From Ananas comosus (taxonomy: Eukaryota; Streptophyta; Magnoliopsida; Poales; Bromeliaceae), in assembly GCF_001540865.1 (NCBI RefSeq), contig NW_017893421.1, positions 1-64,000 of the forward strand: 64,000 bases of DNA, read 5' to 3'. The notes under the pieces are model-generated. The model was not told the origin of the DNA, ran no database searches, and was given only the letters and a program-made list of their open reading frames with translations. A program made the position numbers and the translations under genes. This document shows, one piece after another, positions 1-64,000 of this stretch; position 1 is the first letter of the stretch; each line of letters opens with the position of its first letter.

Positions 1-1
1 C

Positions 2-1248
2 ACGATTGATTGCAAGAATCGCACGGTTACTTTTAGAGAACCGGGGCAGACGGAGGTGGTATTTAGTGGATGCCGGAGTTCGCTGTTTGCGATGACGATC
101 AGCTCGTCTCGAGCTAGGCAGCTGATTAGTAGAGGTTGTGTAGCCTATTTGGCTAGTGTTGTGCTGAGGGGCGAAGATGACGCCCCTAGGATCGAGGATA
201 TCCCGGTGGTGCGGGAATTCCAGGATGTGTTTCCAGCTGAGCTACCGGGTATGCCTCCTGATAGGGAGATTGAGTTTGTGATAGATCTCGTCCCTGGGAC
301 TACCCCAATCTCAAAGGCACCCTATAGGATGGCACCGGCAGAGCTGAGGGAGCTGAGGGCACAATTGCAGGATTTGTTGGACAAAGGCTTCATTCGACCG
401 AGTGTTTCACCTTGGGGAGCACCCGTATTGTTCGTCAAGAAGAAAGACGGATCACTTCGCCTTTGCGTGGATTATCGTGAACTTAATAAGGTCACGATCA
501 AGAACAAGTATCCGTTGCCGAGGATCGACGACTTGTTTGATCAGCTTCAGGGATCGTGTGTGTATTCCAAGATAGACTTGCAGTCGGGATACCACCAGTT
601 GAAGATCAAGCCCGAGGATGTGTCGAAGACGGCTTTTAGAACACGGTATGGACACTATGAGTTCACAGTTATGCCGTTTGGGCTTACTAATGCCCCGGCA
701 GCTTTTATGGATCTAATGAACCGTGTTTTCAAGCCTTACCTAGACAGGTTCGTCGTGGTGTTCATCGACGACATTTTGGTCTACTCTCGGAGTGATGCAG
801 ATCACGAGGAGCATTTGAGGACTGTACTCCAAGTGCTTCGGGAAAAGGAGCTTTATGCTAAGTTGAAGAAATGTGAATTTTGGCTTCGAGAGGTAGCCTT
901 CCTTGGACACTTGATTTCAGGATCAGGTATAGCAGTGGATCCCAAGAAGATAGAAGCAATCAAGGATTGGCCGAGGCCGACGAGCGTCACGGAGATACGG
1001 AGCTTCCTTGGATTGGCCGGTTACTACCGGAGATTTGTAGAGGGGTTTGCTAAACTGTCTACTCCCCTCACGAGGCTCACGCATAAAGGTGTTAAGTTCA
1101 TTTGGAATGATGCGTGCGAGCGAAGCTTCCAAGAGTTGAAGCAGAGATTGACGACTGCCCAATCTTGACCCTACCAGTAGCTGGAGCAGGGTATGTGGTT
1201 TATAGTGATGCTTCACTTAATGGTTTGGGCTGTGTATTGATGCAGGAT
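2..1248 (+). pseudogene. pol: Ty3/gypsy (Tekay/Del-like) pol fragment: protease end, RT, start of RNase H
   Basis: The reading frame is open from base 2, so the gene enters from outside the window. It starts with the end of the aspartic protease domain ([14 protein letters not shown]), then the linker, then a full reverse transcriptase: the [14 protein letters not shown] block near base 415, the [11 protein letters not shown] block near 570 and the catalytic FIDD at 761-772. The frame ends in a stop at 1166-1168, but the expected continuation (ILTLP...YSDAS, the first RNase H motif, near 1201) follows at once in another frame. A one-base loss near 1155-1160 therefore explains the break. Homology ends at the N at 1249, so RNase H is cut after about 30 residues. 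It is very similar to the minus-strand pol at 1812-3746 and belongs to the same lineage. It would copy element RNA in the virus-like particle if intact; here it is dead. Confidence 0.93.
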
Positions 1249-1249
1249 N
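1249..1249. other. Single ambiguous base at an element junction
   Basis: The only N I noticed lies exactly where the plus-strand gypsy RNase H stops and LTR sequence of another element begins. The LTR piece starts inside its own ACCGGT array, so half of a dyad pair is missing. This looks like a collapsed gap or an assembly join rather than a biological boundary. Confidence 0.8.
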
Positions 1250-1446
1250 TCCCTTCAGGGACCGGTCCCCGAGAGCTGAAAATCTGCAGTTTTGCAGAAT
1301 TCAATTCTTTAGCTCTCGAAAACCTTCCACAACTCACTTTTAATCATTTTAACACCTTCGGACTTTCCGAAGTGTTCCATCCTCGCACTTTGGTCAATTT
1401 GACTAAAGTTCGACATTTTTATTTTCCGAATTTTCGGTATATTACA
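1250..1446 (-). repeat. Fragment of an LTR (first ~200 bp), same family as 5287-8435
   Basis: On the minus strand it begins TGTAATATACCG and matches 8240-8435 almost base for base, including the block with the ACCGGT motif (1261-1266). It is probably the 3' LTR of the same element, cut at the N. Confidence 0.85.
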
Positions 1447-1811
1447 CTTGTACATTTTAGTGCCTCCGGGGTATATACTATAGGGAGATTGGTGCGCTTC
1501 TTGCATGATCGCCCTTCGAATATCATCATCTTTGGGCACGCACCAATGATTTCAAAATCGAAGTGCGCCGTCGGCTCCAATGCCAAAATCCTCGGCACTA
1601 CCGTTCTCAACTTCACCTCGTACCTTTTGGAGATAAGGGTCCGAAGCTTGTAACTCCTTGATCCTGTCCAATAGTGTCGGTTGCACAACTAATGCGGCAA
1701 GTGTAGCCGGCACTCCCGGCGCCACCACTTCCAACCCAAGTCGTTGCATTTCCTTTTGCAATAGCGGTTGAGGCATAATTGCCATCGCTAAATTCTCCGC
1801 CAATTTTCTAC
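1447..1811 (-). pseudogene. Truncated integrase: linker and start of the HHCC zinc-binding domain
   Basis: After the RNase H end there is a frameshift near 1820 (an extra AT dinucleotide in the ADALSRK motif). The new frame then reads through the linker ending in GADGALRF (ORF 1893-1552). A further frame change follows into MPKDDDIRRAIMQEAHQSPY and PGGTKMY, the opening of the integrase H2C2 domain. The sequence stops there and LTR sequence takes over. No catalytic DDE core is present, so this copy could not integrate on its own. Confidence 0.85.
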
Positions 1812-3746
1812 TTAGAGCATATCGGCCACAACATTGGCTTTTCCGGGGTGGTATAGTATAGTGACATCGTAGTCCTTCAATAACTCCAACCACTGCCGCT
1901 GGCGCATATTCAACTCCTTCTGGGTGAACAAGTACTTTAGACTTTTATGATCTTTGTAGACCTCGCAATGCTCACCATATAAGTAATGCCTCCAAAGCTT
2001 TAGCGCGAAGATTACCGCCGCTAACTCGAGATCGTGAATCGGGTAGTTCTTCTCATAACTCTTTAATTGGCGTGATGCATATGCAATGACCCGCCCATTT
2101 TGCATTAGTACACACCCGAGACCAACGTACGAGGCGTCACTGTACACCACAAAAGTCTCCCCCGGCGTCGGCAAGGCAAGCACCGGGGTCGACATCAATC
2201 TGCTCTTTAACTCCTCGAAGCTTTGATCGCAATCGTCGCTCCACACGTACCTTACTCCTTTATGCGTGAGGCGCATTAGTGGGGTGGTTATTTTGGCGAA
2301 CCCCTCCAAGAACCGCCGGTAGTAGCCCGCAAGTCCAAAAAAACTACGGATCTCCGCTACATTCGTCGGGCGAGACCATTCCTTTATTGCCTCTACTTTC
2401 GGGTCTACCGAAACTCCGTCGCCCGACACCACATGGCCCAAGAATGTAACCTCCTTTAGCCAAAAGTCACACTTCTTCGACTTTGCATAGAGCTTCTCCT
2501 GTCTGAGTATTTGCAGCACAGCTCTCAGATGCTCTTCATGCTCCTCTTCACTTTTCGAGTAGACCAATACGTCGTCTATAAACACCACGACGCATCGATC
2601 CAACAACGGCCTGAAGACTCGGTTCATCAAGTCCATAAATGCTGCCGGGGAGTTAGTAAGCCCAAACGGCATTACCGTGAACTCATAATGGCCATACCGC
2701 GTACGGTACGTCGTCTTGTGCACATCCTTCGGCCTAATCTTTAGTTGATGATACCCGGATTGGAGATCAATCTTCGAATACACCTTGGACCCTTGCAACT
2801 GATCGAATAAATCGTCAATCCTTGGCAACGGGTACTTGTTCTTTACCGTCACTTTGTTCAACTCGCGATAATCTACACAGAGTCGAAGTGTGCCATCCTT
2901 TTTCTTCACAAATATCACCGGAGCTCCCCACGGTGACACTCTAGGCCTCACGAAGCCCTTATCGAGCAAGTTTTGTAGTTGGCCTTTCAGCTCCTTTAAC
3001 TCCACCGGTGCTATTCTATACGGAGCCTTCGAAACTGGTTCCGCGCCGGGAATCAAGTCAATGACAAACTCAACTTCCCGGTCCGGTGGCAGTCTCGGTA
3101 ACTCCGCCAAAAACACATCCGGGTACTCACACGCTACTCGAATATCCCCCAGCTCCGGGTACTCCTTTCGAGCATCTACCATGGTTGCCAAATAGGCCTT
3201 ACACCCTCCTTTCATCATTTTCTTCGCCCTCACTGACGATATGGTCACCGCGAAGCGCCTACTTTTACACGCTTGGTAGACCAACTCTTCCTGATTAGGC
3301 TCACGAAAAGTGATCACCTTGCTTTCACAATCTATGACCGCATAGTACTTAGAGAGCCAGTTGGTCCCCAAGATAACATCGAATCCCCACATCTGATCTA
3401 GCACTAGCAGATCAATCGGCATAATACAATCGCCTATTTGCACTCGACACGCCAAACACTCATTATGGACATTGAATGAATGTTCTGGGGCGTTTACCCA
3501 CCAGTAATCCTCGTAGTATACCATCTCTATGCCATGAGTTTTAGCAAATGACGTGCTAATGAATGAATGAGATGCGCCTGTATCAAACACTGCTCTAGCT
3601 CTAGTGCCTTTAATCACAATTATACCTGCCACGACGTCGTCGGGTGCTACAGGTTGCTGCTCCTCCACCTGAGTGGCAAAGACTCGGCCGCTAGGTGCTC
3701 TCGATCCCTCCATCTGACGTGGTGATGACGCACGCCCAACCGACAT
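1812..3746 (-). CDS. pol: Gypsy polyprotein: protease, reverse transcriptase, RNase H
   Basis: This is a 644-residue open frame. The retropepsin active site DTGAS is at residues 55-59. RT runs from about residue 215 to 420, with the [19 protein letters not shown] block, [14 protein letters not shown] and the catalytic FIDD at residues 389-392. RNase H begins with YSDAS near residue 535 (catalytic Asp about 537) and carries the [15 protein letters not shown] helix. The frame closes at KANVVADML, where the family normally continues ADALSRK into the integrase linker; a 2-bp insertion accounts for the stop. The ATG at 3746 is internal to the gag-pol polyprotein and is not a natural start. All visible catalytic residues are kept, which suggests a fairly recent insertion apart from the indels. 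It would act in the cytoplasmic virus-like particle. Confidence 0.95.
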
Positions 3747-4960
3747 CGCTCATGGTAACCACGCAAGCTGTCTCGGGGTAAACGGTGCTGATGCCGCCGT
3801 CGGCGCAGACGATGTCCATGTCGGGCACTCCCGGATAAGATGTCCCAGTTGGCCGCATTTGAAACATTTGCCGTCTCGCTGCGGGCAAGTCGACACTCGA
3901 TGCTCTCCACCACAAATGACACACCGAGGTGGTCTCCAATTCCTTGACTACTGTAGGGGATACCGAGGGGGTTTCTTAGCATTGGCCGGCCCGCGGCACC
4001 GACCGCCGTTCGCTTCTTGCCTTTGTCCTCTGACTCGGCCATAGCCTCCCTTTCTTCACGTACATGGGCACTACCGTGCTCCGCCTACAAAGCTCTATCA
4101 AAGACCTCCGCAAAGGTCGTTAGCTTCAAGATCTGCACCTTTTCATAAATCCACGGCTGGAGTCCTCGCAAGAACCAGTCAGCACGATCCCGACCATCTC
4201 TAACAATATCGGGAACGCAGTCGATGATGTGAGAGAATTCTTGGTCATATTCTCCCACCGATCGGTCGCCCTATCGCAACTTGCGAAACTTCTCTTGCAA
4301 CCTCCGCTTCACCGTGTCGGGGAAGTAGTTCGCGAAGACCGCTCTTTTGAACTCCTCCTAAAGCATAAGCGGAAGATCGGTAGGTCGATCCCGCTTAACT
4401 CGCTTCCACCACACCATCACTGCCTTCTCTAGACAATGGGTGGCGAGATACACTTTGTCCTTCTCCGAGGTATTGAGATCCTGGAAGAGCGTCTCCAACG
4501 AGTCGATCCACGACTCCACAACCGCTGGCTCCACCAATCCACCTTCAAAGACAGGTGGGTTGAACTTCTTGAACTGAATGAGAGCCGCCAACGTGTGCTC
4601 TCGCTCCGCCTCTACCGCCGCATTATCGGGATTAGAGGTTCCCGACCTGGCTGGTAATACCGTAACTGGCACAGCTGCTGCTGCCGCCGCTCCCTCGTCC
4701 ACGCTCGGCATTACCACAGGGGGCGCGACATGCTCGACACCCGCCTGGGCCGCCGCCGCCTGCTGATGCTCCAAAGCCTCCTGGAGCCGCTGAATTTGCT
4801 CCCCTTGGCGTTAAACGGACTCCGCTTGTTGCCGCACTACACTGATAAGGGCGGCCATCTACTCCCGAAGCTCACCATCGCCACTCGCTTCGGATCGTTC
4901 GGGCGCCGCATTCGGCTCCTCCGGCATCGACCTTGTCTGTGGTCGACCACGAGGTGCCAT
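3747..4960 (-). pseudogene. gag: Gypsy gag with two zinc knuckles, broken by stops and frameshifts
   Basis: The likely start is the ATG at 4960 (MAPRGRPQTRS). A Gln-rich helix and an Ala-rich stretch follow, then the Retrotrans_gag core (FNPPVFEGGLVEPAVVESWI, VYLATHCLEKAVMVWWKRV) at about 4580-4380. Near its C end are two nucleic-acid-binding knuckles: C-X2-C-X3-H-X4-C at 3885-3923 and C-X2-C-X4-H-X4-C at 3825-3866. In-frame stops (for example soon after GELRE) and at least two frame changes break it. The gag core would build the particle shell and the knuckles would bind RNA. The frame leads into the protease without a spacer, as in a fused gag-pol. Confidence 0.85.
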
Positions 4961-5268
4961 TGCTTCCTGAAAAGAAGCAGCTCACATTAGCTACATGACC
5001 AACATTACTTGACCATACCCAATTCGGCGAAAGCAACATACACATCCATCCTTGCCTCAAGCGTCATGTCGTCGGCCGCCCGACACAAAACTAGAAGTAA
5101 AGGACAAGTGAAAATTAAACTTAGCCTCTAATCACATTAGAGACGTCCCAACTTAACCCACTCACATGCTTTCGCTAACTTTGATCCCACGTCACTCACG
5201 TTTTCTAGATCCTTAAAGTCTTCCAATCCTAAGGGTCTCTAGGTCCATTCCTATTCTTTCACTCTTGT

Positions 5269-5279
5269 CTTTGATACCA
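5269..5279 (-). other. Primer-binding site (tRNA-iMet type) next to the 5' LTR
   Basis: On the minus strand it reads TGGTATCAAAG, the 3'-end complement of initiator Met tRNA used by most plant LTR elements, with one or two changes. It lies 7 bp inside the LTR end at 5287. The leader from here to the gag ATG (5268-4961) has no other feature I can name. Confidence 0.85.
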
Positions 5280-5691
5280 CGATATCTGTCACACCCCGAG
5301 ACCGATACCAATTTGGGTTGGCCCGAGCACGTCAAACAGACGCCGAACGGACAGAGTATCCCCTGTCCGCCCAAGGCTCATCACCTATACATTTTCAAAC
5401 AAGAAGTGCACTAGCGGAAGCATACAAATACGGTTTACACGAGGGTAAGCAATAGCCATGACTGAAAGAAAGGAATCTAAACAGCTACTCAAGTATTATG
5501 ATTCAACTTTTGATCACGTACATTGCATTCATAGTCCTTTACATACTTTTCATCATTTCTTTTTACATCACATTGCCTCAAAATAAAACTTTACATTCTT
5601 TTCTTCACATCATTAATCATCAATTACAAAGGATGATAAAAGGGTAAACTACTAACAAAATACAAGCCCGACTCAGGTGGCCTCTGACTAA

Positions 5692-6823
5692 GGTGCGATA
5701 CCTTTACCTCGGTCGCTCGCCGGCTCGCTCGGTCCCGGCTCTGTGGAAATAGTGGGGTGAGAACTACAACAAAGCTCCCAGTGGGTTCGCCCCGAACATC
5801 ACCAACTTTTTCACTAGGACTAACTCAGGCATAGTAGAAAGGATAGGCTGAATATAGTAACCAATCTATAACATGATGCTAATATGCCTGAACAATAAAG
5901 CCAGAAGTATGCTCAACATAAAACTCATGCAGATTATCCAAGTTCTTTGTTCTTTATTCTTTGTTCTTTATTCTTTATTCTTTGTTCTTTAATCTCACAG
6001 CTAACCCGGGGGTTTCGCCACATTAACTTGCTTCACATTAAGTCCATCATCGCGGGCCCTCAGCTTCCTCCCGCTAAGACCCTCCACGGGTTTACTCCAA
6101 CCCGTGATGCAAAACTCCGGAGCGCATCTCCCGAGAGGGAGCGACCGTCCTCGAGCACGGAACTCATAGCAAGTATGATCGATCCTTAACTCTAAGGATA
6201 TATAGTTCAATCATTGTCTTTAAACTAACTCTAGTGTTCCTTACATCACTTTATTTTGGTGCGATACCTTTACCTCGGTCGCTCGCCGGCTCGCTCGGTC
6301 CCGGCTCTGTGGAAATGGTGGGGTGAGAACTACAACAAAGTTCCCAGTGGGTTCGGCCCCAACATCATCGACTTTCCCACTAGGACTAACTCAGGCATAG
6401 TAGAAAGGATAGGCTGAATATAGTAACCAATCTATAACATGATGCTAATTGCCTGAACAATAAAGCAAGAAGTATGCTCAACATAAAACTCATGCAGATT
6501 ATGCAAGTTCTTTGTTCTTTATCTTTACTCTTTGTTCTTTGTTCTTTGTTCTTTATTCTTTGTTCTTTAATCTCACGGCTAACCCGGGGGTTTCGCCACA
6601 TTAACTTGCTTCACATTAAGTCCATCATCGCGGGCCCTCAGCTTCCTCCCGCTAAGACCGTCCACGGGTTTACTCCAACCCGTGATGCAAAACTCCGAAG
6701 CGCATCGCCCAAAGGGGAGCGACCGTCCTCGAGCACGGAACTCATAGCAAGCATGATCGATCCTTAACTCTAAGGATATATAGTTCAATCATTGTCTTTA
6801 CACTAACTCTAGTGTTCCTTACA
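5692..6823. repeat. Tandem duplication, 2 x 566 bp, inside the LTR
   Basis: 5692-6257 and 6258-6823 are near-identical direct copies, from GGTGCGATACC to the ACATCACTTTA block. Each copy includes the LTR hairpin (5754-5785; 6320-6352) and a TTCTTTGTTCTTTA microsatellite (about 5943-5993 and 6509-6568). The solo LTR of the same family at 34133-36795 has one copy only, so the duplication is private to this LTR. Confidence 0.93.
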
Positions 6824-8049
6824 TCACTTTACTTTGCTAACTCTAGCAATCGTGTTCTTTATGCCCCACATTATATTAACTTTAGTCATTGTCATTACTC
6901 ATTACATCACATTGATTCTTTGCTTCACACTAACTCTAGTGTCACTTTTTTGTACATTATCGAATGCTACTCGATTGATGTCTCATTGTGTCACTCTATT
7001 CTTTTGCCTCACTTTGATGCTCACATTTATTTCATGCATACATATAGGGTTAAACACTTATAAGGGTTCTCAACATTTTATCAGGCATATTGTACTCACA
7101 AGATGCAACATTTATTACTCTCATCACATTTACCCTACAATCCATGCAACAATATACATGACATATGCTCAATTGAATGACACCTTAGGCATAGAAAGAA
7201 GTTCAACGAGTTTGGATAGCACCACCTACCTCGTTGGTTCTCAAAGGTGCTCTGACGATTTTCTTGGGATTTTTAGACACTCGGTTCGCTACCTGCGAGT
7301 TAACGAAGCCGAATTAGGCTTATTTGACCATAACTTTGCATAGGCTCTTCATTTGCTCCAACCGACCGCACCAACGCGTCGGAAATACTCTCAATTAAGT
7401 TTCTAGAGGGTTAATTTCACTTAGAAATCCCCCACGAGCAAAAGCCCCAATTTGGGTGCCCTAGCTCCATATCATATATCAAACCTAGGGTTTGATCTCA
7501 TTGGGAAGCAAAAGAAGCTTCAATCTACTCTAGAAAGTCCATTAAAACCATTCTTAGGTTAATCAAAACCCTACTTAGGGTTCCACCATGAGAGGAGGTT
7601 GAAGCTCACCTCAAGCTTCACTATAGACTCCATTTTCATGGTCTTGATCTCAAATGAAGCAAAAGAAAAGCTTCAAAGACTTCAAAGGTTCTACAAAACC
7701 TAATTCTAAGCTTACCCAAACACTAGTTTGGGATTTACCATGAAAAGGGGCAAGACTTACCTCTAAGCTTGCTCCAAAGGGGAAGAAGAGGAGATAGCTT
7801 CACTCCTTAGCTTCTTCTTCACCTTCTTTCTCCTTTTCTTCTTCTTCTTTTCCTTCATTTTCCTTGTCTTCTTCTTTTCCTTCTTATCTTCTAGAGAGAG
7901 AAAGAGAGATGAGAGGGAGTGTGAGGGAGAGAATGAGAGAAATGTCCCTCATTGCCCTTAACATAACCCTTAGGTTGCACAAATGCAGATAGGCCCCTCA
8001 GCTTTCACTTTATTGAACTGCCCAAACTGGGCAGATTTCGGGTTCGGAG

Positions 8050-8257
8050 ACCGGTCTCCCCGACTTGGGACCGGTCCCAGAGAGCTCTCCCCACGGGAAG
8101 CAGGGAGCACGCGCGACGCAACCGGTCTCTTACTGGGGGACCGGTCTCTCCCCGCAGGGACCGGTTCCCGAGAGCTGATTTTCTGGGACTTAGCCGATTT
8201 TCAGCTTTTCTCATTTCTTACGCGTTCGGGGACCGGTCTCTTCCACCATGGACCGGT
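8050..8257 (-). promoter_or_regulatory. ACCGGT dyad array in LTR U3
   Basis: Seven ACCGGT cores start at 8050, 8070, 8121, 8140, 8160, 8232 and 8252. Most are set in GAGACCGGTCTC or GGGACCGGTCCC palindromes. Offsets within groups are 20, 19, 20 and 20 bp. The array ends 178 bp from the LTR 5' end (8435). That the array is regulatory is inference. Confidence 0.7.
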
Positions 8258-8435
8258 CTCCGAGAGCTCAAAAACTGCAGTTTGTAGATTTTTGATTCTT
8301 TAGCTCTCGAAAACCTCCCACAATACACTTTTACTCATTTTAACACCTTCTGACTTTCCGAGGTGTACCATCCTCGTACTTTGGTCAATTTGACTAAAGT
8401 TCGATATTTATTTTTCGAATTTTCGGTATATTACA

Positions 8436-10605
8436 CACCAGGTCCAAAGGAGGCATTGCAAACATATTAGTCCAACATGTATCCACAGATAATTTATACA
8501 AGTATTAAATACATGCGTATGCCTCACAACATGCAACATGCAAATTATGCAACAAGATAAGTAGATCTACCGATTCTACTTTCTATCTGGCTATCCACAG
8601 CTCATATTCAACTAACTTCTAAGGTTTCCACTATCTTAGATCCATGTCACTTACCACTTGCTCTTAAGATTTTATCTACCTTAACCAAGGTATCCACCGA
8701 ACTCAGTCTCGAGTCAATCATCCGCGGAATACCGTGTACTGCCAGGCTCAAGGTGAAGGACGTCTCACATGCACCTCAGCCATAAATCCACCCGACTATA
8801 GGTCTACCACAGGGTGAGGAAATACTGCTAAACCCCGGACCATAAGTCGCTCAAGCTCAACGGGTGAGTAGAACCAACATACTCGTTTCCACAAAGCTCA
8901 TACCGGGCAAGGAGAACCAACATACCCGTTGAATCACTGTCGGGCGAGGAGAACCAACATACCCGCAGTTATGATTCACTTGCTCTCTTCCACAAGTCTC
9001 AACCACTGTAGTTGCAGCCATCATTCTTAGGGATTCCGGAATCCACTTTCCACATCTTAAGGGTTAGCCTCATACCCTATAATGTCGACCTATCTAGGTT
9101 CGACCCATGCACATCCTAGTGGCCCTGCTACCACTATAATCCACAACCTAAGTTCAACCACACTAGGTGTCACTACATATCATAAACTAGTTTCAACCAC
9201 GCTAGGTTCTATGTCATTTCCCCCTAGATTTCGACTCTAGGTTCACTTGTTCAACCTATGTTCAATGACACTAGGTTCAATGCCACTCAAGCTATTTGTT
9301 ATCCTAGTTGTCCACACCTAGGAATCATAATTGACATGCCACACTAGTCGAGTTCTTTACTCTTCCTAGAGTTATCGACCTATGTTTACTATCCACATCT
9401 AGGCATTCATATATATACCTCCTATGTGTCCACATGCTTATGCCTTCTATCATCCAATGGTAGTCAATACATAGCATCTATCTTATGCATTCACATAGCA
9501 TTTATCCCATGCATTCATATAGCATTTATCCCATACATTCATATTGCAATTAACTACCATTACATGCATCAATGAGAAACCACACTTCACTTTGGCATGA
9601 AAGTGACCTAATCACTTCAGTGAAGCACAACCTACTTAGTAACGCTCTTCGATTGCTTGTCAACACTTGCAATCTGGCTCCCATGGCACACGTTGACCAG
9701 TTCGGCTCGAACACCCAATCAATCACCGAACGCTCACCAATCCGCAACTTAGAGTTGTCAGGGGTTCATCTCTAACCTTCAATTAGAGAACCATAGGGTT
9801 AATTTACATCAAAACCCATAAACCCCCAAAACCCCAACTCTAACCCTAGCTTTAACATATCCTCCAAATAACCTAAAAATTAAATAGAGCAACATGCACA
9901 GAACACACAAGAGATCACTAAAATCTCATGCATAAAGGATTTAATCAAAATCCCAACACTTACCAAATTGCGAACCTCGAGTCGGAAGCACGCCGGAGCA
10001 CCGGGCGCATGAAGGCTCGATCCATCGCTCCCAACACGTTCCCAAGCTCGCTCTCCGCCAACACCGCAAATTTGGGAGAGAGATCTAGAGAGAGAAAGAG
10101 GGAAACTAGAGAGAGAGAGGAGAGTTTCGCTCTCTACCCTTGTGTGTGTGTGTGGTGCTTTGGCTGACGGAGGAAGAAGACCAAGGGAGAAAGCCCCTTT
10201 TTAAAAGCCACCTTCACAATTACCAAAATGCCATCACTTTTTACTGGGCAATATTCGGGTGCAGGGTCCGGACCTTGGCCTTAGAGTCCGGACCCCGTAG
10301 GTCCAAAAGCCCCAGAAAATTCACATTTTTCGAAATCCTTCGTTTTTGCTCCTTGGGCCTCCGATGCATTTCTAATCATTCCAAGACCCATGAAACATAT
10401 TTTTGAGCATGTTTAGATCATCTTATCACTTACACTTTGCCTGATTTAGGCCAAGTCCAACATAGCTTTTTAAGTTTCGTTTTCGTGCCTAACTCGCACC
10501 GAAAACGCCCGAATGCTTCCGAACTTCACCGGAACAACCACATAAATAGCTTTCCAAACTAACATCCACCGAAACTTCATAACCATAGAAGTTCGGTATG
10601 TTACA
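8436..10605 (-). mobile_element. Partial gypsy-type LTR, broken by the element at 1250-8435
   Basis: On the minus strand it starts TGTAACATACCGAAC at 10605, where it is inserted in the copia element (next bases AAAGA). It stops at 8436 because a younger element inserted there. It is the relative of the LTR at 37771-58995: both share the leader near 10000-10110 versus 42590-42710, the CTAGGTT arrays, and a block ending ...CCTCCTTTGGA just before the break. Its 3' end and left target duplicate lie outside the window. A short TG microsatellite is at 10141-10154. Confidence 0.85.
8875..9570. repeat. Minisatellite and CTAGGTT / GCATTT repeat domain of the LTR
   Basis: Three copies of a unit containing GGAGAACCAACATACCCG (about 8860-8960) are followed by many degenerate units built on CTAGGTTCAA and CACTAGGTT (about 9080-9400), then units with CATAGCATTTATCCCATGCA (about 9470-9550). 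The same three-part layout is found at 24935-26000 and, inverted, at 43080-44400. Confidence 0.8.
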
Positions 10606-11266
10606 AAAGAGAATCAATTTTAAAGAATAACAAGGTCCTCCAAGAGAAGCTAGACGAATCGGACTTAACGATCAAATCTTATAAAGACAAGGTTAGTTTT
10701 CTGGAGCATCAATTTAAGGAAACTCATGCATCCAACCAAGTCTTGACCAATCAAGTTCATCAACTCCAGTCCGACATTCAAAAATTTTCTTCCGGATCGA
10801 AGAAATTGGATCATATGCTCGGATTAGGTCAAACGAACAAGCTTGGTCTCAGATTCAAAAGAACTTATGTTGAGAAGGATCAAAAGTCAACTTCTAAAGT
10901 CTCAACAACTTTGAAGGAAAAAGTGTGCCATAGATGTGGCATCAAGGGACACATCAAGAAGAATTGCCCGAAGAAGAATAAGAAAACTCAACCGACAACT
11001 TCTAAACGTCCATTGGCATCTTCTAATACTCGACTTCCCCCACGGATTCAAAAGCAACAACAACAATTTAGTCGAGTACCTTAAGTGAACCGGAAAACAA
11101 AGCCACAACATCAAGCTCCACCAAAGCAACATGCAACAAAAAGACCATCGGTGGATAAAAATTCAAATCAAACCGTGCCTAACGTCGACAAGCCAAGACA
11201 ACCCAAAATCTGACAAGTTTGGATTCGGAAAGGTGATATCTTTCCTTGTTCTTCGTCTTAGTTTGA
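10606..11266 (+). pseudogene. gag: 3' part of copia gag with a CCHC knuckle
   Basis: The sequence corresponds to 53330-54018 of copy 2: coiled-coil end (LQEKL), then the KLDHMLGLGQTNKLG block, then the zinc knuckle CHRCGIKGHIKKNC at 10926-10967 with all four ligands kept. The longest open stretch is 10743-11084. Stops at 11082 and near 11211 break the tail. It ends QVWIRKGDIF near 11235, where a normal copia would run on into protease. The knuckle is intact here but damaged in copy 2. Confidence 0.85.
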
Positions 11267-12111
11267 TTTTATTTATGTAATGCTTTGATTGGTGCTTATT
11301 GCATATTTTTATTCATTGTATTACATGTTTAGATGATTTTTGATGCTTAGAATTTGTTTTGAAATTTGGTTCTAAAATCTTTTCGAGATAGATGATTGGA
11401 AATTAAAATTCAAAAATTTTTGAGAGTGGTAATGTTTTGAAATCATTGATTTGGGGAGATTAAATTTTACAAAATGCCTTTAACCATCTCAAATTCACAT
11501 TCATCTTGAGTTAAATTCATATTAATTATCAGTTTTACTCCACTTTTATTATTTTAACGATAATTTATTATATGATTTCATAACACATATATTCATCAAA
11601 TTTATGAAATCAAATTTGATCTCTTAACGATTAATCTAACTTGGTTGTGTGTGTTGAAGATGATGAATGGTTATTTGCTAATAAACTAAAGTTTGTCAAA
11701 TTTTCTTTCAAATGCGAGATTGTCTAATTTAGGAAAAGTTTGAATTATAAAAAAAAATTTTGATACAAAAAGAAAAAGAAAATAAAAAAATACTCCTATG
11801 TTTAAAAGATATGAAAAGAGTTACATCCAAAAGGAGTGTGAAAACCACCACTACATGTAGGAAAGAGCTACCACCCCGGTCATCCGGTAAGTGTGTGAAG
11901 CTACCATATGAAATTGATAGAATCGCCGAAAAGGTTAAAAAAATGATGAATATTTAAATTTTTTTTGGAGTTATAAGGTGGTAGGATAAAAAGATACTCA
12001 AAGAGCCACTCCCGGTGTTATATTAGCTAAATCTCTATTTTGAACGTTTTGCGACAAATTGGTGTCAATTTTGCTGAATTTCTATATGTCGTGTTTCATG
12101 AACCATTTCAT
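11267..12111 (+). other. Non-coding spacer replacing pol in the copia element
   Basis: This AT-rich stretch, continued at 14647-14820 after the solo LTR, aligns with 54019-54990 of copy 2, including the block near 11820-11900 (GTTACATCCAAAAGGAGTGTG). No open frame of note and no copia pol motif were found on either strand. TTCAT at 12107-12111 is the left target duplicate of the LTR that follows. Confidence 0.75.
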
Positions 12112-14641
12112 TGTAAGAAAGTGAATTCTCGAAATCCGAGAGTTGGACTTCACTCAGAATCGACTAATTGTCGAGTGGGTATGCTTCGGAAAAGCTGAAG
12201 AAGTCAAAAACCTAAAAAGTGCATTGCAACGGATTCAGGAGAGCAAGTTGTGCAAAAATCTGCACTTGGCAGATTTTGCTCTCGGGGACCGGTCCCTGGT
12301 GTGAGGGACCGGTTCCCGTAAGCATGGGGTGCGCAGAGAAGTCTCTGCGCACAAGTATTGCTCTCGGGGACCGGTCCCTGCGGGGAGAGACCGGTCCCCG
12401 TACGCGCAGCAAACGAAAAGAAGGAAAAATCGGCTAAGTCCTGAGTGTTCTGCTCTCGGGGACCAGTCCCTGGTGGGGAAGACCGGTCCCCGTACGCGTA
12501 GGAAGCTGGGCAGAGCCCTCTGCCCGCAGGAGAGGCTCTCGGGGACCGGTCCCTTTAGGGACAGACCGGTCCCTGAGCACGAAAACTTCCCAGTTTGGGC
12601 TGTGTGAGAGAAGCAAAGTTGAGGGGCTTGGATGCAATTATTGCATTAGTGAGGGGTATAGATGGGAGATCACCCTTTCTCCCTCTCATTTCCACACCCA
12701 AACATCTATCCCTCTCTCTCTCTAAGCTATCTCTCTCTCCCTCTCATGAAGTGAAGAAGGAGAAGAAGGAAAGGAAGGAGAAGAAGGTGGAGAAGAAGGA
12801 GAAGCAAGCTAGAGAAGGGCTTTGGTCATCTTCTTCTTCCTCTCCTCACCATTGGAGCAAGCTTGGAGGTAAGCTTTTGAGTTAAACAATGGTAGAGACC
12901 TAGGGTTTGGATTTTTACCTCTAGAAATAGTTTGATTAGAACCCTAGCATGGATAATAGATGCTTAATGCTTAAAGCTAGAGATTTGTTTGGGCATTTTT
13001 GCATAGATGCAAACCTAGGGCTCCAAATTGGGGCTTTGCTTATTAATGGGGTTTGATCTCAATTGATGGCATCTAAACCTAATTGCTAGGTGTCTAAATG
13101 CGTTAGCGAGGACGGATTGAGCATTCGTCGAGTCGTTGAAAAGTTATCGGCAAAACAAGACCGATTGAGCTTCGTTTCCACCTATGAGGCTGAGACGACA
13201 TCGTAGCAAGTGCCGAGTAGCATTCTTTGAGCCTCAACATCGTTGAAAGGTGGGTGGTGTCATCCCGAAGCAACCGGGTTCCTCTCTATGTCTTAGCACA
13301 CCATGATTTTGCATCTCTTGCATGTTGCATTGTAGGATTGCATTGTTTTCCATTCCTTATGCTTTCTAATTGATATCATAGTGTGAGTTGAATGATTGAT
13401 ATTATGAATAGATGAGGATTGGGTCTTGACATTGAATCCTATAGTGCCGAGGAAAAGAGATAGACTCGATGGCTACCTAGTGATATGATGAGTGGCATGT
13501 GATTAACAAATGAACAGAACGAGTGGAATATAATGTAGTGTACAATGACATTAGTGATATATGAACTTAGGGATAGGTGGACTCCCTAGTGATGGCTCGT
13601 TGAACAAAGAAATAGTGTAATTAAATACTTACACATGGACATTGGGATAGGTGGATTCCCGAGTGACTTTTAGCCCTAGTTGATAGGGTATCCTCGAGTT
13701 GAGAGGATCGATCATACTCACAGTTTGTTTATACTTGTGGTGGTCGCGCCACACAAGTCGTCGTGCACTCCGGAGTTTGGTACGAGAGGAGCATAGTTGA
13801 TGTCCCGTAGACGGTCCCAGGTTTGAGAGCGAGGTGAGTCTCCTTACCATACGGGATGGCGAGGTGAGTCGTAGGCGAACCCAAGGGATCGCCAAGGATT
13901 GGTTGGACAAGAGAATAGCACTGTCTTTGAACAATTGCTTATTGGACATTGCAGCAGACATAGTGGCATGTTAGTAAACTACTTACTATATGATGCATGC
14001 ATACATTACACATGATTTGGGCATAGTAGCATAGTTTTCTTACTATGTCATTTGCAGTTTTCATATCTATCTATATATCTATATGCTTTTGCCCACTCAG
14101 ACCTAGTGGGGAGATCGGCGGAGTCGGCGGCCGAACCCACTGGGAACTATGAACAATAGTTCTCACCCCACTTTGTTGCAGGGCCTAGTTTGAGCGCGTC
14201 GTGCGAGGATCGCGGCAAGGGTACAGCGCCCGAGCAGTAGTTACTAGTATATTTCCTTTTTGCATTAACATCACCCTATGTATATGAGTGAATTATGTAG
14301 GTGAGGATTTGGAGAGCTATTGGTGTATTTTGGTGGTTATCTAGTAAACCATGTAATCATTTTGAGAGGTGGAAATGTAAATCGGTGTAAAAGAATGCAA
14401 TGTGATGTAATAGCTAGTAAATCTCTCTTTGTTCACTTGTTTGCACATGTGACTCTTACTCTTAGTTGTTGGCACTCGTTGTGCCCTTCGTTGATTGTGT
14501 ATGTATAGAATTTTCTATTCTTGGGCAAATTCTTGTACACATCTGGTTGTTTAGCCTTGGGCGGACAGAGAGGTGTTGTCCGTTCGACGTCTGTTCGACG
14601 CGCCCGAACCGGACCATTGGTAGCGGTCTCAGGGCGTGACA
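12112..14641 (+). mobile_element. Solo LTR, gypsy-type, 2,530 bp
   Basis: TGTAAGAAAG...GGGCGTGACA flanked by TTCAT and TACAT (4 of 5 bases match). Copy 2 of the host element is uninterrupted at the same place, which confirms the insertion. From left to right: ACCGGT array, CT-rich then GAA-rich leader (about 12700-12830), GAGGTAAGC donor-like site (GT at 12869), CTCCGGAG block near 13770 and LTR hairpin at 14136-14170. Confidence 0.93.
12288..12570 (+). promoter_or_regulatory. Four ACCGGT pairs, each with a 20-bp offset
   Basis: The cores start at 12288/12308, 12370/12390, 12462/12482 and 12545/12565. The offset is exactly 20 bp in all four pairs, while the gaps between pairs are 82-92 bp. 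One core is changed (ACCAGT at 12462). The first core lies 176 bp from the LTR start, the same distance as in the LTR at 34133. Confidence 0.75.
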
Positions 14642-14828
14642 TACATCTTGCTAGATTTTGAACCAATAGACTATTTTTTATAACATAATTTTGTAGTTTA
14701 GATAAATTAAGAAATCATGTAATATTTTATATTCATTATAATGATTTTGGAGTACAATCTTTAATTTTTATAAAATTGACTTAATTTGAATCATTTTAGT
14801 GTAAAATTTTGAATTTCTGGCACGGGGT

Positions 14829-15386
14829 ACCAGTACTCGATCCCGCGTACCAATACCAACCGTGCGAATCTGTTTTTAAAATCCGGTTAAACCTTTTATT
14901 TCTCCACTTATACTCCATCAAACCTCCCTCTTTCTCTTTCTAAAACCTCCTTAACATCATTCTCGCCCGGATCTTGGTATTTTTAGCAAAGATTTGTAAG
15001 TAACAACTCCAGATCTGATCTTTTCTCGTTCAAAATCCTAATTTTTTCACTCTTCGAACTATTTTTTGGGTTGAAGATCGATCTCTATTTTTCATGATTT
15101 TTTTAACAATTTTTTGCTTTGTTTCACTTAAAATACATGCATGCTTGCTTCTTGAACACTTAGATTAGGAAATAACGCATTATATTTTGCGGATCTAAGA
15201 TTTTTAGCATGTAGTATGTGGAATTTCGGGTTTGAGTTTGGAATGTCATTTTTCATGAAAAATCATGCTTAAATCTGTTGGAAATAGTGTTATTATGCAT
15301 TCTAATTTGATTAGAAATTGTTTATACTATTTTACAAGTTTTTATTGTGATTATGTTTATGAAAGGTTCATTTTTGTATAGGAAAA
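14829..15386 (+). promoter_or_regulatory. Putative internal promoter, leader and leader intron of the envelope-like gene
   Basis: A decayed dyad pair (ACCAGT at 14829, ACCAAT at 14849, offset 20) lies where copy 2 has two perfect TGTACCGGTACA sites. A CT-rich leader follows (about 14930-14945), then a GTAAGT donor at 14996-15001 and a TTTTTGTATAG acceptor ending at 15380. That gives an intron of about 385 bp, in the same place as the intron of copy 2. The start codon region follows at 15387. Promoter and intron are inferred from the conservation between the two copies. Confidence 0.55.
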
Positions 15387-15524
15387 TTGACATTTTCACT
15401 GTTTCTTGTCCTGATGGTGCTCATGGCCACTGGGAGTGGTCGTGGTCGTGGTCGTGGTCATGGTCGTGGTAAAGGCCGTCGAGGGGCTTCTTAATGAACT
15501 CGTACTGAAGATGAGTCGTCATTT

Positions 15525-16820
15525 TTGGATTCTCACTATCGGGCGAGTTCCTACGAGGAAGAGGAAGAAACTGCGATTCACATGGATAAAGGCAAAGGGA
15601 AAGCACCCAAATCATCTAGAAAGAAAAAAGGTGTTTGCTCTCCTCCTCTGCGAAGCACTGGTGGCCCCGTCATTCGCGAGGGAGGAGTTCATGAGCGCGA
15701 AAGTCGATCTAAGCATGCCACAGAGATACAGACACAGCGGCATAAGGCTTTTTCGAGCAGATCGTGCCTGGCGAAACGCTATGTAAACCACAACGAGCTC
15801 ATCAGGGAGGTTCCTGACTTTGGGCATTTACTACATAAAAGCCCTATTGAGCCCGTTGGGAGGATTCCGGCATGTGCTGCTTTTTGTGTAGAACTTATTC
15901 GGGAGTTCTACATGCGTGGGAAAGAACTCGCGGAGGATCAGGAGACGTGTACTTATCTATTCGAGACATATGTGCGCAAGAACAGGATTCATGTTACCCC
16001 GCAGACTATTGGGAAGATATTTGGGTTACATGTTGATACTTCTGGACTTCACTATACCTCGGTCACATATCAGCAATCATCACATTGGGACACGGTTATT
16101 AGTACAATTTGCAAGGACGGGACAAGGACAAACCATGTCTATGTTGAATCCAAGGATTTGAGGCCTGAATATCATATTTTGTCTTTGATAATCTACCACA
16201 ACGTGCTACCGACAATTGCAACAAAAAGGATTCGCTGGGATAGGCTTGTACTTCTCTACTTACTTGGCCACCTAGAGCATGCAGATGGGTTGAATGTCAA
16301 CATTCCATTCCTGGTGCGGAAGAGGATAGTGCATGTTATTCAGTCTTCTGGGCAGCTTGAGCTACTTCCTTTCCCGATTCTGATCACACGGATTCTACAG
16401 GACAATGGAGTAGATATCACGTGTGAAAAATACGACTATGGCCTTGGACCGATTGACGGAGTGACATTGGCCAAGTCAGTTAGCACTTTGAAGACTTTCC
16501 CGCAAACAAAGGCACATCATACAGCTACTTCGAGTTCAGCTCCTCAACATGCAGAGCATGAGGGTTCATCGAGCTCATGGGGAGTCATTACTGTGGAATC
16601 GCTCCACCATGAGATTCACTCTTTAAATAAGAGGGTTGAACAAGGCTTCAAAAGGTTGAAGGAAAGAATGAAAAGAATTATGGAGAAACTCGAGTGTCGT
16701 CACGACGATGTTTTTCCGAGTTACGCTAGACAGAGTTCCTCACATCAGGTTGCACCACTCGCAACTAGAGCACTTGAGGATGTTGGATATGATGATGATG
16801 ATGATGATGAAGACACTTAG
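15525..16820 (+). CDS. Envelope-like / putative plant transposon protein of a Sirevirus-like element
   Basis: This is a 431-residue open frame. The natural start was probably further up, in frame, at 15387 (ATG in copy 2, TTG here), giving a hydrophobic N-terminus (LTFSLFLVLMVLMATG) and an Arg-Gly repeat. Two in-frame stops (15492-15497) now separate that part. The core (about residues 100-300: VELIREFYMRGKELA, IHVTPQTIGKIFGL, RIRWDRLVLLYLLGH, LNVNIPFLVRKRIV, LLPFPILITRIL) has the pattern I know from SIRE1-type envelope-like proteins and the putative plant transposon domain. A Ser-rich linker, a coiled coil (about 350-395) and an Asp-rich tail follow. Function is unknown, and the envelope role is only a proposal in the literature. 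No second membrane segment is evident. Confidence 0.7.
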   Translation: MDSHYRASSYEEEEETAIHMDKGKGKAPKSSRKKKGVCSPPLRSTGGPVIREGGVHERESRSKHATEIQTQRHKAFSSRSCLAKRYVNHNELIREVPDFGHLLHKSPIEPVGRIPACAAFCVELIREFYMRGKELAEDQETCTYLFETYVRKNRIHVTPQTIGKIFGLHVDTSGLHYTSVTYQQSSHWDTVISTICKDGTRTNHVYVESKDLRPEYHILSLIIYHNVLPTIATKRIRWDRLVLLYLLGHLEHADGLNVNIPFLVRKRIVHVIQSSGQLELLPFPILITRILQDNGVDITCEKYDYGLGPIDGVTLAKSVSTLKTFPQTKAHHTATSSSAPQHAEHEGSSSSWGVITVESLHHEIHSLNKRVEQGFKRLKERMKRIMEKLECRHDDVFPSYARQSSSHQVAPLATRALEDVGYDDDDDDEDT

Positions 16821-16987
16821 TGATTTCTTCTCCGAGACTTAGTTTTCATATTTTATCTTTATTTAGGATGATGTTTACTTTATTTCACTTGTCTTTGCAT
16901 CTTCTTTAGGTCTGTACTTATGACATAACTGCTTTTATATTTCCTAATATGTTTTTCTCTCTATGTTTATCTTTGGCAATTTTTGAC

Positions 16988-17303
16988 AAAAAGGGGGAGA
17001 ACATAGGTGGACAGGTATTGATCGAAGGGGGAGAAAATTGAAGAATTGAAGAATTGAAGGACAAAGGAGGAGAAGAACTTTCGAGAATGTTTTACGATGA
17101 AGATGTAGATGAAAACAAGACCTCAAGGCTCCTAGTTGCGTCTAAGTCATAAAGTCTATTTTAGGAGTTTTGATGTAATTTTGAATCATATATGTATTTT
17201 GGATTACACGCGAGGGGTTCGATGTTTTGGTGATGACATTGAACTCCGTTTTTCATTTGTGATGTAATTTTGAGTTTTGTCATGAAATTACCAAAGGGAG
17301 AGA
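16988..17303 (+). other. Three polypurine tracts before the 3' LTR
   Basis: AAAAAGGGGGAGA (16988-17000), GAAGGGGGAGAAA (17024-17036) and AAAGGGAGAGA just before the LTR (17293-17303). Repeated polypurine tracts upstream of the 3' LTR are a hallmark of Sireviruses. The last one would prime plus-strand DNA synthesis. Confidence 0.75.
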
Positions 17304-17561
17304 TTGTTATGGATTTTGTGTTGGCAAGTTTCATGATTTGAGTCGAAGTCTTGAAGGGTTTTGTAACACACTGGACCTTTGCAAATTGTGGGGTTCAAGT
17401 GTTTGATCTGTGTTTTGAGTTTTTCTAGTTGTTCTAGAAGGTCGTTGACAGTGTTCTGACTCATGGCTCGCATCCCAAGAAATGAGGTTTTTAGCTTAGC
17501 CCTAAGGTCTCCAAAGAGAAGAATTTAGGCTGCTCTCGGGTTGGGTTCAGCAGGGTGTTGT

Positions 17562-17671
17562 ACCGGTACAACATTGGGCTTGTACCGGTACAGAAGGTTA
17601 TTCCCTGCCAACCCGAGGCTCGGGTTTTTGTCTGGCTGGTTTTGTACCGGTACACTTTCCCGTGTACCGGT
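17562..17671 (+). promoter_or_regulatory. ACCGGT dyad array (TGTACCGGTACA type)
   Basis: The cores start at 17562/17584 (22 bp) and 17646/17666 (20 bp). The array begins 200 bp from the LTR start. Confidence 0.7.
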
Positions 17672-17680
17672 ACACAATGC

Positions 17681-20256
17681 TGTCACGCCCTGGTATCAGC
17701 GGAAGCATGGCCGGTATGTGCACAGACCCGCCATATACCTGCAGTATATAAGGCGTCTACAGAGAACACATGTCGAGGGAAGGAAAACATAGCAAAATCC
17801 TAACCAGATATCAGAGCAAAGTATAAGTCAATGATACTAGCATCAAAGAGCATAAGAGTATAACCCAAAACAACTCAACATCCTAGAGAGGTATAGAAAC
17901 TACAATCCTCGATTCAAACCACTCATTTACATCACAGGGTTATACAAAATATGTGTACAATGGTAGTCTCTCTATACACTGGACATCACCCTCGGCTGTG
18001 GCACGAGTAGCAAGGTGATCATCTAACAAACCATCAAGCTAAATCTAGCTAGGCACGACTCCCTTGCCACCTAATCTCTCCTGTAGGTGATCCTGAAAAA
18101 CAACAACCAAAGGGCGTGAGAACTATTAAACAATACTTCCCAGTGGGTAAGTCGCCAGCCTCGGCGAATTACACCAGTAGACTCATGATGTACTATATGA
18201 AAAGTAAAAGCGGAGATAGCATGAAATATCTACAATGCTAACAATTTAATAAACAAGTAATCATGCTTTCCAACTGAAAAAGAGTCAAGCAAATGAAACA
18301 AACATAGCAATTACTATAAGCATGAACATATAAGTAAGTACTGTACAGTGTAAATGGCATTCATTTATTTCTGTCATTTAGTAAGTTAAATTGTTAACTT
18401 TATTCCCCAGGACCTACTCAAGGTAGTCCAGCTTGCGCCGCGCCTAATGGCCCCGTGGTAGTGTACACTCCCCACGGCAATCCACTTCGGCACTCAATCC
18501 CGCACGGGCGAGCAACTGTCGCGTAGGCCAACTCCGGAGTGCTGGCTTGTAGGGAGCGACCCTCACAAGCGTATGCGAATGAGCACAATGGCAAGCAAGC
18601 ATAATCCATAGTCCAACATATCTCTGTCATCATTCTCGTTCTCGATTCATTGATCAGAATTTAATATAATGAATAATAACAACAGCTAGTATCCACTAGA
18701 TTAGTAAGCACATGAAAGTAATGCTTAATCACATATTGTATAGAAACTTTTCACTATCCAGGCACTATCAATGTAGTCGCAAGAAATGTCATTGTTCTCT
18801 ACTTTATAGGAACATAATAGATTGTCCATGAATCATTCAACTGAGCCGAACATAAACATGTTTACTTCTATGCATGAAACATAAACATGAGTTTCTCTAT
18901 GCATGAGTTTCTCTACTTAATAGAGATTTCATTTCAATACATATATCAAATATTATGGTGATAATGTTCTGAATCTATATCAATTACCAAGTTACACAAA
19001 ATGCATTCGTATGCTATTTCTATAGTATCATATAGAACATAGGGGAGCTTCACTTGCTCTGGTTAGGTCAAACCCACCTATTACTAGGCTCAATCCAGCT
19101 CAAAGGAATCCCAAAAATCAGCTCAACTAGGCCTCAACCCTACTGAAAATGAAGCATCAAAACCGTATTAAACCTACAACCGAAATGTCCAATTTCGGCA
19201 CAATTTGCACTTAGTACAAAGTAGTAACTTAAATCCCTGCTTTGGTTCACTTTAATACCTCAAGATTAACCTCTAAAGGCTCTCCAATGCCAACCAAAGA
19301 TCGTCCAAAAGTCGGTTGTACGCTCGCTGCGGACAACACCAAAACGGCATCACAATGCTTGTTTAGAAGTTAATATAACCAAAATCTTGCGAAATCAGTG
19401 TTCTAACTGAAATTTCTACGTACCCCTATTTGGAACACCTTCCAAACTAGTTCCCAAGGTCACTAATTTAGTTCAAAATGGCTCGGAAACCTGCTGCGAA
19501 GAAATAATTCCAAACTGCATCAAGTTACTCAATTAGATGACAAGTAGTCTCGAAATAGCTTCATAGATAACTAAATATCTTCCTCAAGCTTCCAGACAAC
19601 TTTTCCTTGGGCTAAGATGGAGAAATCACAGCTAGATAACCCCTCTCTAGCTGCTGGAAGCCTTCTCCAACTCAGCTGGAAGCAACGGAACTAAAATGCG
19701 TCAAAATCCAATACTAAACCACAAACGAGAGAGAACTTGAATTAATTACCTCTCTACAGCTGAGGTTCAGCTTCTCTGATGATAAACTCACAAAAAAAAC
19801 TCAGTGAAACACCTCCTTCCCACGTTCCAAGAGCTTTCTTCAAGTCTCCAAGTCAGCAAATATCAAGCGGAACGCGAAATCGACGCGAATCGGCGACTTT
19901 CACGTAGAGAGAGAAAAACCCTAGAGAGAGAAAGTGGAGAAGATAAAAAAAACACCCTTCTCTGAACTCTAACAGCATCTACAAGGGTCTAGGAGTCGTG
20001 CTGGAGGGTTAAAGATAGACATTAGATATGAAATTACCAAAATAGCCCTGCTGCCACGTTTCTGCCATTGTGTACCGGTACACAATGCAGAAAATTCTGA
20101 TTTTCGCCAGAGCAATGCACTTTCTTGTGTTTAGCCTTTCAATCACTCCCAGACTTGTCCAAAAACTTGTCTAAACCCTTTAGAATATGTAGGGTAGCTC
20201 CACTTATCATTCCACACACTCGAACTTCGCAATTTGCCAACGTTCAGTGTATTACA
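17681..20256 (-). mobile_element. Solo LTR, gypsy-type, 2,576 bp, minus strand
   Basis: On the plus strand it runs TGTCACGCCC...GTGTATTACA, with a perfect AATGC duplicate on both sides (17676-17680, 20257-20261). It has one dyad (TGTACCGGTACA, core at 20074, 177 bp from its 5' end), the hairpin at 18112-18147 and the CTCCGGAG block near 18533. It inserted within 5 bp of a dyad of its host LTR. Confidence 0.95.
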
Positions 20257-20312
20257 AATGCAGTCCGCAGACTGCTTGTTCTGGGAGGGTGTTTTTCCAA
20301 TTGTTGCTTATC

Positions 20313-20319
20313 TATAAAG
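20313..20319 (+). promoter_or_regulatory. TATA box of the LTR at 17362-22519
   Basis: TATAAAG stands downstream of the dyad array once the nested LTR is taken out, and a CT-rich stretch and donor-like GAGGTAGG (GT at 20570) follow. Position and sequence fit a pol II core promoter. Confidence 0.55.
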
Positions 20320-22073
20320 CACCCCACGCCCCCTCTAGGTCTCCCTGTGCTGAGAACAGAGGAGAGAAGGTACGGGAGCCCTCCACTCCTCTTTGATTTT
20401 TCTTGATTTATGTTGGGATTTTTGAGGTTTAAACTCTCCTTTTTGCTCCTTTTTGCTTCTTGGTGCCATTTCCACCATGGTTGAAAGCTTGGAGCTTGGA
20501 TTGAGGCTTGTTGGAGGAGAGATCTCCAACCCTAGCTGACTTTGAGCATTGTTTGGAGCTTCACTTGAGGTAGGCAACATGTTTCCTGCTTTAGATTCAT
20601 CATTTTCATGGTTTTTGTGTAGAAACTCTAGAAATGTGAAACTTAGGGTTTATTTGGAGATTTTGGATTTAGGACTTTTGGAGCTCAATTTTTTGGATTA
20701 GAACCTTCGTCTAGGTTGGATTGGAAGGGTTCTAGCTCCTATTTAGAGATCGAGAGAGTTTTTCCCCATTTAAGGTGAGTTTTGCCCTATTCTTTGGGTT
20801 GGTTAATGTTTAACCTATGTGTTCGTAACATTTGCGTAACTCTCCTTTTATTACCTTTAGGGTGCTAGAAGAATAGTGGGCAACTTCATTCGGCAAAATG
20901 AAAGGGTTGCAAGGAGACTTAGTGGGTTTGGCCTTACCAAAAATGAGACAAATTCCATCGATGATGGTTTTATTTGTTGTAAAATGAAAATACTTGCATA
21001 TTCATGCTAGATAGAATATTTGTAAATTTTAGAATGCTTAAATTGTATATGTCATGCATCATGAGTTTTGGCCTCTATGTAATAGAGGATTATGTGCATA
21101 GCACCCATGTTTGTATATGGTAGCCTCATGCTATGTATGAAACCATGTTATTAGTAGTTAAAGGACAAGTATTTACTTGCTATGAACGATGGACATATGC
21201 TATGTATGGTAGAAAATCTAATGTCATAAAGGGGCATTAATCTTGACATATATATATATGGACTTGGAAATACATCTCGCCATGAAGTGGCATTGGAACT
21301 TAGAACATGCTTGGACATAGTAAGATATAATGTCATGAAGTGGCATTAGTCTTGGAACATGACAGAACTTAGTGAACCTAATGTCATGAAGTGGCATTAG
21401 ATATAGTAAATGGATGAAGCCTTACTTTGGGACTTTGAACTGGAACCTTAGGTTGCTAGTGACTATTTCCATGATTAGAGACATGATGATCGGGTTCTTG
21501 AGATGATGACTATGCTTGCTTGCCATTTGTGCTCATTCGCACATGCTTGTGAGGGTCGCTTCCTACAAGCCGGCACTCCGGAGTTAGCCTTTGTGACAGC
21601 AGTTCGCTCATGCGGGATTGAGAAGCCTACCGGGACGCGTGGGATAGACTCATTCCAACGTGGGATGATGGGCTACCATAGGCAGTTAGGCGGCACAAGC
21701 CGGACTACACTCGTGTAGATCCCGAATGAGATTGGACATTAACATTAAACCATAATATGACGATCACTACTAGATAGATTATAGTAATTGGATTTCTTGG
21801 ACATGTTTATGACATAGTATTGGACATATGGACATATAGTATACCTGATAGTTCTGCTTATTGCATTCTAGTATACTTGTTGACATGTTAGAGCATACCA
21901 ATTATGTATTGAGCATATTTGACCATGATAGTATAGATGTACATCATGTTATATTGTGGCTTAGTAGTGTAGCATTTCCTTTTTATGCTTATCATACGTA
22001 CAGTTATTAGTAGTTACTTTTCTCTACTCATGCTTTTGGGCTTAGTGGTGCATTTTGCTAAGGTCAGTAATTA

Positions 22074-22110
22074 CCCACTAGGAACTATAAATTATAGTTC
22101 TCACACCCCC
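22074..22110 (+). promoter_or_regulatory. Conserved LTR hairpin (best example)
   Basis: CCCACTAGGAACTAT, then ATAGTTCTCACACCCCC. The core GAACTATAAATTATAGTTC is a perfect inverted repeat. Relatives on the plus strand are at 14136, 36272, 42059, 44950, 48286 and 62973; on the minus strand at 5754, 6320, 18112, 24421 and 50064. In gypsy LTRs with a readable 3' end it usually lies 400-525 bp upstream of that end (about 145 bp in the LTR ending at 48431). I could not find it in the copia LTRs. Confidence 0.65.
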
Positions 22111-22725
22111 TGTTTTATGTTTTCTTTCAGAGCCTTCCACCCCGTGAGAGGCTCGGGATCGCGAGAAACGAATTGCCTAGAGCTAGCTAGCGAGAGATTT
22201 GTCGATAGGTGGTCTACCTCTCTTTTGGTTTTATTTTGGAGAGGAATGAGAGACTTGTACCATTTTGTAGAGGCCACCCTGTTTTGTATCTTGAGCTTTG
22301 TATAGAGTTGAGATGTTTTACTTCACTTTCACCTTGGTGGTTTAGTTTCCTTGATTCTACTTGTTGATAGATGCTAGATGTACACATGCTCTGATATCTC
22401 TAGATATTTATTATCTCTTGTTTATTTATTGCTATTATTGTAGACGCCTTATATGTGCAGGCATATGGCGGGTCTGGGCATGCTACCAGGAGGGCCTCCG
22501 CCGGTCCCGGGGCGTGACAGGTTCGGTGCATGATTGTCGAAGATCGAAGAATCCAAGGTTCCGAAAACTCAGAAACATCTCACTGCATGAATCACGATGC
22601 TCATGTAAGGTTTTAATTCATATTATGGTGATTCATACTTATTTATAGACATTAGAATCATATGAATCAAAGATTAAAGGATTAGAAGTGGTTTGAGTGA
22701 TGCAATTCTGGATGTTGCATTGAGT

Positions 22726-22922
22726 ACCGGTACTGCATTGGCCGGGTACTGGTACTTCGGCGCGTACCGGTACTGCATTGGCCTGGTACCGATACTCAGC
22801 CTATGGAATTTTCTGTTCCGTCATGAGGTACCGGTACCAACTTATTCAGTACCGGTACGCAGTGTAAAATTTCTCATATGTGTTCTAATCCGACTCTAAT
22901 TGATTCTAAAGTCTATAAATAA
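22726..22922 (+). promoter_or_regulatory. Copia LTR promoter: dyad array plus TATA box
   Basis: ACCGGT-type cores start at 22726, 22748 (ACTGGT), 22766, 22788 (ACCGAT), 22830 and 22851, with offsets of 22, 22 and 21 bp within pairs. The TATA box CTATAAATAA starts at 22913, 57 bp after the end of the last core. This geometry is the same in the other two copia LTRs. Confidence 0.7.
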
Positions 22923-23166
22923 ACTATTGGGGTTCTCTAATTGTATGAGATGCACGAGAATATATGTTTGAGTAACCCTAAAGGCTGGGTTTTCGTTCTA
23001 AAACTATTTTCCACAAGTAAGCCTTTTATAGGTCAATTCGAGGTATTGTAATTTGATATCTATATGTCGAATTGATCTAAGTTTTGTTTAGAGATTCTTC
23101 TCTGGTTCTTAATCGATACTCTAAGCGAAGGATCACCATAATCATGATGTTCTTCATAGACGGCGT

Positions 23167-23273
23167 CGTGGATTCGGTATGATTGAAGGCAGTTCGAGGA
23201 TTCGGATCGAGAGCTCATGGATTCGAGTGGAGTTCGTGGATTCGGACGTGTGTGTGGCATTCGTGGATTCGAG
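23167..23273 (+). repeat. CGTGGATTCG tandem repeats in the copia LTR
   Basis: Five copies of a CGTGGATTCG-like core occur at irregular steps of about 20-30 bp. The same block is at about 48960-49070 and 58268-58380 in the other copia LTRs. Confidence 0.75.
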
Positions 23274-23579
23274 CGTGAGGGCGTGGACAACTCGGAGGAT
23301 TGCGCGAGATTCATAGGAGGTTAAGAGAGGTCGAGTCCGTGGAGTCGGTAATCACCTTGTAATCTTATCTCTTAGTGAATTGTGTTTTTCGCGTGTTGGT
23401 CCCGTGGGTTTTTCTCTAAAGTAGAGTTTTCCATGTAAATCTCGGTGTGATTTTTATTTTTCACATTTAATTTTTATCACATTGAGATTTGTGGTTTTTG
23501 GGCTATACACCTATTCACCCCCCTCTAGGTGTTTGCTAGTACCTAGATAGATCGTAGGGTTTTCGTAACCTACAATGTC

Positions 23580-23953
23580 ACAATCTTTTCTGCACTCGCT
23601 CGCAAAAAATTAATCACGATTTTGTCCCCATCGCTGTTGCTTTAGCCAATGGCGAAAAGTTAGCCTTAGGTAGTTATTTTCTTTCTTTTGTTTATAGGGA
23701 GATTTTTGAATCCATCAAACCATTGCCATCAGGTGGCGTGGTAATTAGTTTAGGGTGTGGTGTTTTGTGGTTTCTGTAGATGTGTCTGCAAACTCATTTT
23801 CCCTACTTATGCCGAATTGCATTAGATTTGGATTCGGCTCCTCAGTTTGATACTTTCGGTTTAGCTCTTGGTTGTCCTGAGCCTTTAACTCCCGGTCAAC
23901 CAAGTGATTTTTTCAGTTATTTCAAAGTATTTTATGAAAAGGATTTTCACTTT
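23580..23953 (+). pseudogene. Plant mobile domain gene, N-terminal part, antisense in the Tat element
   Basis: The frame beginning near 23615 reads PIAVALANGEKLALGSYFLS, then YREIFESIKPLPSGG, then CGVLWFL-stop-MCLQTHFPYL, and ends SDFFSYFKVFYEKDFHF at the next insertion. The ALA-G-ALG-Y and LW-LQ-WLQ-FP patterns are typical of the plant mobile domain (the MAIN/MAIL1-related aminotransferase-like family). One in-frame TAG stands where the family has Gln. The gene is cut on the left by copia copy 1 and on the right by the solo LTR at 23954, and continues at 27532. In known cases this domain was captured from the host by retroelements; its role in them is not known. Confidence 0.75.
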
Positions 23954-24934
23954 TGTCACGACCCGCGACCACCCGCCTATTTGGCCGAGGTCCCGGCGCC
24001 GCCGACATCGCCGAATGGACAGGGTTTCCCCTGTACTACGGACAGAGTCTCCCCTGTACATTCAAGGCATCGCAATCAATACAATACAAGAGGTTCCAAC
24101 CAGGAACAGTATTCACTCATAGATTGCATAAGGAAGTATCAAAAACATAAACTACTAAGTTATTACAGCATTCAACTTAGATGCATTTTACAACATAATT
24201 TTTCCTTTTACAATCAACCTCCAAATACAATCATAATTACTTGAGATTCTTTTACAACTTAAACAAAAGTTTGTTCTTGTCTTTAAACCTCCCAAGCTAG
24301 ACCACCAACTCGGGTACTGCTATCTCAGTCTCTGGGTAGGACGCTATCTGCAGAACTACGTCCTCGCCTTGCGCCGCCGTGCCGCACACGTGTGTACCTG
24401 TACCCCCAAAACAGCAACACGGGGGTGAGACTATTGTCCATAGTCCTCAGTGGGTTTAGCCACCCAAGAGAACAAGCTCAGCCAACAGGTCTAACGAGGC
24501 ACTGCAACATGTTAGATCAACAATATACAACAGATATATATATTCAATTGAAATACATGTCCTGCCTCACGAAATGCAATATGCAATATCTGGAATCATG
24601 CAAGTAGGTTGCTTTAACACTACTTATGTTCATAATCATTCTTTACTCTTTGCCATTTAATGACTTTCTTTAGCTATTAGCTATTCTTTACTCGTAGCTT
24701 TTCTTTACTTGTTCTTTATTCTTTAGCTATTCTTTATTCTTAACATTCTTGAACCATACTATATCTCAGCCTTTGGCATTCTACTCTAAGGTCACTTTAC
24801 CTTAGTCAACAAAGCCACCCGACTCGGTCTCGAGTCAATCAATCGAGGATAGTCCGCGCACTGTCTAGCTCGAGGTGAAGGAACTCTCACATGCACCTCA
24901 GCTGGCAACAGCTCACCGTACTCCTGTCCTAGCC

Positions 24935-25560
24935 GTCTGGCGGCGAACGAATCGCACCTCACCCAACAACGGCCTAGGTTCAATGACTTAGTCACCCGGC
25001 GGCGAACTCGTCGCACACACGCCACGACAGTGGTTCAGTCAACAGGCGGTAGGATCCACAAACTGGCTAACCATCCGGCGGCGAAATCGTCGCACACACG
25101 CCACGACAATGATTTTCTAGCCCCTGGGCGGCGAAATCGTTGCACGCGCCCGACACCACTTTGGGTGTATCAGCAAGCATTGGGATTCCGGAATCCACAT
25201 CACATTAACCAAGGGTTGGTCTTAACCCTATGGAACTGACCTCTCTAGGTCTAAGCTTTTATCTCCTAGGTCCAATTGACTCTAGGTTCATTGTCCTTTA
25301 CACAACCTAAGTTATTACTTTAGGTTTATTGCTTTCACATTCTTAACCTAGGTTTATTACACTAGGATCATCATTCTTTTCCAACCTAGGTTTACTTGAC
25401 TCTAGGTTAAGCAGCTTTCATTTCACCACCTATGTTCTTTACATTAGGTTTAACATCACTCTTAATTAACCTATGTTCTTTACATTAGGTTCAACATCAC
25501 ATTTGTTTAACCTATGTCCTTGACACTAGGTTTAATGCCACTCGATCTATAGGTTTATTC
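24935..25560. repeat. GGCGGCGAAATCGTCGCAC minisatellite and CTAGGTT array in the LTR
   Basis: Four units with the core GGCGGCGAA-TCG-CGCAC lie at about 24938, 24990, 25078 and 25127. Degenerate CCTAGGTTTATT / CACTAGGTT units follow from about 25230 to 25560, and ATGCATT-rich units to about 26000. The minisatellite holds the same place as other, unrelated units in the sister LTRs. Confidence 0.75.
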
Positions 25561-27136
25561 ATGTCCACCTATATATATTCCTTACTTAGCATTCTCAACA
25601 TGTACTTGTATGTACTATTTTCATATCATGTTTATCATCTATACCTTAGCATAGCATCATTTATCTTAATCATTCTAGGGTTATCAACCTAGTTTTCATG
25701 CACATTTAATCTCACAATGTCAACATGCATTCATATTGTTATGTAGCATTATATAACTTGTTCATCATGCATTCTATATCTCATCTTAAATTATGTCATC
25801 AATATGCATTTCATTCTATGCATTATGCTTACATGAAATCACATAATTATCTAGCTTTATTCAACATGCTCATAATGCATTCTATTTAGCATTTGCATCA
25901 CATTATCAACATGCATACAACTTTACTTCTACATGCTCACTACTTGGCATTTTATCTCATGCATCAACTGTACCATTTATTAGCATGCATCAACATGAAA
26001 GTCTAATAATTAGACATATAGGCGACCTAGTCGCTTCGGTAAACCAACCCACCTTAACTCGCGCTCCGATTGCTTGTAGTCACTTGCAATCGGCCTCCCG
26101 CGGCAACCGTTGCCCGGTTTGGCCCGAACTCTTGCGCGACTTCTAAACGACCTCCGAACCGCGATCCGTCCTTTCCGGAGTTTATTCCTTGACTCCAAGG
26201 TGCTCCAGTTCCGATCTCATGATTTTTAGACCTTTATTCCGCGTGCTGCGGCTATCTGTACCAAAGCCAACCGTTTCGTCAATAACTTCGCGTACGCTCG
26301 TCGGATTGCCGAACCGAGCACACCAACGCGTTCGTTAGGCCCCCAATTAGGTTTCTACAAGGTCAATTTGCCTTAGAAACACCCGGAGGCAAAAACCCCA
26401 ATTTCGGTGCCCTAACAATGTGATAATCAAATTTCTTGGGATTGATCTCATAGCTAAGCATAATTAAGCTTAGAATCACCCAAGAAGCTCTCTAAACTTG
26501 TTTCCATCTCATTAGAATCATCCCTAGGGCATTTAGAACAAACCCTAGGATTCCACCATTAGAGCACTACGAAGAACAACATGGATTTCATGTGTTCTTG
26601 GTTTCTACAAGGTTCTAAAACTTGTAGGGAGATCAAATCAAGATCTAGGGTTCAAAACCAAAACTCTAACCCTAGGTTTGCATCAATGGTGCAATCCATG
26701 GTTCAAAGCTTCAATATGAGCTAGAACCATCTTCTCCAACTCAAATGGGTTCCATTTGAACCACTCAAAAGCAACCAAAAACTCTAAACCCTAGAAATGC
26801 CATTTTAGGGTTAGAGCTTACCTCTAAAAGAGCTCCAATGGCTCAAGAAAGATGAAGGAGAGGATGAAGATCTCCTTCTAGATCTTCTTCTCCATCTTCT
26901 CCAACTTCTTCTTCTTCTTTTCCTTCTTCTCTTTCTCTTTTCTTCTTCTCTTTTTTTTTCTTCTTCTCTTTGCACGGTTAGAGAGAGAGAGAGGGATGTA
27001 AGAGAGAGAGAGAGGCAGTGAAATGGGAGGGGAAATGGCTTAGAGGGGTGTGTTAACCCTCTAATGTAACAAAATCCCGAAAGCCCCCTCCATTTTCTGT
27101 TTTTCCAAAGCAGACCTGCTGCTTCGGGCTCCTTGT

Positions 27137-27318
27137 ACCAGTACACGGGACCTTGTACCGGTACAAGGACTGGCAGACAGCATGAACCCGAGAGCTCGTT
27201 TTCTCGGTTTCGCAGGTCTTGTACCGGTACAAGACCCCTTGTACCGGTACAAGGCCTGGCAGCTCCAAGCCGAGTACTTCGCCGGTTGTACCGGTACAAC
27301 CATTGGCCTTGTACCGGT
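27137..27318 (-). promoter_or_regulatory. Three ACCGGT pairs in LTR U3
   Basis: The cores start at 27137 (ACCAGT)/27157, 27223/27243 and 27290/27313, with offsets of 20, 20 and 23 bp, in TTGTACCGGTACAA palindromes. The nearest one lies 208 bp from the LTR 5' end. Confidence 0.72.
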
Positions 27319-27531
27319 ACAAGACATCCAGAAAGTCATTTTTGACTTCGATTCCGCTCTATTTCGCGTCGTTCGATGCCGAAACCCTTCCAACTCATTT
27401 AAGGCTTATTTTTAACCCTTCCAATAGTGTTGGAATGTTAATTGATCACGTCCAACCAATCCCTTCGAGTACTTTAGTCAATTAGGCTAAAGTCCACAAT
27501 ATTCCACCGAGATCTCGGGGGTTACAACTTT

Positions 27532-28179
27532 CATGTTCTTCGATCCCCGTTTGGGGAACGTACTACCGGTCCCTTTTGGCTCCTGACTCGATACTAGGCC
27601 ATTCAAGTTCAGTTAGCCTCTTCTCAAACTAGCGAGTATGCCGATGTGTGGTTTTCTATTTTGGCCACCAGAAATCTACATGTCAGCTTAAAGAATCGTT
27701 CTAAATTGATGCCAAGCACAGAAGTTTATTCTCCTCACTATGTAGCGCGTCAATTTGGTTTGGTTCAGGGACTTCTGGCTCCATCCAAATTCTTCATAGC
27801 CAATACTGCTCGCGGTCGTCCTCCTAAAAAGAGTAATGCTGAAGCCGATCGCATTTTAGCACTGGGAAATCGTCTTTGACGATTTTTCAATTTGGTGAGC
27901 TTTCGGCCCAATAATATAGGAGTGCTAAACTTCCGTTTTACTCGGAGTTGGAGCGCTTTTCGCCAGCAACATTTTTACAATATTATGACCCCTCTTTTTG
28001 CCAAGATTTTTCATATAGAAGGTATCTTATCTTTTGATTAGTCTAAGTCTTTTTCTTTTTCCTTTTCCTTCTGTTAACTTTTTGCATTTAATCCTGGCAT
28101 TTCAGGCAATGAACCTTTACCCATTCCACTAGAGGATGTGTCAGACGAAGACCCTATGAATTCACCTCGTCCATCTACG
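27532..28179 (+). pseudogene. Plant mobile domain gene, C-terminal half of the domain, with introns
   Basis: It continues the gene cut at 23953. The readable frame holds ADVWFSILATRNLHVSL, then VYSPHYVARQFGLVQGL (27727 on), a typical mobile-domain end, followed by ARGRPPKKSNAEADRIL and a stop at 27877. Further on, NFRFTRSWSAFRQQHF (about 27925-27975) is more of the domain, so the stop is probably in an intron or an error. A short exon NEPLPIPLEDVSDEDPMNSP (28106-28179) is bounded by TTTCAG and GTAAAC, and joins in phase to 28252 after an intron of about 72 bp. Introns in a retroelement gene point to capture from genomic DNA, or to transcription on the strand opposite to the element RNA. Confidence 0.65.
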
Positions 28180-28251
28180 GTAAACTTTTCTTTTATTACA
28201 CTTTCTTTTTTTTTTCTATGTGACTGTGTCATATGATATATATTGTTTCAG

Positions 28252-28794
28252 CCGATTCCTATCTCAACCTCATCGGCCCCACCATCCAACAAACGGCAGA
28301 TGGAACCTAAGCAATCGACTCAGCAGCCGCCGCAAAAGCGGCGTAAGACAGTGGCTATCAGAATCCATTATGCTCCTCCACCTCAACCATCGGTACCTGC
28401 CGAAGAATCTCCAGCAAAAGAATCACGTGCTGATGTCCTAGTCGAAAGAAAAAAATCGACTCCCCCCATTCCCGTCAATCCGATTTCTCCTGAGGTAACT
28501 CCTCAGTTTATTCAAATTACTTATTATTCTTCTAATTTCTCAGCCGGGTCATCTTCACTATCTTCCGTCAAACATACCTCATCACAGAAAACTTTCCATG
28601 CTTGTTTTACTTCATCCCTGGGGCGAGAGATGTTTGATATTGAACGACAGGCCCGTCGAGACGCTCGTCTGGATAAAAAGAGGGAAACAGAGCGAAAGCG
28701 AGCAGAAGTTATGATGGGCGAGCGGGAAAAGAAAAAAGAAATAACAAAGAACACATCCACCTCAAGGGGAAGCAGAGGACGAAAAGGGAGATAG
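28252..28794 (+). CDS. Middle part of the antisense mobile-domain gene: charged linker
   Basis: This exon follows a TTGTTTCAG acceptor. It codes a Pro/Ser/Lys-rich linker (PIPISTSSAPPSNKRQ) and a strongly charged helix (RQARRDARLDKKRETERKRAE near 28645-28705), and stops at 28792-28794. The next 180 bp are A-rich, with a run of 13 or so A, so a slippage frameshift probably separates it from the next frame. It has no catalytic motif. It looks like the variable tail seen after mobile domains. Confidence 0.55.
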   Translation, partial: PIPISTSSAPPSNKRQMEPKQSTQQPPQKRRKTVAIRIHYAPPPQPSVPAEESPAKESRADVLVERKKSTPPIPVNPISPEVTPQFIQITYYSSNFSAGSSSLSSVKHTSSQKTFHACFTSSLGREMFDIERQARRDARLDKKRETERKRAEVMMGEREKKKEITKNTSTSRGSRGRKGR

Positions 28795-28974
28795 AGAAAA
28801 GAGTGAAAAAGTGAAGACCCTAGAGAAAACAGATGAAGGAGAAAAAGAAAAAAAAAAAAAGAACAACAGAAGAAAAATGATAGAGAGGCGGGAATAAGTA
28901 CGGTTCCTCCTTTAGATCATTCAGCCGAGGCCTCAACATCGGCTCCTTTACCGATACCTGAAACATAGGACCCA

Positions 28975-29643
28975 TTGTCTGCCTCTCTCCAGAACCTATT
29001 AGCTTCGAGCCCTAACTCAAATGAAGGGGAAGACCTTTCTGCCGTCATATCAGCTGACACTCAACAAAAATTAAATGAGTGTTTAAGGTTGTACAATTAT
29101 GGTCTTCCTTATTTGGCTCAAAACACAGAGCAGTTCGACTGGCTTGGAGCACTTCTGCTTGATTTAGCGGCTCAGCCGAATCTTCCTTCCGCGGGCAAGT
29201 GTCTTGTGGAAACTCTATCATCCCAACCCCCCTCTTTTTTATCTCGGCAACAAAGTCTTTCTACCGAGTTTCTATCTCTGGATCATCACTTCAACCGGGT
29301 CAATCATTTTAAAATGACCATACCCGGGGTGGCGACTCCAATTTCTGACCTAGCACAAGAAGAGCTCACTCACGCAAACCAGGAATCAGCTCTTCGGCAA
29401 CGTGTCTCCAATCATAAAGAAGAACTTGCCGCAGCCGAATTGGCTCTCTCTGAAGCATCCGAGCGGCGCTCCTTCGTACAAACAAAATTCAAAACCAGAA
29501 ACGATGAAGGAGTGTTACTTTGCGATCAACTCTCCCAGCTCTACAAACTCCATCCTTTGATGAAGCGCTGGAGGCGAGCAGCCGATGCTATACAAGCTCA
29601 TTTGGAAGCCGAATGGAATCAACTCAGAGACTTACTATCTTGA
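28975..29643 (+). CDS. C-terminal coiled-coil part of the antisense mobile-domain gene
   Basis: This frame of 222 residues continues the gene (a stop at 28966-28968 is close upstream). The first half is helical with Leu repeats (QQKLNECLRLYNYGLPYLAQ). Residues about 125-220 form a likely coiled coil (ELTHANQESALRQRVSNHKE and on to RWRRAADAIQAHLEAEW). It ends 76 bp before the stop side of the Tat pol frame on the other strand, so the two genes meet tail to tail. I know no enzyme function for it. Confidence 0.6.
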   Translation: MSASLQNLLASSPNSNEGEDLSAVISADTQQKLNECLRLYNYGLPYLAQNTEQFDWLGALLLDLAAQPNLPSAGKCLVETLSSQPPSFLSRQQSLSTEFLSLDHHFNRVNHFKMTIPGVATPISDLAQEELTHANQESALRQRVSNHKEELAAAELALSEASERRSFVQTKFKTRNDEGVLLCDQLSQLYKLHPLMKRWRRAADAIQAHLEAEWNQLRDLLS

Positions 29644-29718
29644 CTCCATTTAGTATTTTAGTTTGGCTATTGGCTGTAATATATTTTACCGTTATTAGCT
29701 CTGACTTTGTTCATTCTT

Positions 29719-30870
29719 CTACATGGATGGGTAGTACTTCTTTAAATATTTTTTATTAACTGGTTTATCATGCTCTGACCCATCTATATTTCTTAAGTAA
29801 TATGCATTGCCTTTTGTAACTCTGTTAATCTGAAATGGTCCTTCCCAATTTAGGGACCATTTTCCATATACTCGGTCCTTTTGATCGATTGGGAATATTA
29901 GTCTTAATACCAAGTCCCCGACAGCAAAGGATTTAGCCTTAACTTTTTTATTATATGCAATGCGTACTCGGCTCTGATAAGCTTCTAAATGGTTGAGTGC
30001 TATCAGCCGAGTCTTATTCGTTTCTTCCAATCTTTCAGCCATCAAAATCTTATATTCGCTTGCCGTTAATTCCTTTTGTTTTTCCACTCGTAAAGAAGGA
30101 ACTGTTATTTCGGCTAGAACTACGGCCTCATGGCCGTAGACTAACTGAAACAGTGTCATTCCTATTATCGTTTTCATTGTAGTTCGACATGCCCATAATA
30201 TTTTGGAAAGCTTCTCGTTCCATTTCCTCGGAGCCTTCTAATATGCCGCTTCATAAGATTGATGATTACCTTATTTGCCGCTTTGGCTTGCCCATTGGCT
30301 TGAGCATAATAAGGTGACGAATGAAGTAACTTGATTTTCCTTCACTCAATAAACCGAGTAAATTGTTCTCTGGTAAACATTGTTCCCTGATCAGTTGTAA
30401 TCGTCTCGGGAATCCCAAAACGATGTATTATAGAATCTTCCACGAAATCTATAATCTATTTCTGAGCGACCAACCTAGCAGGTTTTACTTCTACCCACTT
30501 AGTGAAGTAATCAACGGCCACTATCAAAAACTTATGACCAGTCGAAGAATTCACCTGAATTTCTCCAATTAAATCCATAACCCACCCTCGGAAGGGCCAA
30601 GGTTTAATTATTGTATATATCTTGAAAGCAGGGACTCTTTGCACAGAGCCATAGAATTGACAATCATGACATCCTTTGGCATATTTTATGCAATCTCGAT
30701 GCATAGTCGGGCAGTAATATTCCAAATGTCGAATTGTCCATCTCAGTCTTTTTCCTGCTAAATGGGCTCCACACAAGCCTTCATGGATTTCTCCCATAAC
30801 CAATAAGGCTTCTTCAGGCTCTAAACATTTTAACAATACTTCTTCAGCTATTCTCTTATAGAGTTGTCCA
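29719..30870 (-). pseudogene. Tat integrase, decayed
   Basis: The zinc-binding domain (HEGLCGAHLAG ... CIKYAKGCHDC) is at about 30790-30660. The core starts with MDLIGEI (first Asp) near 30575. The second Asp (TTDQGTMF) is near 30390. The third acidic residue is lost: NGQAKAANK near 30290 has Lys where the family has Glu. The C-terminal region (MTLFQLVYGHEAV ... WEGPFQINRVTKGNAYYL) runs to the stop near 29719. Stops occur near 30456 and in 30180-30260. It would insert the element cDNA into chromatin if intact. Confidence 0.88.
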
Positions 30871-31218
30871 TTTAATAGATAATAGCCGAGTGCCCTTTTT
30901 CAAATATGATATTCGACTCGCTTATTAGAGTCTTCTAAATATTCAATTAAAGGCTTTCTCCAGTCTTCTTGGACTTCTATAGGAGCAACCATTATTGGCT
31001 CTCGTATATGAACTGATGGCAGTAACCTTCATTCTATTTTTACTTGATCTTGTCTTGGCTCTTTATACCTTGAAGCCGATTAAGCTAACTCATTAGCCCG
31101 TTCGTTTTCTTCTCTTGTCAAGTGTACAAACTCAACTTTTCTGAAACTGGAGTAATTCTATTGTCTTTCTCAAGTAATTCTGTAAATTTTGATTTTCACA
31201 TCGGTATTCTCCATTTAC

Positions 31219-31581
31219 TTACTTGATCACTAATTGTGAATCATCGATGACTTTGAGTGAGCGTACTTCTAATTCTTGTAAAACTTCAAGGCCAATTATT
31301 AAAGCCTCATACTCGGCTTGATTGTTAGAGCAGCCGAAATCTAATTCGAAAGCAAACCGATTAATATACCCTTCAAGAGACTGTATAACTACCCCGGTTC
31401 CTGCCGATTCGGCTGTTTTCGAACCATCAAAACAAAGTATCCAAAGCTGGCAGCCGATTAGACTTCGCTTCAGCTCTTCAATCTCGACACAAGGATAATC
31501 GGCTAAGAAATTAGCTATTGCATGCCCCTTGACAGCTTTTGCTGGGTCATAATTAAGAGAGAATTCAGAAAAAGCCAACAT
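31219..31581 (-). pseudogene. Second (archaeal-type) RNase H domain of the Tat element
   Basis: The frame reads LWILCFDGSKTAESAGTGVV, NNQAEYEALIIGLEVLQEL and VIDDSQLVIK. These are the Asp, Glu and Asp blocks of an RNase H fold lying after the usual gypsy RNase H. A double RNase H is the mark of the Tat lineage. The frame breaks near 31215. Confidence 0.85.
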
Positions 31582-32820
31582 CTATCGTCCAATTCGCCCT
31601 TTTAATAAAGACTTCAACAATATATATTTCACCAAGTCAGTTTTACAGATTACTGACACTTCTATTGGCAAAATATAATATCTCAATTTTGTACAGGCAT
31701 AATATAATGCCAAACACAATATTTTAATTGCCGAATATCGTTTTTCGGCATCCAACAAATGCGTGCTAAGATAATAGATGGCTTGTTTTTCTTTTTCGTG
31801 ATTTTCCTGTGCCAATAAGCATTTTAAATTTTCTTCTGTAGCTGATATGTACAACTTCATCGGCTGGTCTTGTCTAGGAGGTATAAGGACTGTAGAATTT
31901 GCTAATTATCTTTTTATATTTTCAAATGCTTCTTGTTGTTCCTCTGTCCAATTAAATTCTTTTTGGTTCTTAAGCCGAAGCAATGAACTAAAAACTCCTA
32001 TTCTACCGGCTAAGTTTGATATAAAACGCCGCAAATAATTAATTTTTCCTAATAAACTTTGAAACTCCTTTTTGTTTTTTGGTGGCGGCAATTCCATTAT
32101 AGCTTTAGCTTTATTTTTATCAATTTCAATCTCTTTTTTATATAGTAGAAATCCAAGAAAATTTTCTGCTGAAACTCCAAAAGCACACTTTAAAGGATTT
32201 ATTTTTAAATTATATTTTCTCATTCTTTCAAAGGCAAGTTCTATATCCGCCCAATGATTGGCTTGTGATTTTGATTTTACAACGATATCATCGATGTAAA
32301 CTTCCAGCATTCTGCCGATTCAATTATGAAAAATAAAATTCATTGTTCTTTGATAAGTAGCTCTAGTATTCTTTAAGCCGAACGACATGACTACCCATTC
32401 AAAAGTCCTAATATACCCTAGGCATCTGAAAGCCGTTTTAGCTATATCTTTTTTGATAATAAATATTTGATTATAACCTGCATGTCCATCCATAAAAGAC
32501 AGGATTTCATGCCCAGCTGCCTAATCTACTAACATATCAGCTATTGGCGTTGGATATTCGTCTTTAGGCGTAACCATATTCAAGTTCCTAAAATCAATAC
32601 AAACTCTAAGTTTGCCATTCTTTTTTCGTACTGAAACTATATTAGACACCCAATCCACATAACGGGCCGCTCTAATAAAGCCAGCCTTTTATAAGTTTCT
32701 ATTTCATTCTTAATTTGAAGTATAATACTTGGCTCAAATCTATGAGCTGGTTGTTTATAAGGCCTATACCCCTTTATAATAGGGAGCCTGTGCTCTATAA
32801 TTTCTCGGCTCAAACCTGGT
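31582..32820 (-). pseudogene. pol: Tat reverse transcriptase and first RNase H
   Basis: RT blocks in order: EIIEHRLPIIKGYRPYKQ near 32790, a decayed finger region, AGHEILSFMDGHAGYNQIFI near 32500, FEWVVMSFGLKNTRATYQR near 32380 and catalytic YIDD at 32287-32298. ORF 32310-31906 carries the YIDD block, the thumb and the SLLGKINYLRRFI motif. The first RNase H (LYISATEENLKCLLAQ) follows at 31860-31582. At least five stops or frame changes are present. Confidence 0.88.
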
Positions 32821-32834
32821 ATCTCCTTATAATT

Positions 32835-34132
32835 TCAGGCGAAGCAGTCTTTGTATTCTGTTAGCAACTTCTTTAGCTTCTCCTGCTGTTGAGCCGAAAG
32901 TCTAACACTGATATATGTCGGCCGCTTATCTTCATCGGACCCCAAATTTACTTCTATCAATATATCTTGGGTCTCCAACTTCTTGTCGCCGACCTTGATA
33001 GCTGACTCCTCCATTGATTCCTTCATAATTTCATGAGCTTTTGAGTTGTTCTTGTCATTAGGCTCAGCTAATTTCCGAATCATGTTGTTTTTACTCGGCT
33101 CAACTGTTGCACTTGTTGATTCATTATATATTTCCTTATCGGCCCTCATGGTCGATTCTGTGAACAGGTTATTTTCGGCCGACTTGGCCGTTTTGATGCA
33201 TGCCACTTCATCGGCCTGATCAGTCGATTTACTCCAATAGCCGACCTTCTTGGTCGGCTCGTTCTGCCAAAGCTCTTCTAAAGCTTCGGTTCCTGACTCT
33301 TGATGTTTCATTTCAACCAATTTGGTGGCTCTTCGAATGAAGGTCGGCTCGTTCTGCCGAAGCTTTTCTAAAGCTTCGGTTCCTGACTCTTAATGTTCCA
33401 TTTCAACCAATTTGGTGGCTCTTCGAACGCCACCATTGCTCCCTCGTCTTTCATGAGTATTAACTGAACTCTTCCTTCAGTCACCCGTACAAAGGAGATT
33501 TGATCTGTATCAGTATCGGCTCAATTGATATGGCCGATTCCCTCTGAGTTAATATCCACCATTTGAGGCTGCCCCTCAACCCGAATTTTCTCTGCTTTGT
33601 CTCCTATCCATTGGAATAACTTCCCATGGAGTGTCGAAGGTACACACTCGTTTGCGTGAATCCAGTCCCGTCCGAGCAATATGTTGTAGTGGCTATTTGC
33701 GTCCACTACAAAAAGGCTGTTTGCAAAGTTTTAGATCCTACCGTGAGTTCGGTTGTGAGTACTCCCTTGGCTTGTTGACTGTTGCCAGTAAAGTCTGTCA
33801 TGATCGCGTCGATAGGCTTTAATTCATCTTCGATTTACCCAACTTTTTAAAGAAAGAAGTGGGCATGACATTGACCATTGCTGCGCCGTCCACCATCACT
33901 CAGCCTACTGGCTGACCTTCTATCAAGGCCCTTATGATGTATATATGAATAGGGGCCTCACAAACCTTGTCTGTATTATCGATGGTTTTTCAAAAACCAC
34001 CGAATTGGCTGGCTTGGTGTCCTTCAGTTGAAGCTGAGCCACCGTGAGCTTATCTTCCTCATATATCGCTTCTTTGTATTGAACAGACTCCACCTTAAAT
34101 GATTGAGGCCGAGTATACACCATGTTTACATC
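32835..34132 (-). pseudogene. Tat protease and protease-RT linker
   Basis: Near 33890 the frame reads VMVDGAAMVNVMPTSFFKKL; the Asp-Gly of the retropepsin site is visible (DGAA in place of the DGGA/DTGA type). HYNILLGRDWIHANECVPST (33695-33635) is the second protease landmark. The open stretch 33320-32835 is a Lys/Glu/Ser-rich linker ending LSAQQQEKLKKLLTEYKDCF at the RT border. Several stops are present in 33520-33830. Confidence 0.75.
33252..33431. repeat. Tandem duplication 2 x 90 bp in the Tat linker
   Basis: 33252-33341 and 33342-33431 are near-identical. 90 is a multiple of 3, so the repeat keeps the frame and doubles a segment reading RATKLVEM-H-ESGTEALE on the minus strand. Confidence 0.9.
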
Positions 34133-36795
34133 TGTAATATACCGAAAATTTGAAAAATAAATATCGAACTTTAGTCAAATTGACCAAAGTGCGAGGATGG
34201 TACACTTCGGAAAGTCCGAAGGTGTTAAAAAAATCAAAAGTGAGTTACGAGAGGTTTTCGAGAGCTAAAGGTCAAATTCTGCAAAACTGCAGATTTTGAG
34301 CTCTCGGGGACCGGTCCCTGGTGGGAGAGACCGGTCCTCGAACGCGTATGATTTGAGGCAGCCGAAAAATCGGCTAAGTCCTGAGAAATTAGCTCTCGGG
34401 AACCGGTCCCTGCCTGAGAGACCGGTCCCCGAGAGACCGGTCCCCTAAAGAGAGACCGGTTGCACCGCGCGCGGCAGCTCTGGCTGCGCTGGGACGACCT
34501 TCGGGAACCGGTCCTTGAAGGAGAGACCGGTCCCTGCCTGCGCGAACTGCCCATTTCGGGCAGTGTATTAGAGTTAAAGTTGAGGGGTTTATTAGCATTT
34601 TTGCAACCCAATGGTTATGTATGAGGGACATGAGGGCTTTTCTCTCATTCCACTCCCTCTCACACTCCCTCCTCTCTTTCTCTCTCTAGAAGACAAAGAA
34701 GGAGAAGAAGAAGACAAAGGAAAAGAAGGAAAAGAAGGTGGAGGAGAAGCCATTGGAGTGAAGCCACTTCATCTTCTTCCTCTCTAGTGCAAGTTAGGGA
34801 AAGCTTTGAGGTAAGCTTCAACCCTAATCATGCTAAAATCCTAATGTGAGAGCTAAATGACCTAGAAATGGTTTTTAAGGAGCTTTTAGAGTATTTGAAA
34901 CTTTTCTTTTGCTTCTTTTGAGATCAAGACCATAGGTTTAGTGTTGGAGGTAAAGCTTGAAGAAGAGCTTCACCACCTCTCATGGTGAAATCCAAACTAG
35001 GGTTTGGAATGAGTTACGAATGGTTTAGATGAACTCTTTAGAGTATATTGAAGCTACTTTTGCTTCCCATGGAGATCAAACCCTAGGTTTTGTATATATA
35101 TTGTAGCTAGGGCACCAAATTGGGGCTTTTGCCCATGGAGATTTCTAAGTGAAATTGACCCTTCAAAAATCTAATTGGGGGTTTTTCCGACGCGTTGGTG
35201 CGCTCGGATTAGCGTTACGAAAAGCCAAAGTAAAGATATGAGCAAAATGGCCTAATAGGGCTTCGTTTTGCCGCAGGTAGTGAACCGGGTGTCTAAAAAC
35301 CCCAAGTAAATCGTCGGCGCACCTAAGGAGACCTACGAGGTGGGTGGTGCTTCCAAACTCGTTGAACTTCTCTCTATGCCTAATGTGTCATTCAATTGAG
35401 CATATGTTATATACTTGTTGCATGCATTCTAGGGTAAAGTGATGATAAAAATGTGATGTCGCATGATTGTGAGTACAACTTGCTTAATGTGATGGTCGAG
35501 GACCTTATGAATGTTAAAACCCTATATGTATGCATGAGAGAAAATGTGAGTACCCAAGTGAGGCAAAAGAACAGAGTGACCCTATGACATAGATCGAGTG
35601 GCATCTAAATAATGTAAAGTTAAAGTGATACTAGAGTTAGTGTGAAGCAAAGAATCAAAATAATGTAAAGAATGATGACGATGACTAAAGCTAAAGCAAA
35701 GAAGGCAATAAAGAACGTATAAAGAATAAAGAACGTGATTGCTAGAGTTAGCAAAAGTAAAAGAAATGTAAAGAGCAATGATTGCTAGAGTGGCAACATA
35801 AAGTGATGTGAAGAACACTAGAGTTAGTGTAAAATCAAGATTGAACTTATAATCCTTTGAGTTAAGGATTCGATCATACTTGCTATGAGTTCCGTGCTCG
35901 AGGGCGGTCGCTCCCCCTCGGGCGATGCTCTCCGGAATTATGCATCACGGGTTGGAGTAAACCCGAAGGACGGTCCTAGCTGGTGAGTTCCTACGATGAT
36001 GGACTTAATGTGAAGCAAGTTAATGTGGCGAAACCCCCGGGTTAGCCTTGAGATTAAAGAACAAAGAGCAAAGAACAAAGAATGGAGAATAAAGAGTAAA
36101 GACAAAGAACGAAAGAATTTGCATAATCCGCATATATTTAATGTTGAGCATATTTCTTGCTATTTGTTCAGGTATATTAGCATCATGTTATAGATTGGTT
36201 ACTATACAGCTTATTCTTTCTATTATGCCTGAGTTAGTCCTAGTGGGAAAGTCGGTGATGTTGGGGCCGAACCCACTGGGAACTTTCTTGTAGTTCTCAT
36301 CCCACTATTCCACAGAGCCGGGACCGAGCGAGCTGGCGAGCGACCGCGGTAAAGGTATCGCACCGTAGACAGAGGCCACCGGAGTTGGGTTACATTTTGT
36401 TAGTAGCTACCCTATGTTCATCTTTTGTATTTGATGACTAGTGATGTAAAGAAAAGAATGTAAAGCATATTTTGAGGTAAATGTGATGTATGAAAGAAAT
36501 GACGCCAACGATGTAATGTAATGAAATGCAAAGAATCCAAAATGTAAGAGATGAATGCAATGTATATGATCAAAAGTGAATCATAGTACTTGTGTAGATG
36601 TTTGGTTTTCCTTTCTTTCACTAATGGCTATTGCTTACCCTAGTGTAAGCCGTTTTTGTATGTTTCCGCTAGTGCATTTCTTATTGAAAATGTACATGTG
36701 ATGAGCCTTGGGCGGATAGGGGAAACTCTGTCCGTTCGGCGTCTGTTCGACGAACTCGGGCCGGCCCAAATTTGTATCGGTCCCGGGGCATGACA
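34133..36795 (+). mobile_element. Solo LTR, Tekay-like family, 2,663 bp
   Basis: TGTAATATACCG...GGGCATGACA between perfect ACATC duplicates (34128-34132, 36796-36800). It is the same family as 5287-8435 but lacks its 566-bp duplication. Layout: dyad array, CT-rich leader (about 34660-34690), GAA-rich stretch, donor-like GAGGTAAGC (GT at 34811), AT-rich middle, CTCCGGA block (about 35930), hairpin (36272-36306), terminal block. No internal element sequence remains. Confidence 0.97.
34309..34531 (+). promoter_or_regulatory. Eight ACCGGT cores in LTR U3
   Basis: The cores start at 34309/34329 (20), 34402/34421 (19), 34436/34455 (19) and 34507/34526 (19). The first is 176 bp from the LTR start, as in the LTR at 12112. 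Confidence 0.75.
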
Positions 36796-36800
36796 ACATC

Positions 36801-37765
36801 GACTGGACCTTCATCAGCCGATTTTTTTTTTGTCTTTTGATTCTTTTCTTCCAATTCCTTTGCCGTCTTGGCTGAGGAATCGCTTTCTATGCATGTCTCT
36901 CTCTCCTTAGGAGGCCATATATAGCGCTTGATTATGGTCTCCAATGAGGCTATTTTCTCTTTCAACTCCTTTCGAGTTGCTTTCTTTTCCGGTTCGGCCT
37001 GGAGTGGCTGTTCTATTTTGGACTTTAACCAGGGGACAGGTGGCGAACCACCTTTCTCATGATCATTCCTCATTGGCCGAAAGGGATGTTGTTGCTCATT
37101 AGGTTGCCTCCACACATTCAATCTTATCCCTTTAGCCTCCTCATAGTGTTGTCTTGCTTCGGCTTGCAACCTCTGCTACCAACGCTTCTGAGTTTTTGTC
37201 AATATCGGCCCATGCCATTTGGCCGATGCTTCTACCTTGTGCCATTGATCGATTGGCACATTTGCTGGTACCTTTACTGTCTTGAGATGATTTTTCAGGA
37301 TCTCTCTTTTTTCCCAAGGTCTCGGCCAAGACTAATGCCGAGTTCATTGACTAACCTTCGACCGAGGAATTCTATGCCCCCCTCGGTCATCCCTTCAAAT
37401 TCAGGTTCAAGTCTCGGCCTTGCCTGGTGTGGCCAGTTTGGCCGATATTCTAAAAATCTTTGTTTAGAGCTAAATGGTTTCTCAGGATAACTCCATCAGC
37501 TAGAGCACTCTTCTCTTCGATTGTTGTAGTAGTCGTTCAAGACCTTTTGCATTACTAGGTCTCTCTTGTCTTTCACTGAATCAACTTCTTGTTCGGAGTC
37601 ATTAGAGGGTTCCTCCGAGCCTTTCTCTGATTAGTTCTCCGCTTCAGGAATGTCCACCCACTCCTCGGGAAACGCCATAAACTCTCTCCATTCACCGTAT
37701 AACTTCTTTTTGTGAATGATCGCTTCCTAATCTTTTCTAGTCATTTCGGCCTTGCACCTTATGCA
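36801..37765 (-). pseudogene. Tat gag-protease linker region
   Basis: Minus-strand frames (such as 37347-37141 and 37169-36801) give Lys/Glu-rich helical sequence (KKATRKELKEKIASLETIIK) and a block near 37430-37330 (RPRLEPEFEGMTEGGIEFLG) with frame changes between them. It joins gag (59001) and protease (34132) once the two insertions are removed. I recognise no enzyme domain. Confidence 0.6.
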
Positions 37766-38606
37766 TAGCCTGTAATGCACCGAATTTTAATATAAAAGTA
37801 AGTATAAATAAAAATAGTGTGAGATACTATTTTTATTGGACTTAAAGAAGTAAAATATAAGTCGGAAACGACTTGTGCTGAAATCGGAACGGAAACAGAA
37901 GATTTAAAATTTTGTGTAAGGAACGGGGCTGATATTTTAGTAGAAAATTCACAGTATCAGAAAATTATGAAAATCTCGAAATATGTCGGGATTATTTTTA
38001 TGAGTCTAGATTTTAAGTTTTATGTCATTCCGACACTCGAAAAGTGAAAAAAAAAATCCGACTCCTATCTGCTAGAGATTTCAGTTCGGTAGAGCTTTCG
38101 GGGACCAAAAATAGTCGGAATTGAAAGATTAAAATTTTTGTATTCTTATTAAGTTAAACCGAGCCTGAATGTCAAATTTAAGCTCAAACAGACATTCAGA
38201 AGGGCTCCGACGAAAAGTATCAGATTCTGAAAGCTAAACTGCTGGTTGTAATAGTGTTTTGAGGGGCTATTTGTAATACACTGAACTTTGGCCAACTGCC
38301 AAGTTCGAGGGTTGGAATAGCTATTGGAACTGTTCTATGACTTTTGAAGGATTGTTGAAAGGTTATTAGCAAGTACGGAAGCAAGCAAGTAGTCGAAAGT
38401 GAAAAAGTGCATTGCAAATGCACTATTCAAGTGAAGTATTCTAAACTTGGGTAATGGTGAAGCTTGAGATAAGGATTGGTATTGCGAGTTAACCCACATC
38501 TTTTAAAGAGTTATAGTGAGGTCCTTGACAAGTTAAAAGAGTGATCGAACAGCCAGAAGATCGAAAGTGCATTGCTACTGCCAATTTGCATAATCTGCAT
38601 TGTTGT

Positions 38607-38656
38607 ACCGGTACAAAGTTGATGCTGTACCGGTACAAAGTTGATGCTGTACCGGT
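38607..38656 (+). promoter_or_regulatory. Three TGTACCGGTACA palindromes at 22-bp period
   Basis: The cores start at 38607, 38629 and 38651. The unit TGTACCGGTACA plus AAGTTGATGC is repeated exactly. The first core is 335 bp from the LTR start. Confidence 0.75.
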
Positions 38657-39363
38657 ACAACCAGCAGTAGCAGCAGCAGCTGGGTGGCAGCAAGGTGTTT
38701 TTGGTCTTTTCTCATCTCAAACTTTTCCCTAACACCCCAGCTCGACTCCAGCATATAGCTAAGGGGTGTTAGAGCTCTGAGGATCAGGTTGGGGATTTCT
38801 CTCACTTTCTCTCTCCAGGATTTCTCTCTCTCTACCAGGAAATCAATAGTTTGAGCTAGAAATCTTCTTCTTGCTTGATATTAGCTTGTTGGGAGTACTT
38901 TGGAGGTGTTATTGATGGAAGAAGAAGGAGTTTGAGGAGTATTTCGCAGCTCCCTTGCAGCAGGTAGCTGAGTGGAGGGTTGCTAAGGTAAACAACTAAA
39001 CTACTTTTAATAGAAAGTGTTAGTAGTAAGATTGAAGGCTGATTTTGGGGTTCTTGTTCCAGCTAGGTGAGAGGAAGAAGTGTGACTGTTGCAGGGTGTT
39101 TTATGGTACCCTAACTCAGTTAAAACTGAGTTACAAACTGAGAAGATCAGGTAGTTAATTTCTTCCCTGTTTGAGCATAATATAGTGTATACTTATGCAA
39201 CCTTAGAAGCTGTTTCGCAGCAGGGAACTTGAACTCTGCATATTTTGAGGACATGTAATTGATCCTAAGCTAAAGAGAAGTTGAAGGGAGATTAGAAAGG
39301 TAAATGCTTCACCATTTGTCTTATACTTGTACTCTAATAGGTTTCTATGTGAGGTTATGATGC

Positions 39364-39543
39364 AGTTTAGAATCCTACTTCAGCAGCAGCTTGGAAACCC
39401 CTTTGAGCTGATTACAATGGTAGTTGTGGATGGATTTGAAGTACTTCAATCTAAGTTTAGAATCCTACTTCAGCAGCAGCTTGAAAACCCCTTTGAGCTG
39501 ATTACAATGGTAGTTGTGGATGGATTTGAAGTACTCCAACCTA
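39364..39543. repeat. Tandem duplication 2 x 90 bp in the LTR
   Basis: 39364-39453 and 39454-39543 differ at only a few bases; each contains CAGCAGCAGCTTG. Confidence 0.92.
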
Positions 39544-39722
39544 AGTTAAAAGGGAGGGTTAGCCCTAGTTTAGACTTAGGTGAGAACTTTGCTGAAATTG
39601 GATATTTAGTAATAGCTTTAAAGCTGTTTTTAAGGCTAACTCGCAGCAGTTCGCAGCAGGATTGCGACAAACTATTGGATAGCTCTCGGCTGGTGGTAGA
39701 AGGCTTGTGAAGCTGAAATTGA

Positions 39723-40236
39723 CACTACAAGAGAATTAGGTTATAGGGACACATGTTTGGGACACTTTTGTGTAAGTGTCTCATTTATGCCAAAATTTTT
39801 TAAAAAATCTATTAATACCTAAATATAAGGTCCAACCAACCAAAATAAAAGGTTATTCTACTCAACCCACCCTACCTAGCCCATTCGGCCCGATTTCAAA
39901 CAGAAAAAAAAAAATAAAGAAAAATCGATTACCATCTCCCCTTCTCCCCTCACTCAATCTACTGAAATCCTAGACGAAGAGCCCTTACCTCTCCTCCTCC
40001 TCCGCCACCGCAGTAAACGAGGTAGAGTTTCGATGGTTGCTAAATGGTTAAATAAGTGTTGGTAAATTAGCAGCACTCCTTTTAGGTTATACCGACACTC
40101 TTTAACTGTCACTATATACCTAGCGACCCCACATATAGCAACACTTTTTAAAAGTGTTGGTAATTTTGCTAGCAACACTTTTTTTGACCTATACCGACAT
40201 TAAAAAGTGTCGCTATATACCGTTTTTGTTGTAGTG
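39723..40236. mobile_element. CACTA-type non-autonomous element (MITE), 514 bp
   Basis: Ends CACTACAAGAGAA... and ...TTGTTGTAGTG form the inverted termini. A 3-bp TGA duplicate flanks it (39720-39722, 40237-40239), as expected for the CACTA superfamily. Subterminal motifs of the type AGTGTTGGTA / TATACCGACACT are repeated in both directions. It has no transposase; the small open frames in it are chance. Confidence 0.88.
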
Positions 40237-43079
40237 TGAATACCTTAACCTTAACTAAACCAGGGTACAACTACAGTATTGAACAAGATGAAATTCTACC
40301 TCTTTGAAGTGGTAATATGATAGAATTACATAGAAACTGATCGATACTCCTAGCTGATTTGGGATTGGTTGCTAGGGTACTTGGAGTGCAGTGAATACTT
40401 GTACTTACAAGTTCAACCAGAGTCGTTGATTATTGGTGGGTCGGACCTTTCCGAAATGAGTGAATTCCCTCTATATCTCCTTTGACATTATGAGTGAACA
40501 TATTACATGCTTATGTGAACCTATGTGTATTTGAAGGAATTGAGACACGCATCCATGTGCATACCATATCGGATATAATAGCATCTCTATGCAGTAGAGA
40601 ATGAATTATGAAATAGCCTATTTCCCATAGATCATTTGCTCTATTCTCATGTATCCATGTTATTAGTAGCTTATACCAACAAGATAAGCAGGATATTATT
40701 CAAGAGGGAGGAATTGTAAAACTAGGAGTAATATTTAGCCCTATTGAACAACCAGGAAATGATGTACTTGAGATGAAAGCATGCAATTCTATGTTGTAGA
40801 CATAGTGCTTGAACTCTTAGTCTATCCTATATAATGAGGTTATTAATACATTCAGGTGGAATCATGCAAGAGTATATGTTGGACATTGTTTTACTCGTGT
40901 TGACTAGTATACTATTGTTTTCAACTGATCAAATTAGCATGAACTTTGTGTTTTGGAATATGATCTAATTAAGTGATCAGAACTTGGCATGGTGATATAA
41001 TATGAATGTACCTTGTTAAATATAATATAGTGGAATGACTAGAATAACCATCATGTATACTAGTAAGATCAAACCAAAGTATTTGCATGTGACTTATTTA
41101 CTCCAAGTGGTGAAGGCTTAAGTGGAACTTTAAAATATGTGCCATGAGTCATTTAAACCTAGAATGAGTCATTGAATATGGCCTTAGCAAACCACTTTTC
41201 TTATGTATAGGGAGTAGTGAGAGGACTCTATGTGAATATGTGTGGGTGTAGCCCATCATGATGTTAAGTTTATAAATATTCAGGTTATACCAGCTATTGG
41301 TCAAAATATGTCAACAAGTAGTTGATAGTGACGTGTGGTTTGGGTACTACAGTGTCGACCTTGCGTCGAATTGAGATTCCATGTTAGAGACGTAATGGAA
41401 TTGTGATACTTGTGCTATGGATTACAGCTTGCATGCCATTATGCTCTTTCGCACACGCTTGTGGGGAGTCGCACCCCCCAAGCCAGCACTCCGGAGTAGC
41501 TTAGCGACAGATTGCTCGCTTATGTACAAAGTGAGCGCCGAAGTGGATTGCCGTGGGTAGTGTTAACTTCCACGGGGCCATTAGGCACGGTGCGGCTATG
41601 ACTTCACCCTGTGTAAGTCTATTGTGAATTGGGCCATGATGAGTCACTTTAACCTTAGATGAATATAGTAGTAAGAATACTTTATGTCATGGGTTGAGTA
41701 AACTTAATAATGAACAAGCTAGAAAGTTAACATCCTAATTAGTTAGTAGCATAGTGACAGTATGGTTACATTGTTACCCATGTAAGTAGTATCTATATAA
41801 CATCATCAGTTAGTTCAATGATAATGGGAATCATTGCATATAGCCTAGCATATGGGTATTCAAATTGTCAGCTAACATGAATGATAGAACTTAGCATGCT
41901 AAACTAGTATTCAACCTGTTGATTTATATATATATTTATTCTGAGCAAATGTCATGATTAATTTATTTCAATACTTGTTACACTTACTTGCTTAATTATT
42001 GCTATTTACTCATGCCACAGTTGACCTAGTGGTGTACATCGCCACTCTCGGCGGCCTACCCACTGGGAACTATTGTTTAATAGTTCTCACACCCTCTTTG
42101 TTATTGCTTTTACAGAGCCTTCCACAGCGGGAAAGGCTAGGGTTTCTGGCGAGGGGTCAGCGGCTAGCTAGGGCCATCCTGACGCTAAATAGACAAAACC
42201 TTTACCAGTTTATGTAGTTTAGTTCAGTAATGTATATTGAGATCATGTAAATCGTATTTTGTTTTTATCTGTTGTAATAAAAATGTGGATTGTATAAGTT
42301 TAAACTCTTAGTTGTGCTCTTATTACTTAGTTAAGTTAAGATTTTGTTGTGTTACATTACTCCCTTTGTAGACGCCTGGTGTACATCATGTAGTTTAGTG
42401 TACACGGCGGGTCTGTGCACGTTACTGCGAACTTCCGCTGAAGTCCAGGACGTGACACTATTTGTGTAATAGAAGCCTTTCTTCATCCCTTCCCTCAGCC
42501 GAGCACCATCACACGCACACTCTTGGGTGCTAGTGAGAGAAACTCTTCTTTCTCTCTCTAGATATCTCTCTCCTCTCTCTAGATCTCTCTCTCAAATTCG
42601 CGGCGTTGGCAGAGAGCGAGCTTGGGAATGTGTTCGGAGCGTCAGATCGGGCCTTCATGCGTCTGGTTGAGCGGCATGCTTCCTTCTCGGCGTTCGCATT
42701 TTGGTAAACTTTTGGGATTTGGTTTAATCCTTAATGCCTAGTGTTCTAGTAGTCTCTAAAGTAATTCTAGCATGTTTCTCCATGAGATTTTGGGATATTT
42801 GGAGCATTTGTAGAGGCTAGGGTTGAAATGAGGGTTTTGAGTAAATGAGGGTTTTGATCTATAATAACTCTATTATTCTCTAATTGAAGGTTAGAGATGA
42901 ACCCTTGATGACTCAAAGTTGAGAATCGACGAGTGTTCAGCGATCAATTGCTAGTTCGAGCCGAACCGGATCACATGTGTCGCGAGAGGCCGAATGCAAG
43001 TGACTACAAGCAATCGGAGAGCGCTTCGAGGTGGATTGTGCTCTACCGAAGCGATTAGGTCACTTCCATGCCAAAGTGG

Positions 43080-44400
43080 AGTATAGTTGTATTATTGATG
43101 CATATAATGGTAGTTGATTGCAAAGTAAATAATGGCATGAGCTAAACGCTAAATGAATGTATAAGGTATATGCTAATAATGAATGCATGCGATAGATGCT
43201 AATAAATGCATGAGATTTACGTTAATCAAGAATGCATGTGGTAGAGGGTAAAGAATGAATGAGATGCTAAGTATTAACTACCATTTGATGATAAAGTATA
43301 TGCATGTTGACATATTGTAGCATGAGCTAAATACTAAATAAGATGAGCTAGATGCATGAGTTAAATGCTAAGGTGAATGCAAGAGTTAGATTCTAATTGT
43401 AAATGCATAAGATGTATGCTAAATGAATGCATGAATTAAATGCTAAAAGAATGCATGATTGAGATAGATGCTAATTGTAAATGCATAAGGTATGTGCTAA
43501 ATGAATCCATGGACTAAATGCTAAATGAATGTATAACATGTGTGCTAGTAATGAGTGTATGTAATGGTAGTCCAAATTGTAAATGCTACATGAGTTATAT
43601 ACCAAATGTATATTGACTACCATCATGATAAGAACATAGGCATGTGTAGGAAATGCTAAAGAACACATGTATGTTGACATAATGTGAAAATATGCTAGAT
43701 TCATATGAAAGGAAACTTGGGTCGATAACTCTAGGTTGATAGAGAACTCGACATTGGAAAGCAAGGATATGTAAACTGCATCCTAGGTATGGACAACTAG
43801 GAAAGTAAGTACATTGAGTGGCATGTTAATTAATAATCCTGAGTGTGAATAACTAGGATGACAAGTATTGTGAATGGCATTGGAATCTAGTGTCATTGAA
43901 CATAGGTAATTATGAGTGGCATTAAACCTAATGTATTAAACCAAGGTTGAGAATTGAACCTAGTGTCAAGTAAACCTAGGTTATAAATATAGTGACATTG
44001 AACCTAGAGTCAAATGAACCTAGATAGCAAAGGACAATGAACCTAGTGTTGTAGAACCTAGGCTATGAGTATAGTGGCATTGGACCTAATGTTATTAAAC
44101 TTAGGTTGAGTGATGACTTGGACCAAGATAGGTCGACATTATAGGGTGAGACCAACCCTTGAGCTAAGTAAAGTGGATTCCGAAATCCCGACTGCGAGTG
44201 CAGCGGCTGCTAATGCAGCATGTGAGCTGGCCGCAGGTGTATGTGGCACGTTCCTTTCCCACCGGAAGAACTTTGAGAATTGTGATTCAGCAAGAACCAT
44301 GAGCGCTAGGGTGTATGTGGCATGTTCCTCTCCCTATCGGGGATCTCGGCTGCGGGTGTATGCGGCATGTTCCTCTCCCACCGGGGGATCCCTGACCAAT
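43080..44400. repeat. Tandem repeat domain of the LTR (three repeat types)
   Basis: Units containing ATGCATGAGTTAAATGCTAA run from about 43130 to 43640. Units with CTAGGTT and GAACCTAGTGT run from about 43720 to 44115. Three units with GGTGTATGTGGCATGTTCCT lie at about 44236, 44309 and 44356. The arrangement is the reverse image of 8875-9570 and 24935-26000. Confidence 0.8.
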
Positions 44401-45296
44401 GGTGTACGCAGCTTTGGGCGACCCGTTGGGCGATGTGGTTTTTGGATTGAAGGCTGAGATGCATGTGAGAGTTCCTTCACCTCGAGCCGGACAGAGCGCG
44501 GATTATCCGCAGATGATTGACTCAAGACCGAGTCGAGTGGCATAGTGTGACTAAGGTTAAATTAACCTTAGGAAAGAATGGCAAATGAGAATAATATGGC
44601 TAAGGTGTGAATACCCTTAGTAAAGAATAAAGATTAGCTTAGAATAAAGAATGGCTACGAATAGAGAGTGGCTAATAATAAAGAATGTTAAAAAATAAAG
44701 AATTGCAAGTAGTAAAGAATAACAAGTGACAAAGAATTGCTAATAACATAATGAATGGCAAATAATAGAGAGTAGAACCAATTAATCTACTTGCATGAGT
44801 TGCATGATTTGCATATTGCATATTATGAGGCATGAACATGATAATTGTTAGTTGCATAAATTATATATCTGTGGATATTTGTTGGACTAACATGTTTGCA
44901 GTGCCTCCTTTGGAACTGGTGGGTCGAGCTCTTCCCTTGGGTGGCCGTACCCACTGGGAACTATGGACAATAGTTCTCACCCCCGTGTTGTTTTTGGGGG
45001 TTACAGGTTCACATGTGAGCGGCGCGGCGGCGCTAGGAAAAGGCGTAGCTCCGTAGTTAGCGCCCTACCACCGAGACCAGAGATGGCAGCACCCTGAGTC
45101 TGTTAAGTCTCGTGTGTTGGCAAGTTTTGTGGATTGAGTCTGAGTCTTGAAGGATCGGTGCGTATCGTCGAAGATCGAAGAATCCAAGATTTCGAAGAAA
45201 TCGAAAAATAACTCACGACGTGAATCACGACGCTCAAGTAAGTTTGTAATTCTTGGTATGGTGATTCATACTTAGTTGTAGGCATTAGAATCATAA

Positions 45297-48200
45297 TGTA
45301 ATGCACTGAGAATTTACCTCGAGCTAATTGTGATCAAGTGGTCACAATAATGCTAAAATGCAAATTAAGCATATTTAAACTTAATTAGCAGCTTGTGATC
45401 TGTCATTGACATATTTTGGAAGTGTGGGAATATATATAAGAATGGAATCAAAGTGGCAAAAGAACTCCAATTGCCGAAGTAACTTTAATGCTGAAATTTT
45501 TGGGTCAATTTGATCAAAAATGGTCAAATTGATGCCAAATTTGAAATGAACTGCTTCCAAATTAATCCGATAACTTGTAGAGGTATACTAGAGTAATGTG
45601 GAAGTGTTCGAGTGGCATAGAAGAGAATTTGGTGTGCAAAAGACCTCCAAATGGCTGCTGCGGCTGGAGTGCTGAGATTTGGAATTAACTTGATCAAAAA
45701 TGATCAAGTTAATGCAAATTTGGAAATGAAATGCTTCCAAAGTAATTTGATAGCTTGGGATGTTCATTTGGAGTGTTCTTGAAGTGTTGGAAGGAAATTA
45801 GAATGGATTAGAAGTGCGAAATAAGGAATCGAAGCAGCTGCTGATGTTGCTGCTGCTGATGCTGCTGCTGCTGTTCTGTACCGGTACACATTCTTGTACC
45901 GGTACAGCAATGGCGGGCTGGGGCTGATTGCAATGCAATTTTAGTGTTTTGAGGGGCTAAACTGCAATTTTTCGAGCTTATCATCTCACCCTAGTGGAAA
46001 TACACCTGTCTAAAGCAGAATTCTCATTTCCCTTCTCTTCTCTATCTCTTTTCTTATCCCTTTTCTCTCTACGTAAAGAGAGGGTTGAGGGGATATTGGA
46101 GTTGGCAGCTTGGAGGGTTGTGAGCTGAGAAGAAAATCTAATGCAGACAGGAATTTCTATTGTAGGAATTGCTGAACCACTTGACTAGAGCATCTAAATT
46201 AAGCTTGTGGAGCTTCCGAGTTGGGGCTACAGCTGAAGAATACAAAGCTGAAATTGTTGGTGCTGTTGGAGCAGCAGAGAAGGCTTTCAAAGCTGAAAGT
46301 AACCTGGGGAAGGTCTCTAATTAAGGTAGGTTGATTAATACTTAATTTTAAGTTGAGTTAATTGCCTTCGAAGTGAGCTAAATTGGGAATCCTTGTTGCT
46401 AGTGCATGTTATCCTGGAAGCAAGCTGAATTAAACCTTCAAGTTGGAGTTTTTAGCAGAGAAGAGCTAATTGGAGTTGCTAAATCATCTGGAATAATATC
46501 TAATCAAGGTAAATTTGATTAGTGTTTCTTCCTAGATAGGTTAACCACTTGGAAAAGATGTTGATATGGGTTTGGTGTTGACAGCTTGAGAGATTGGTGT
46601 TGTTGATGCAGCCGAAATGCAAAGGTGGATCATTTGATGCAGTGAATGAGTTAATTCAGCATCCAATTGAGGTAAGGTCATTTCATATGGGATTAGTCAG
46701 ATTAATTGCTTTTAAATGGATCAAACTGAGAGCTTTGCTGCTGGAAATTTCAGATTGGAGCTGAAATGGTTAGAGTTATTGAGTAGTAATTCTAGTTGAG
46801 AAGAGAACCTTAAAGAAGTCCCAATTTCTAGTAATTGATACTAATTCTTGATCGATTATGATTAATTGCTTTGAAGGTAATTCTAAGCAATTAAAGTTAA
46901 TACAGGAATAGTGATTAACGGAGAATTACTCCTGGACTGCAGCAAAGGGACCAAGTGGAAGCTTCAGCTGAAGAAATCTGAAACCTAAGGAAATTAAGTG
47001 TAAACTAGAGGAGAGAAAGGACTCGGAGCATTGAGTTGTTGCTGCAGGACAGCAAGAAAGATCCTTGGATCTGAGATTAATTCGAGGAAGCTTAATCACA
47101 GGTGAGATTAAGATAGCTCTGGGTTAGTAAGTGTTAATTACTATAGAAGTATTTATAAGAGTATGAGTGCATTTGCTGTCTAGAGCCTGATAAAGAAGCA
47201 GATTTCAGCATTAACTTAGCGTGGAAATTGATTGCTGAATGCTGAGAATGCAGCATGAGACTAAATTTCAGCCTAATGCTGAAATCAGCATTGAGATAAT
47301 ATACATATATAAATGATAGTATATGCATACCTATAAATACTTGGAATTGAAAGGCTAACTTGTAAAGTATGCGATATGACTCAAGTTTAATCTCTTTTAT
47401 ACTTGTTTAAATGAAAAGTAAACTTGCCCAAAAGTCTAAATTGACATTCCGACAGGTCGATGATGCGCTGATTACGGTAGAGACCGTTTTAGTTCTATTT
47501 GCATTGAGTTGCGAGAGATAGTCGTCGACGCAATTCGAGACATCGATCTTAGTTGATTGACACCACTACAGGTGGGTGGTGCTATCCGAAGTCTTTGAAT
47601 CACCTTTTATGTTTATGATATTTCATTGAGCATATTTACTTTGTAGTCATGCATTATAGGGTAGTGGCATTGTGAAAGTGATATTTGAATATGTGAATGC
47701 TTATCAATATTGAAAAAATGTGCATTTAGAATGTGGACATAGAACCCTATGAATGCATGGACTATAACAATAGTAAACTTGGTGACATTCTAACTAGAGA
47801 TTTGGTTAGTATCGAGAATTGGAATTGTAAAACTAGCATAAAAAGCTAGTTAGAGTTAAAGTGTGACATTGTCTATTGTTAAATCCTCTAAAGGAGGATC
47901 AGATCATACTCAGATAGTCTGTTTTGAGCTCGGCGGTGGTCGCTCGACCCGAGCAGTGCACTCCGGAGTTGTCACATGATGGGCTAAAGTATTTGCCCTT
48001 GGACTAAAGTATCTGTCCAGCAGACGGTTCCGTCGGGAGGCAGCTTAGGGCCCGCCAGGGATTGAGTTGGTGAGTTGCAGTTAACCAAATGGTTAGCTAG
48101 ATTGATTGAGTATTATTACATTACAGCATGCATGCATATTTACAGTTTTCCTATATTGCTTTCTTCCCGCTTTGTACAGGCATTGTAGTAGTTACATGTT

Positions 48201-48431
48201 ATAGTTGGTTACTATCTGTTTACTTCTTTTGCCTACATATGCCTGGATAGACCTAGTCGGTGAGTCGGCGAGGTCGGCGGCCGAACCCACTGGGAACTTT
48301 TCTGTAGTTCTCACACCACTAACCATACAGGTTCCAGTGCGAGCGGTGTAGCCGAGGATCGTGGCAAGAGCCCGGATCGACGTCTGTGTATGGGCCCGGA
48401 TCGACCAAATTGGCGATAACGGGACGTGACA
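45297..48431 (+). mobile_element. Solo LTR, gypsy-type, 3,135 bp
   Basis: TGTAATGCAC...GGACGTGACA between perfect CATAA duplicates (45292-45296, 48432-48436). The uninterrupted 3' LTR shows the empty site at about 57745. It has one dyad pair (45880/45898, 18 bp) after a CTG-rich stretch (45838-45876), a repeat region (46200-47130), the CTCCGGAG block (about 47970) and the hairpin (48286-48318). Confidence 0.96.
46200..47130. repeat. Degenerate ~170-bp tandem units in the LTR
   Basis: Similar segments containing a GAGCTGAAA-like stretch, then AAT-AAGGTAAATTTGATTA, recur at about 46318, 46500 and 46665, and more weakly to 47100. A second pair, sharing TTGATCAAAAATG-TCAA, lies at about 45510 and 45690. 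Confidence 0.5.
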
Positions 48432-48517
48432 CATAAAATCAAAATTTAGTGGATTAGAAAGTGCGTCGAAACTTTGCAAAACTCGAAACTGTGCAAAAAC
48501 TGAAAATTGCAAAGTGT

Positions 48518-48717
48518 ACCGGTACAGCATTGAAAGTGTACCGGTACAGATTGTGTTCCGGTACAACCAGCGACATGTCACTGGTTACACTGTTTTGCAA
48601 GATTTTCTGTTCCGTCATCGTGTAACCGGTAACAACTTGAAAGTGTACCGGTACACAATGTAAATTCTTGAAAAACTTTCTAATCCAATTCTAATTGAAT
48701 CTAAAGTCTATAAATAA
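48518..48717 (+). promoter_or_regulatory. Copia LTR promoter: dyad pairs plus TATA box
   Basis: The cores start at 48518/48540 (22) and 48625/48647 (22), with a half-site TCCGGT at 48557. TATA box CTATAAATAA starts at 48708, 56 bp after the last core end. Confidence 0.72.
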
Positions 48718-49372
48718 GCTATTGAGGTTGTCTAACACATCAAGCATTATGAGAATACATGTTTGAGAAATCCTAGAGGCTAGGATTTCATCCAAAATCT
48801 ATTTTCTACAAAAAAGCCTCTTTTAGGTCAAATCGAGAGATTGTAATTTGATATCAATATGTCGATTTGATCTACGCTTCGCTTGGAGTTTTCTTCTCTA
48901 GTTTTCCACAACACTCTAAGCGAAGGATCACCATAGCATGATGTTTTTCATGGATAGTGTCGTGGATCCGGCGTGATTGAAGGCGTTTCGTGGATTCGGA
49001 TCGGGGGCTCGTGGATTCGAGTGGCGTTCGTGGATTCAGACGTGTGCGACGTGCTTGTGGATTCGAACGTGAGGGCGTGGACAACCGGGAGGATTGCGCG
49101 AGATTCGTAAGAGGTTAAGAGAGGTCGAGTCCGTGGAATCAGTAATCACCTTGTAATCTTTTCTCTTAGTGAATTATTTTTTCGCGTGTTGGTCACGTGG
49201 GTTTTTCTCCAAGTTGGAGTTTTCCTACATAAATCTCTGTGTGATTTTTATTTTCCGCATATATTTTTATCGCATTGAGATTTGTGGTTTTTTTGGCTAT
49301 TATACCATTCACCCCCCTCTAGGTGTTAGATACAATCTAAATAGATCCTTGGGCTACCCGAAAACTTATAAT

Positions 49373-49384
49373 TGGTATCAAAGA
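49373..49384 (+). other. Primer-binding site, tRNA-iMet type
   Basis: TGGTATCAAAGA lies 2 bp inside the 5' LTR end. It matches the initiator Met tRNA complement with few changes. Confidence 0.88.
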
Positions 49385-49636
49385 GGGATTTAGATAAATT
49401 GATATCTAATGGCCGAAGGCAGTAACATTAATCGACCACCGCTCTTCGATGGGACGAATTATGCCTATTAGAAAGTTCGCATGAGAGCTTTTCTATTTGC
49501 AATCGATGAGCGGGTTTGGCAAGCAATCGTATTCGGATGGAAACATCCTACCGAAGTTGTCGATAATGCTACCGTTCCAAAACCACGGAACAAGTGGACC
49601 AAAGATGAGAACGAGTCATCATCGTTTAACAGCAAG

Positions 49637-52195
49637 TGTCACGCCCCGGGACCGGCGGAAGCCCTCCCGGTAGCGTGCCCAGACCCGCCATATGTCTACA
49701 CATATAAGGCGTCTAGAATAAAAGCGGAAGCAAAAGCAAGTAGTATGACAAATAGAAGAAGTGAAATAACGAGCAACCAATGATATCAGAGCGAGTATAG
49801 TTCTAACATCTACACCAAAGTAAAGAAGTAAAGCTAGACAATAAAAGGAGTCATAAGTAGTACAATAACCGTCCCTAATACAAAAAATGGTGGTCTCTAT
49901 GCATGTACGGGTACAATTCTCAACCCCTCACAAAAAGAAAACACGAGAGGTAGACCACCTATCGAACGATCCCTCGGTAAGCGCGCTAGCCCGAGGCGAT
50001 ACCCTTTCCGCGATCCATGGCCTCTCCCTGCGTGGAAGGCTCTGAAAAACATCGAGAAAAAGAGGGCGTGAGAACTATAATTTATAGTTCCCAGTGGGCA
50101 ATTACTGACCTCAGCTCTATGCACCACTAGGCCCCAAAAGAAAAGGGTAAGTACAATAATAATAGCGATAATGACTGCGATATAAAGGCATAATTAAAAT
50201 GCTAAATTACTAAACTCAAGTATAAACGATGTCATGGTGATGTAGTCTACGATATACCAAAATAGTAGTCATTACCTTTATAAATACATTATGATAATTC
50301 TGTCATGGCAACAAGTATGCTTTATGCAAAAAGGGACTATCAAGTTATATACATGTCCAACACTATGCTAAAAGCACATAAATGCTAATTCAACTACTAA
50401 ACTATCTAGCTAGTGTATTCACATTCGCAAACACCTGTCGATTTCCCATTTCCAATTAAGGACGCTACGCAAGTAGGCACAGCTATGTGCCGCCTAAGTG
50501 CTGTGTAGCCCACCCAATCCCTACTCTTGAATAGTGTCTGTCCCAACTCGAACCCGTAGGCTTCTCAATACCGCCAACGATAGCGAAACATAAGTTGCGT
50601 TTAGGCTAACTGGCCAAGTGCGCGGCTAAGGAGCGGACCCTCCAGCAAGTGCGAATGAGCACAAATAGGCAAGCAAAGCATGCTCAAGTCTCAATATCAA
50701 TCCTTCTGTCCTAACATGGTACGGTCACCAGAGATCCCGAAGATACTAGTTTAAGTCACAATGGAAGTTTCAACATTTGCTACGTCGGTAGTGGCCCCTT
50801 GATGACAACTTAGGCAATTGATGTTAACATGTATTCCAAACCCTCATGGCTATCCACTAGGTTTCACATATCTCGAGCTCAATGCCGCTTTATGAATTAG
50901 CTCTAGTTCACGATACCTTCTAAATTGCGAATTTGTCATCTTTCATGTACCAAGCTAAAACTCAAGTTTAAATGCATGAATCGAATCATTTACACTATTA
51001 GAAGCATAACAAGTCTATAAAGAATGCTAAAATGCAACCATAATTTCCTCAAGCACTTGCTACTACTACGATCCAAAATTTTCATTCATAGTGTAACATG
51101 TGGCATTTTAAGCTCGTAAAATTATCATAAGTAAATACATTAGTAGAAATATGCATGGTTTTGCAATTTACGACAGTATATAGACCATATATGAGAATTT
51201 CTCATATAGAGGCTAGGTAAGCCACCGTCGCGTAGGCTCGTTTCGCCGAACAAAGTTGTCCCCGAGTACTCAAAATACACTAAATAGTTGCCTGACAAGA
51301 TACAAGGCATTCGATCACTATGAGATCAAACTTAAACAATTTAGCAAAAGGGCCTAACTACCAATGAGTGTGAAAAATCTCTCTTCAAGCTCAAAAGAGA
51401 GCTACATCCCTTCCAATCCAACCCAAGAAGGTCCCTAACTCCAACCAACATTTAGCTTGCCAAAAGCCCTAGATCAAAAAAGCTCCCAAATCACCCTAAA
51501 ACCTCATTCTAGGTTCCATACAATAAAACCTCAATCCAGATGTAGATGGAGGAAAAGGCTACCAACTCCAAAGACAGTCAATCAGAGCTCCAAGGGTAAG
51601 TTTCTTTGCAACTCAATGCCAAAGCTCCAAGTCAAGCGTTTCAGAGCACCAACAAGGTGGGAAGAGGAAGAAAGGCAAAGGGATGCTCCAAGCCCAAGCT
51701 AGATCCTTCTCCTCTTCTTCTCCTTCTTCTCTCTCTAGCAAGAATGTGGGGAGAGGGTGTGAGGAGAGAAAATGAGAAGGGAAGAGGGTGGTGTGGCCAT
51801 ATAAGCCATCTAGAGTGACAAAATCCCAAGAGGTCCCTCAAAAACCCAATATTGCATCAGCTCGGTCTGGGCAATTTTCGCCCAGAGGGACCGGTCTCTC
51901 CCCAGCAGGGACCGGTCTATCGCTGCGAACCCGAAAAACCAACGTTCGGGAACCGGTTTCTCCCAGCGCGGGACCGGTTGCCTCAAGGCTGCCGCAACAC
52001 TGTTCATAGGGGGGACCGGTCTCTCCTTTTACGGACCGGTCCCTGAGAGCAAAAACTCTCAGGACTTATCCAGAATTCCAGTTTTCGAACTTTTTAGGTC
52101 GGAAAACATTCTACCACCCTCCACCAAGTGTGGAAAAGCTCGAAATACAACCAAGCACTCGAACCTCGCAATTTGCAAAGTTCCAGTGTGTTACA
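49637..52195 (-). mobile_element. Solo LTR, gypsy-type, 2,559 bp, minus strand
   Basis: On the plus strand TGTCACGCCC...AGTGTGTTACA between perfect GCAAG duplicates (49632-49636, 52196-52200). It is inserted in gag. It is the same family as 60867-63423. Hairpin at 50064-50098 with a perfect 19-bp palindrome. Confidence 0.96.
51797..52040 (-). promoter_or_regulatory. LTR promoter: three dyad pairs and TATA-like site
   Basis: The cores start at 51890/51911 (21), 51952/51973 (21) and 52015/52035 (20). On the minus strand a TATA-like GGCTTATATGG (51797-51807) follows 83 bp after the last core, then a CT-rich leader. The sister LTR at 60867 shows the same 83-bp step. Confidence 0.68.
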
Positions 52196-54018
52196 GCAAG
52201 GGTATAAACGCTTTATTTAATGCACTATCTCAAACGGAGTTTACTCGTGTTTCGGCGTGTAGTACCGCCAAAGAGATTTAAGATACTCTACAAGTTACGC
52301 ATGAAGGAACTAGATTAGTAAAGGTCCAAAAATTATAAATGTTAACAAGTAAATTTGACTTAATTTTTATGGAAGAAAACGAGACCTTTACCGAGTACTA
52401 TATGCGTCTACAAGACGTTGTTAATACATGCGCGAACTTGGAAGAGAAAATCCCGGATGCTAAAGTTGTTAGAAAGATCCTTCGCACTCTTCCGGAACGC
52501 TTTCGGGCAAAAGTTGCCGCGATCGAAACCGTAAAGCATCCGGACGAGATGAAAGTCGAAGAGTTAGTAGGTGCTTTGCAAACTTATGAGATGACTTTTC
52601 CTACTAACCAATCTACTTCCAAGTGTTTTTCTAAAAGTACAGGGTTGCGTTGAAATCTACAAAGGAAGAAGGCGACGACTCGGATTCCGACGGAGATGTT
52701 TTGCTCGCAAATTTCGAACATCAATTGGCGCTCTTAACGAAGAAGTTTCACCGGAATTTCCGAAAGAAGAATAAATCGAACAAGGCTTCATCGTCTAAGC
52801 AACAACCTTTTTCTAAATCATCTTCATCTTCTAAATCTAAAGAAAAGAAACTTGCAAAGTCTTCAAAAGAAATAGATGAATTTGAAGGGGAAATCCAATG
52901 CTACAAATGTAAAGGCTACGGTCACATTGCAACGGATTGCCCTTCAAAGAAAACGTATCGACAAAAGGCTTTGCAAGTAAAGACTTGGGATGATTCAACT
53001 TCTAGTGAATCAAGTTCAAGTGACGAAGGAAAAAATGAACTTGCTTTGTTTACTAACTTCTTTGCCTTCGTCTAACGTTGTTTGTTTATCCTCTATTACT
53101 TCTAACTCTAGTATTTCGCCTTCTTTGCATGGATCATCGAGCGACAACGGCGAAAGTGAGGAGGAATCAAACGACAAGGATATAGCGAAAGTATACAACC
53201 AACTTCTTATCGAATCGAAAAAGATGGCCAAACTTAATAAGAAGTTGAGGCGTCGTTTGTTGGATATCGAAGAGGAAAACAACAACTTGAAGACAATGAA
53301 TAAAGCTCTTAAGGAGGAAAGGGAATCAATTTTGAAAAACAATTCGATCCTCCAAGAGAAGCTTAATGAAGCGGATTCAACGATCAAATCACATAAGGAT
53401 AAAGTTGGATTTTTGGAGCAACAATTTGAGGAATCGTACAAATCCAATCAATCCTTGATCGATCAAATTTGTTAACTCCAATCCGATATTCAAAAGTTTT
53501 CTTCGGGATTAAAGAAATTGGACCATATGCTTGGGTTGGGTCAAACGAGCAAGTTGGGCCTCGGATATGAAAGAACATGTATTGAGAAGGATTCAAAATC
53601 AACTTCTAAAGTCTCAACAACTTTGAAAGATAAGGTGTGTCATCAAAGTGGCATCAAAAGACACATCAAAAGAAGTTGCCCGGAAAAGGAAAAGAAGAAT
53701 CAATCGGCAACTTTGAAACATCAAGCAGGACCCTCTACTACTCGACTTCTCCCACGGAATCAAAAGAAAAAACAATTAAGTCGAGCACCTCAAAGGAACC
53801 GGTTTTCTAATGCTCAACGTCATTTTCGACCGAACCCACAAGCAAACCGTGTGTCTAAGCTTCAACGACAAGTTCAACCGAAGCCTCAAGCAACGAAACG
53901 ACCAACGGTTGATTCAAAATCAAAACGAATTGTGTCTAACGTCGACAACCCAAGACAACCAACGATCCAACAAGTGTGGATCCAGAAAGGTGATATCTTT
54001 CCTTACTCTTCGTCTTAG

Positions 54019-54990
54019 TTTGTTTTGATTGTTTATGTAATGCTTTGTTTGGTGCTTGTTGCATATTTTTATTCATTGCATTACATGATGATTTTCGTGT
54101 GTGAAATTTATTTTTAAAATTGATTTGAGGAAAGGTGTTTTGGAATTTAAAAATTTTTCTTTGAGAAAGGAAATGATTGAACATCTTTATTTTGGGGAGA
54201 TTAGAATTTTTCAAAGTGCCTTAACCGAAATTCATCTTGAATTAAATTCATATTAATTATCGGTTTTACTCCACTATTTATTATTTTGACGATAATTTAT
54301 TATATGAATTCTTAATACATATATTCATCAAAATTTTGAAATAAAATTTGATCTCTTGGTGTTTAATTCATCTTGGTTGTGTGTGTTGGATATGATGGAT
54401 AGATATTCGCTAATAGACCAATATTTGTCAAACTTATTTTCAATTATGAGATGGTCTAATTTAGGGGGAGTTTGTATTATTTAAAAAAAGAAGAAGATAT
54501 ACTCCTATGTTTAAAAGATGTGGAAAGAGTTACATCCAAAAGGAGTGTGAAAACTATCACCACGTGTAGGAAAGAGCTACCACTCCAGTCGTCCAATAAG
54601 TGTGTGAAGCTACCACATGAAAAAAAATATTTGAATAACCGAAAAGGTTGGAAAAAATAAATATATTAGAATTTTTGGAGGTATAAGGTGGTAGAATGAA
54701 AAGATCCCCCGGTGCCATATTAGTTAAATCTCTATTTTGAACGAGTTGCGACAATTTAGATGTCAATTTTGTTGAATTTCTATAAATCATTTTTCATCAA
54801 CTTACATCTTGATGGTTTTGAAACATTAGATTATTTTTTATTTCCAAATTTTGATGTTTCGATGTATTTTGAAATCCTATAATCTTTTAACTTCATCATA
54901 AAAATTTTTGCAGTATAATCTTTAATTTTTATGAAATTAATTTAATTTTGAAGGATTTTTGAAGAAAAAATTTAAAATTTTCGAAATCTG
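54019..54990 (+). other. Non-coding spacer in place of pol
   Basis: AT-rich and shared with 11267-12111 and 14647-14820 of copy 1, with small indels. No pol motif or long frame on either strand. Confidence 0.75.
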
Positions 54991-54999
54991 TGAAAGTGT

Positions 55000-55545
55000 A
55001 CCGGTACAAAATACCGTGTACCGGTACAAATCACTGTGCCACGTCTTTTATAACCGGTTATAGGATTTCGTTTCTCACCCAAATCAAAACGAAATTTCCT
55101 CCTCTCTCTCTAAAAATCCCAGGTGGTCTTCTCCTTCAGATCCACGTGTTTTTCCCTCAAGATTTGTAAGTTTATAGCTCGGATTTAATCATTTGCTCGC
55201 GTTTTTGCTATTTTTTCGAAAAATTTCGAGTTGAAGCATGATCTCTATTCTTAATCGTTTTTTATGCAATTTTTTGCTGTGAATCAGTATTTTGACATAT
55301 AATCTTGCTTCTAGAACACTTAGATCAAGTTATAATGCTGTATTTTTTGCTGATCTTTGTTCTGTACCTCTATATATATGAAATTTCGGGATTTCTGTTC
55401 AAATGTCATTGTTGATGAAAATTTTTGCATGATTTAGTTAGAAATAGCGTTAGTATGCATTCTATTATTATTAGAAATTTTTTTGCTATTTTTATAGATT
55501 TTTTCAAGATTTTGTTCATGCAAGGTTACTTTTTGTATAGGAAAA
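55000..55545 (+). promoter_or_regulatory. Putative internal promoter, leader and intron of the envelope-like gene
   Basis: Two perfect TGTACCGGTACA sites (cores at 55000 and 55020, offset 20) and TATAACCGGTTATA (core 55053). A CT-rich leader follows at about 55090-55115, then a donor-like TTTGTAAGTTT (GT at 55167) and a TTTTGTATAG acceptor ending at 55540, 5 bp before the ATG. The same parts stand in the same order in copy 1. I see no clear TATA box. Confidence 0.6.
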
Positions 55546-56940
55546 ATGGCATTTTCGCTCGTGTTACTGATTTTGGTGCTGATGGCCGCTGGACATGGTC
55601 GAGGTGGTGGTAGAGGCCGTCGAGGGGCTTTTAAGAGGACTCATACTGCCGGCGAGTCACCGAGTTCTATTCCAGATTATCAGGCGAGCTCCCCGGAGGA
55701 GGCTAAAGAACATGTTGCTCGTTCTGACAAAGGGAAAGGCATAGCTGGAGAATCATCACGCGGAGATGGCTCTCGTGCAAGAGAGACTCGCTCAAAGTAA
55801 GCCGCGGATGTTCTACCGGAGCGGCGGAGGACGTTTTCGACCAGATCATGCGTAGCGGAGCGATATGTTAACTTCAATGAACTCATCAAGGAGGTTTCGA
55901 AATTTGGACGCTTTCTTCAGAGGGTACCGATAGAGCCCGTTGGACGGGTTCCTGCTGGTGCTCCTTTTTGTGTGGAACTCATTCGGGAGTTCTACATGAA
56001 CGGGAGGGTACTTGCTGAGGATGAGGAGACAGGGACTTATTTATTTGAGACCTATGTGCGGCAGCAGAAGGTTGTAGTCACTCCTCACACTATTGGAGAG
56101 CTTTTGGGCATGCACCTTGATACCGCAGGGCTTCATTATACTATAGGGATTTATTAGTCTTCGTCACATTAGGAGACTATTGTTCGAGCTATCTGCAGGG
56201 ATGGTGTAAGGACGAATCACGCATATGTAGAGTCGAAGGATTTGAGACCTGAATATCATCTTTTCTTGGTAATGTGCTATAATGTTCAACCAACAATTGG
56301 GACAAAGCGGATTCGTTGGGATCGCCCGGTACTTCTATATCTTCTTGGTCACCCGGAGCAAGCGGATGAATTGAATATCAATATTCCATTCCTTATGTGG
56401 CAACGAATGGTGCATGTGATACAGTCTTCGGTACGACGGGATCTACTTCCTTTTCCGTTATTAATCACTCGGATTTTGCAGGAGAACAGAGTAGATGTTT
56501 CGTGTGAAAAGTACGACACTGGACTTGGACCGATTGATGCAGTAACTTGGGCCAAGTCAGTCAGCACACTGAAAACATTCCAGCAGACTAAGGGATCATC
56601 CAGAGGAGCTTCTAGTTCAGCACCTCCACCTCAAGCAGAGTGTGAGGGATCTTCCAGTTCAGGGGGAGTGATTACTGTAGAATCACTTCACCATGAGGTG
56701 CGCTCTTTAAAGAAGAAGGCGGCAGATCTTACTAAGAAGGTGGAGGTGGGAATGAAGAGGATTTTGCAGAAGCTAGGCAGTAGGCATGACGGCGTATTTC
56801 CTACTCAACCTACCTACACCACTTACACGAGATCTACGTCGAGACATCCACTCATTCCACCATCCAGTGGTGCTCCTGAGGCTGGGGGATCTGGAGCTGG
56901 AGCAGGAGACGATGATGATGATGAGGAGGACACGGAGTGA
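55546..56940 (+). pseudogene. Envelope-like gene, copy 2, three in-frame stops
   Basis: ATG at 55546 gives a signal-like N-terminus (MAFSLVLLILVLMAAG), then an Arg-Gly stretch and a Ser/Lys-rich region. Stops stand at 55798-55800, 56155-56157 and near 56170. Otherwise the frame runs in register through FCVELIREFYMNGRVLA, KVVVTPHTIGELLGMHLDT, RIRWDRPVLLYLLGHPEQ and LLPFPLLITRILQENRV to a coiled coil and an Asp/Glu tail (stop at 56938). It matches copy 1 along its whole length, so the protein was under shared descent with conserved start, intron and tail. For the family call see 15525-16820. Confidence 0.75.
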
Positions 56941-57101
56941 TTTTATCTTTCGAGCTTTAGTATTTGTGTTTTTCGACTATGTTTAGGTTGCTTTACTTTG
57001 CTTTTTTTGCATTTGCTTTAGGACTGTAACTATGATATGACTACTCTTATACTTTCTAGTATGCTTTCTTTCTATATGCTTCATTTTTGGCAATTTTTGA
57101 C

Positions 57102-57545
57102 AAAAAGGGGGAGAGCATAGATGAACAGGTGTTAATCGAAGCAAAGGGGGAGAAGGAATGAAATTTCAAGTCATGATGTAATAAGAGATCAAGAACAATG
57201 AGAACAATGAGAACAATGAAATTTCAAGGGAGACAAGAACAAAGGGGGAGAAGTGATCAAGAACAATGAGAAAAATGAATTGAATGTAAGAATATCCAAT
57301 GGTCTCAACTTTCTATATCATTTTGGTTAATCTGTTTTTGCAGGAAATCAAGACTTCAAGACTCCTTAGTTACGTCTAAGTCATAGAGTCTGTTTTAGGA
57401 GTTTTTGTTGTATTTATGAATTTCAAATTGTATTTGGACTACATGCGAGGGGTTCGATATTTTGGTGATGACATTGAACTTTTTTTTTTTAAGATGAAAT
57501 TTTTGAGTTGTTGTGAGTTTTGTCACGAAATTGCCAAAGGGGAGA
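57102..57545 (+). other. Four polypurine tracts before the 3' LTR
   Basis: AAAAAGGGGGAGAG (57102-57115), AAAGGGGGAGAAGG (57143-57156), AAAGGGGGAGAA (57241-57252) and CAAAGGGGAGA (57535-57545), the last touching the LTR. Confidence 0.8.
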
Positions 57546-57546
57546 T

Positions 57547-58679
57547 TTTTAAGTCTTGTGTGTTGGCAAGTTTCGTGGATTGAGTCGGAGTCTTGAAGGA
57601 TCAGAGCGTATCGTCGAAGATTGAAGAATCCAAGATTTCGAAGAAATTGGAAAATAAATCACGACGTACGTGAATCACAATGCTCAGGTAAGTTTGTAAT
57701 TCTTGGTATGGTGATTCATACTTAGTTGTAGGCATTAGAATCATAAAATCAAAGTTTAGCGGATTAGAAAGTGCGCCGGAACTTTGCAAAACCCGAAACT
57801 GTGCAAAAATTTGAAAATTGCAAAGTGTACCGGTACAGCATTGAAAGTGTACCGGTAGAGATTGTGTTCCGGTACAACCAGCGAAATGTCATCGGTTACA
57901 CTGTTTCGCAGGATTTTCTATTCCATCATCGTGTAACCGGTAACAACTTGAAAGTGTACCGGTACACAATGTAAATTCCTAAAAAACTTTCTAATCTAAT
58001 TCTAATTGATTCTAAAGTCTATAAATAAGCTATTGGGGTTGTCTAACACATCAAGCATTATGAGAATACATGTTTGAGAAACTCTAGAGGGTAGGATTTC
58101 ATCCAAAACCTATTTTCTACAAAATAGCGTCTTTTAGGTCAAATCGAGATATTGTAATTTGATATCAATATGTCGATTTGATCTACGCTTCGCTTGGAGT
58201 TTTCTTCTTTGGTTTTCCACAACACTCTAAGCGAAGGATCACCATAGCATGATGTTTTTCATGGATGGCGTCGTGGATTCGGCGTGATTGAAGGCATTTC
58301 GTGGATTCAGATCGTGGGCTTGTGTATTCGAGTGGCGTTAGTGGATTCGGACGTGTGCAAGGCGTTCGTGGATTCGAATGTAAGGGCGTGGACAACCCGA
58401 AGGATTGCGCGAAATTCGTAAGAGGTTAAGAGAGGTCGAGTCCGTGGAATCGGTAATCACCTTGTAATCTTTCTCCTAGTAAATTATTTTTTTGTGTTGG
58501 TCCCGTGGGTTTTTCTCCAAGTTGGAGTTTTTCTACCTAAATCTCGGTGTGATTTTTATTTTCTGCATTTATTTTTATCGCATTGAGATTTGTGATTTTT
58601 TTGGCTATTACACCTGTTCACCCCCCTCTATGTGTTAGATACAATCTAGATAGATCCTTAGGCTACCTCAAAACTTACA
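57547..58679 (+). repeat. 3' LTR of copia copy 2, 1,133 bp
   Basis: It begins TTTTAAGTC (TG mutated to TT) and ends AACTTACA. It has no insertion and so shows the empty site for the solo LTR at 45297. Confidence 0.96.
57829..58028 (+). promoter_or_regulatory. Copia 3' LTR: dyad pairs plus TATA box
   Basis: The cores start at 57829/57851 (22) and 57936/57958 (22). TATA box CTATAAATAA starts at 58019, 56 bp after the last core end. Confidence 0.72.
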
Positions 58680-59000
58680 GAGTCGACTACTTAGGGATGT
58701 AAAAGGAATGAAAAGAACCAAGTTGTAATAATTATGCTAAATTTGATTGTATTTGGAAGCTAAAAAGAATTAAAGATGTAGTATGTAAAATGTATGTGAG
58801 TTGAATGCTTGTAATAGCATAGTGTTTATGTTTTTGATATCTTCCTTATGCAATCTTTGTTTGTATACTGTTCCTGGTTGGAACCTCGCGTATTGTATGG
58901 ATTGTGACGCCTTGGATGTACAGGGAAAACCCTGTTCGTTCGGCGGTCTGTCGGCGTGCCCGAACCGACCAAATAGGCGGGCTCGGGGCTTGACATAGCC

Positions 59001-60862
59001 GTAGTGTCCTCTTGGTATATGCAATACCATTATCAGTCTTTCATTCCGCAGGCGCGTTCCCTTTAAAGTCCACCATATTGACCTACTAAGGAAATGGATT
59101 TTTTGTCAATTTTTATATTTTTGTTTTCTTAGTCGGCAAATATGAGCCAACCTTTATTTATTTTCTTTTGAATCTGCCTTTTAAAGGCAGTGCACTTATT
59201 TGTTCTATGGCTCCATGAATGGTGCTATTTACAATATCTTTTCCTTTTCAATTAATTCTTCTCTATAAGATATAGCTTGTCCCTCCCGAAGCTGAATTCG
59301 TCCATCTTTCAACAACCAATCGAAAATCAGATTGGTCTTCGACACATCAAATGAATAAGTATATGCTGCCACTTGTGCTTTCGCTTCGCTGTATTTGGCA
59401 GGTTTTAGCAAAGCGCACTTATATGGCTGGTGATTTTTTACCATCTCAACAACATATATTTTGGCTTCATCAGCCGAATCCTCGATTTTTTCATATATGT
59501 CCAGCTCATCTTGAGCCGAAAATTCTTCAAGGAAAGAAATATTTTTCTCTTTCCCTTCACTCCAATCTTTATTTCGACTCCATCTAGGTCGATCTTCATT
59601 ATTTCCTTTTCTGAATTGCTCATATTGAGCAACCCGAACTTCCAAATCGAAAAGATTTGGAAAATACTTGCTTCAAAATGGTCTTTAATTTTGAAATATA
59701 GACCATTAAATGCCATTTTGGCAAATTCGAATTCCGACATTCTCACAAAACAACGGCTTCTTGCCGTTTTGGATCGGTTCAAATACTCCTCAACCGATTC
59801 TCCTGTTCTTTGTCTGAACTGGCCAGATCAGCAACCGAAAGTTCCTGCTCTGATCTATAAAACTGTTCATAAAATTTTCTTTTCAATTCGTCCCAATCTC
59901 GAACATAATTGGCTAGCAAACTCGTGTACCAAGTAAACGCAGTCTTAGTTAACGAGGTATTAAATAACCTGAGCTTCAGGAAAGGATCTACAGCGGCTTC
60001 TCGGCATTGAGCCGTAAACCGTGTGACGTGTTCGACCGTATTTTCGGTCTCGTCGCCTAAAAATTTGTCAAATTTCGGCATTTTCCAATTCGCTGGATAA
60101 GGATGTTCTATATTTATATTTGTAGGGTAAGGGGATATAAATACAGGCTGCATTGCCGACCTTACTCCAACTCCAAAAGTATTTCGGATGGCTTCCTCAA
60201 TTTGTGCATAAATTTCATTATTGTTTCCTTGTATGGGAACAGGGGCCTATGCTTGAACCCGGTTCAATTTTAGTGGTAATCAAAGATTTTGTGCCACAAG
60301 GTTAACTCCCTATATAGTAGCATTTGGAGCTTGCCCCCCAGCCCTAATCCCTACATTTTGGGGCTGATATGCTGCCAGTGGCGGGGGAGGAGGTAATCCC
60401 CAGGCTATCTCCGATTGCTGGCCGGCATTTAAAATAGCTGGTCTATAAGCCGCTTGAAAAGATGCCACCTAGTGTTGAGGTTGACCACTTACTAGTGTTA
60501 CGGAATTTTGTAATACCGGTGTAGCTACAGGTCCTTGTAGACCTGCTATAGGTTGCTCGTTCCGCGTCAATACTTGCCCTATTCGGGCAATATTTTCGTT
60601 AGAGGCCGTAATTGCGACCGGTACTGCATCTAAACGAGCAATACTTCTGTGACTATTTTAGTCCAATACTTGTAGGACCCGCGTCATTTGTACAAGCACT
60701 TGAGCCGGACTTGGCTCTTGTTGGTCAGATTGACCGCTTGTCTCGCCTTCGACTGGTAAGACTGCTTGACGCTCACCTGCATTATTGGAATTGCTGGCTT
60801 AGTCATTCCCGAAATTTCGAGGAACGACCCTGTTACACAAGTTCATGGCATTGTCGTCAGCC
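59001..60862 (-). pseudogene. gag: Tat gag, decayed
   Basis: It starts MADDNAMNLCNRVVPRNF at 60862, with stops soon after. A Pro/Gln-rich part follows (about 60560-60240). The gag core is in ORF 60153-59779: WKMPKFDKFLGDETENTVEH, LFNTSLTKTAFTWYTSLLAN, WDELKRKFYEQFYR, the Retrotrans_gag pattern of Tat elements. Frame changes near 59780 and 59645 lead to 59645-59229 (EVRVAQYEQFRKGNNEDRPR and on) and then WHHSWSHRTNKC near 59210, a remnant of the CH-rich motif. It is cut at 59000 by the LTR at 37771-58995. Confidence 0.82.
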
Positions 60863-61018
60863 ATAATGTAGCACACTAGACCTTTGCAAATTGCAAGGTC
60901 CGAGTGTTTGGTTGGATTCCACTTTTTCACACTTGGTGGAAGGTCGTAGATGGTATTCCGACCTAAAAAGTTCGATTCCTGGAGTTTTAGCAAGTCCTGA
61001 GAGTTTTTACTCTCAGGG

Positions 61019-61313
61019 ACCGGTCCCTGATAGGAGAGACCGATCCTCTCAGAACAGTGCTGTGGCAAGGCTTGAGGCAACCGGTTCCTGGCGGGTGAGA
61101 CCGGTCCCCGAGCGCGACTACGCGGGGAGAGACCGGTCCCATGCGGGGAGAGACCGGTTCCGGAACGTTGGTTTTGCGGGGCAGGCCGAGAGACCGGTCC
61201 CAGGTATCTGGGAGACCGGCCCTCAGCACGAAAACTGCCCAGACCGAACAGTGCACACTTTGCATTTTTGAGGGACCTAGGTGGATTTTGTTACATTTGA
61301 AGGCTTATAGAGC
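61019..61313 (+). promoter_or_regulatory. LTR promoter: four dyad pairs and TATA-like site
   Basis: The cores start at 61019/61039 (ACCGAT), 61080/61100, 61132/61153 and 61193/61215 (ACCGGC); offsets are 20, 20, 21 and 22 bp. GGCTTATAGAG (61303-61313) begins 83 bp after the last core, then the CT-rich leader. Confidence 0.68.
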
Positions 61314-62577
61314 CTTTCCTCTCCCTCTCACCCTCATTTCACTCCCTCACACTCACTCTAGAGAAAGAAAGAGAAGGAGAAGAAGGAGAAGAAGAAGAAG
61401 AAGAAGTTGGAGAAGAGCAAGATCTTGAGGCTTGGAGCATCTTCCTCTCCCTTTTGCTTACCATTGGAGGCTTGGGGCTTGGGCTAGGAGCTTGATAGAG
61501 GATCAATCTTCAACCCTAGAGCATTTTGAGCTTGGTTTGGATCTTCTGTTGAAGTTGGTTGCTTGTTTCTCCCCTCTAGACCTATTTTTGGTAGATTTTG
61601 GGAGATGAAACCCTAGATTTGATATTTAGGGTTTATTTGGGGAATTTTTGATTTGAGGGCTGGGAGACCTAATTGATGGGTTTAGATCCTTCCTCTAGGT
61701 TGGGTTGGAAGGGTTCTTGCTCTCTTTGGAAGCTTGGGGAGGAATTTCATCATAAGAGGTGAGTTATGCCCTTTATGCTTAGATGGTTAAAGTTTGAGCT
61801 TTCGATGTTCGTTTCGATTGTGTAATTCTTGTTCCTACATCTTTAGGGTGCTAGGAGGCTAGTAGACACCTTCGTCGGAGCTTACGAAAGGTTTCGATAT
61901 CTACAGTGGGTTTGGCTTCATGGAAACGGGGCAAAATGGCCCCTATGCATTACATACTCGTCGTGAAGTCTTTTTGAATGCAAATCCATGCTAGATAGGA
62001 TTTATGGAAATTTTAAAACCCTTGAAACGCATGTGCTATGTGTAAGATAAATACCACTCTATATAGTAGAGCTATATGTGTAGACTTCATGCATGTGAAA
62101 GGTGTGCATCTTTTTAAGTTGAGAACATGTCTCTTATGCTAGAAATGGTTAGAATTATGTATTCATGAACATAATTATCATGCTTGGACTCGTTGAACAA
62201 AAGTGTCATAAAAGGGCACTTGAAACTAGTAAACTATTAAACTGCAACATAGAGACATAATGATAGACCATTGGACATTGACTATATTCCATGTTAGAGA
62301 CATGATGGCATAGTGATAGGCCTTTGTGACATTCGATACATTTCATGTTCATAGACATGAGGACATGAGACTTGAGACAGACTTATATGCATGCTTGCCA
62401 TTGTGCTCATTCGCACATGCTTGTGAGGGTCGCTTCCTACAAGCCGGCACTCCGGAGTTAGCCATCGCGATACATTTTCGCCGTACGGGATTGGGCGCCG
62501 AAGTGGATTGCCGTGGGAAAGGCTCATTCCTAAGAGTGGGGATGTTGACTACCATGGGGCCGTTAGGCACGGCACCG

Positions 62578-62661
62578 GCCAGACAGCCTACGGGTGGGTC
62601 TTACAGGCCAGACAGCCTTCGGGTGGGTCTTCATGCCAGACAACCTTCGGGTGGGTCTTAT
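62578..62661. repeat. Minisatellite, three units of 28-29 bp
   Basis: Units start at 62578, 62607 and 62635, each with GCCAGACAGCC then TTCGGGTGGGTCTT. Confidence 0.88.
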
Positions 62662-63431
62662 AAGATTAAACTTTTAACAGTTAAAGTGACAAGTGGACAT
62701 TGACTAGAATAATAAATAATGACATCTTTACTATTTGCATTGAGGACATCGTGTTGGTTGCATACTCATGCTTATACATGTTAGTCACATTCATGTACAT
62801 ACTTGTTGTAGTTGCTTTATTACTTATGCAGTTCATGCTAAGTAGAGATATCATGGTAGAATAGTACTCATGGTTACATACTTGTTCATTATTTCGCTTT
62901 TGTTTATACTTGTACTGACCCTCTTTTATAGCTTTTGGGCCTAGTGGCGCATTTCACTGAAGTCAGTAATTGCCCACTGGGAACTATTATTTAATAGTTC
63001 TCACGCCCTCTATTTTATGGTTTCTCTTAGAGCCTTCGGCACTGGCGGAGGCACAGGATCGCGGCAAGGAAGTCGCATAGCTAGATAGCGGAGCTTGCTG
63101 TTGCTCCTAAGTGGTCACTTTCTTCCTTTTTGGTTTTTGTGAGAGAGAGAGTTATGTATCATGTATAGAGACCACCTGTGTACTTCGTTTAGCTTTCGTT
63201 TTTGGGATTCTTATTGTATTACTTTATGTTTCTTCTAGTCGATTTTAAAATATATGGTTCTTTTCCTCTATTGTAGCATCTAGATATACTTGCTCTGATA
63301 CTCCTAGTTGTTCTCTTTTTACTGCTTCATTTATCGCTTTGTTTAGACGCCTTGTATGTTTTAGACATATGGCGGGTCTGGGCACGCGGCGGGCGGGCTT
63401 CCGCTGGGTCCCAGGGCGTGACAGATTAGTT

Positions 63432-63643
63432 TGGTATCAGAGCCTAGGGTTGAGTCTTAGTGGACCTAGCAAAGCTTAGGCCGATTGGACTATAAAAAAT
63501 AGGCTCGTGAGGGACGAGGTCTATTCGACTTGTGAGCGAAAGTACCGTGATTGGGTATCTTGATAACTCTAGAAAGTGGAGTTAAATCAAAGTGTATGGC
63601 TTCTAACTTCGCGGAGGGTTACGTTGGCGGCCGACAACGTAAC
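63432..63643 (+). other. Primer-binding site and leader of the Tekay-like element
   Basis: TGGTATCAGAGCC (63432-63444) is a near-perfect tRNA-iMet complement 8 bp inside the LTR end. The leader holds no long frame. GTAAC (63639-63643) is the likely left target duplicate of the LTR that follows. Confidence 0.9.
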
Positions 63644-64000
63644 TGTCACGCCCCGGGACCGATGCCAATTTGGCCCGACCCGAGCACGTCAAACAGACGC
63701 CGAACGGACAGAGTTTCTCCTATCCGCCCAAGGCTCATCACATGTACATTTTCATCAATAGAGAAAAGCACTAGCGGAAACATACACAAACGGCTTACAC
63801 GAGGGTAAGCAATAGCCATTAGTGAAAGAAAAAGGAAACTAAACATTCACAAGTAAAATGATTCATTTTAGATCATATACATTGCATCCATCTAGTAATT
63901 TATCGAATTCTTACATTCATTACATCATTTCTTTCTTACATTACATTTACCTCAAAATAAGCGCTTTACATTCTTTTCTTTACATACTAATCAGCAAATA
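63644..64000 (-). mobile_element. LTR of the 5287-8435 family, cut by the window end
   Basis: TGTCACGCCCCGGGACCGAT and the next 350 bp match 5287-5640 closely. Orientation is minus, so this is the 3' end of an LTR, either solo or the 3' LTR of an element. Confidence 0.9.

Follow-up and report, generated by a model that had tools for sequence, protein, structure and literature searches.

Phased pairs of ACCGGT palindromes with two flank classes lie beside promoter-like sequences in pineapple retrotransposons and may be operator arrays

Why should several LTR retrotransposons of pineapple (Ananas comosus) carry the same short palindrome, with an ACCGGT core, mostly in pairs about 20 bp apart? 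An initial annotation of the window, the whole 64,000-base stretch of DNA analyzed here, proposed that a dimeric host factor bound on one face of the DNA is recruited through these pairs by unrelated retroelements. ACCGGT occurs 70 times in the window, compared with a mean of 7.14 and a maximum of 17 in 100 dinucleotide shuffles, which confirms the expected enrichment over shuffled controls, and it is the most frequent palindromic hexamer there.

The window is a nest of elements. We counted 12 LTR arrays, rather than the ten LTR copies annotated, and one further array (55000-55053) inside an element, upstream of an ORF. Arrays were assigned to a G or a T class by the flanks described below. 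The G-class array L2 (12288..12570, forward strand) contains the pairs 12288/12308, 12370/12390, 12462/12482 and 12545/12565, all at 20 bp; the claim that all four pairs are exactly 20 bp is correct for three intact pairs, but the fourth has a decayed member (12462, one mismatch). L2 is hosted by a solo-type LTR of ~2.5 kb (about 12099-14641), at which an exact target duplication was not found, and the array holds internal duplications of 82 and 174 bp and is followed by a pyrimidine run 102 bp downstream. The remaining G-class arrays are L1 (8050..8257, reverse strand; steps of 20, 51, 19, 20, 72, and 20 bp; LTR start at 8435), L3 (34310..34531, forward strand; steps of 20, 72, 19, 15, 19, 52, and 19 bp) in a solo LTR at 34133-36795 with the target duplication ACATC, L5 (51890..52040, reverse strand; steps of 21, 41, 21, 42, and 20 bp) in a solo LTR at 49637-52195 with the target duplication GCAAG, and L6 (61019..61220, forward strand; LTR start at 60867), with four pairs at 20, 20, 21, and 22 bp in which 61039 and 61215 have one mismatch. 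The L5 solo LTR is inserted in the gag region of a copia-type element.

T-class arrays were found in both copia-type and other LTRs. Outside the copia-type LTRs, these are L4 (27137..27318, reverse strand; pairs at 20, 20, and 23 bp, with one mismatch at 27137; palindromes up to 22 bp long; LTR start at 27526), L10 (17562..17671, forward strand; steps of 22, 62, and 20 bp), whose LTR starts at 17362 and appears to be broken by a nested LTR from about 17687, L7 (38607..38656, forward strand; steps of 22 and 22 bp in a perfect 22-bp tandem unit; LTR start at 38272), and L8 (45880..45903, forward strand), a single 18-bp pair with a pyrimidine run 123 bp downstream. Arrays C2 (48518..48652, forward strand) and C3 (57829..57963, forward strand) occupy the 5' LTR (about 48432-49368) and the 3' LTR (about 57742-58677) of one copia-type element, with a TATA box 56 bp past the last core in C2 and 56 bp downstream in C3. 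Array C1 (22726..22856, forward strand) lies in the 3' LTR of a second copy of the copia-type element and has a TATA box 57 bp downstream. The copia LTR pairs, annotated at 22 bp, were found at 21 to 23 bp, several with one decayed member.

The internal array (55000..55058, forward strand) combines a 20-bp pair with one more palindrome at 55053 and is followed after 36 bp by a pyrimidine run; it sits inside the copia-type element upstream of ORF pieces matching PF20167 (Transposase_32; 55801..56937, forward strand). The second copy has an array at the equivalent position (14828..14855, forward strand) in which both cores are decayed and the spacing is still 20 bp; its PF20167 ORF (15498..16817, forward strand) encodes 440 amino acids and gave six protein matches, all from A. 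comosus. The element carrying C2 and C3 also contains gag (PF14223) and zinc knuckle ORFs (52339..53069, forward strand; PF14223 at 52339-52647), in agreement with the annotated presence of the arrays in a copia-type element as well as in other LTRs, putatively of gypsy origin. Our Pfam scan covered 37 distinct ORFs out of 106 stop-to-stop ORFs of at least 85 amino acids in the window, and no reverse transcriptase was found in the C2/C3 element among the ORFs scanned; the element therefore resembles the TR-GAG class, which has been reported for pineapple (PMC6022998). In IMG/VR, we found no relatives of the reverse transcriptase protein, the T-class pair pattern in one contig (L001), and the G-class pattern in 67 stretches.

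All of the annotated spacings are present, including the 15-bp step from 34421 to 34436, but four of the listed sites (12462, 27137, 61039, and 61215) are one-mismatch cores, each in phase with an intact partner. When one-mismatch cores are included, 37 of the 59 steps between neighboring cores in the window measure 18 to 23 bp, compared with a mean of 11.7 and a maximum of 24 in 20,000 null placements in the same spans. Restricting the count to intact ACCGGT cores gave 28 of 49 steps (null mean, 8.0; maximum, 20). When related LTRs were merged into eight arrays, 23 of 37 steps were still at 18 to 23 bp (null mean, 7.0; maximum, 17), or 18 of 31 with intact cores only (null mean, 5.0; maximum, 13). 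The distribution of core-to-core distances is thus not flat once related copies are merged, and it exceeds every null.

We then searched the 381,958,007 bases of the A. comosus genome. ACCGGT was found at 117,238 places, compared with 56,531 for its reversed spelling, and GGGACCGGTCCC was found at 8,914, compared with 188 for its control. ACCGGT pairs numbered 3,953 at 12 to 17 bp, 34,356 at 18 to 23 bp, and 583 at 24 to 29 bp (reversed-pattern controls, 177, 698, and 82, respectively), counts that do not represent independent events, because many LTRs are related. The reversed-pattern control was 13 to 49 times rarer in five spacing bins and 7 times rarer at 24 to 29 bp, and its bins (177/698/82 and, for the longer distances discussed below, 221/79/399) keep the shape of the real counts at a lower level. 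Twenty 10-kb stretches taken at round coordinates contained 95 ACCGGT sites (23.5 expected), and among their 55 gaps below 300 bp, 26 fell at 18 to 23 bp, 2 at 12 to 17 bp, and 1 at 24 to 29 bp. The first 4 Mb of chromosome C1 held 15 ACCGGT pairs among those listed, compared with ~360 expected at the genome mean. Together with the window counts, these results establish that the pairing of ACCGGT at ~20 bp is real and extends well beyond the window.

For the tests of flanks, promoters, distances, and homology described below, we used 38 arrays, 13 from the window and 25 from outside; 10 of 23 outside loci that overlapped others were left out, as was L095, an 18-bp pair with a different look. 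With the arrays masked, the flanks of 19 of the 25 outside arrays resembled some LTR of the window, a comparison in which the LTR ends of L4, L7, and L8 are rough guesses. Such relatedness raises the possibility that descent and tandem duplication alone produced the arrays, ancestral LTR repeat units of ~20 and 60 to 90 bp having been spread by copying together with unequal exchange, with a spacing that has no function. We consider this unlikely. Consistent with duplication are the exact 22-bp tandem units at 38604-38660, the near-exact ones at 48506 and 57817, the long duplications within L2, the LTR ends common to several LTRs, the resemblance of the outside flanks, and the weak repetition of the bin pattern by the reversed control. 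However, beyond the third base from the core, identity between paired sites was 0.14 to 0.51, compared with 0.21 to 0.30 for random sites, and was clearly raised at only 1 of 10 positions.

Duplication also fails to predict that cores are kept above their spacers. In four pairs of homologous LTR pieces, the cores were identical at 131 of 134 bases (45/45, 34/35, 24/24, and 28/30), the three bases on either side at 109 of 129 (36/42, 31/34, 23/24, and 19/29), the array spacers at 289 of 370 (86/125, 65/79, 86/93, and 52/73), and the rest of the LTR pieces at 1251 of 1467 (341/393, 261/323, 365/387, and 284/364), the contrast between cores and spacers being flattered because gap columns were dropped from the counts (3/48, 13/48, 0/24, and 0/30 columns in the cores), because the aligner lines up equal motifs, and because doubly decayed sites count as spacer. 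CpG was retained in 22 of 23 and 22 of 22 cases in the cores (two directions) and in 38 of 53 and 38 of 66 cases elsewhere.

The longer steps carry a second kind of regularity. Among periods of 7 to 16 bp, 10.4 bp gave the best fit to 43 longer steps from outside the window, a result matched by 0 of 500 nulls; steps under 18 bp, four in number (14, 15, 15, and 17 bp), were excluded from this test. Using only the 21 distinct longer-step values, R was 0.59, with a P value of 0.0004 at 10.4 bp and of 0.04 with the period scan. The longer steps of the window alone had no significant phase after related arrays were merged (P values of 0.16 to 0.39 with the period scan). Ahead of the genome counts, with the sample already known, we fixed the prediction that pairs at 49 to 53 bp and at 59 to 63 bp would greatly outnumber those at 54 to 58 bp. 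The prediction was borne out, with 6,442 pairs at five turns (49 to 53 bp; control, 221), 1,026 at 5.5 turns (54 to 58 bp; control, 79), and 18,096 at six turns (59 to 63 bp; control, 399). The five-turn bin carries the greatest weight, since repetition of a 20-bp unit does not yield 49 to 53 bp; these steps, 6-fold over the half-turn bin, stand against duplication as the only cause. Judging from the sequences, plain 22-bp tandem duplication would account for some pairs (L7 and the copia LTRs) but not for the five-turn steps, the dissimilar neighboring bases, or the conservation of the core.

Among all pairwise distances within the 38 arrays, those at 2 turns and at 4 to 11 turns outnumbered those at the next half turn, and those at 3 turns did not (5 versus 8). 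The common DNA face put forward in the annotation is therefore seen in the pairs and in steps of at least four turns, but it is broken by the steps of 14, 15, 15, and 17 bp, which correspond to ~1.5 turns and do not fit the phase. Steps of 14 to 17 bp occur in several arrays and, together with the 3,953 genomic pairs at 12 to 17 bp, argue against strict binding to one face.

The same data bear on the possibility that the palindrome pairs fold as hairpins at the 3' end of the element RNA, with a role in packaging, dimer contact, or polyadenylation. Base pairing is possible between any two copies of a given palindrome, U3 lies within the RNA 3' end, and certain palindromes reach 22 bp. However, the inner arms past the fourth base pair only at chance (0.11 at positions 5, 6, and 8), a loop has no reason to avoid 24 to 29 bp or to follow a 10.4-bp period, and no compensated change was seen inside the core. 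RNA hairpins are disfavored because of the helical period and because the inner arms are unpaired further out, and we regard this explanation as very improbable.

The bases that flank the core are themselves ordered. Over the 70 window sites, the flanks were symmetric at position 1 in 57 (26.5 expected) and at position 3 in 56 (28.2 expected), in line with the proposed dyad, and position 2 was no better than expectation (43 of 70, compared with 38.9). The second sites of G-class pairs are often half symmetric. In G-class arrays, the base before ACC was G at 169 sites, A at 38, and T at 1, and in T-class arrays it was T at 147, A at 8, C at 2, and G at 1; arms of the opposite class were absent from 36 of the 38 arrays. 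Lone ACCGGT sites showed an even distribution (T, 22; C, 21; A, 20; G, 17). Genome-wide, we counted 9,698 GACCGGTC pairs (G class; control, 169), 10,264 TACCGGTA pairs (T class; control, 198), and a single mixed-class pair in either order, compared with ~20,000 predicted under free mixing; the class patterns cover ~20,000 of the 34,356 pairs because both arms of each site must match. The first 93 listed pairs included none that were mixed, and 8 whose flank base was neither G nor T were left out. The spacings of the G class in this set were 18 to 21 bp (n = 24), and those of the T class were 18 to 20 bp (34 of 61), 22 to 23 bp (24 of 61), or 21 bp (3 of 61). Thus, the flanks do not simply differ by family around an unchanging core, as had been annotated; rather, the flanks fall into two classes, and a pair hardly ever combines both.

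The two classes do not coincide with separate lineages. Several non-copia LTRs have common LTR ends, and for these the term "unrelated" was too strong. The LTR starts of L5 and L6 (G) are shared with L10 and L7 (T), although the match of L10 to L7 was not above the null and that of L6 to L7 was marginal, and L1 and L3 (G) have a stretch of ~25 bases in common with L4 (T). In addition, both flank classes occur at one place in a single LTR lineage. Matches to L6 (G) bracket the T-class arrays L083, L089, L106, and L111, with its LTR start on one side and its leader, from about 61460 onward, on the other; the G-class array L092, like L6, has sequence in common with these four both before and after the array. 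The G-class arrays L102 and L078 lie 226 to 508 bp from stretches matching the 3' part of the C1/C2 copia-type LTRs, about the distance of the T-class array in the copia-type LTR. A copia-type lineage and another LTR lineage each hold both flank classes at the same LTR position. Because both classes are found at one LTR position, at least two in-place changes of class appear to have occurred, each converting the whole array. A change of class in which place, core, and spacing remain is a further point against duplication alone.

We next considered what lies beside the arrays. A TATA box (TATAWAW at 45 to 85 bp) or a pyrimidine run (at least 14 bases, at 30 to 190 bp) was present just outside 31 of the 38 arrays, compared with a null mean of 6.8 and a maximum of 16 in 1,000, for distance limits chosen after inspection of the array surroundings. 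Pyrimidine runs alone accompanied 25 of 38 arrays (null mean, 4.9; maximum, 13), and the TATA box alone accompanied 8 of 38 (null mean, 2.2; maximum, 9), which is not above every null; the TATA box by L10 belongs to the nested insertion. The arrays thus occupy a position beside promoter-like sequence, consistent with their annotated location in U3. The module is found at promoter-like sites both in LTRs and inside an element, and therefore transcription control fits better than a role confined to LTRs.

Tandem activator sites are known in the U3 region of plant LTRs, as in the BII boxes of tobacco Tnt1 and the heat elements of ONSEN. The pineapple arrays resemble these in having repeated sites ahead of the TATA box or start region of the LTR, with predicted promoter signals at the same 31 of 38 arrays, but differ from them in that one core is common to several LTR lineages and two flank classes remain almost unmixed. 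The nearest system in logic is provided by the VANC-target arrays of VANDAL transposons (partial accounts in PMC5735166 and PMC10398659). As with the VANC targets described in part of PMC5735166, noncoding parts of the transposons carry numerous copies of a short motif, frequently as tandem repeats, and related motif classes diverge together; the density of a short motif in noncoding transposon regions applies equally to the ACCGGT arrays. Unlike the VANC targets, as far as those accounts describe them, the pineapple motif is palindromic, paired at two turns, phased at 10.4 bp, and located near the promoters of copia-type and other LTRs. VANC-type motifs occur in one orientation, a feature not found for ACCGGT, for which orientation is meaningless because the core is its own reverse complement.

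By analogy with the Arabidopsis VANDAL elements, whose own VANC protein binds the target arrays and causes loss of DNA methylation, the sites could be recognized by a retroelement-encoded protein, with the PF20167 product as one candidate. The internal array precedes the PF20167 ORF in two copies, a layout expected of self-regulation, few pairs lie within the first 4 Mb of C1, and the presence of two motif classes is reminiscent of the C- and T-type VANC21 motifs (in the part of PMC5735166 available). Nevertheless, arrays are also found in solo LTRs of lineages without a demonstrated PF20167 gene, the model of the PF20167 ORF, built on a 7-row alignment, has a mean pLDDT of 37 and is too poor to judge, and nothing ties its six relatives, all from pineapple, to DNA binding. 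We hold an element-encoded regulator to be quite unlikely.

Proteins that recognize the core are known elsewhere. The rice R2R3-MYB protein OsMYB4P binds an ACCGGT probe in gel shift assays and interacts with itself, and the available sections of that report describe no pairing or flank rule for this same site (PMC12483970). A study of Arabidopsis and tomato gives dACCGGTw as the MYB94 motif (seen in part of PMC8725346). In animals and fungi, Grainyhead/CP2 proteins bind as dimers to the palindrome AACCGGTT, which has an ACCGGT core flanked by A..T according to part of PMC3348937, compared with G..C or T..A in the pineapple arrays. The AACCGGTT flanks are not those typical of the 38 arrays, where the base before ACC was G at 170 sites, T at 148, A at 46, and C at 2, and a search for the CP2 family gave no match in the pineapple genome and was equally silent in 14 control genomes. 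The FRS/FRF family, with 82 genes in pineapple cultivar MD2 according to the accessible text of PMC8774480, is only a lead as a reader of the arrays. In the parts of PMC6300899, PMC9994623, and PMC11049143 concerned, ACCGGT is a primer or cloning site, and in that of PMC1940011 it belongs to a microsatellite list. No description of ACCGGT arrays appeared among the literature matches listed, from which some report may be missing, and the available main text of a 2018 survey of pineapple LTR elements does not use the words palindrome, motif, or promoter. What is new here is the helical phase of the longer steps, the two flank classes, and the promoter-like surroundings of the arrays.

Taken as a whole, the sequence patterns suggest that the paired palindromes are probably operator arrays of retrotransposon promoters for a cooperative dimeric factor with two specificities. 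A sequence-specific DNA-binding protein would line up along them as neighboring dimers, for the most part on a single helical face, and would activate the LTR or internal promoter next to the array. We infer one dimer per palindrome because of the dyad, and neighboring dimers would bind cooperatively because of the phasing. Activation appears more plausible than repression, because elements that spread keep the sites. Since the two flank classes almost never mix, they may be read by two related proteins or by two versions of one; with two class-specific readers, an LTR would need a nearly pure array, and a switch of class would have to convert the whole array. We lean toward host proteins common to several families as the readers. 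The annotated proposal is thus supported in part: our results agree with it as to the preferred face, the dyad, the occurrence in copia-type and other LTRs, and the position beside promoter-like sequence, but not as to the unrelatedness of several non-copia LTRs.

A bolder and rather improbable extension would be a promoter code with two passwords, in which two related dimeric proteins, each lined up on one DNA face, read G- or T-flanked palindromes and LTR lineages, copia-type or not, switch only by conversion of the whole array in place. The readers might then be spread by the elements, with the PF20167 protein as one candidate, and might provide shared anti-silencing or activation. In a single crop genome, one six-base core, with 34,356 pairs at 18 to 23 bp, marks retrotransposon promoters of several lineages. 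If a protein reads these arrays, much of the mobile DNA of pineapple would depend on one DNA-binding system, and, if this is true, discovery of the reader would reveal the way in which an activator is shared among LTR elements and a code of this kind switches in its entirety.

T-class arrays seem to share a common layout, with a pair spaced by 22-23 bp in the distal position and a 20 bp pair proximal to the promoter. We drew this layout from loci outside the window (L083, L089, L104, L106, L108, and L110) and from the array starting at window position 17562; at locus L100, the order of the distal and promoter-proximal pairs seems opposite to that of the other T-class arrays. Palindromes of the T-class array at 27137-27318 are 16-22 bp long where intact. 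The dyad symmetry of its adjacent sites extends outward, with differing letters in the outer arms.

On pineapple chromosome C1, ACCGGT pairs are few before 4.0 Mb and dense farther in. One stretch of this chromosome (7106113-7106176) is possibly a chimeric LTR, since its two cores, spaced at 58 bp, belong to different flank types, one with T and the other with G.

As a control, we counted pairs of the reversed pattern TGGCCA over the whole genome and obtained 177, 698, and 82 at 12-17, 18-23, and 24-29 bp and 221, 79, and 399 at 49-53, 54-58, and 59-63 bp, respectively. These pairs were less frequent than ACCGGT pairs, yet the same spacing bins peaked, perhaps owing to TGGCC within the array spacers.

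Three LTRs of the window sit inside other sequence. Exact target duplications flank those at 34133-36795 (ACATC) and 49637-52195 (GCAAG), and that of 17362-22519, which apparently holds another LTR, is imperfect. Both copies of the copia-type element contain a PF20167 (Transposase_32) ORF (15498-16817 and 55801-56937) and retain an intron-like 5' leader, GTAAGT..TATAG; reverse transcriptase was not detected among the ORFs scanned.

A scan for the T-class pair pattern also retrieved an IMG/VR contig with three GTACCGGTACA sites (L001:3475-3562), directly following an ORF that ends at 3437. Two of the three have TGT..ACA flanks, and 22 bp separate the first from the second. This arrangement resembles repressor operators, and its likeness to the pineapple arrays is probably convergent.
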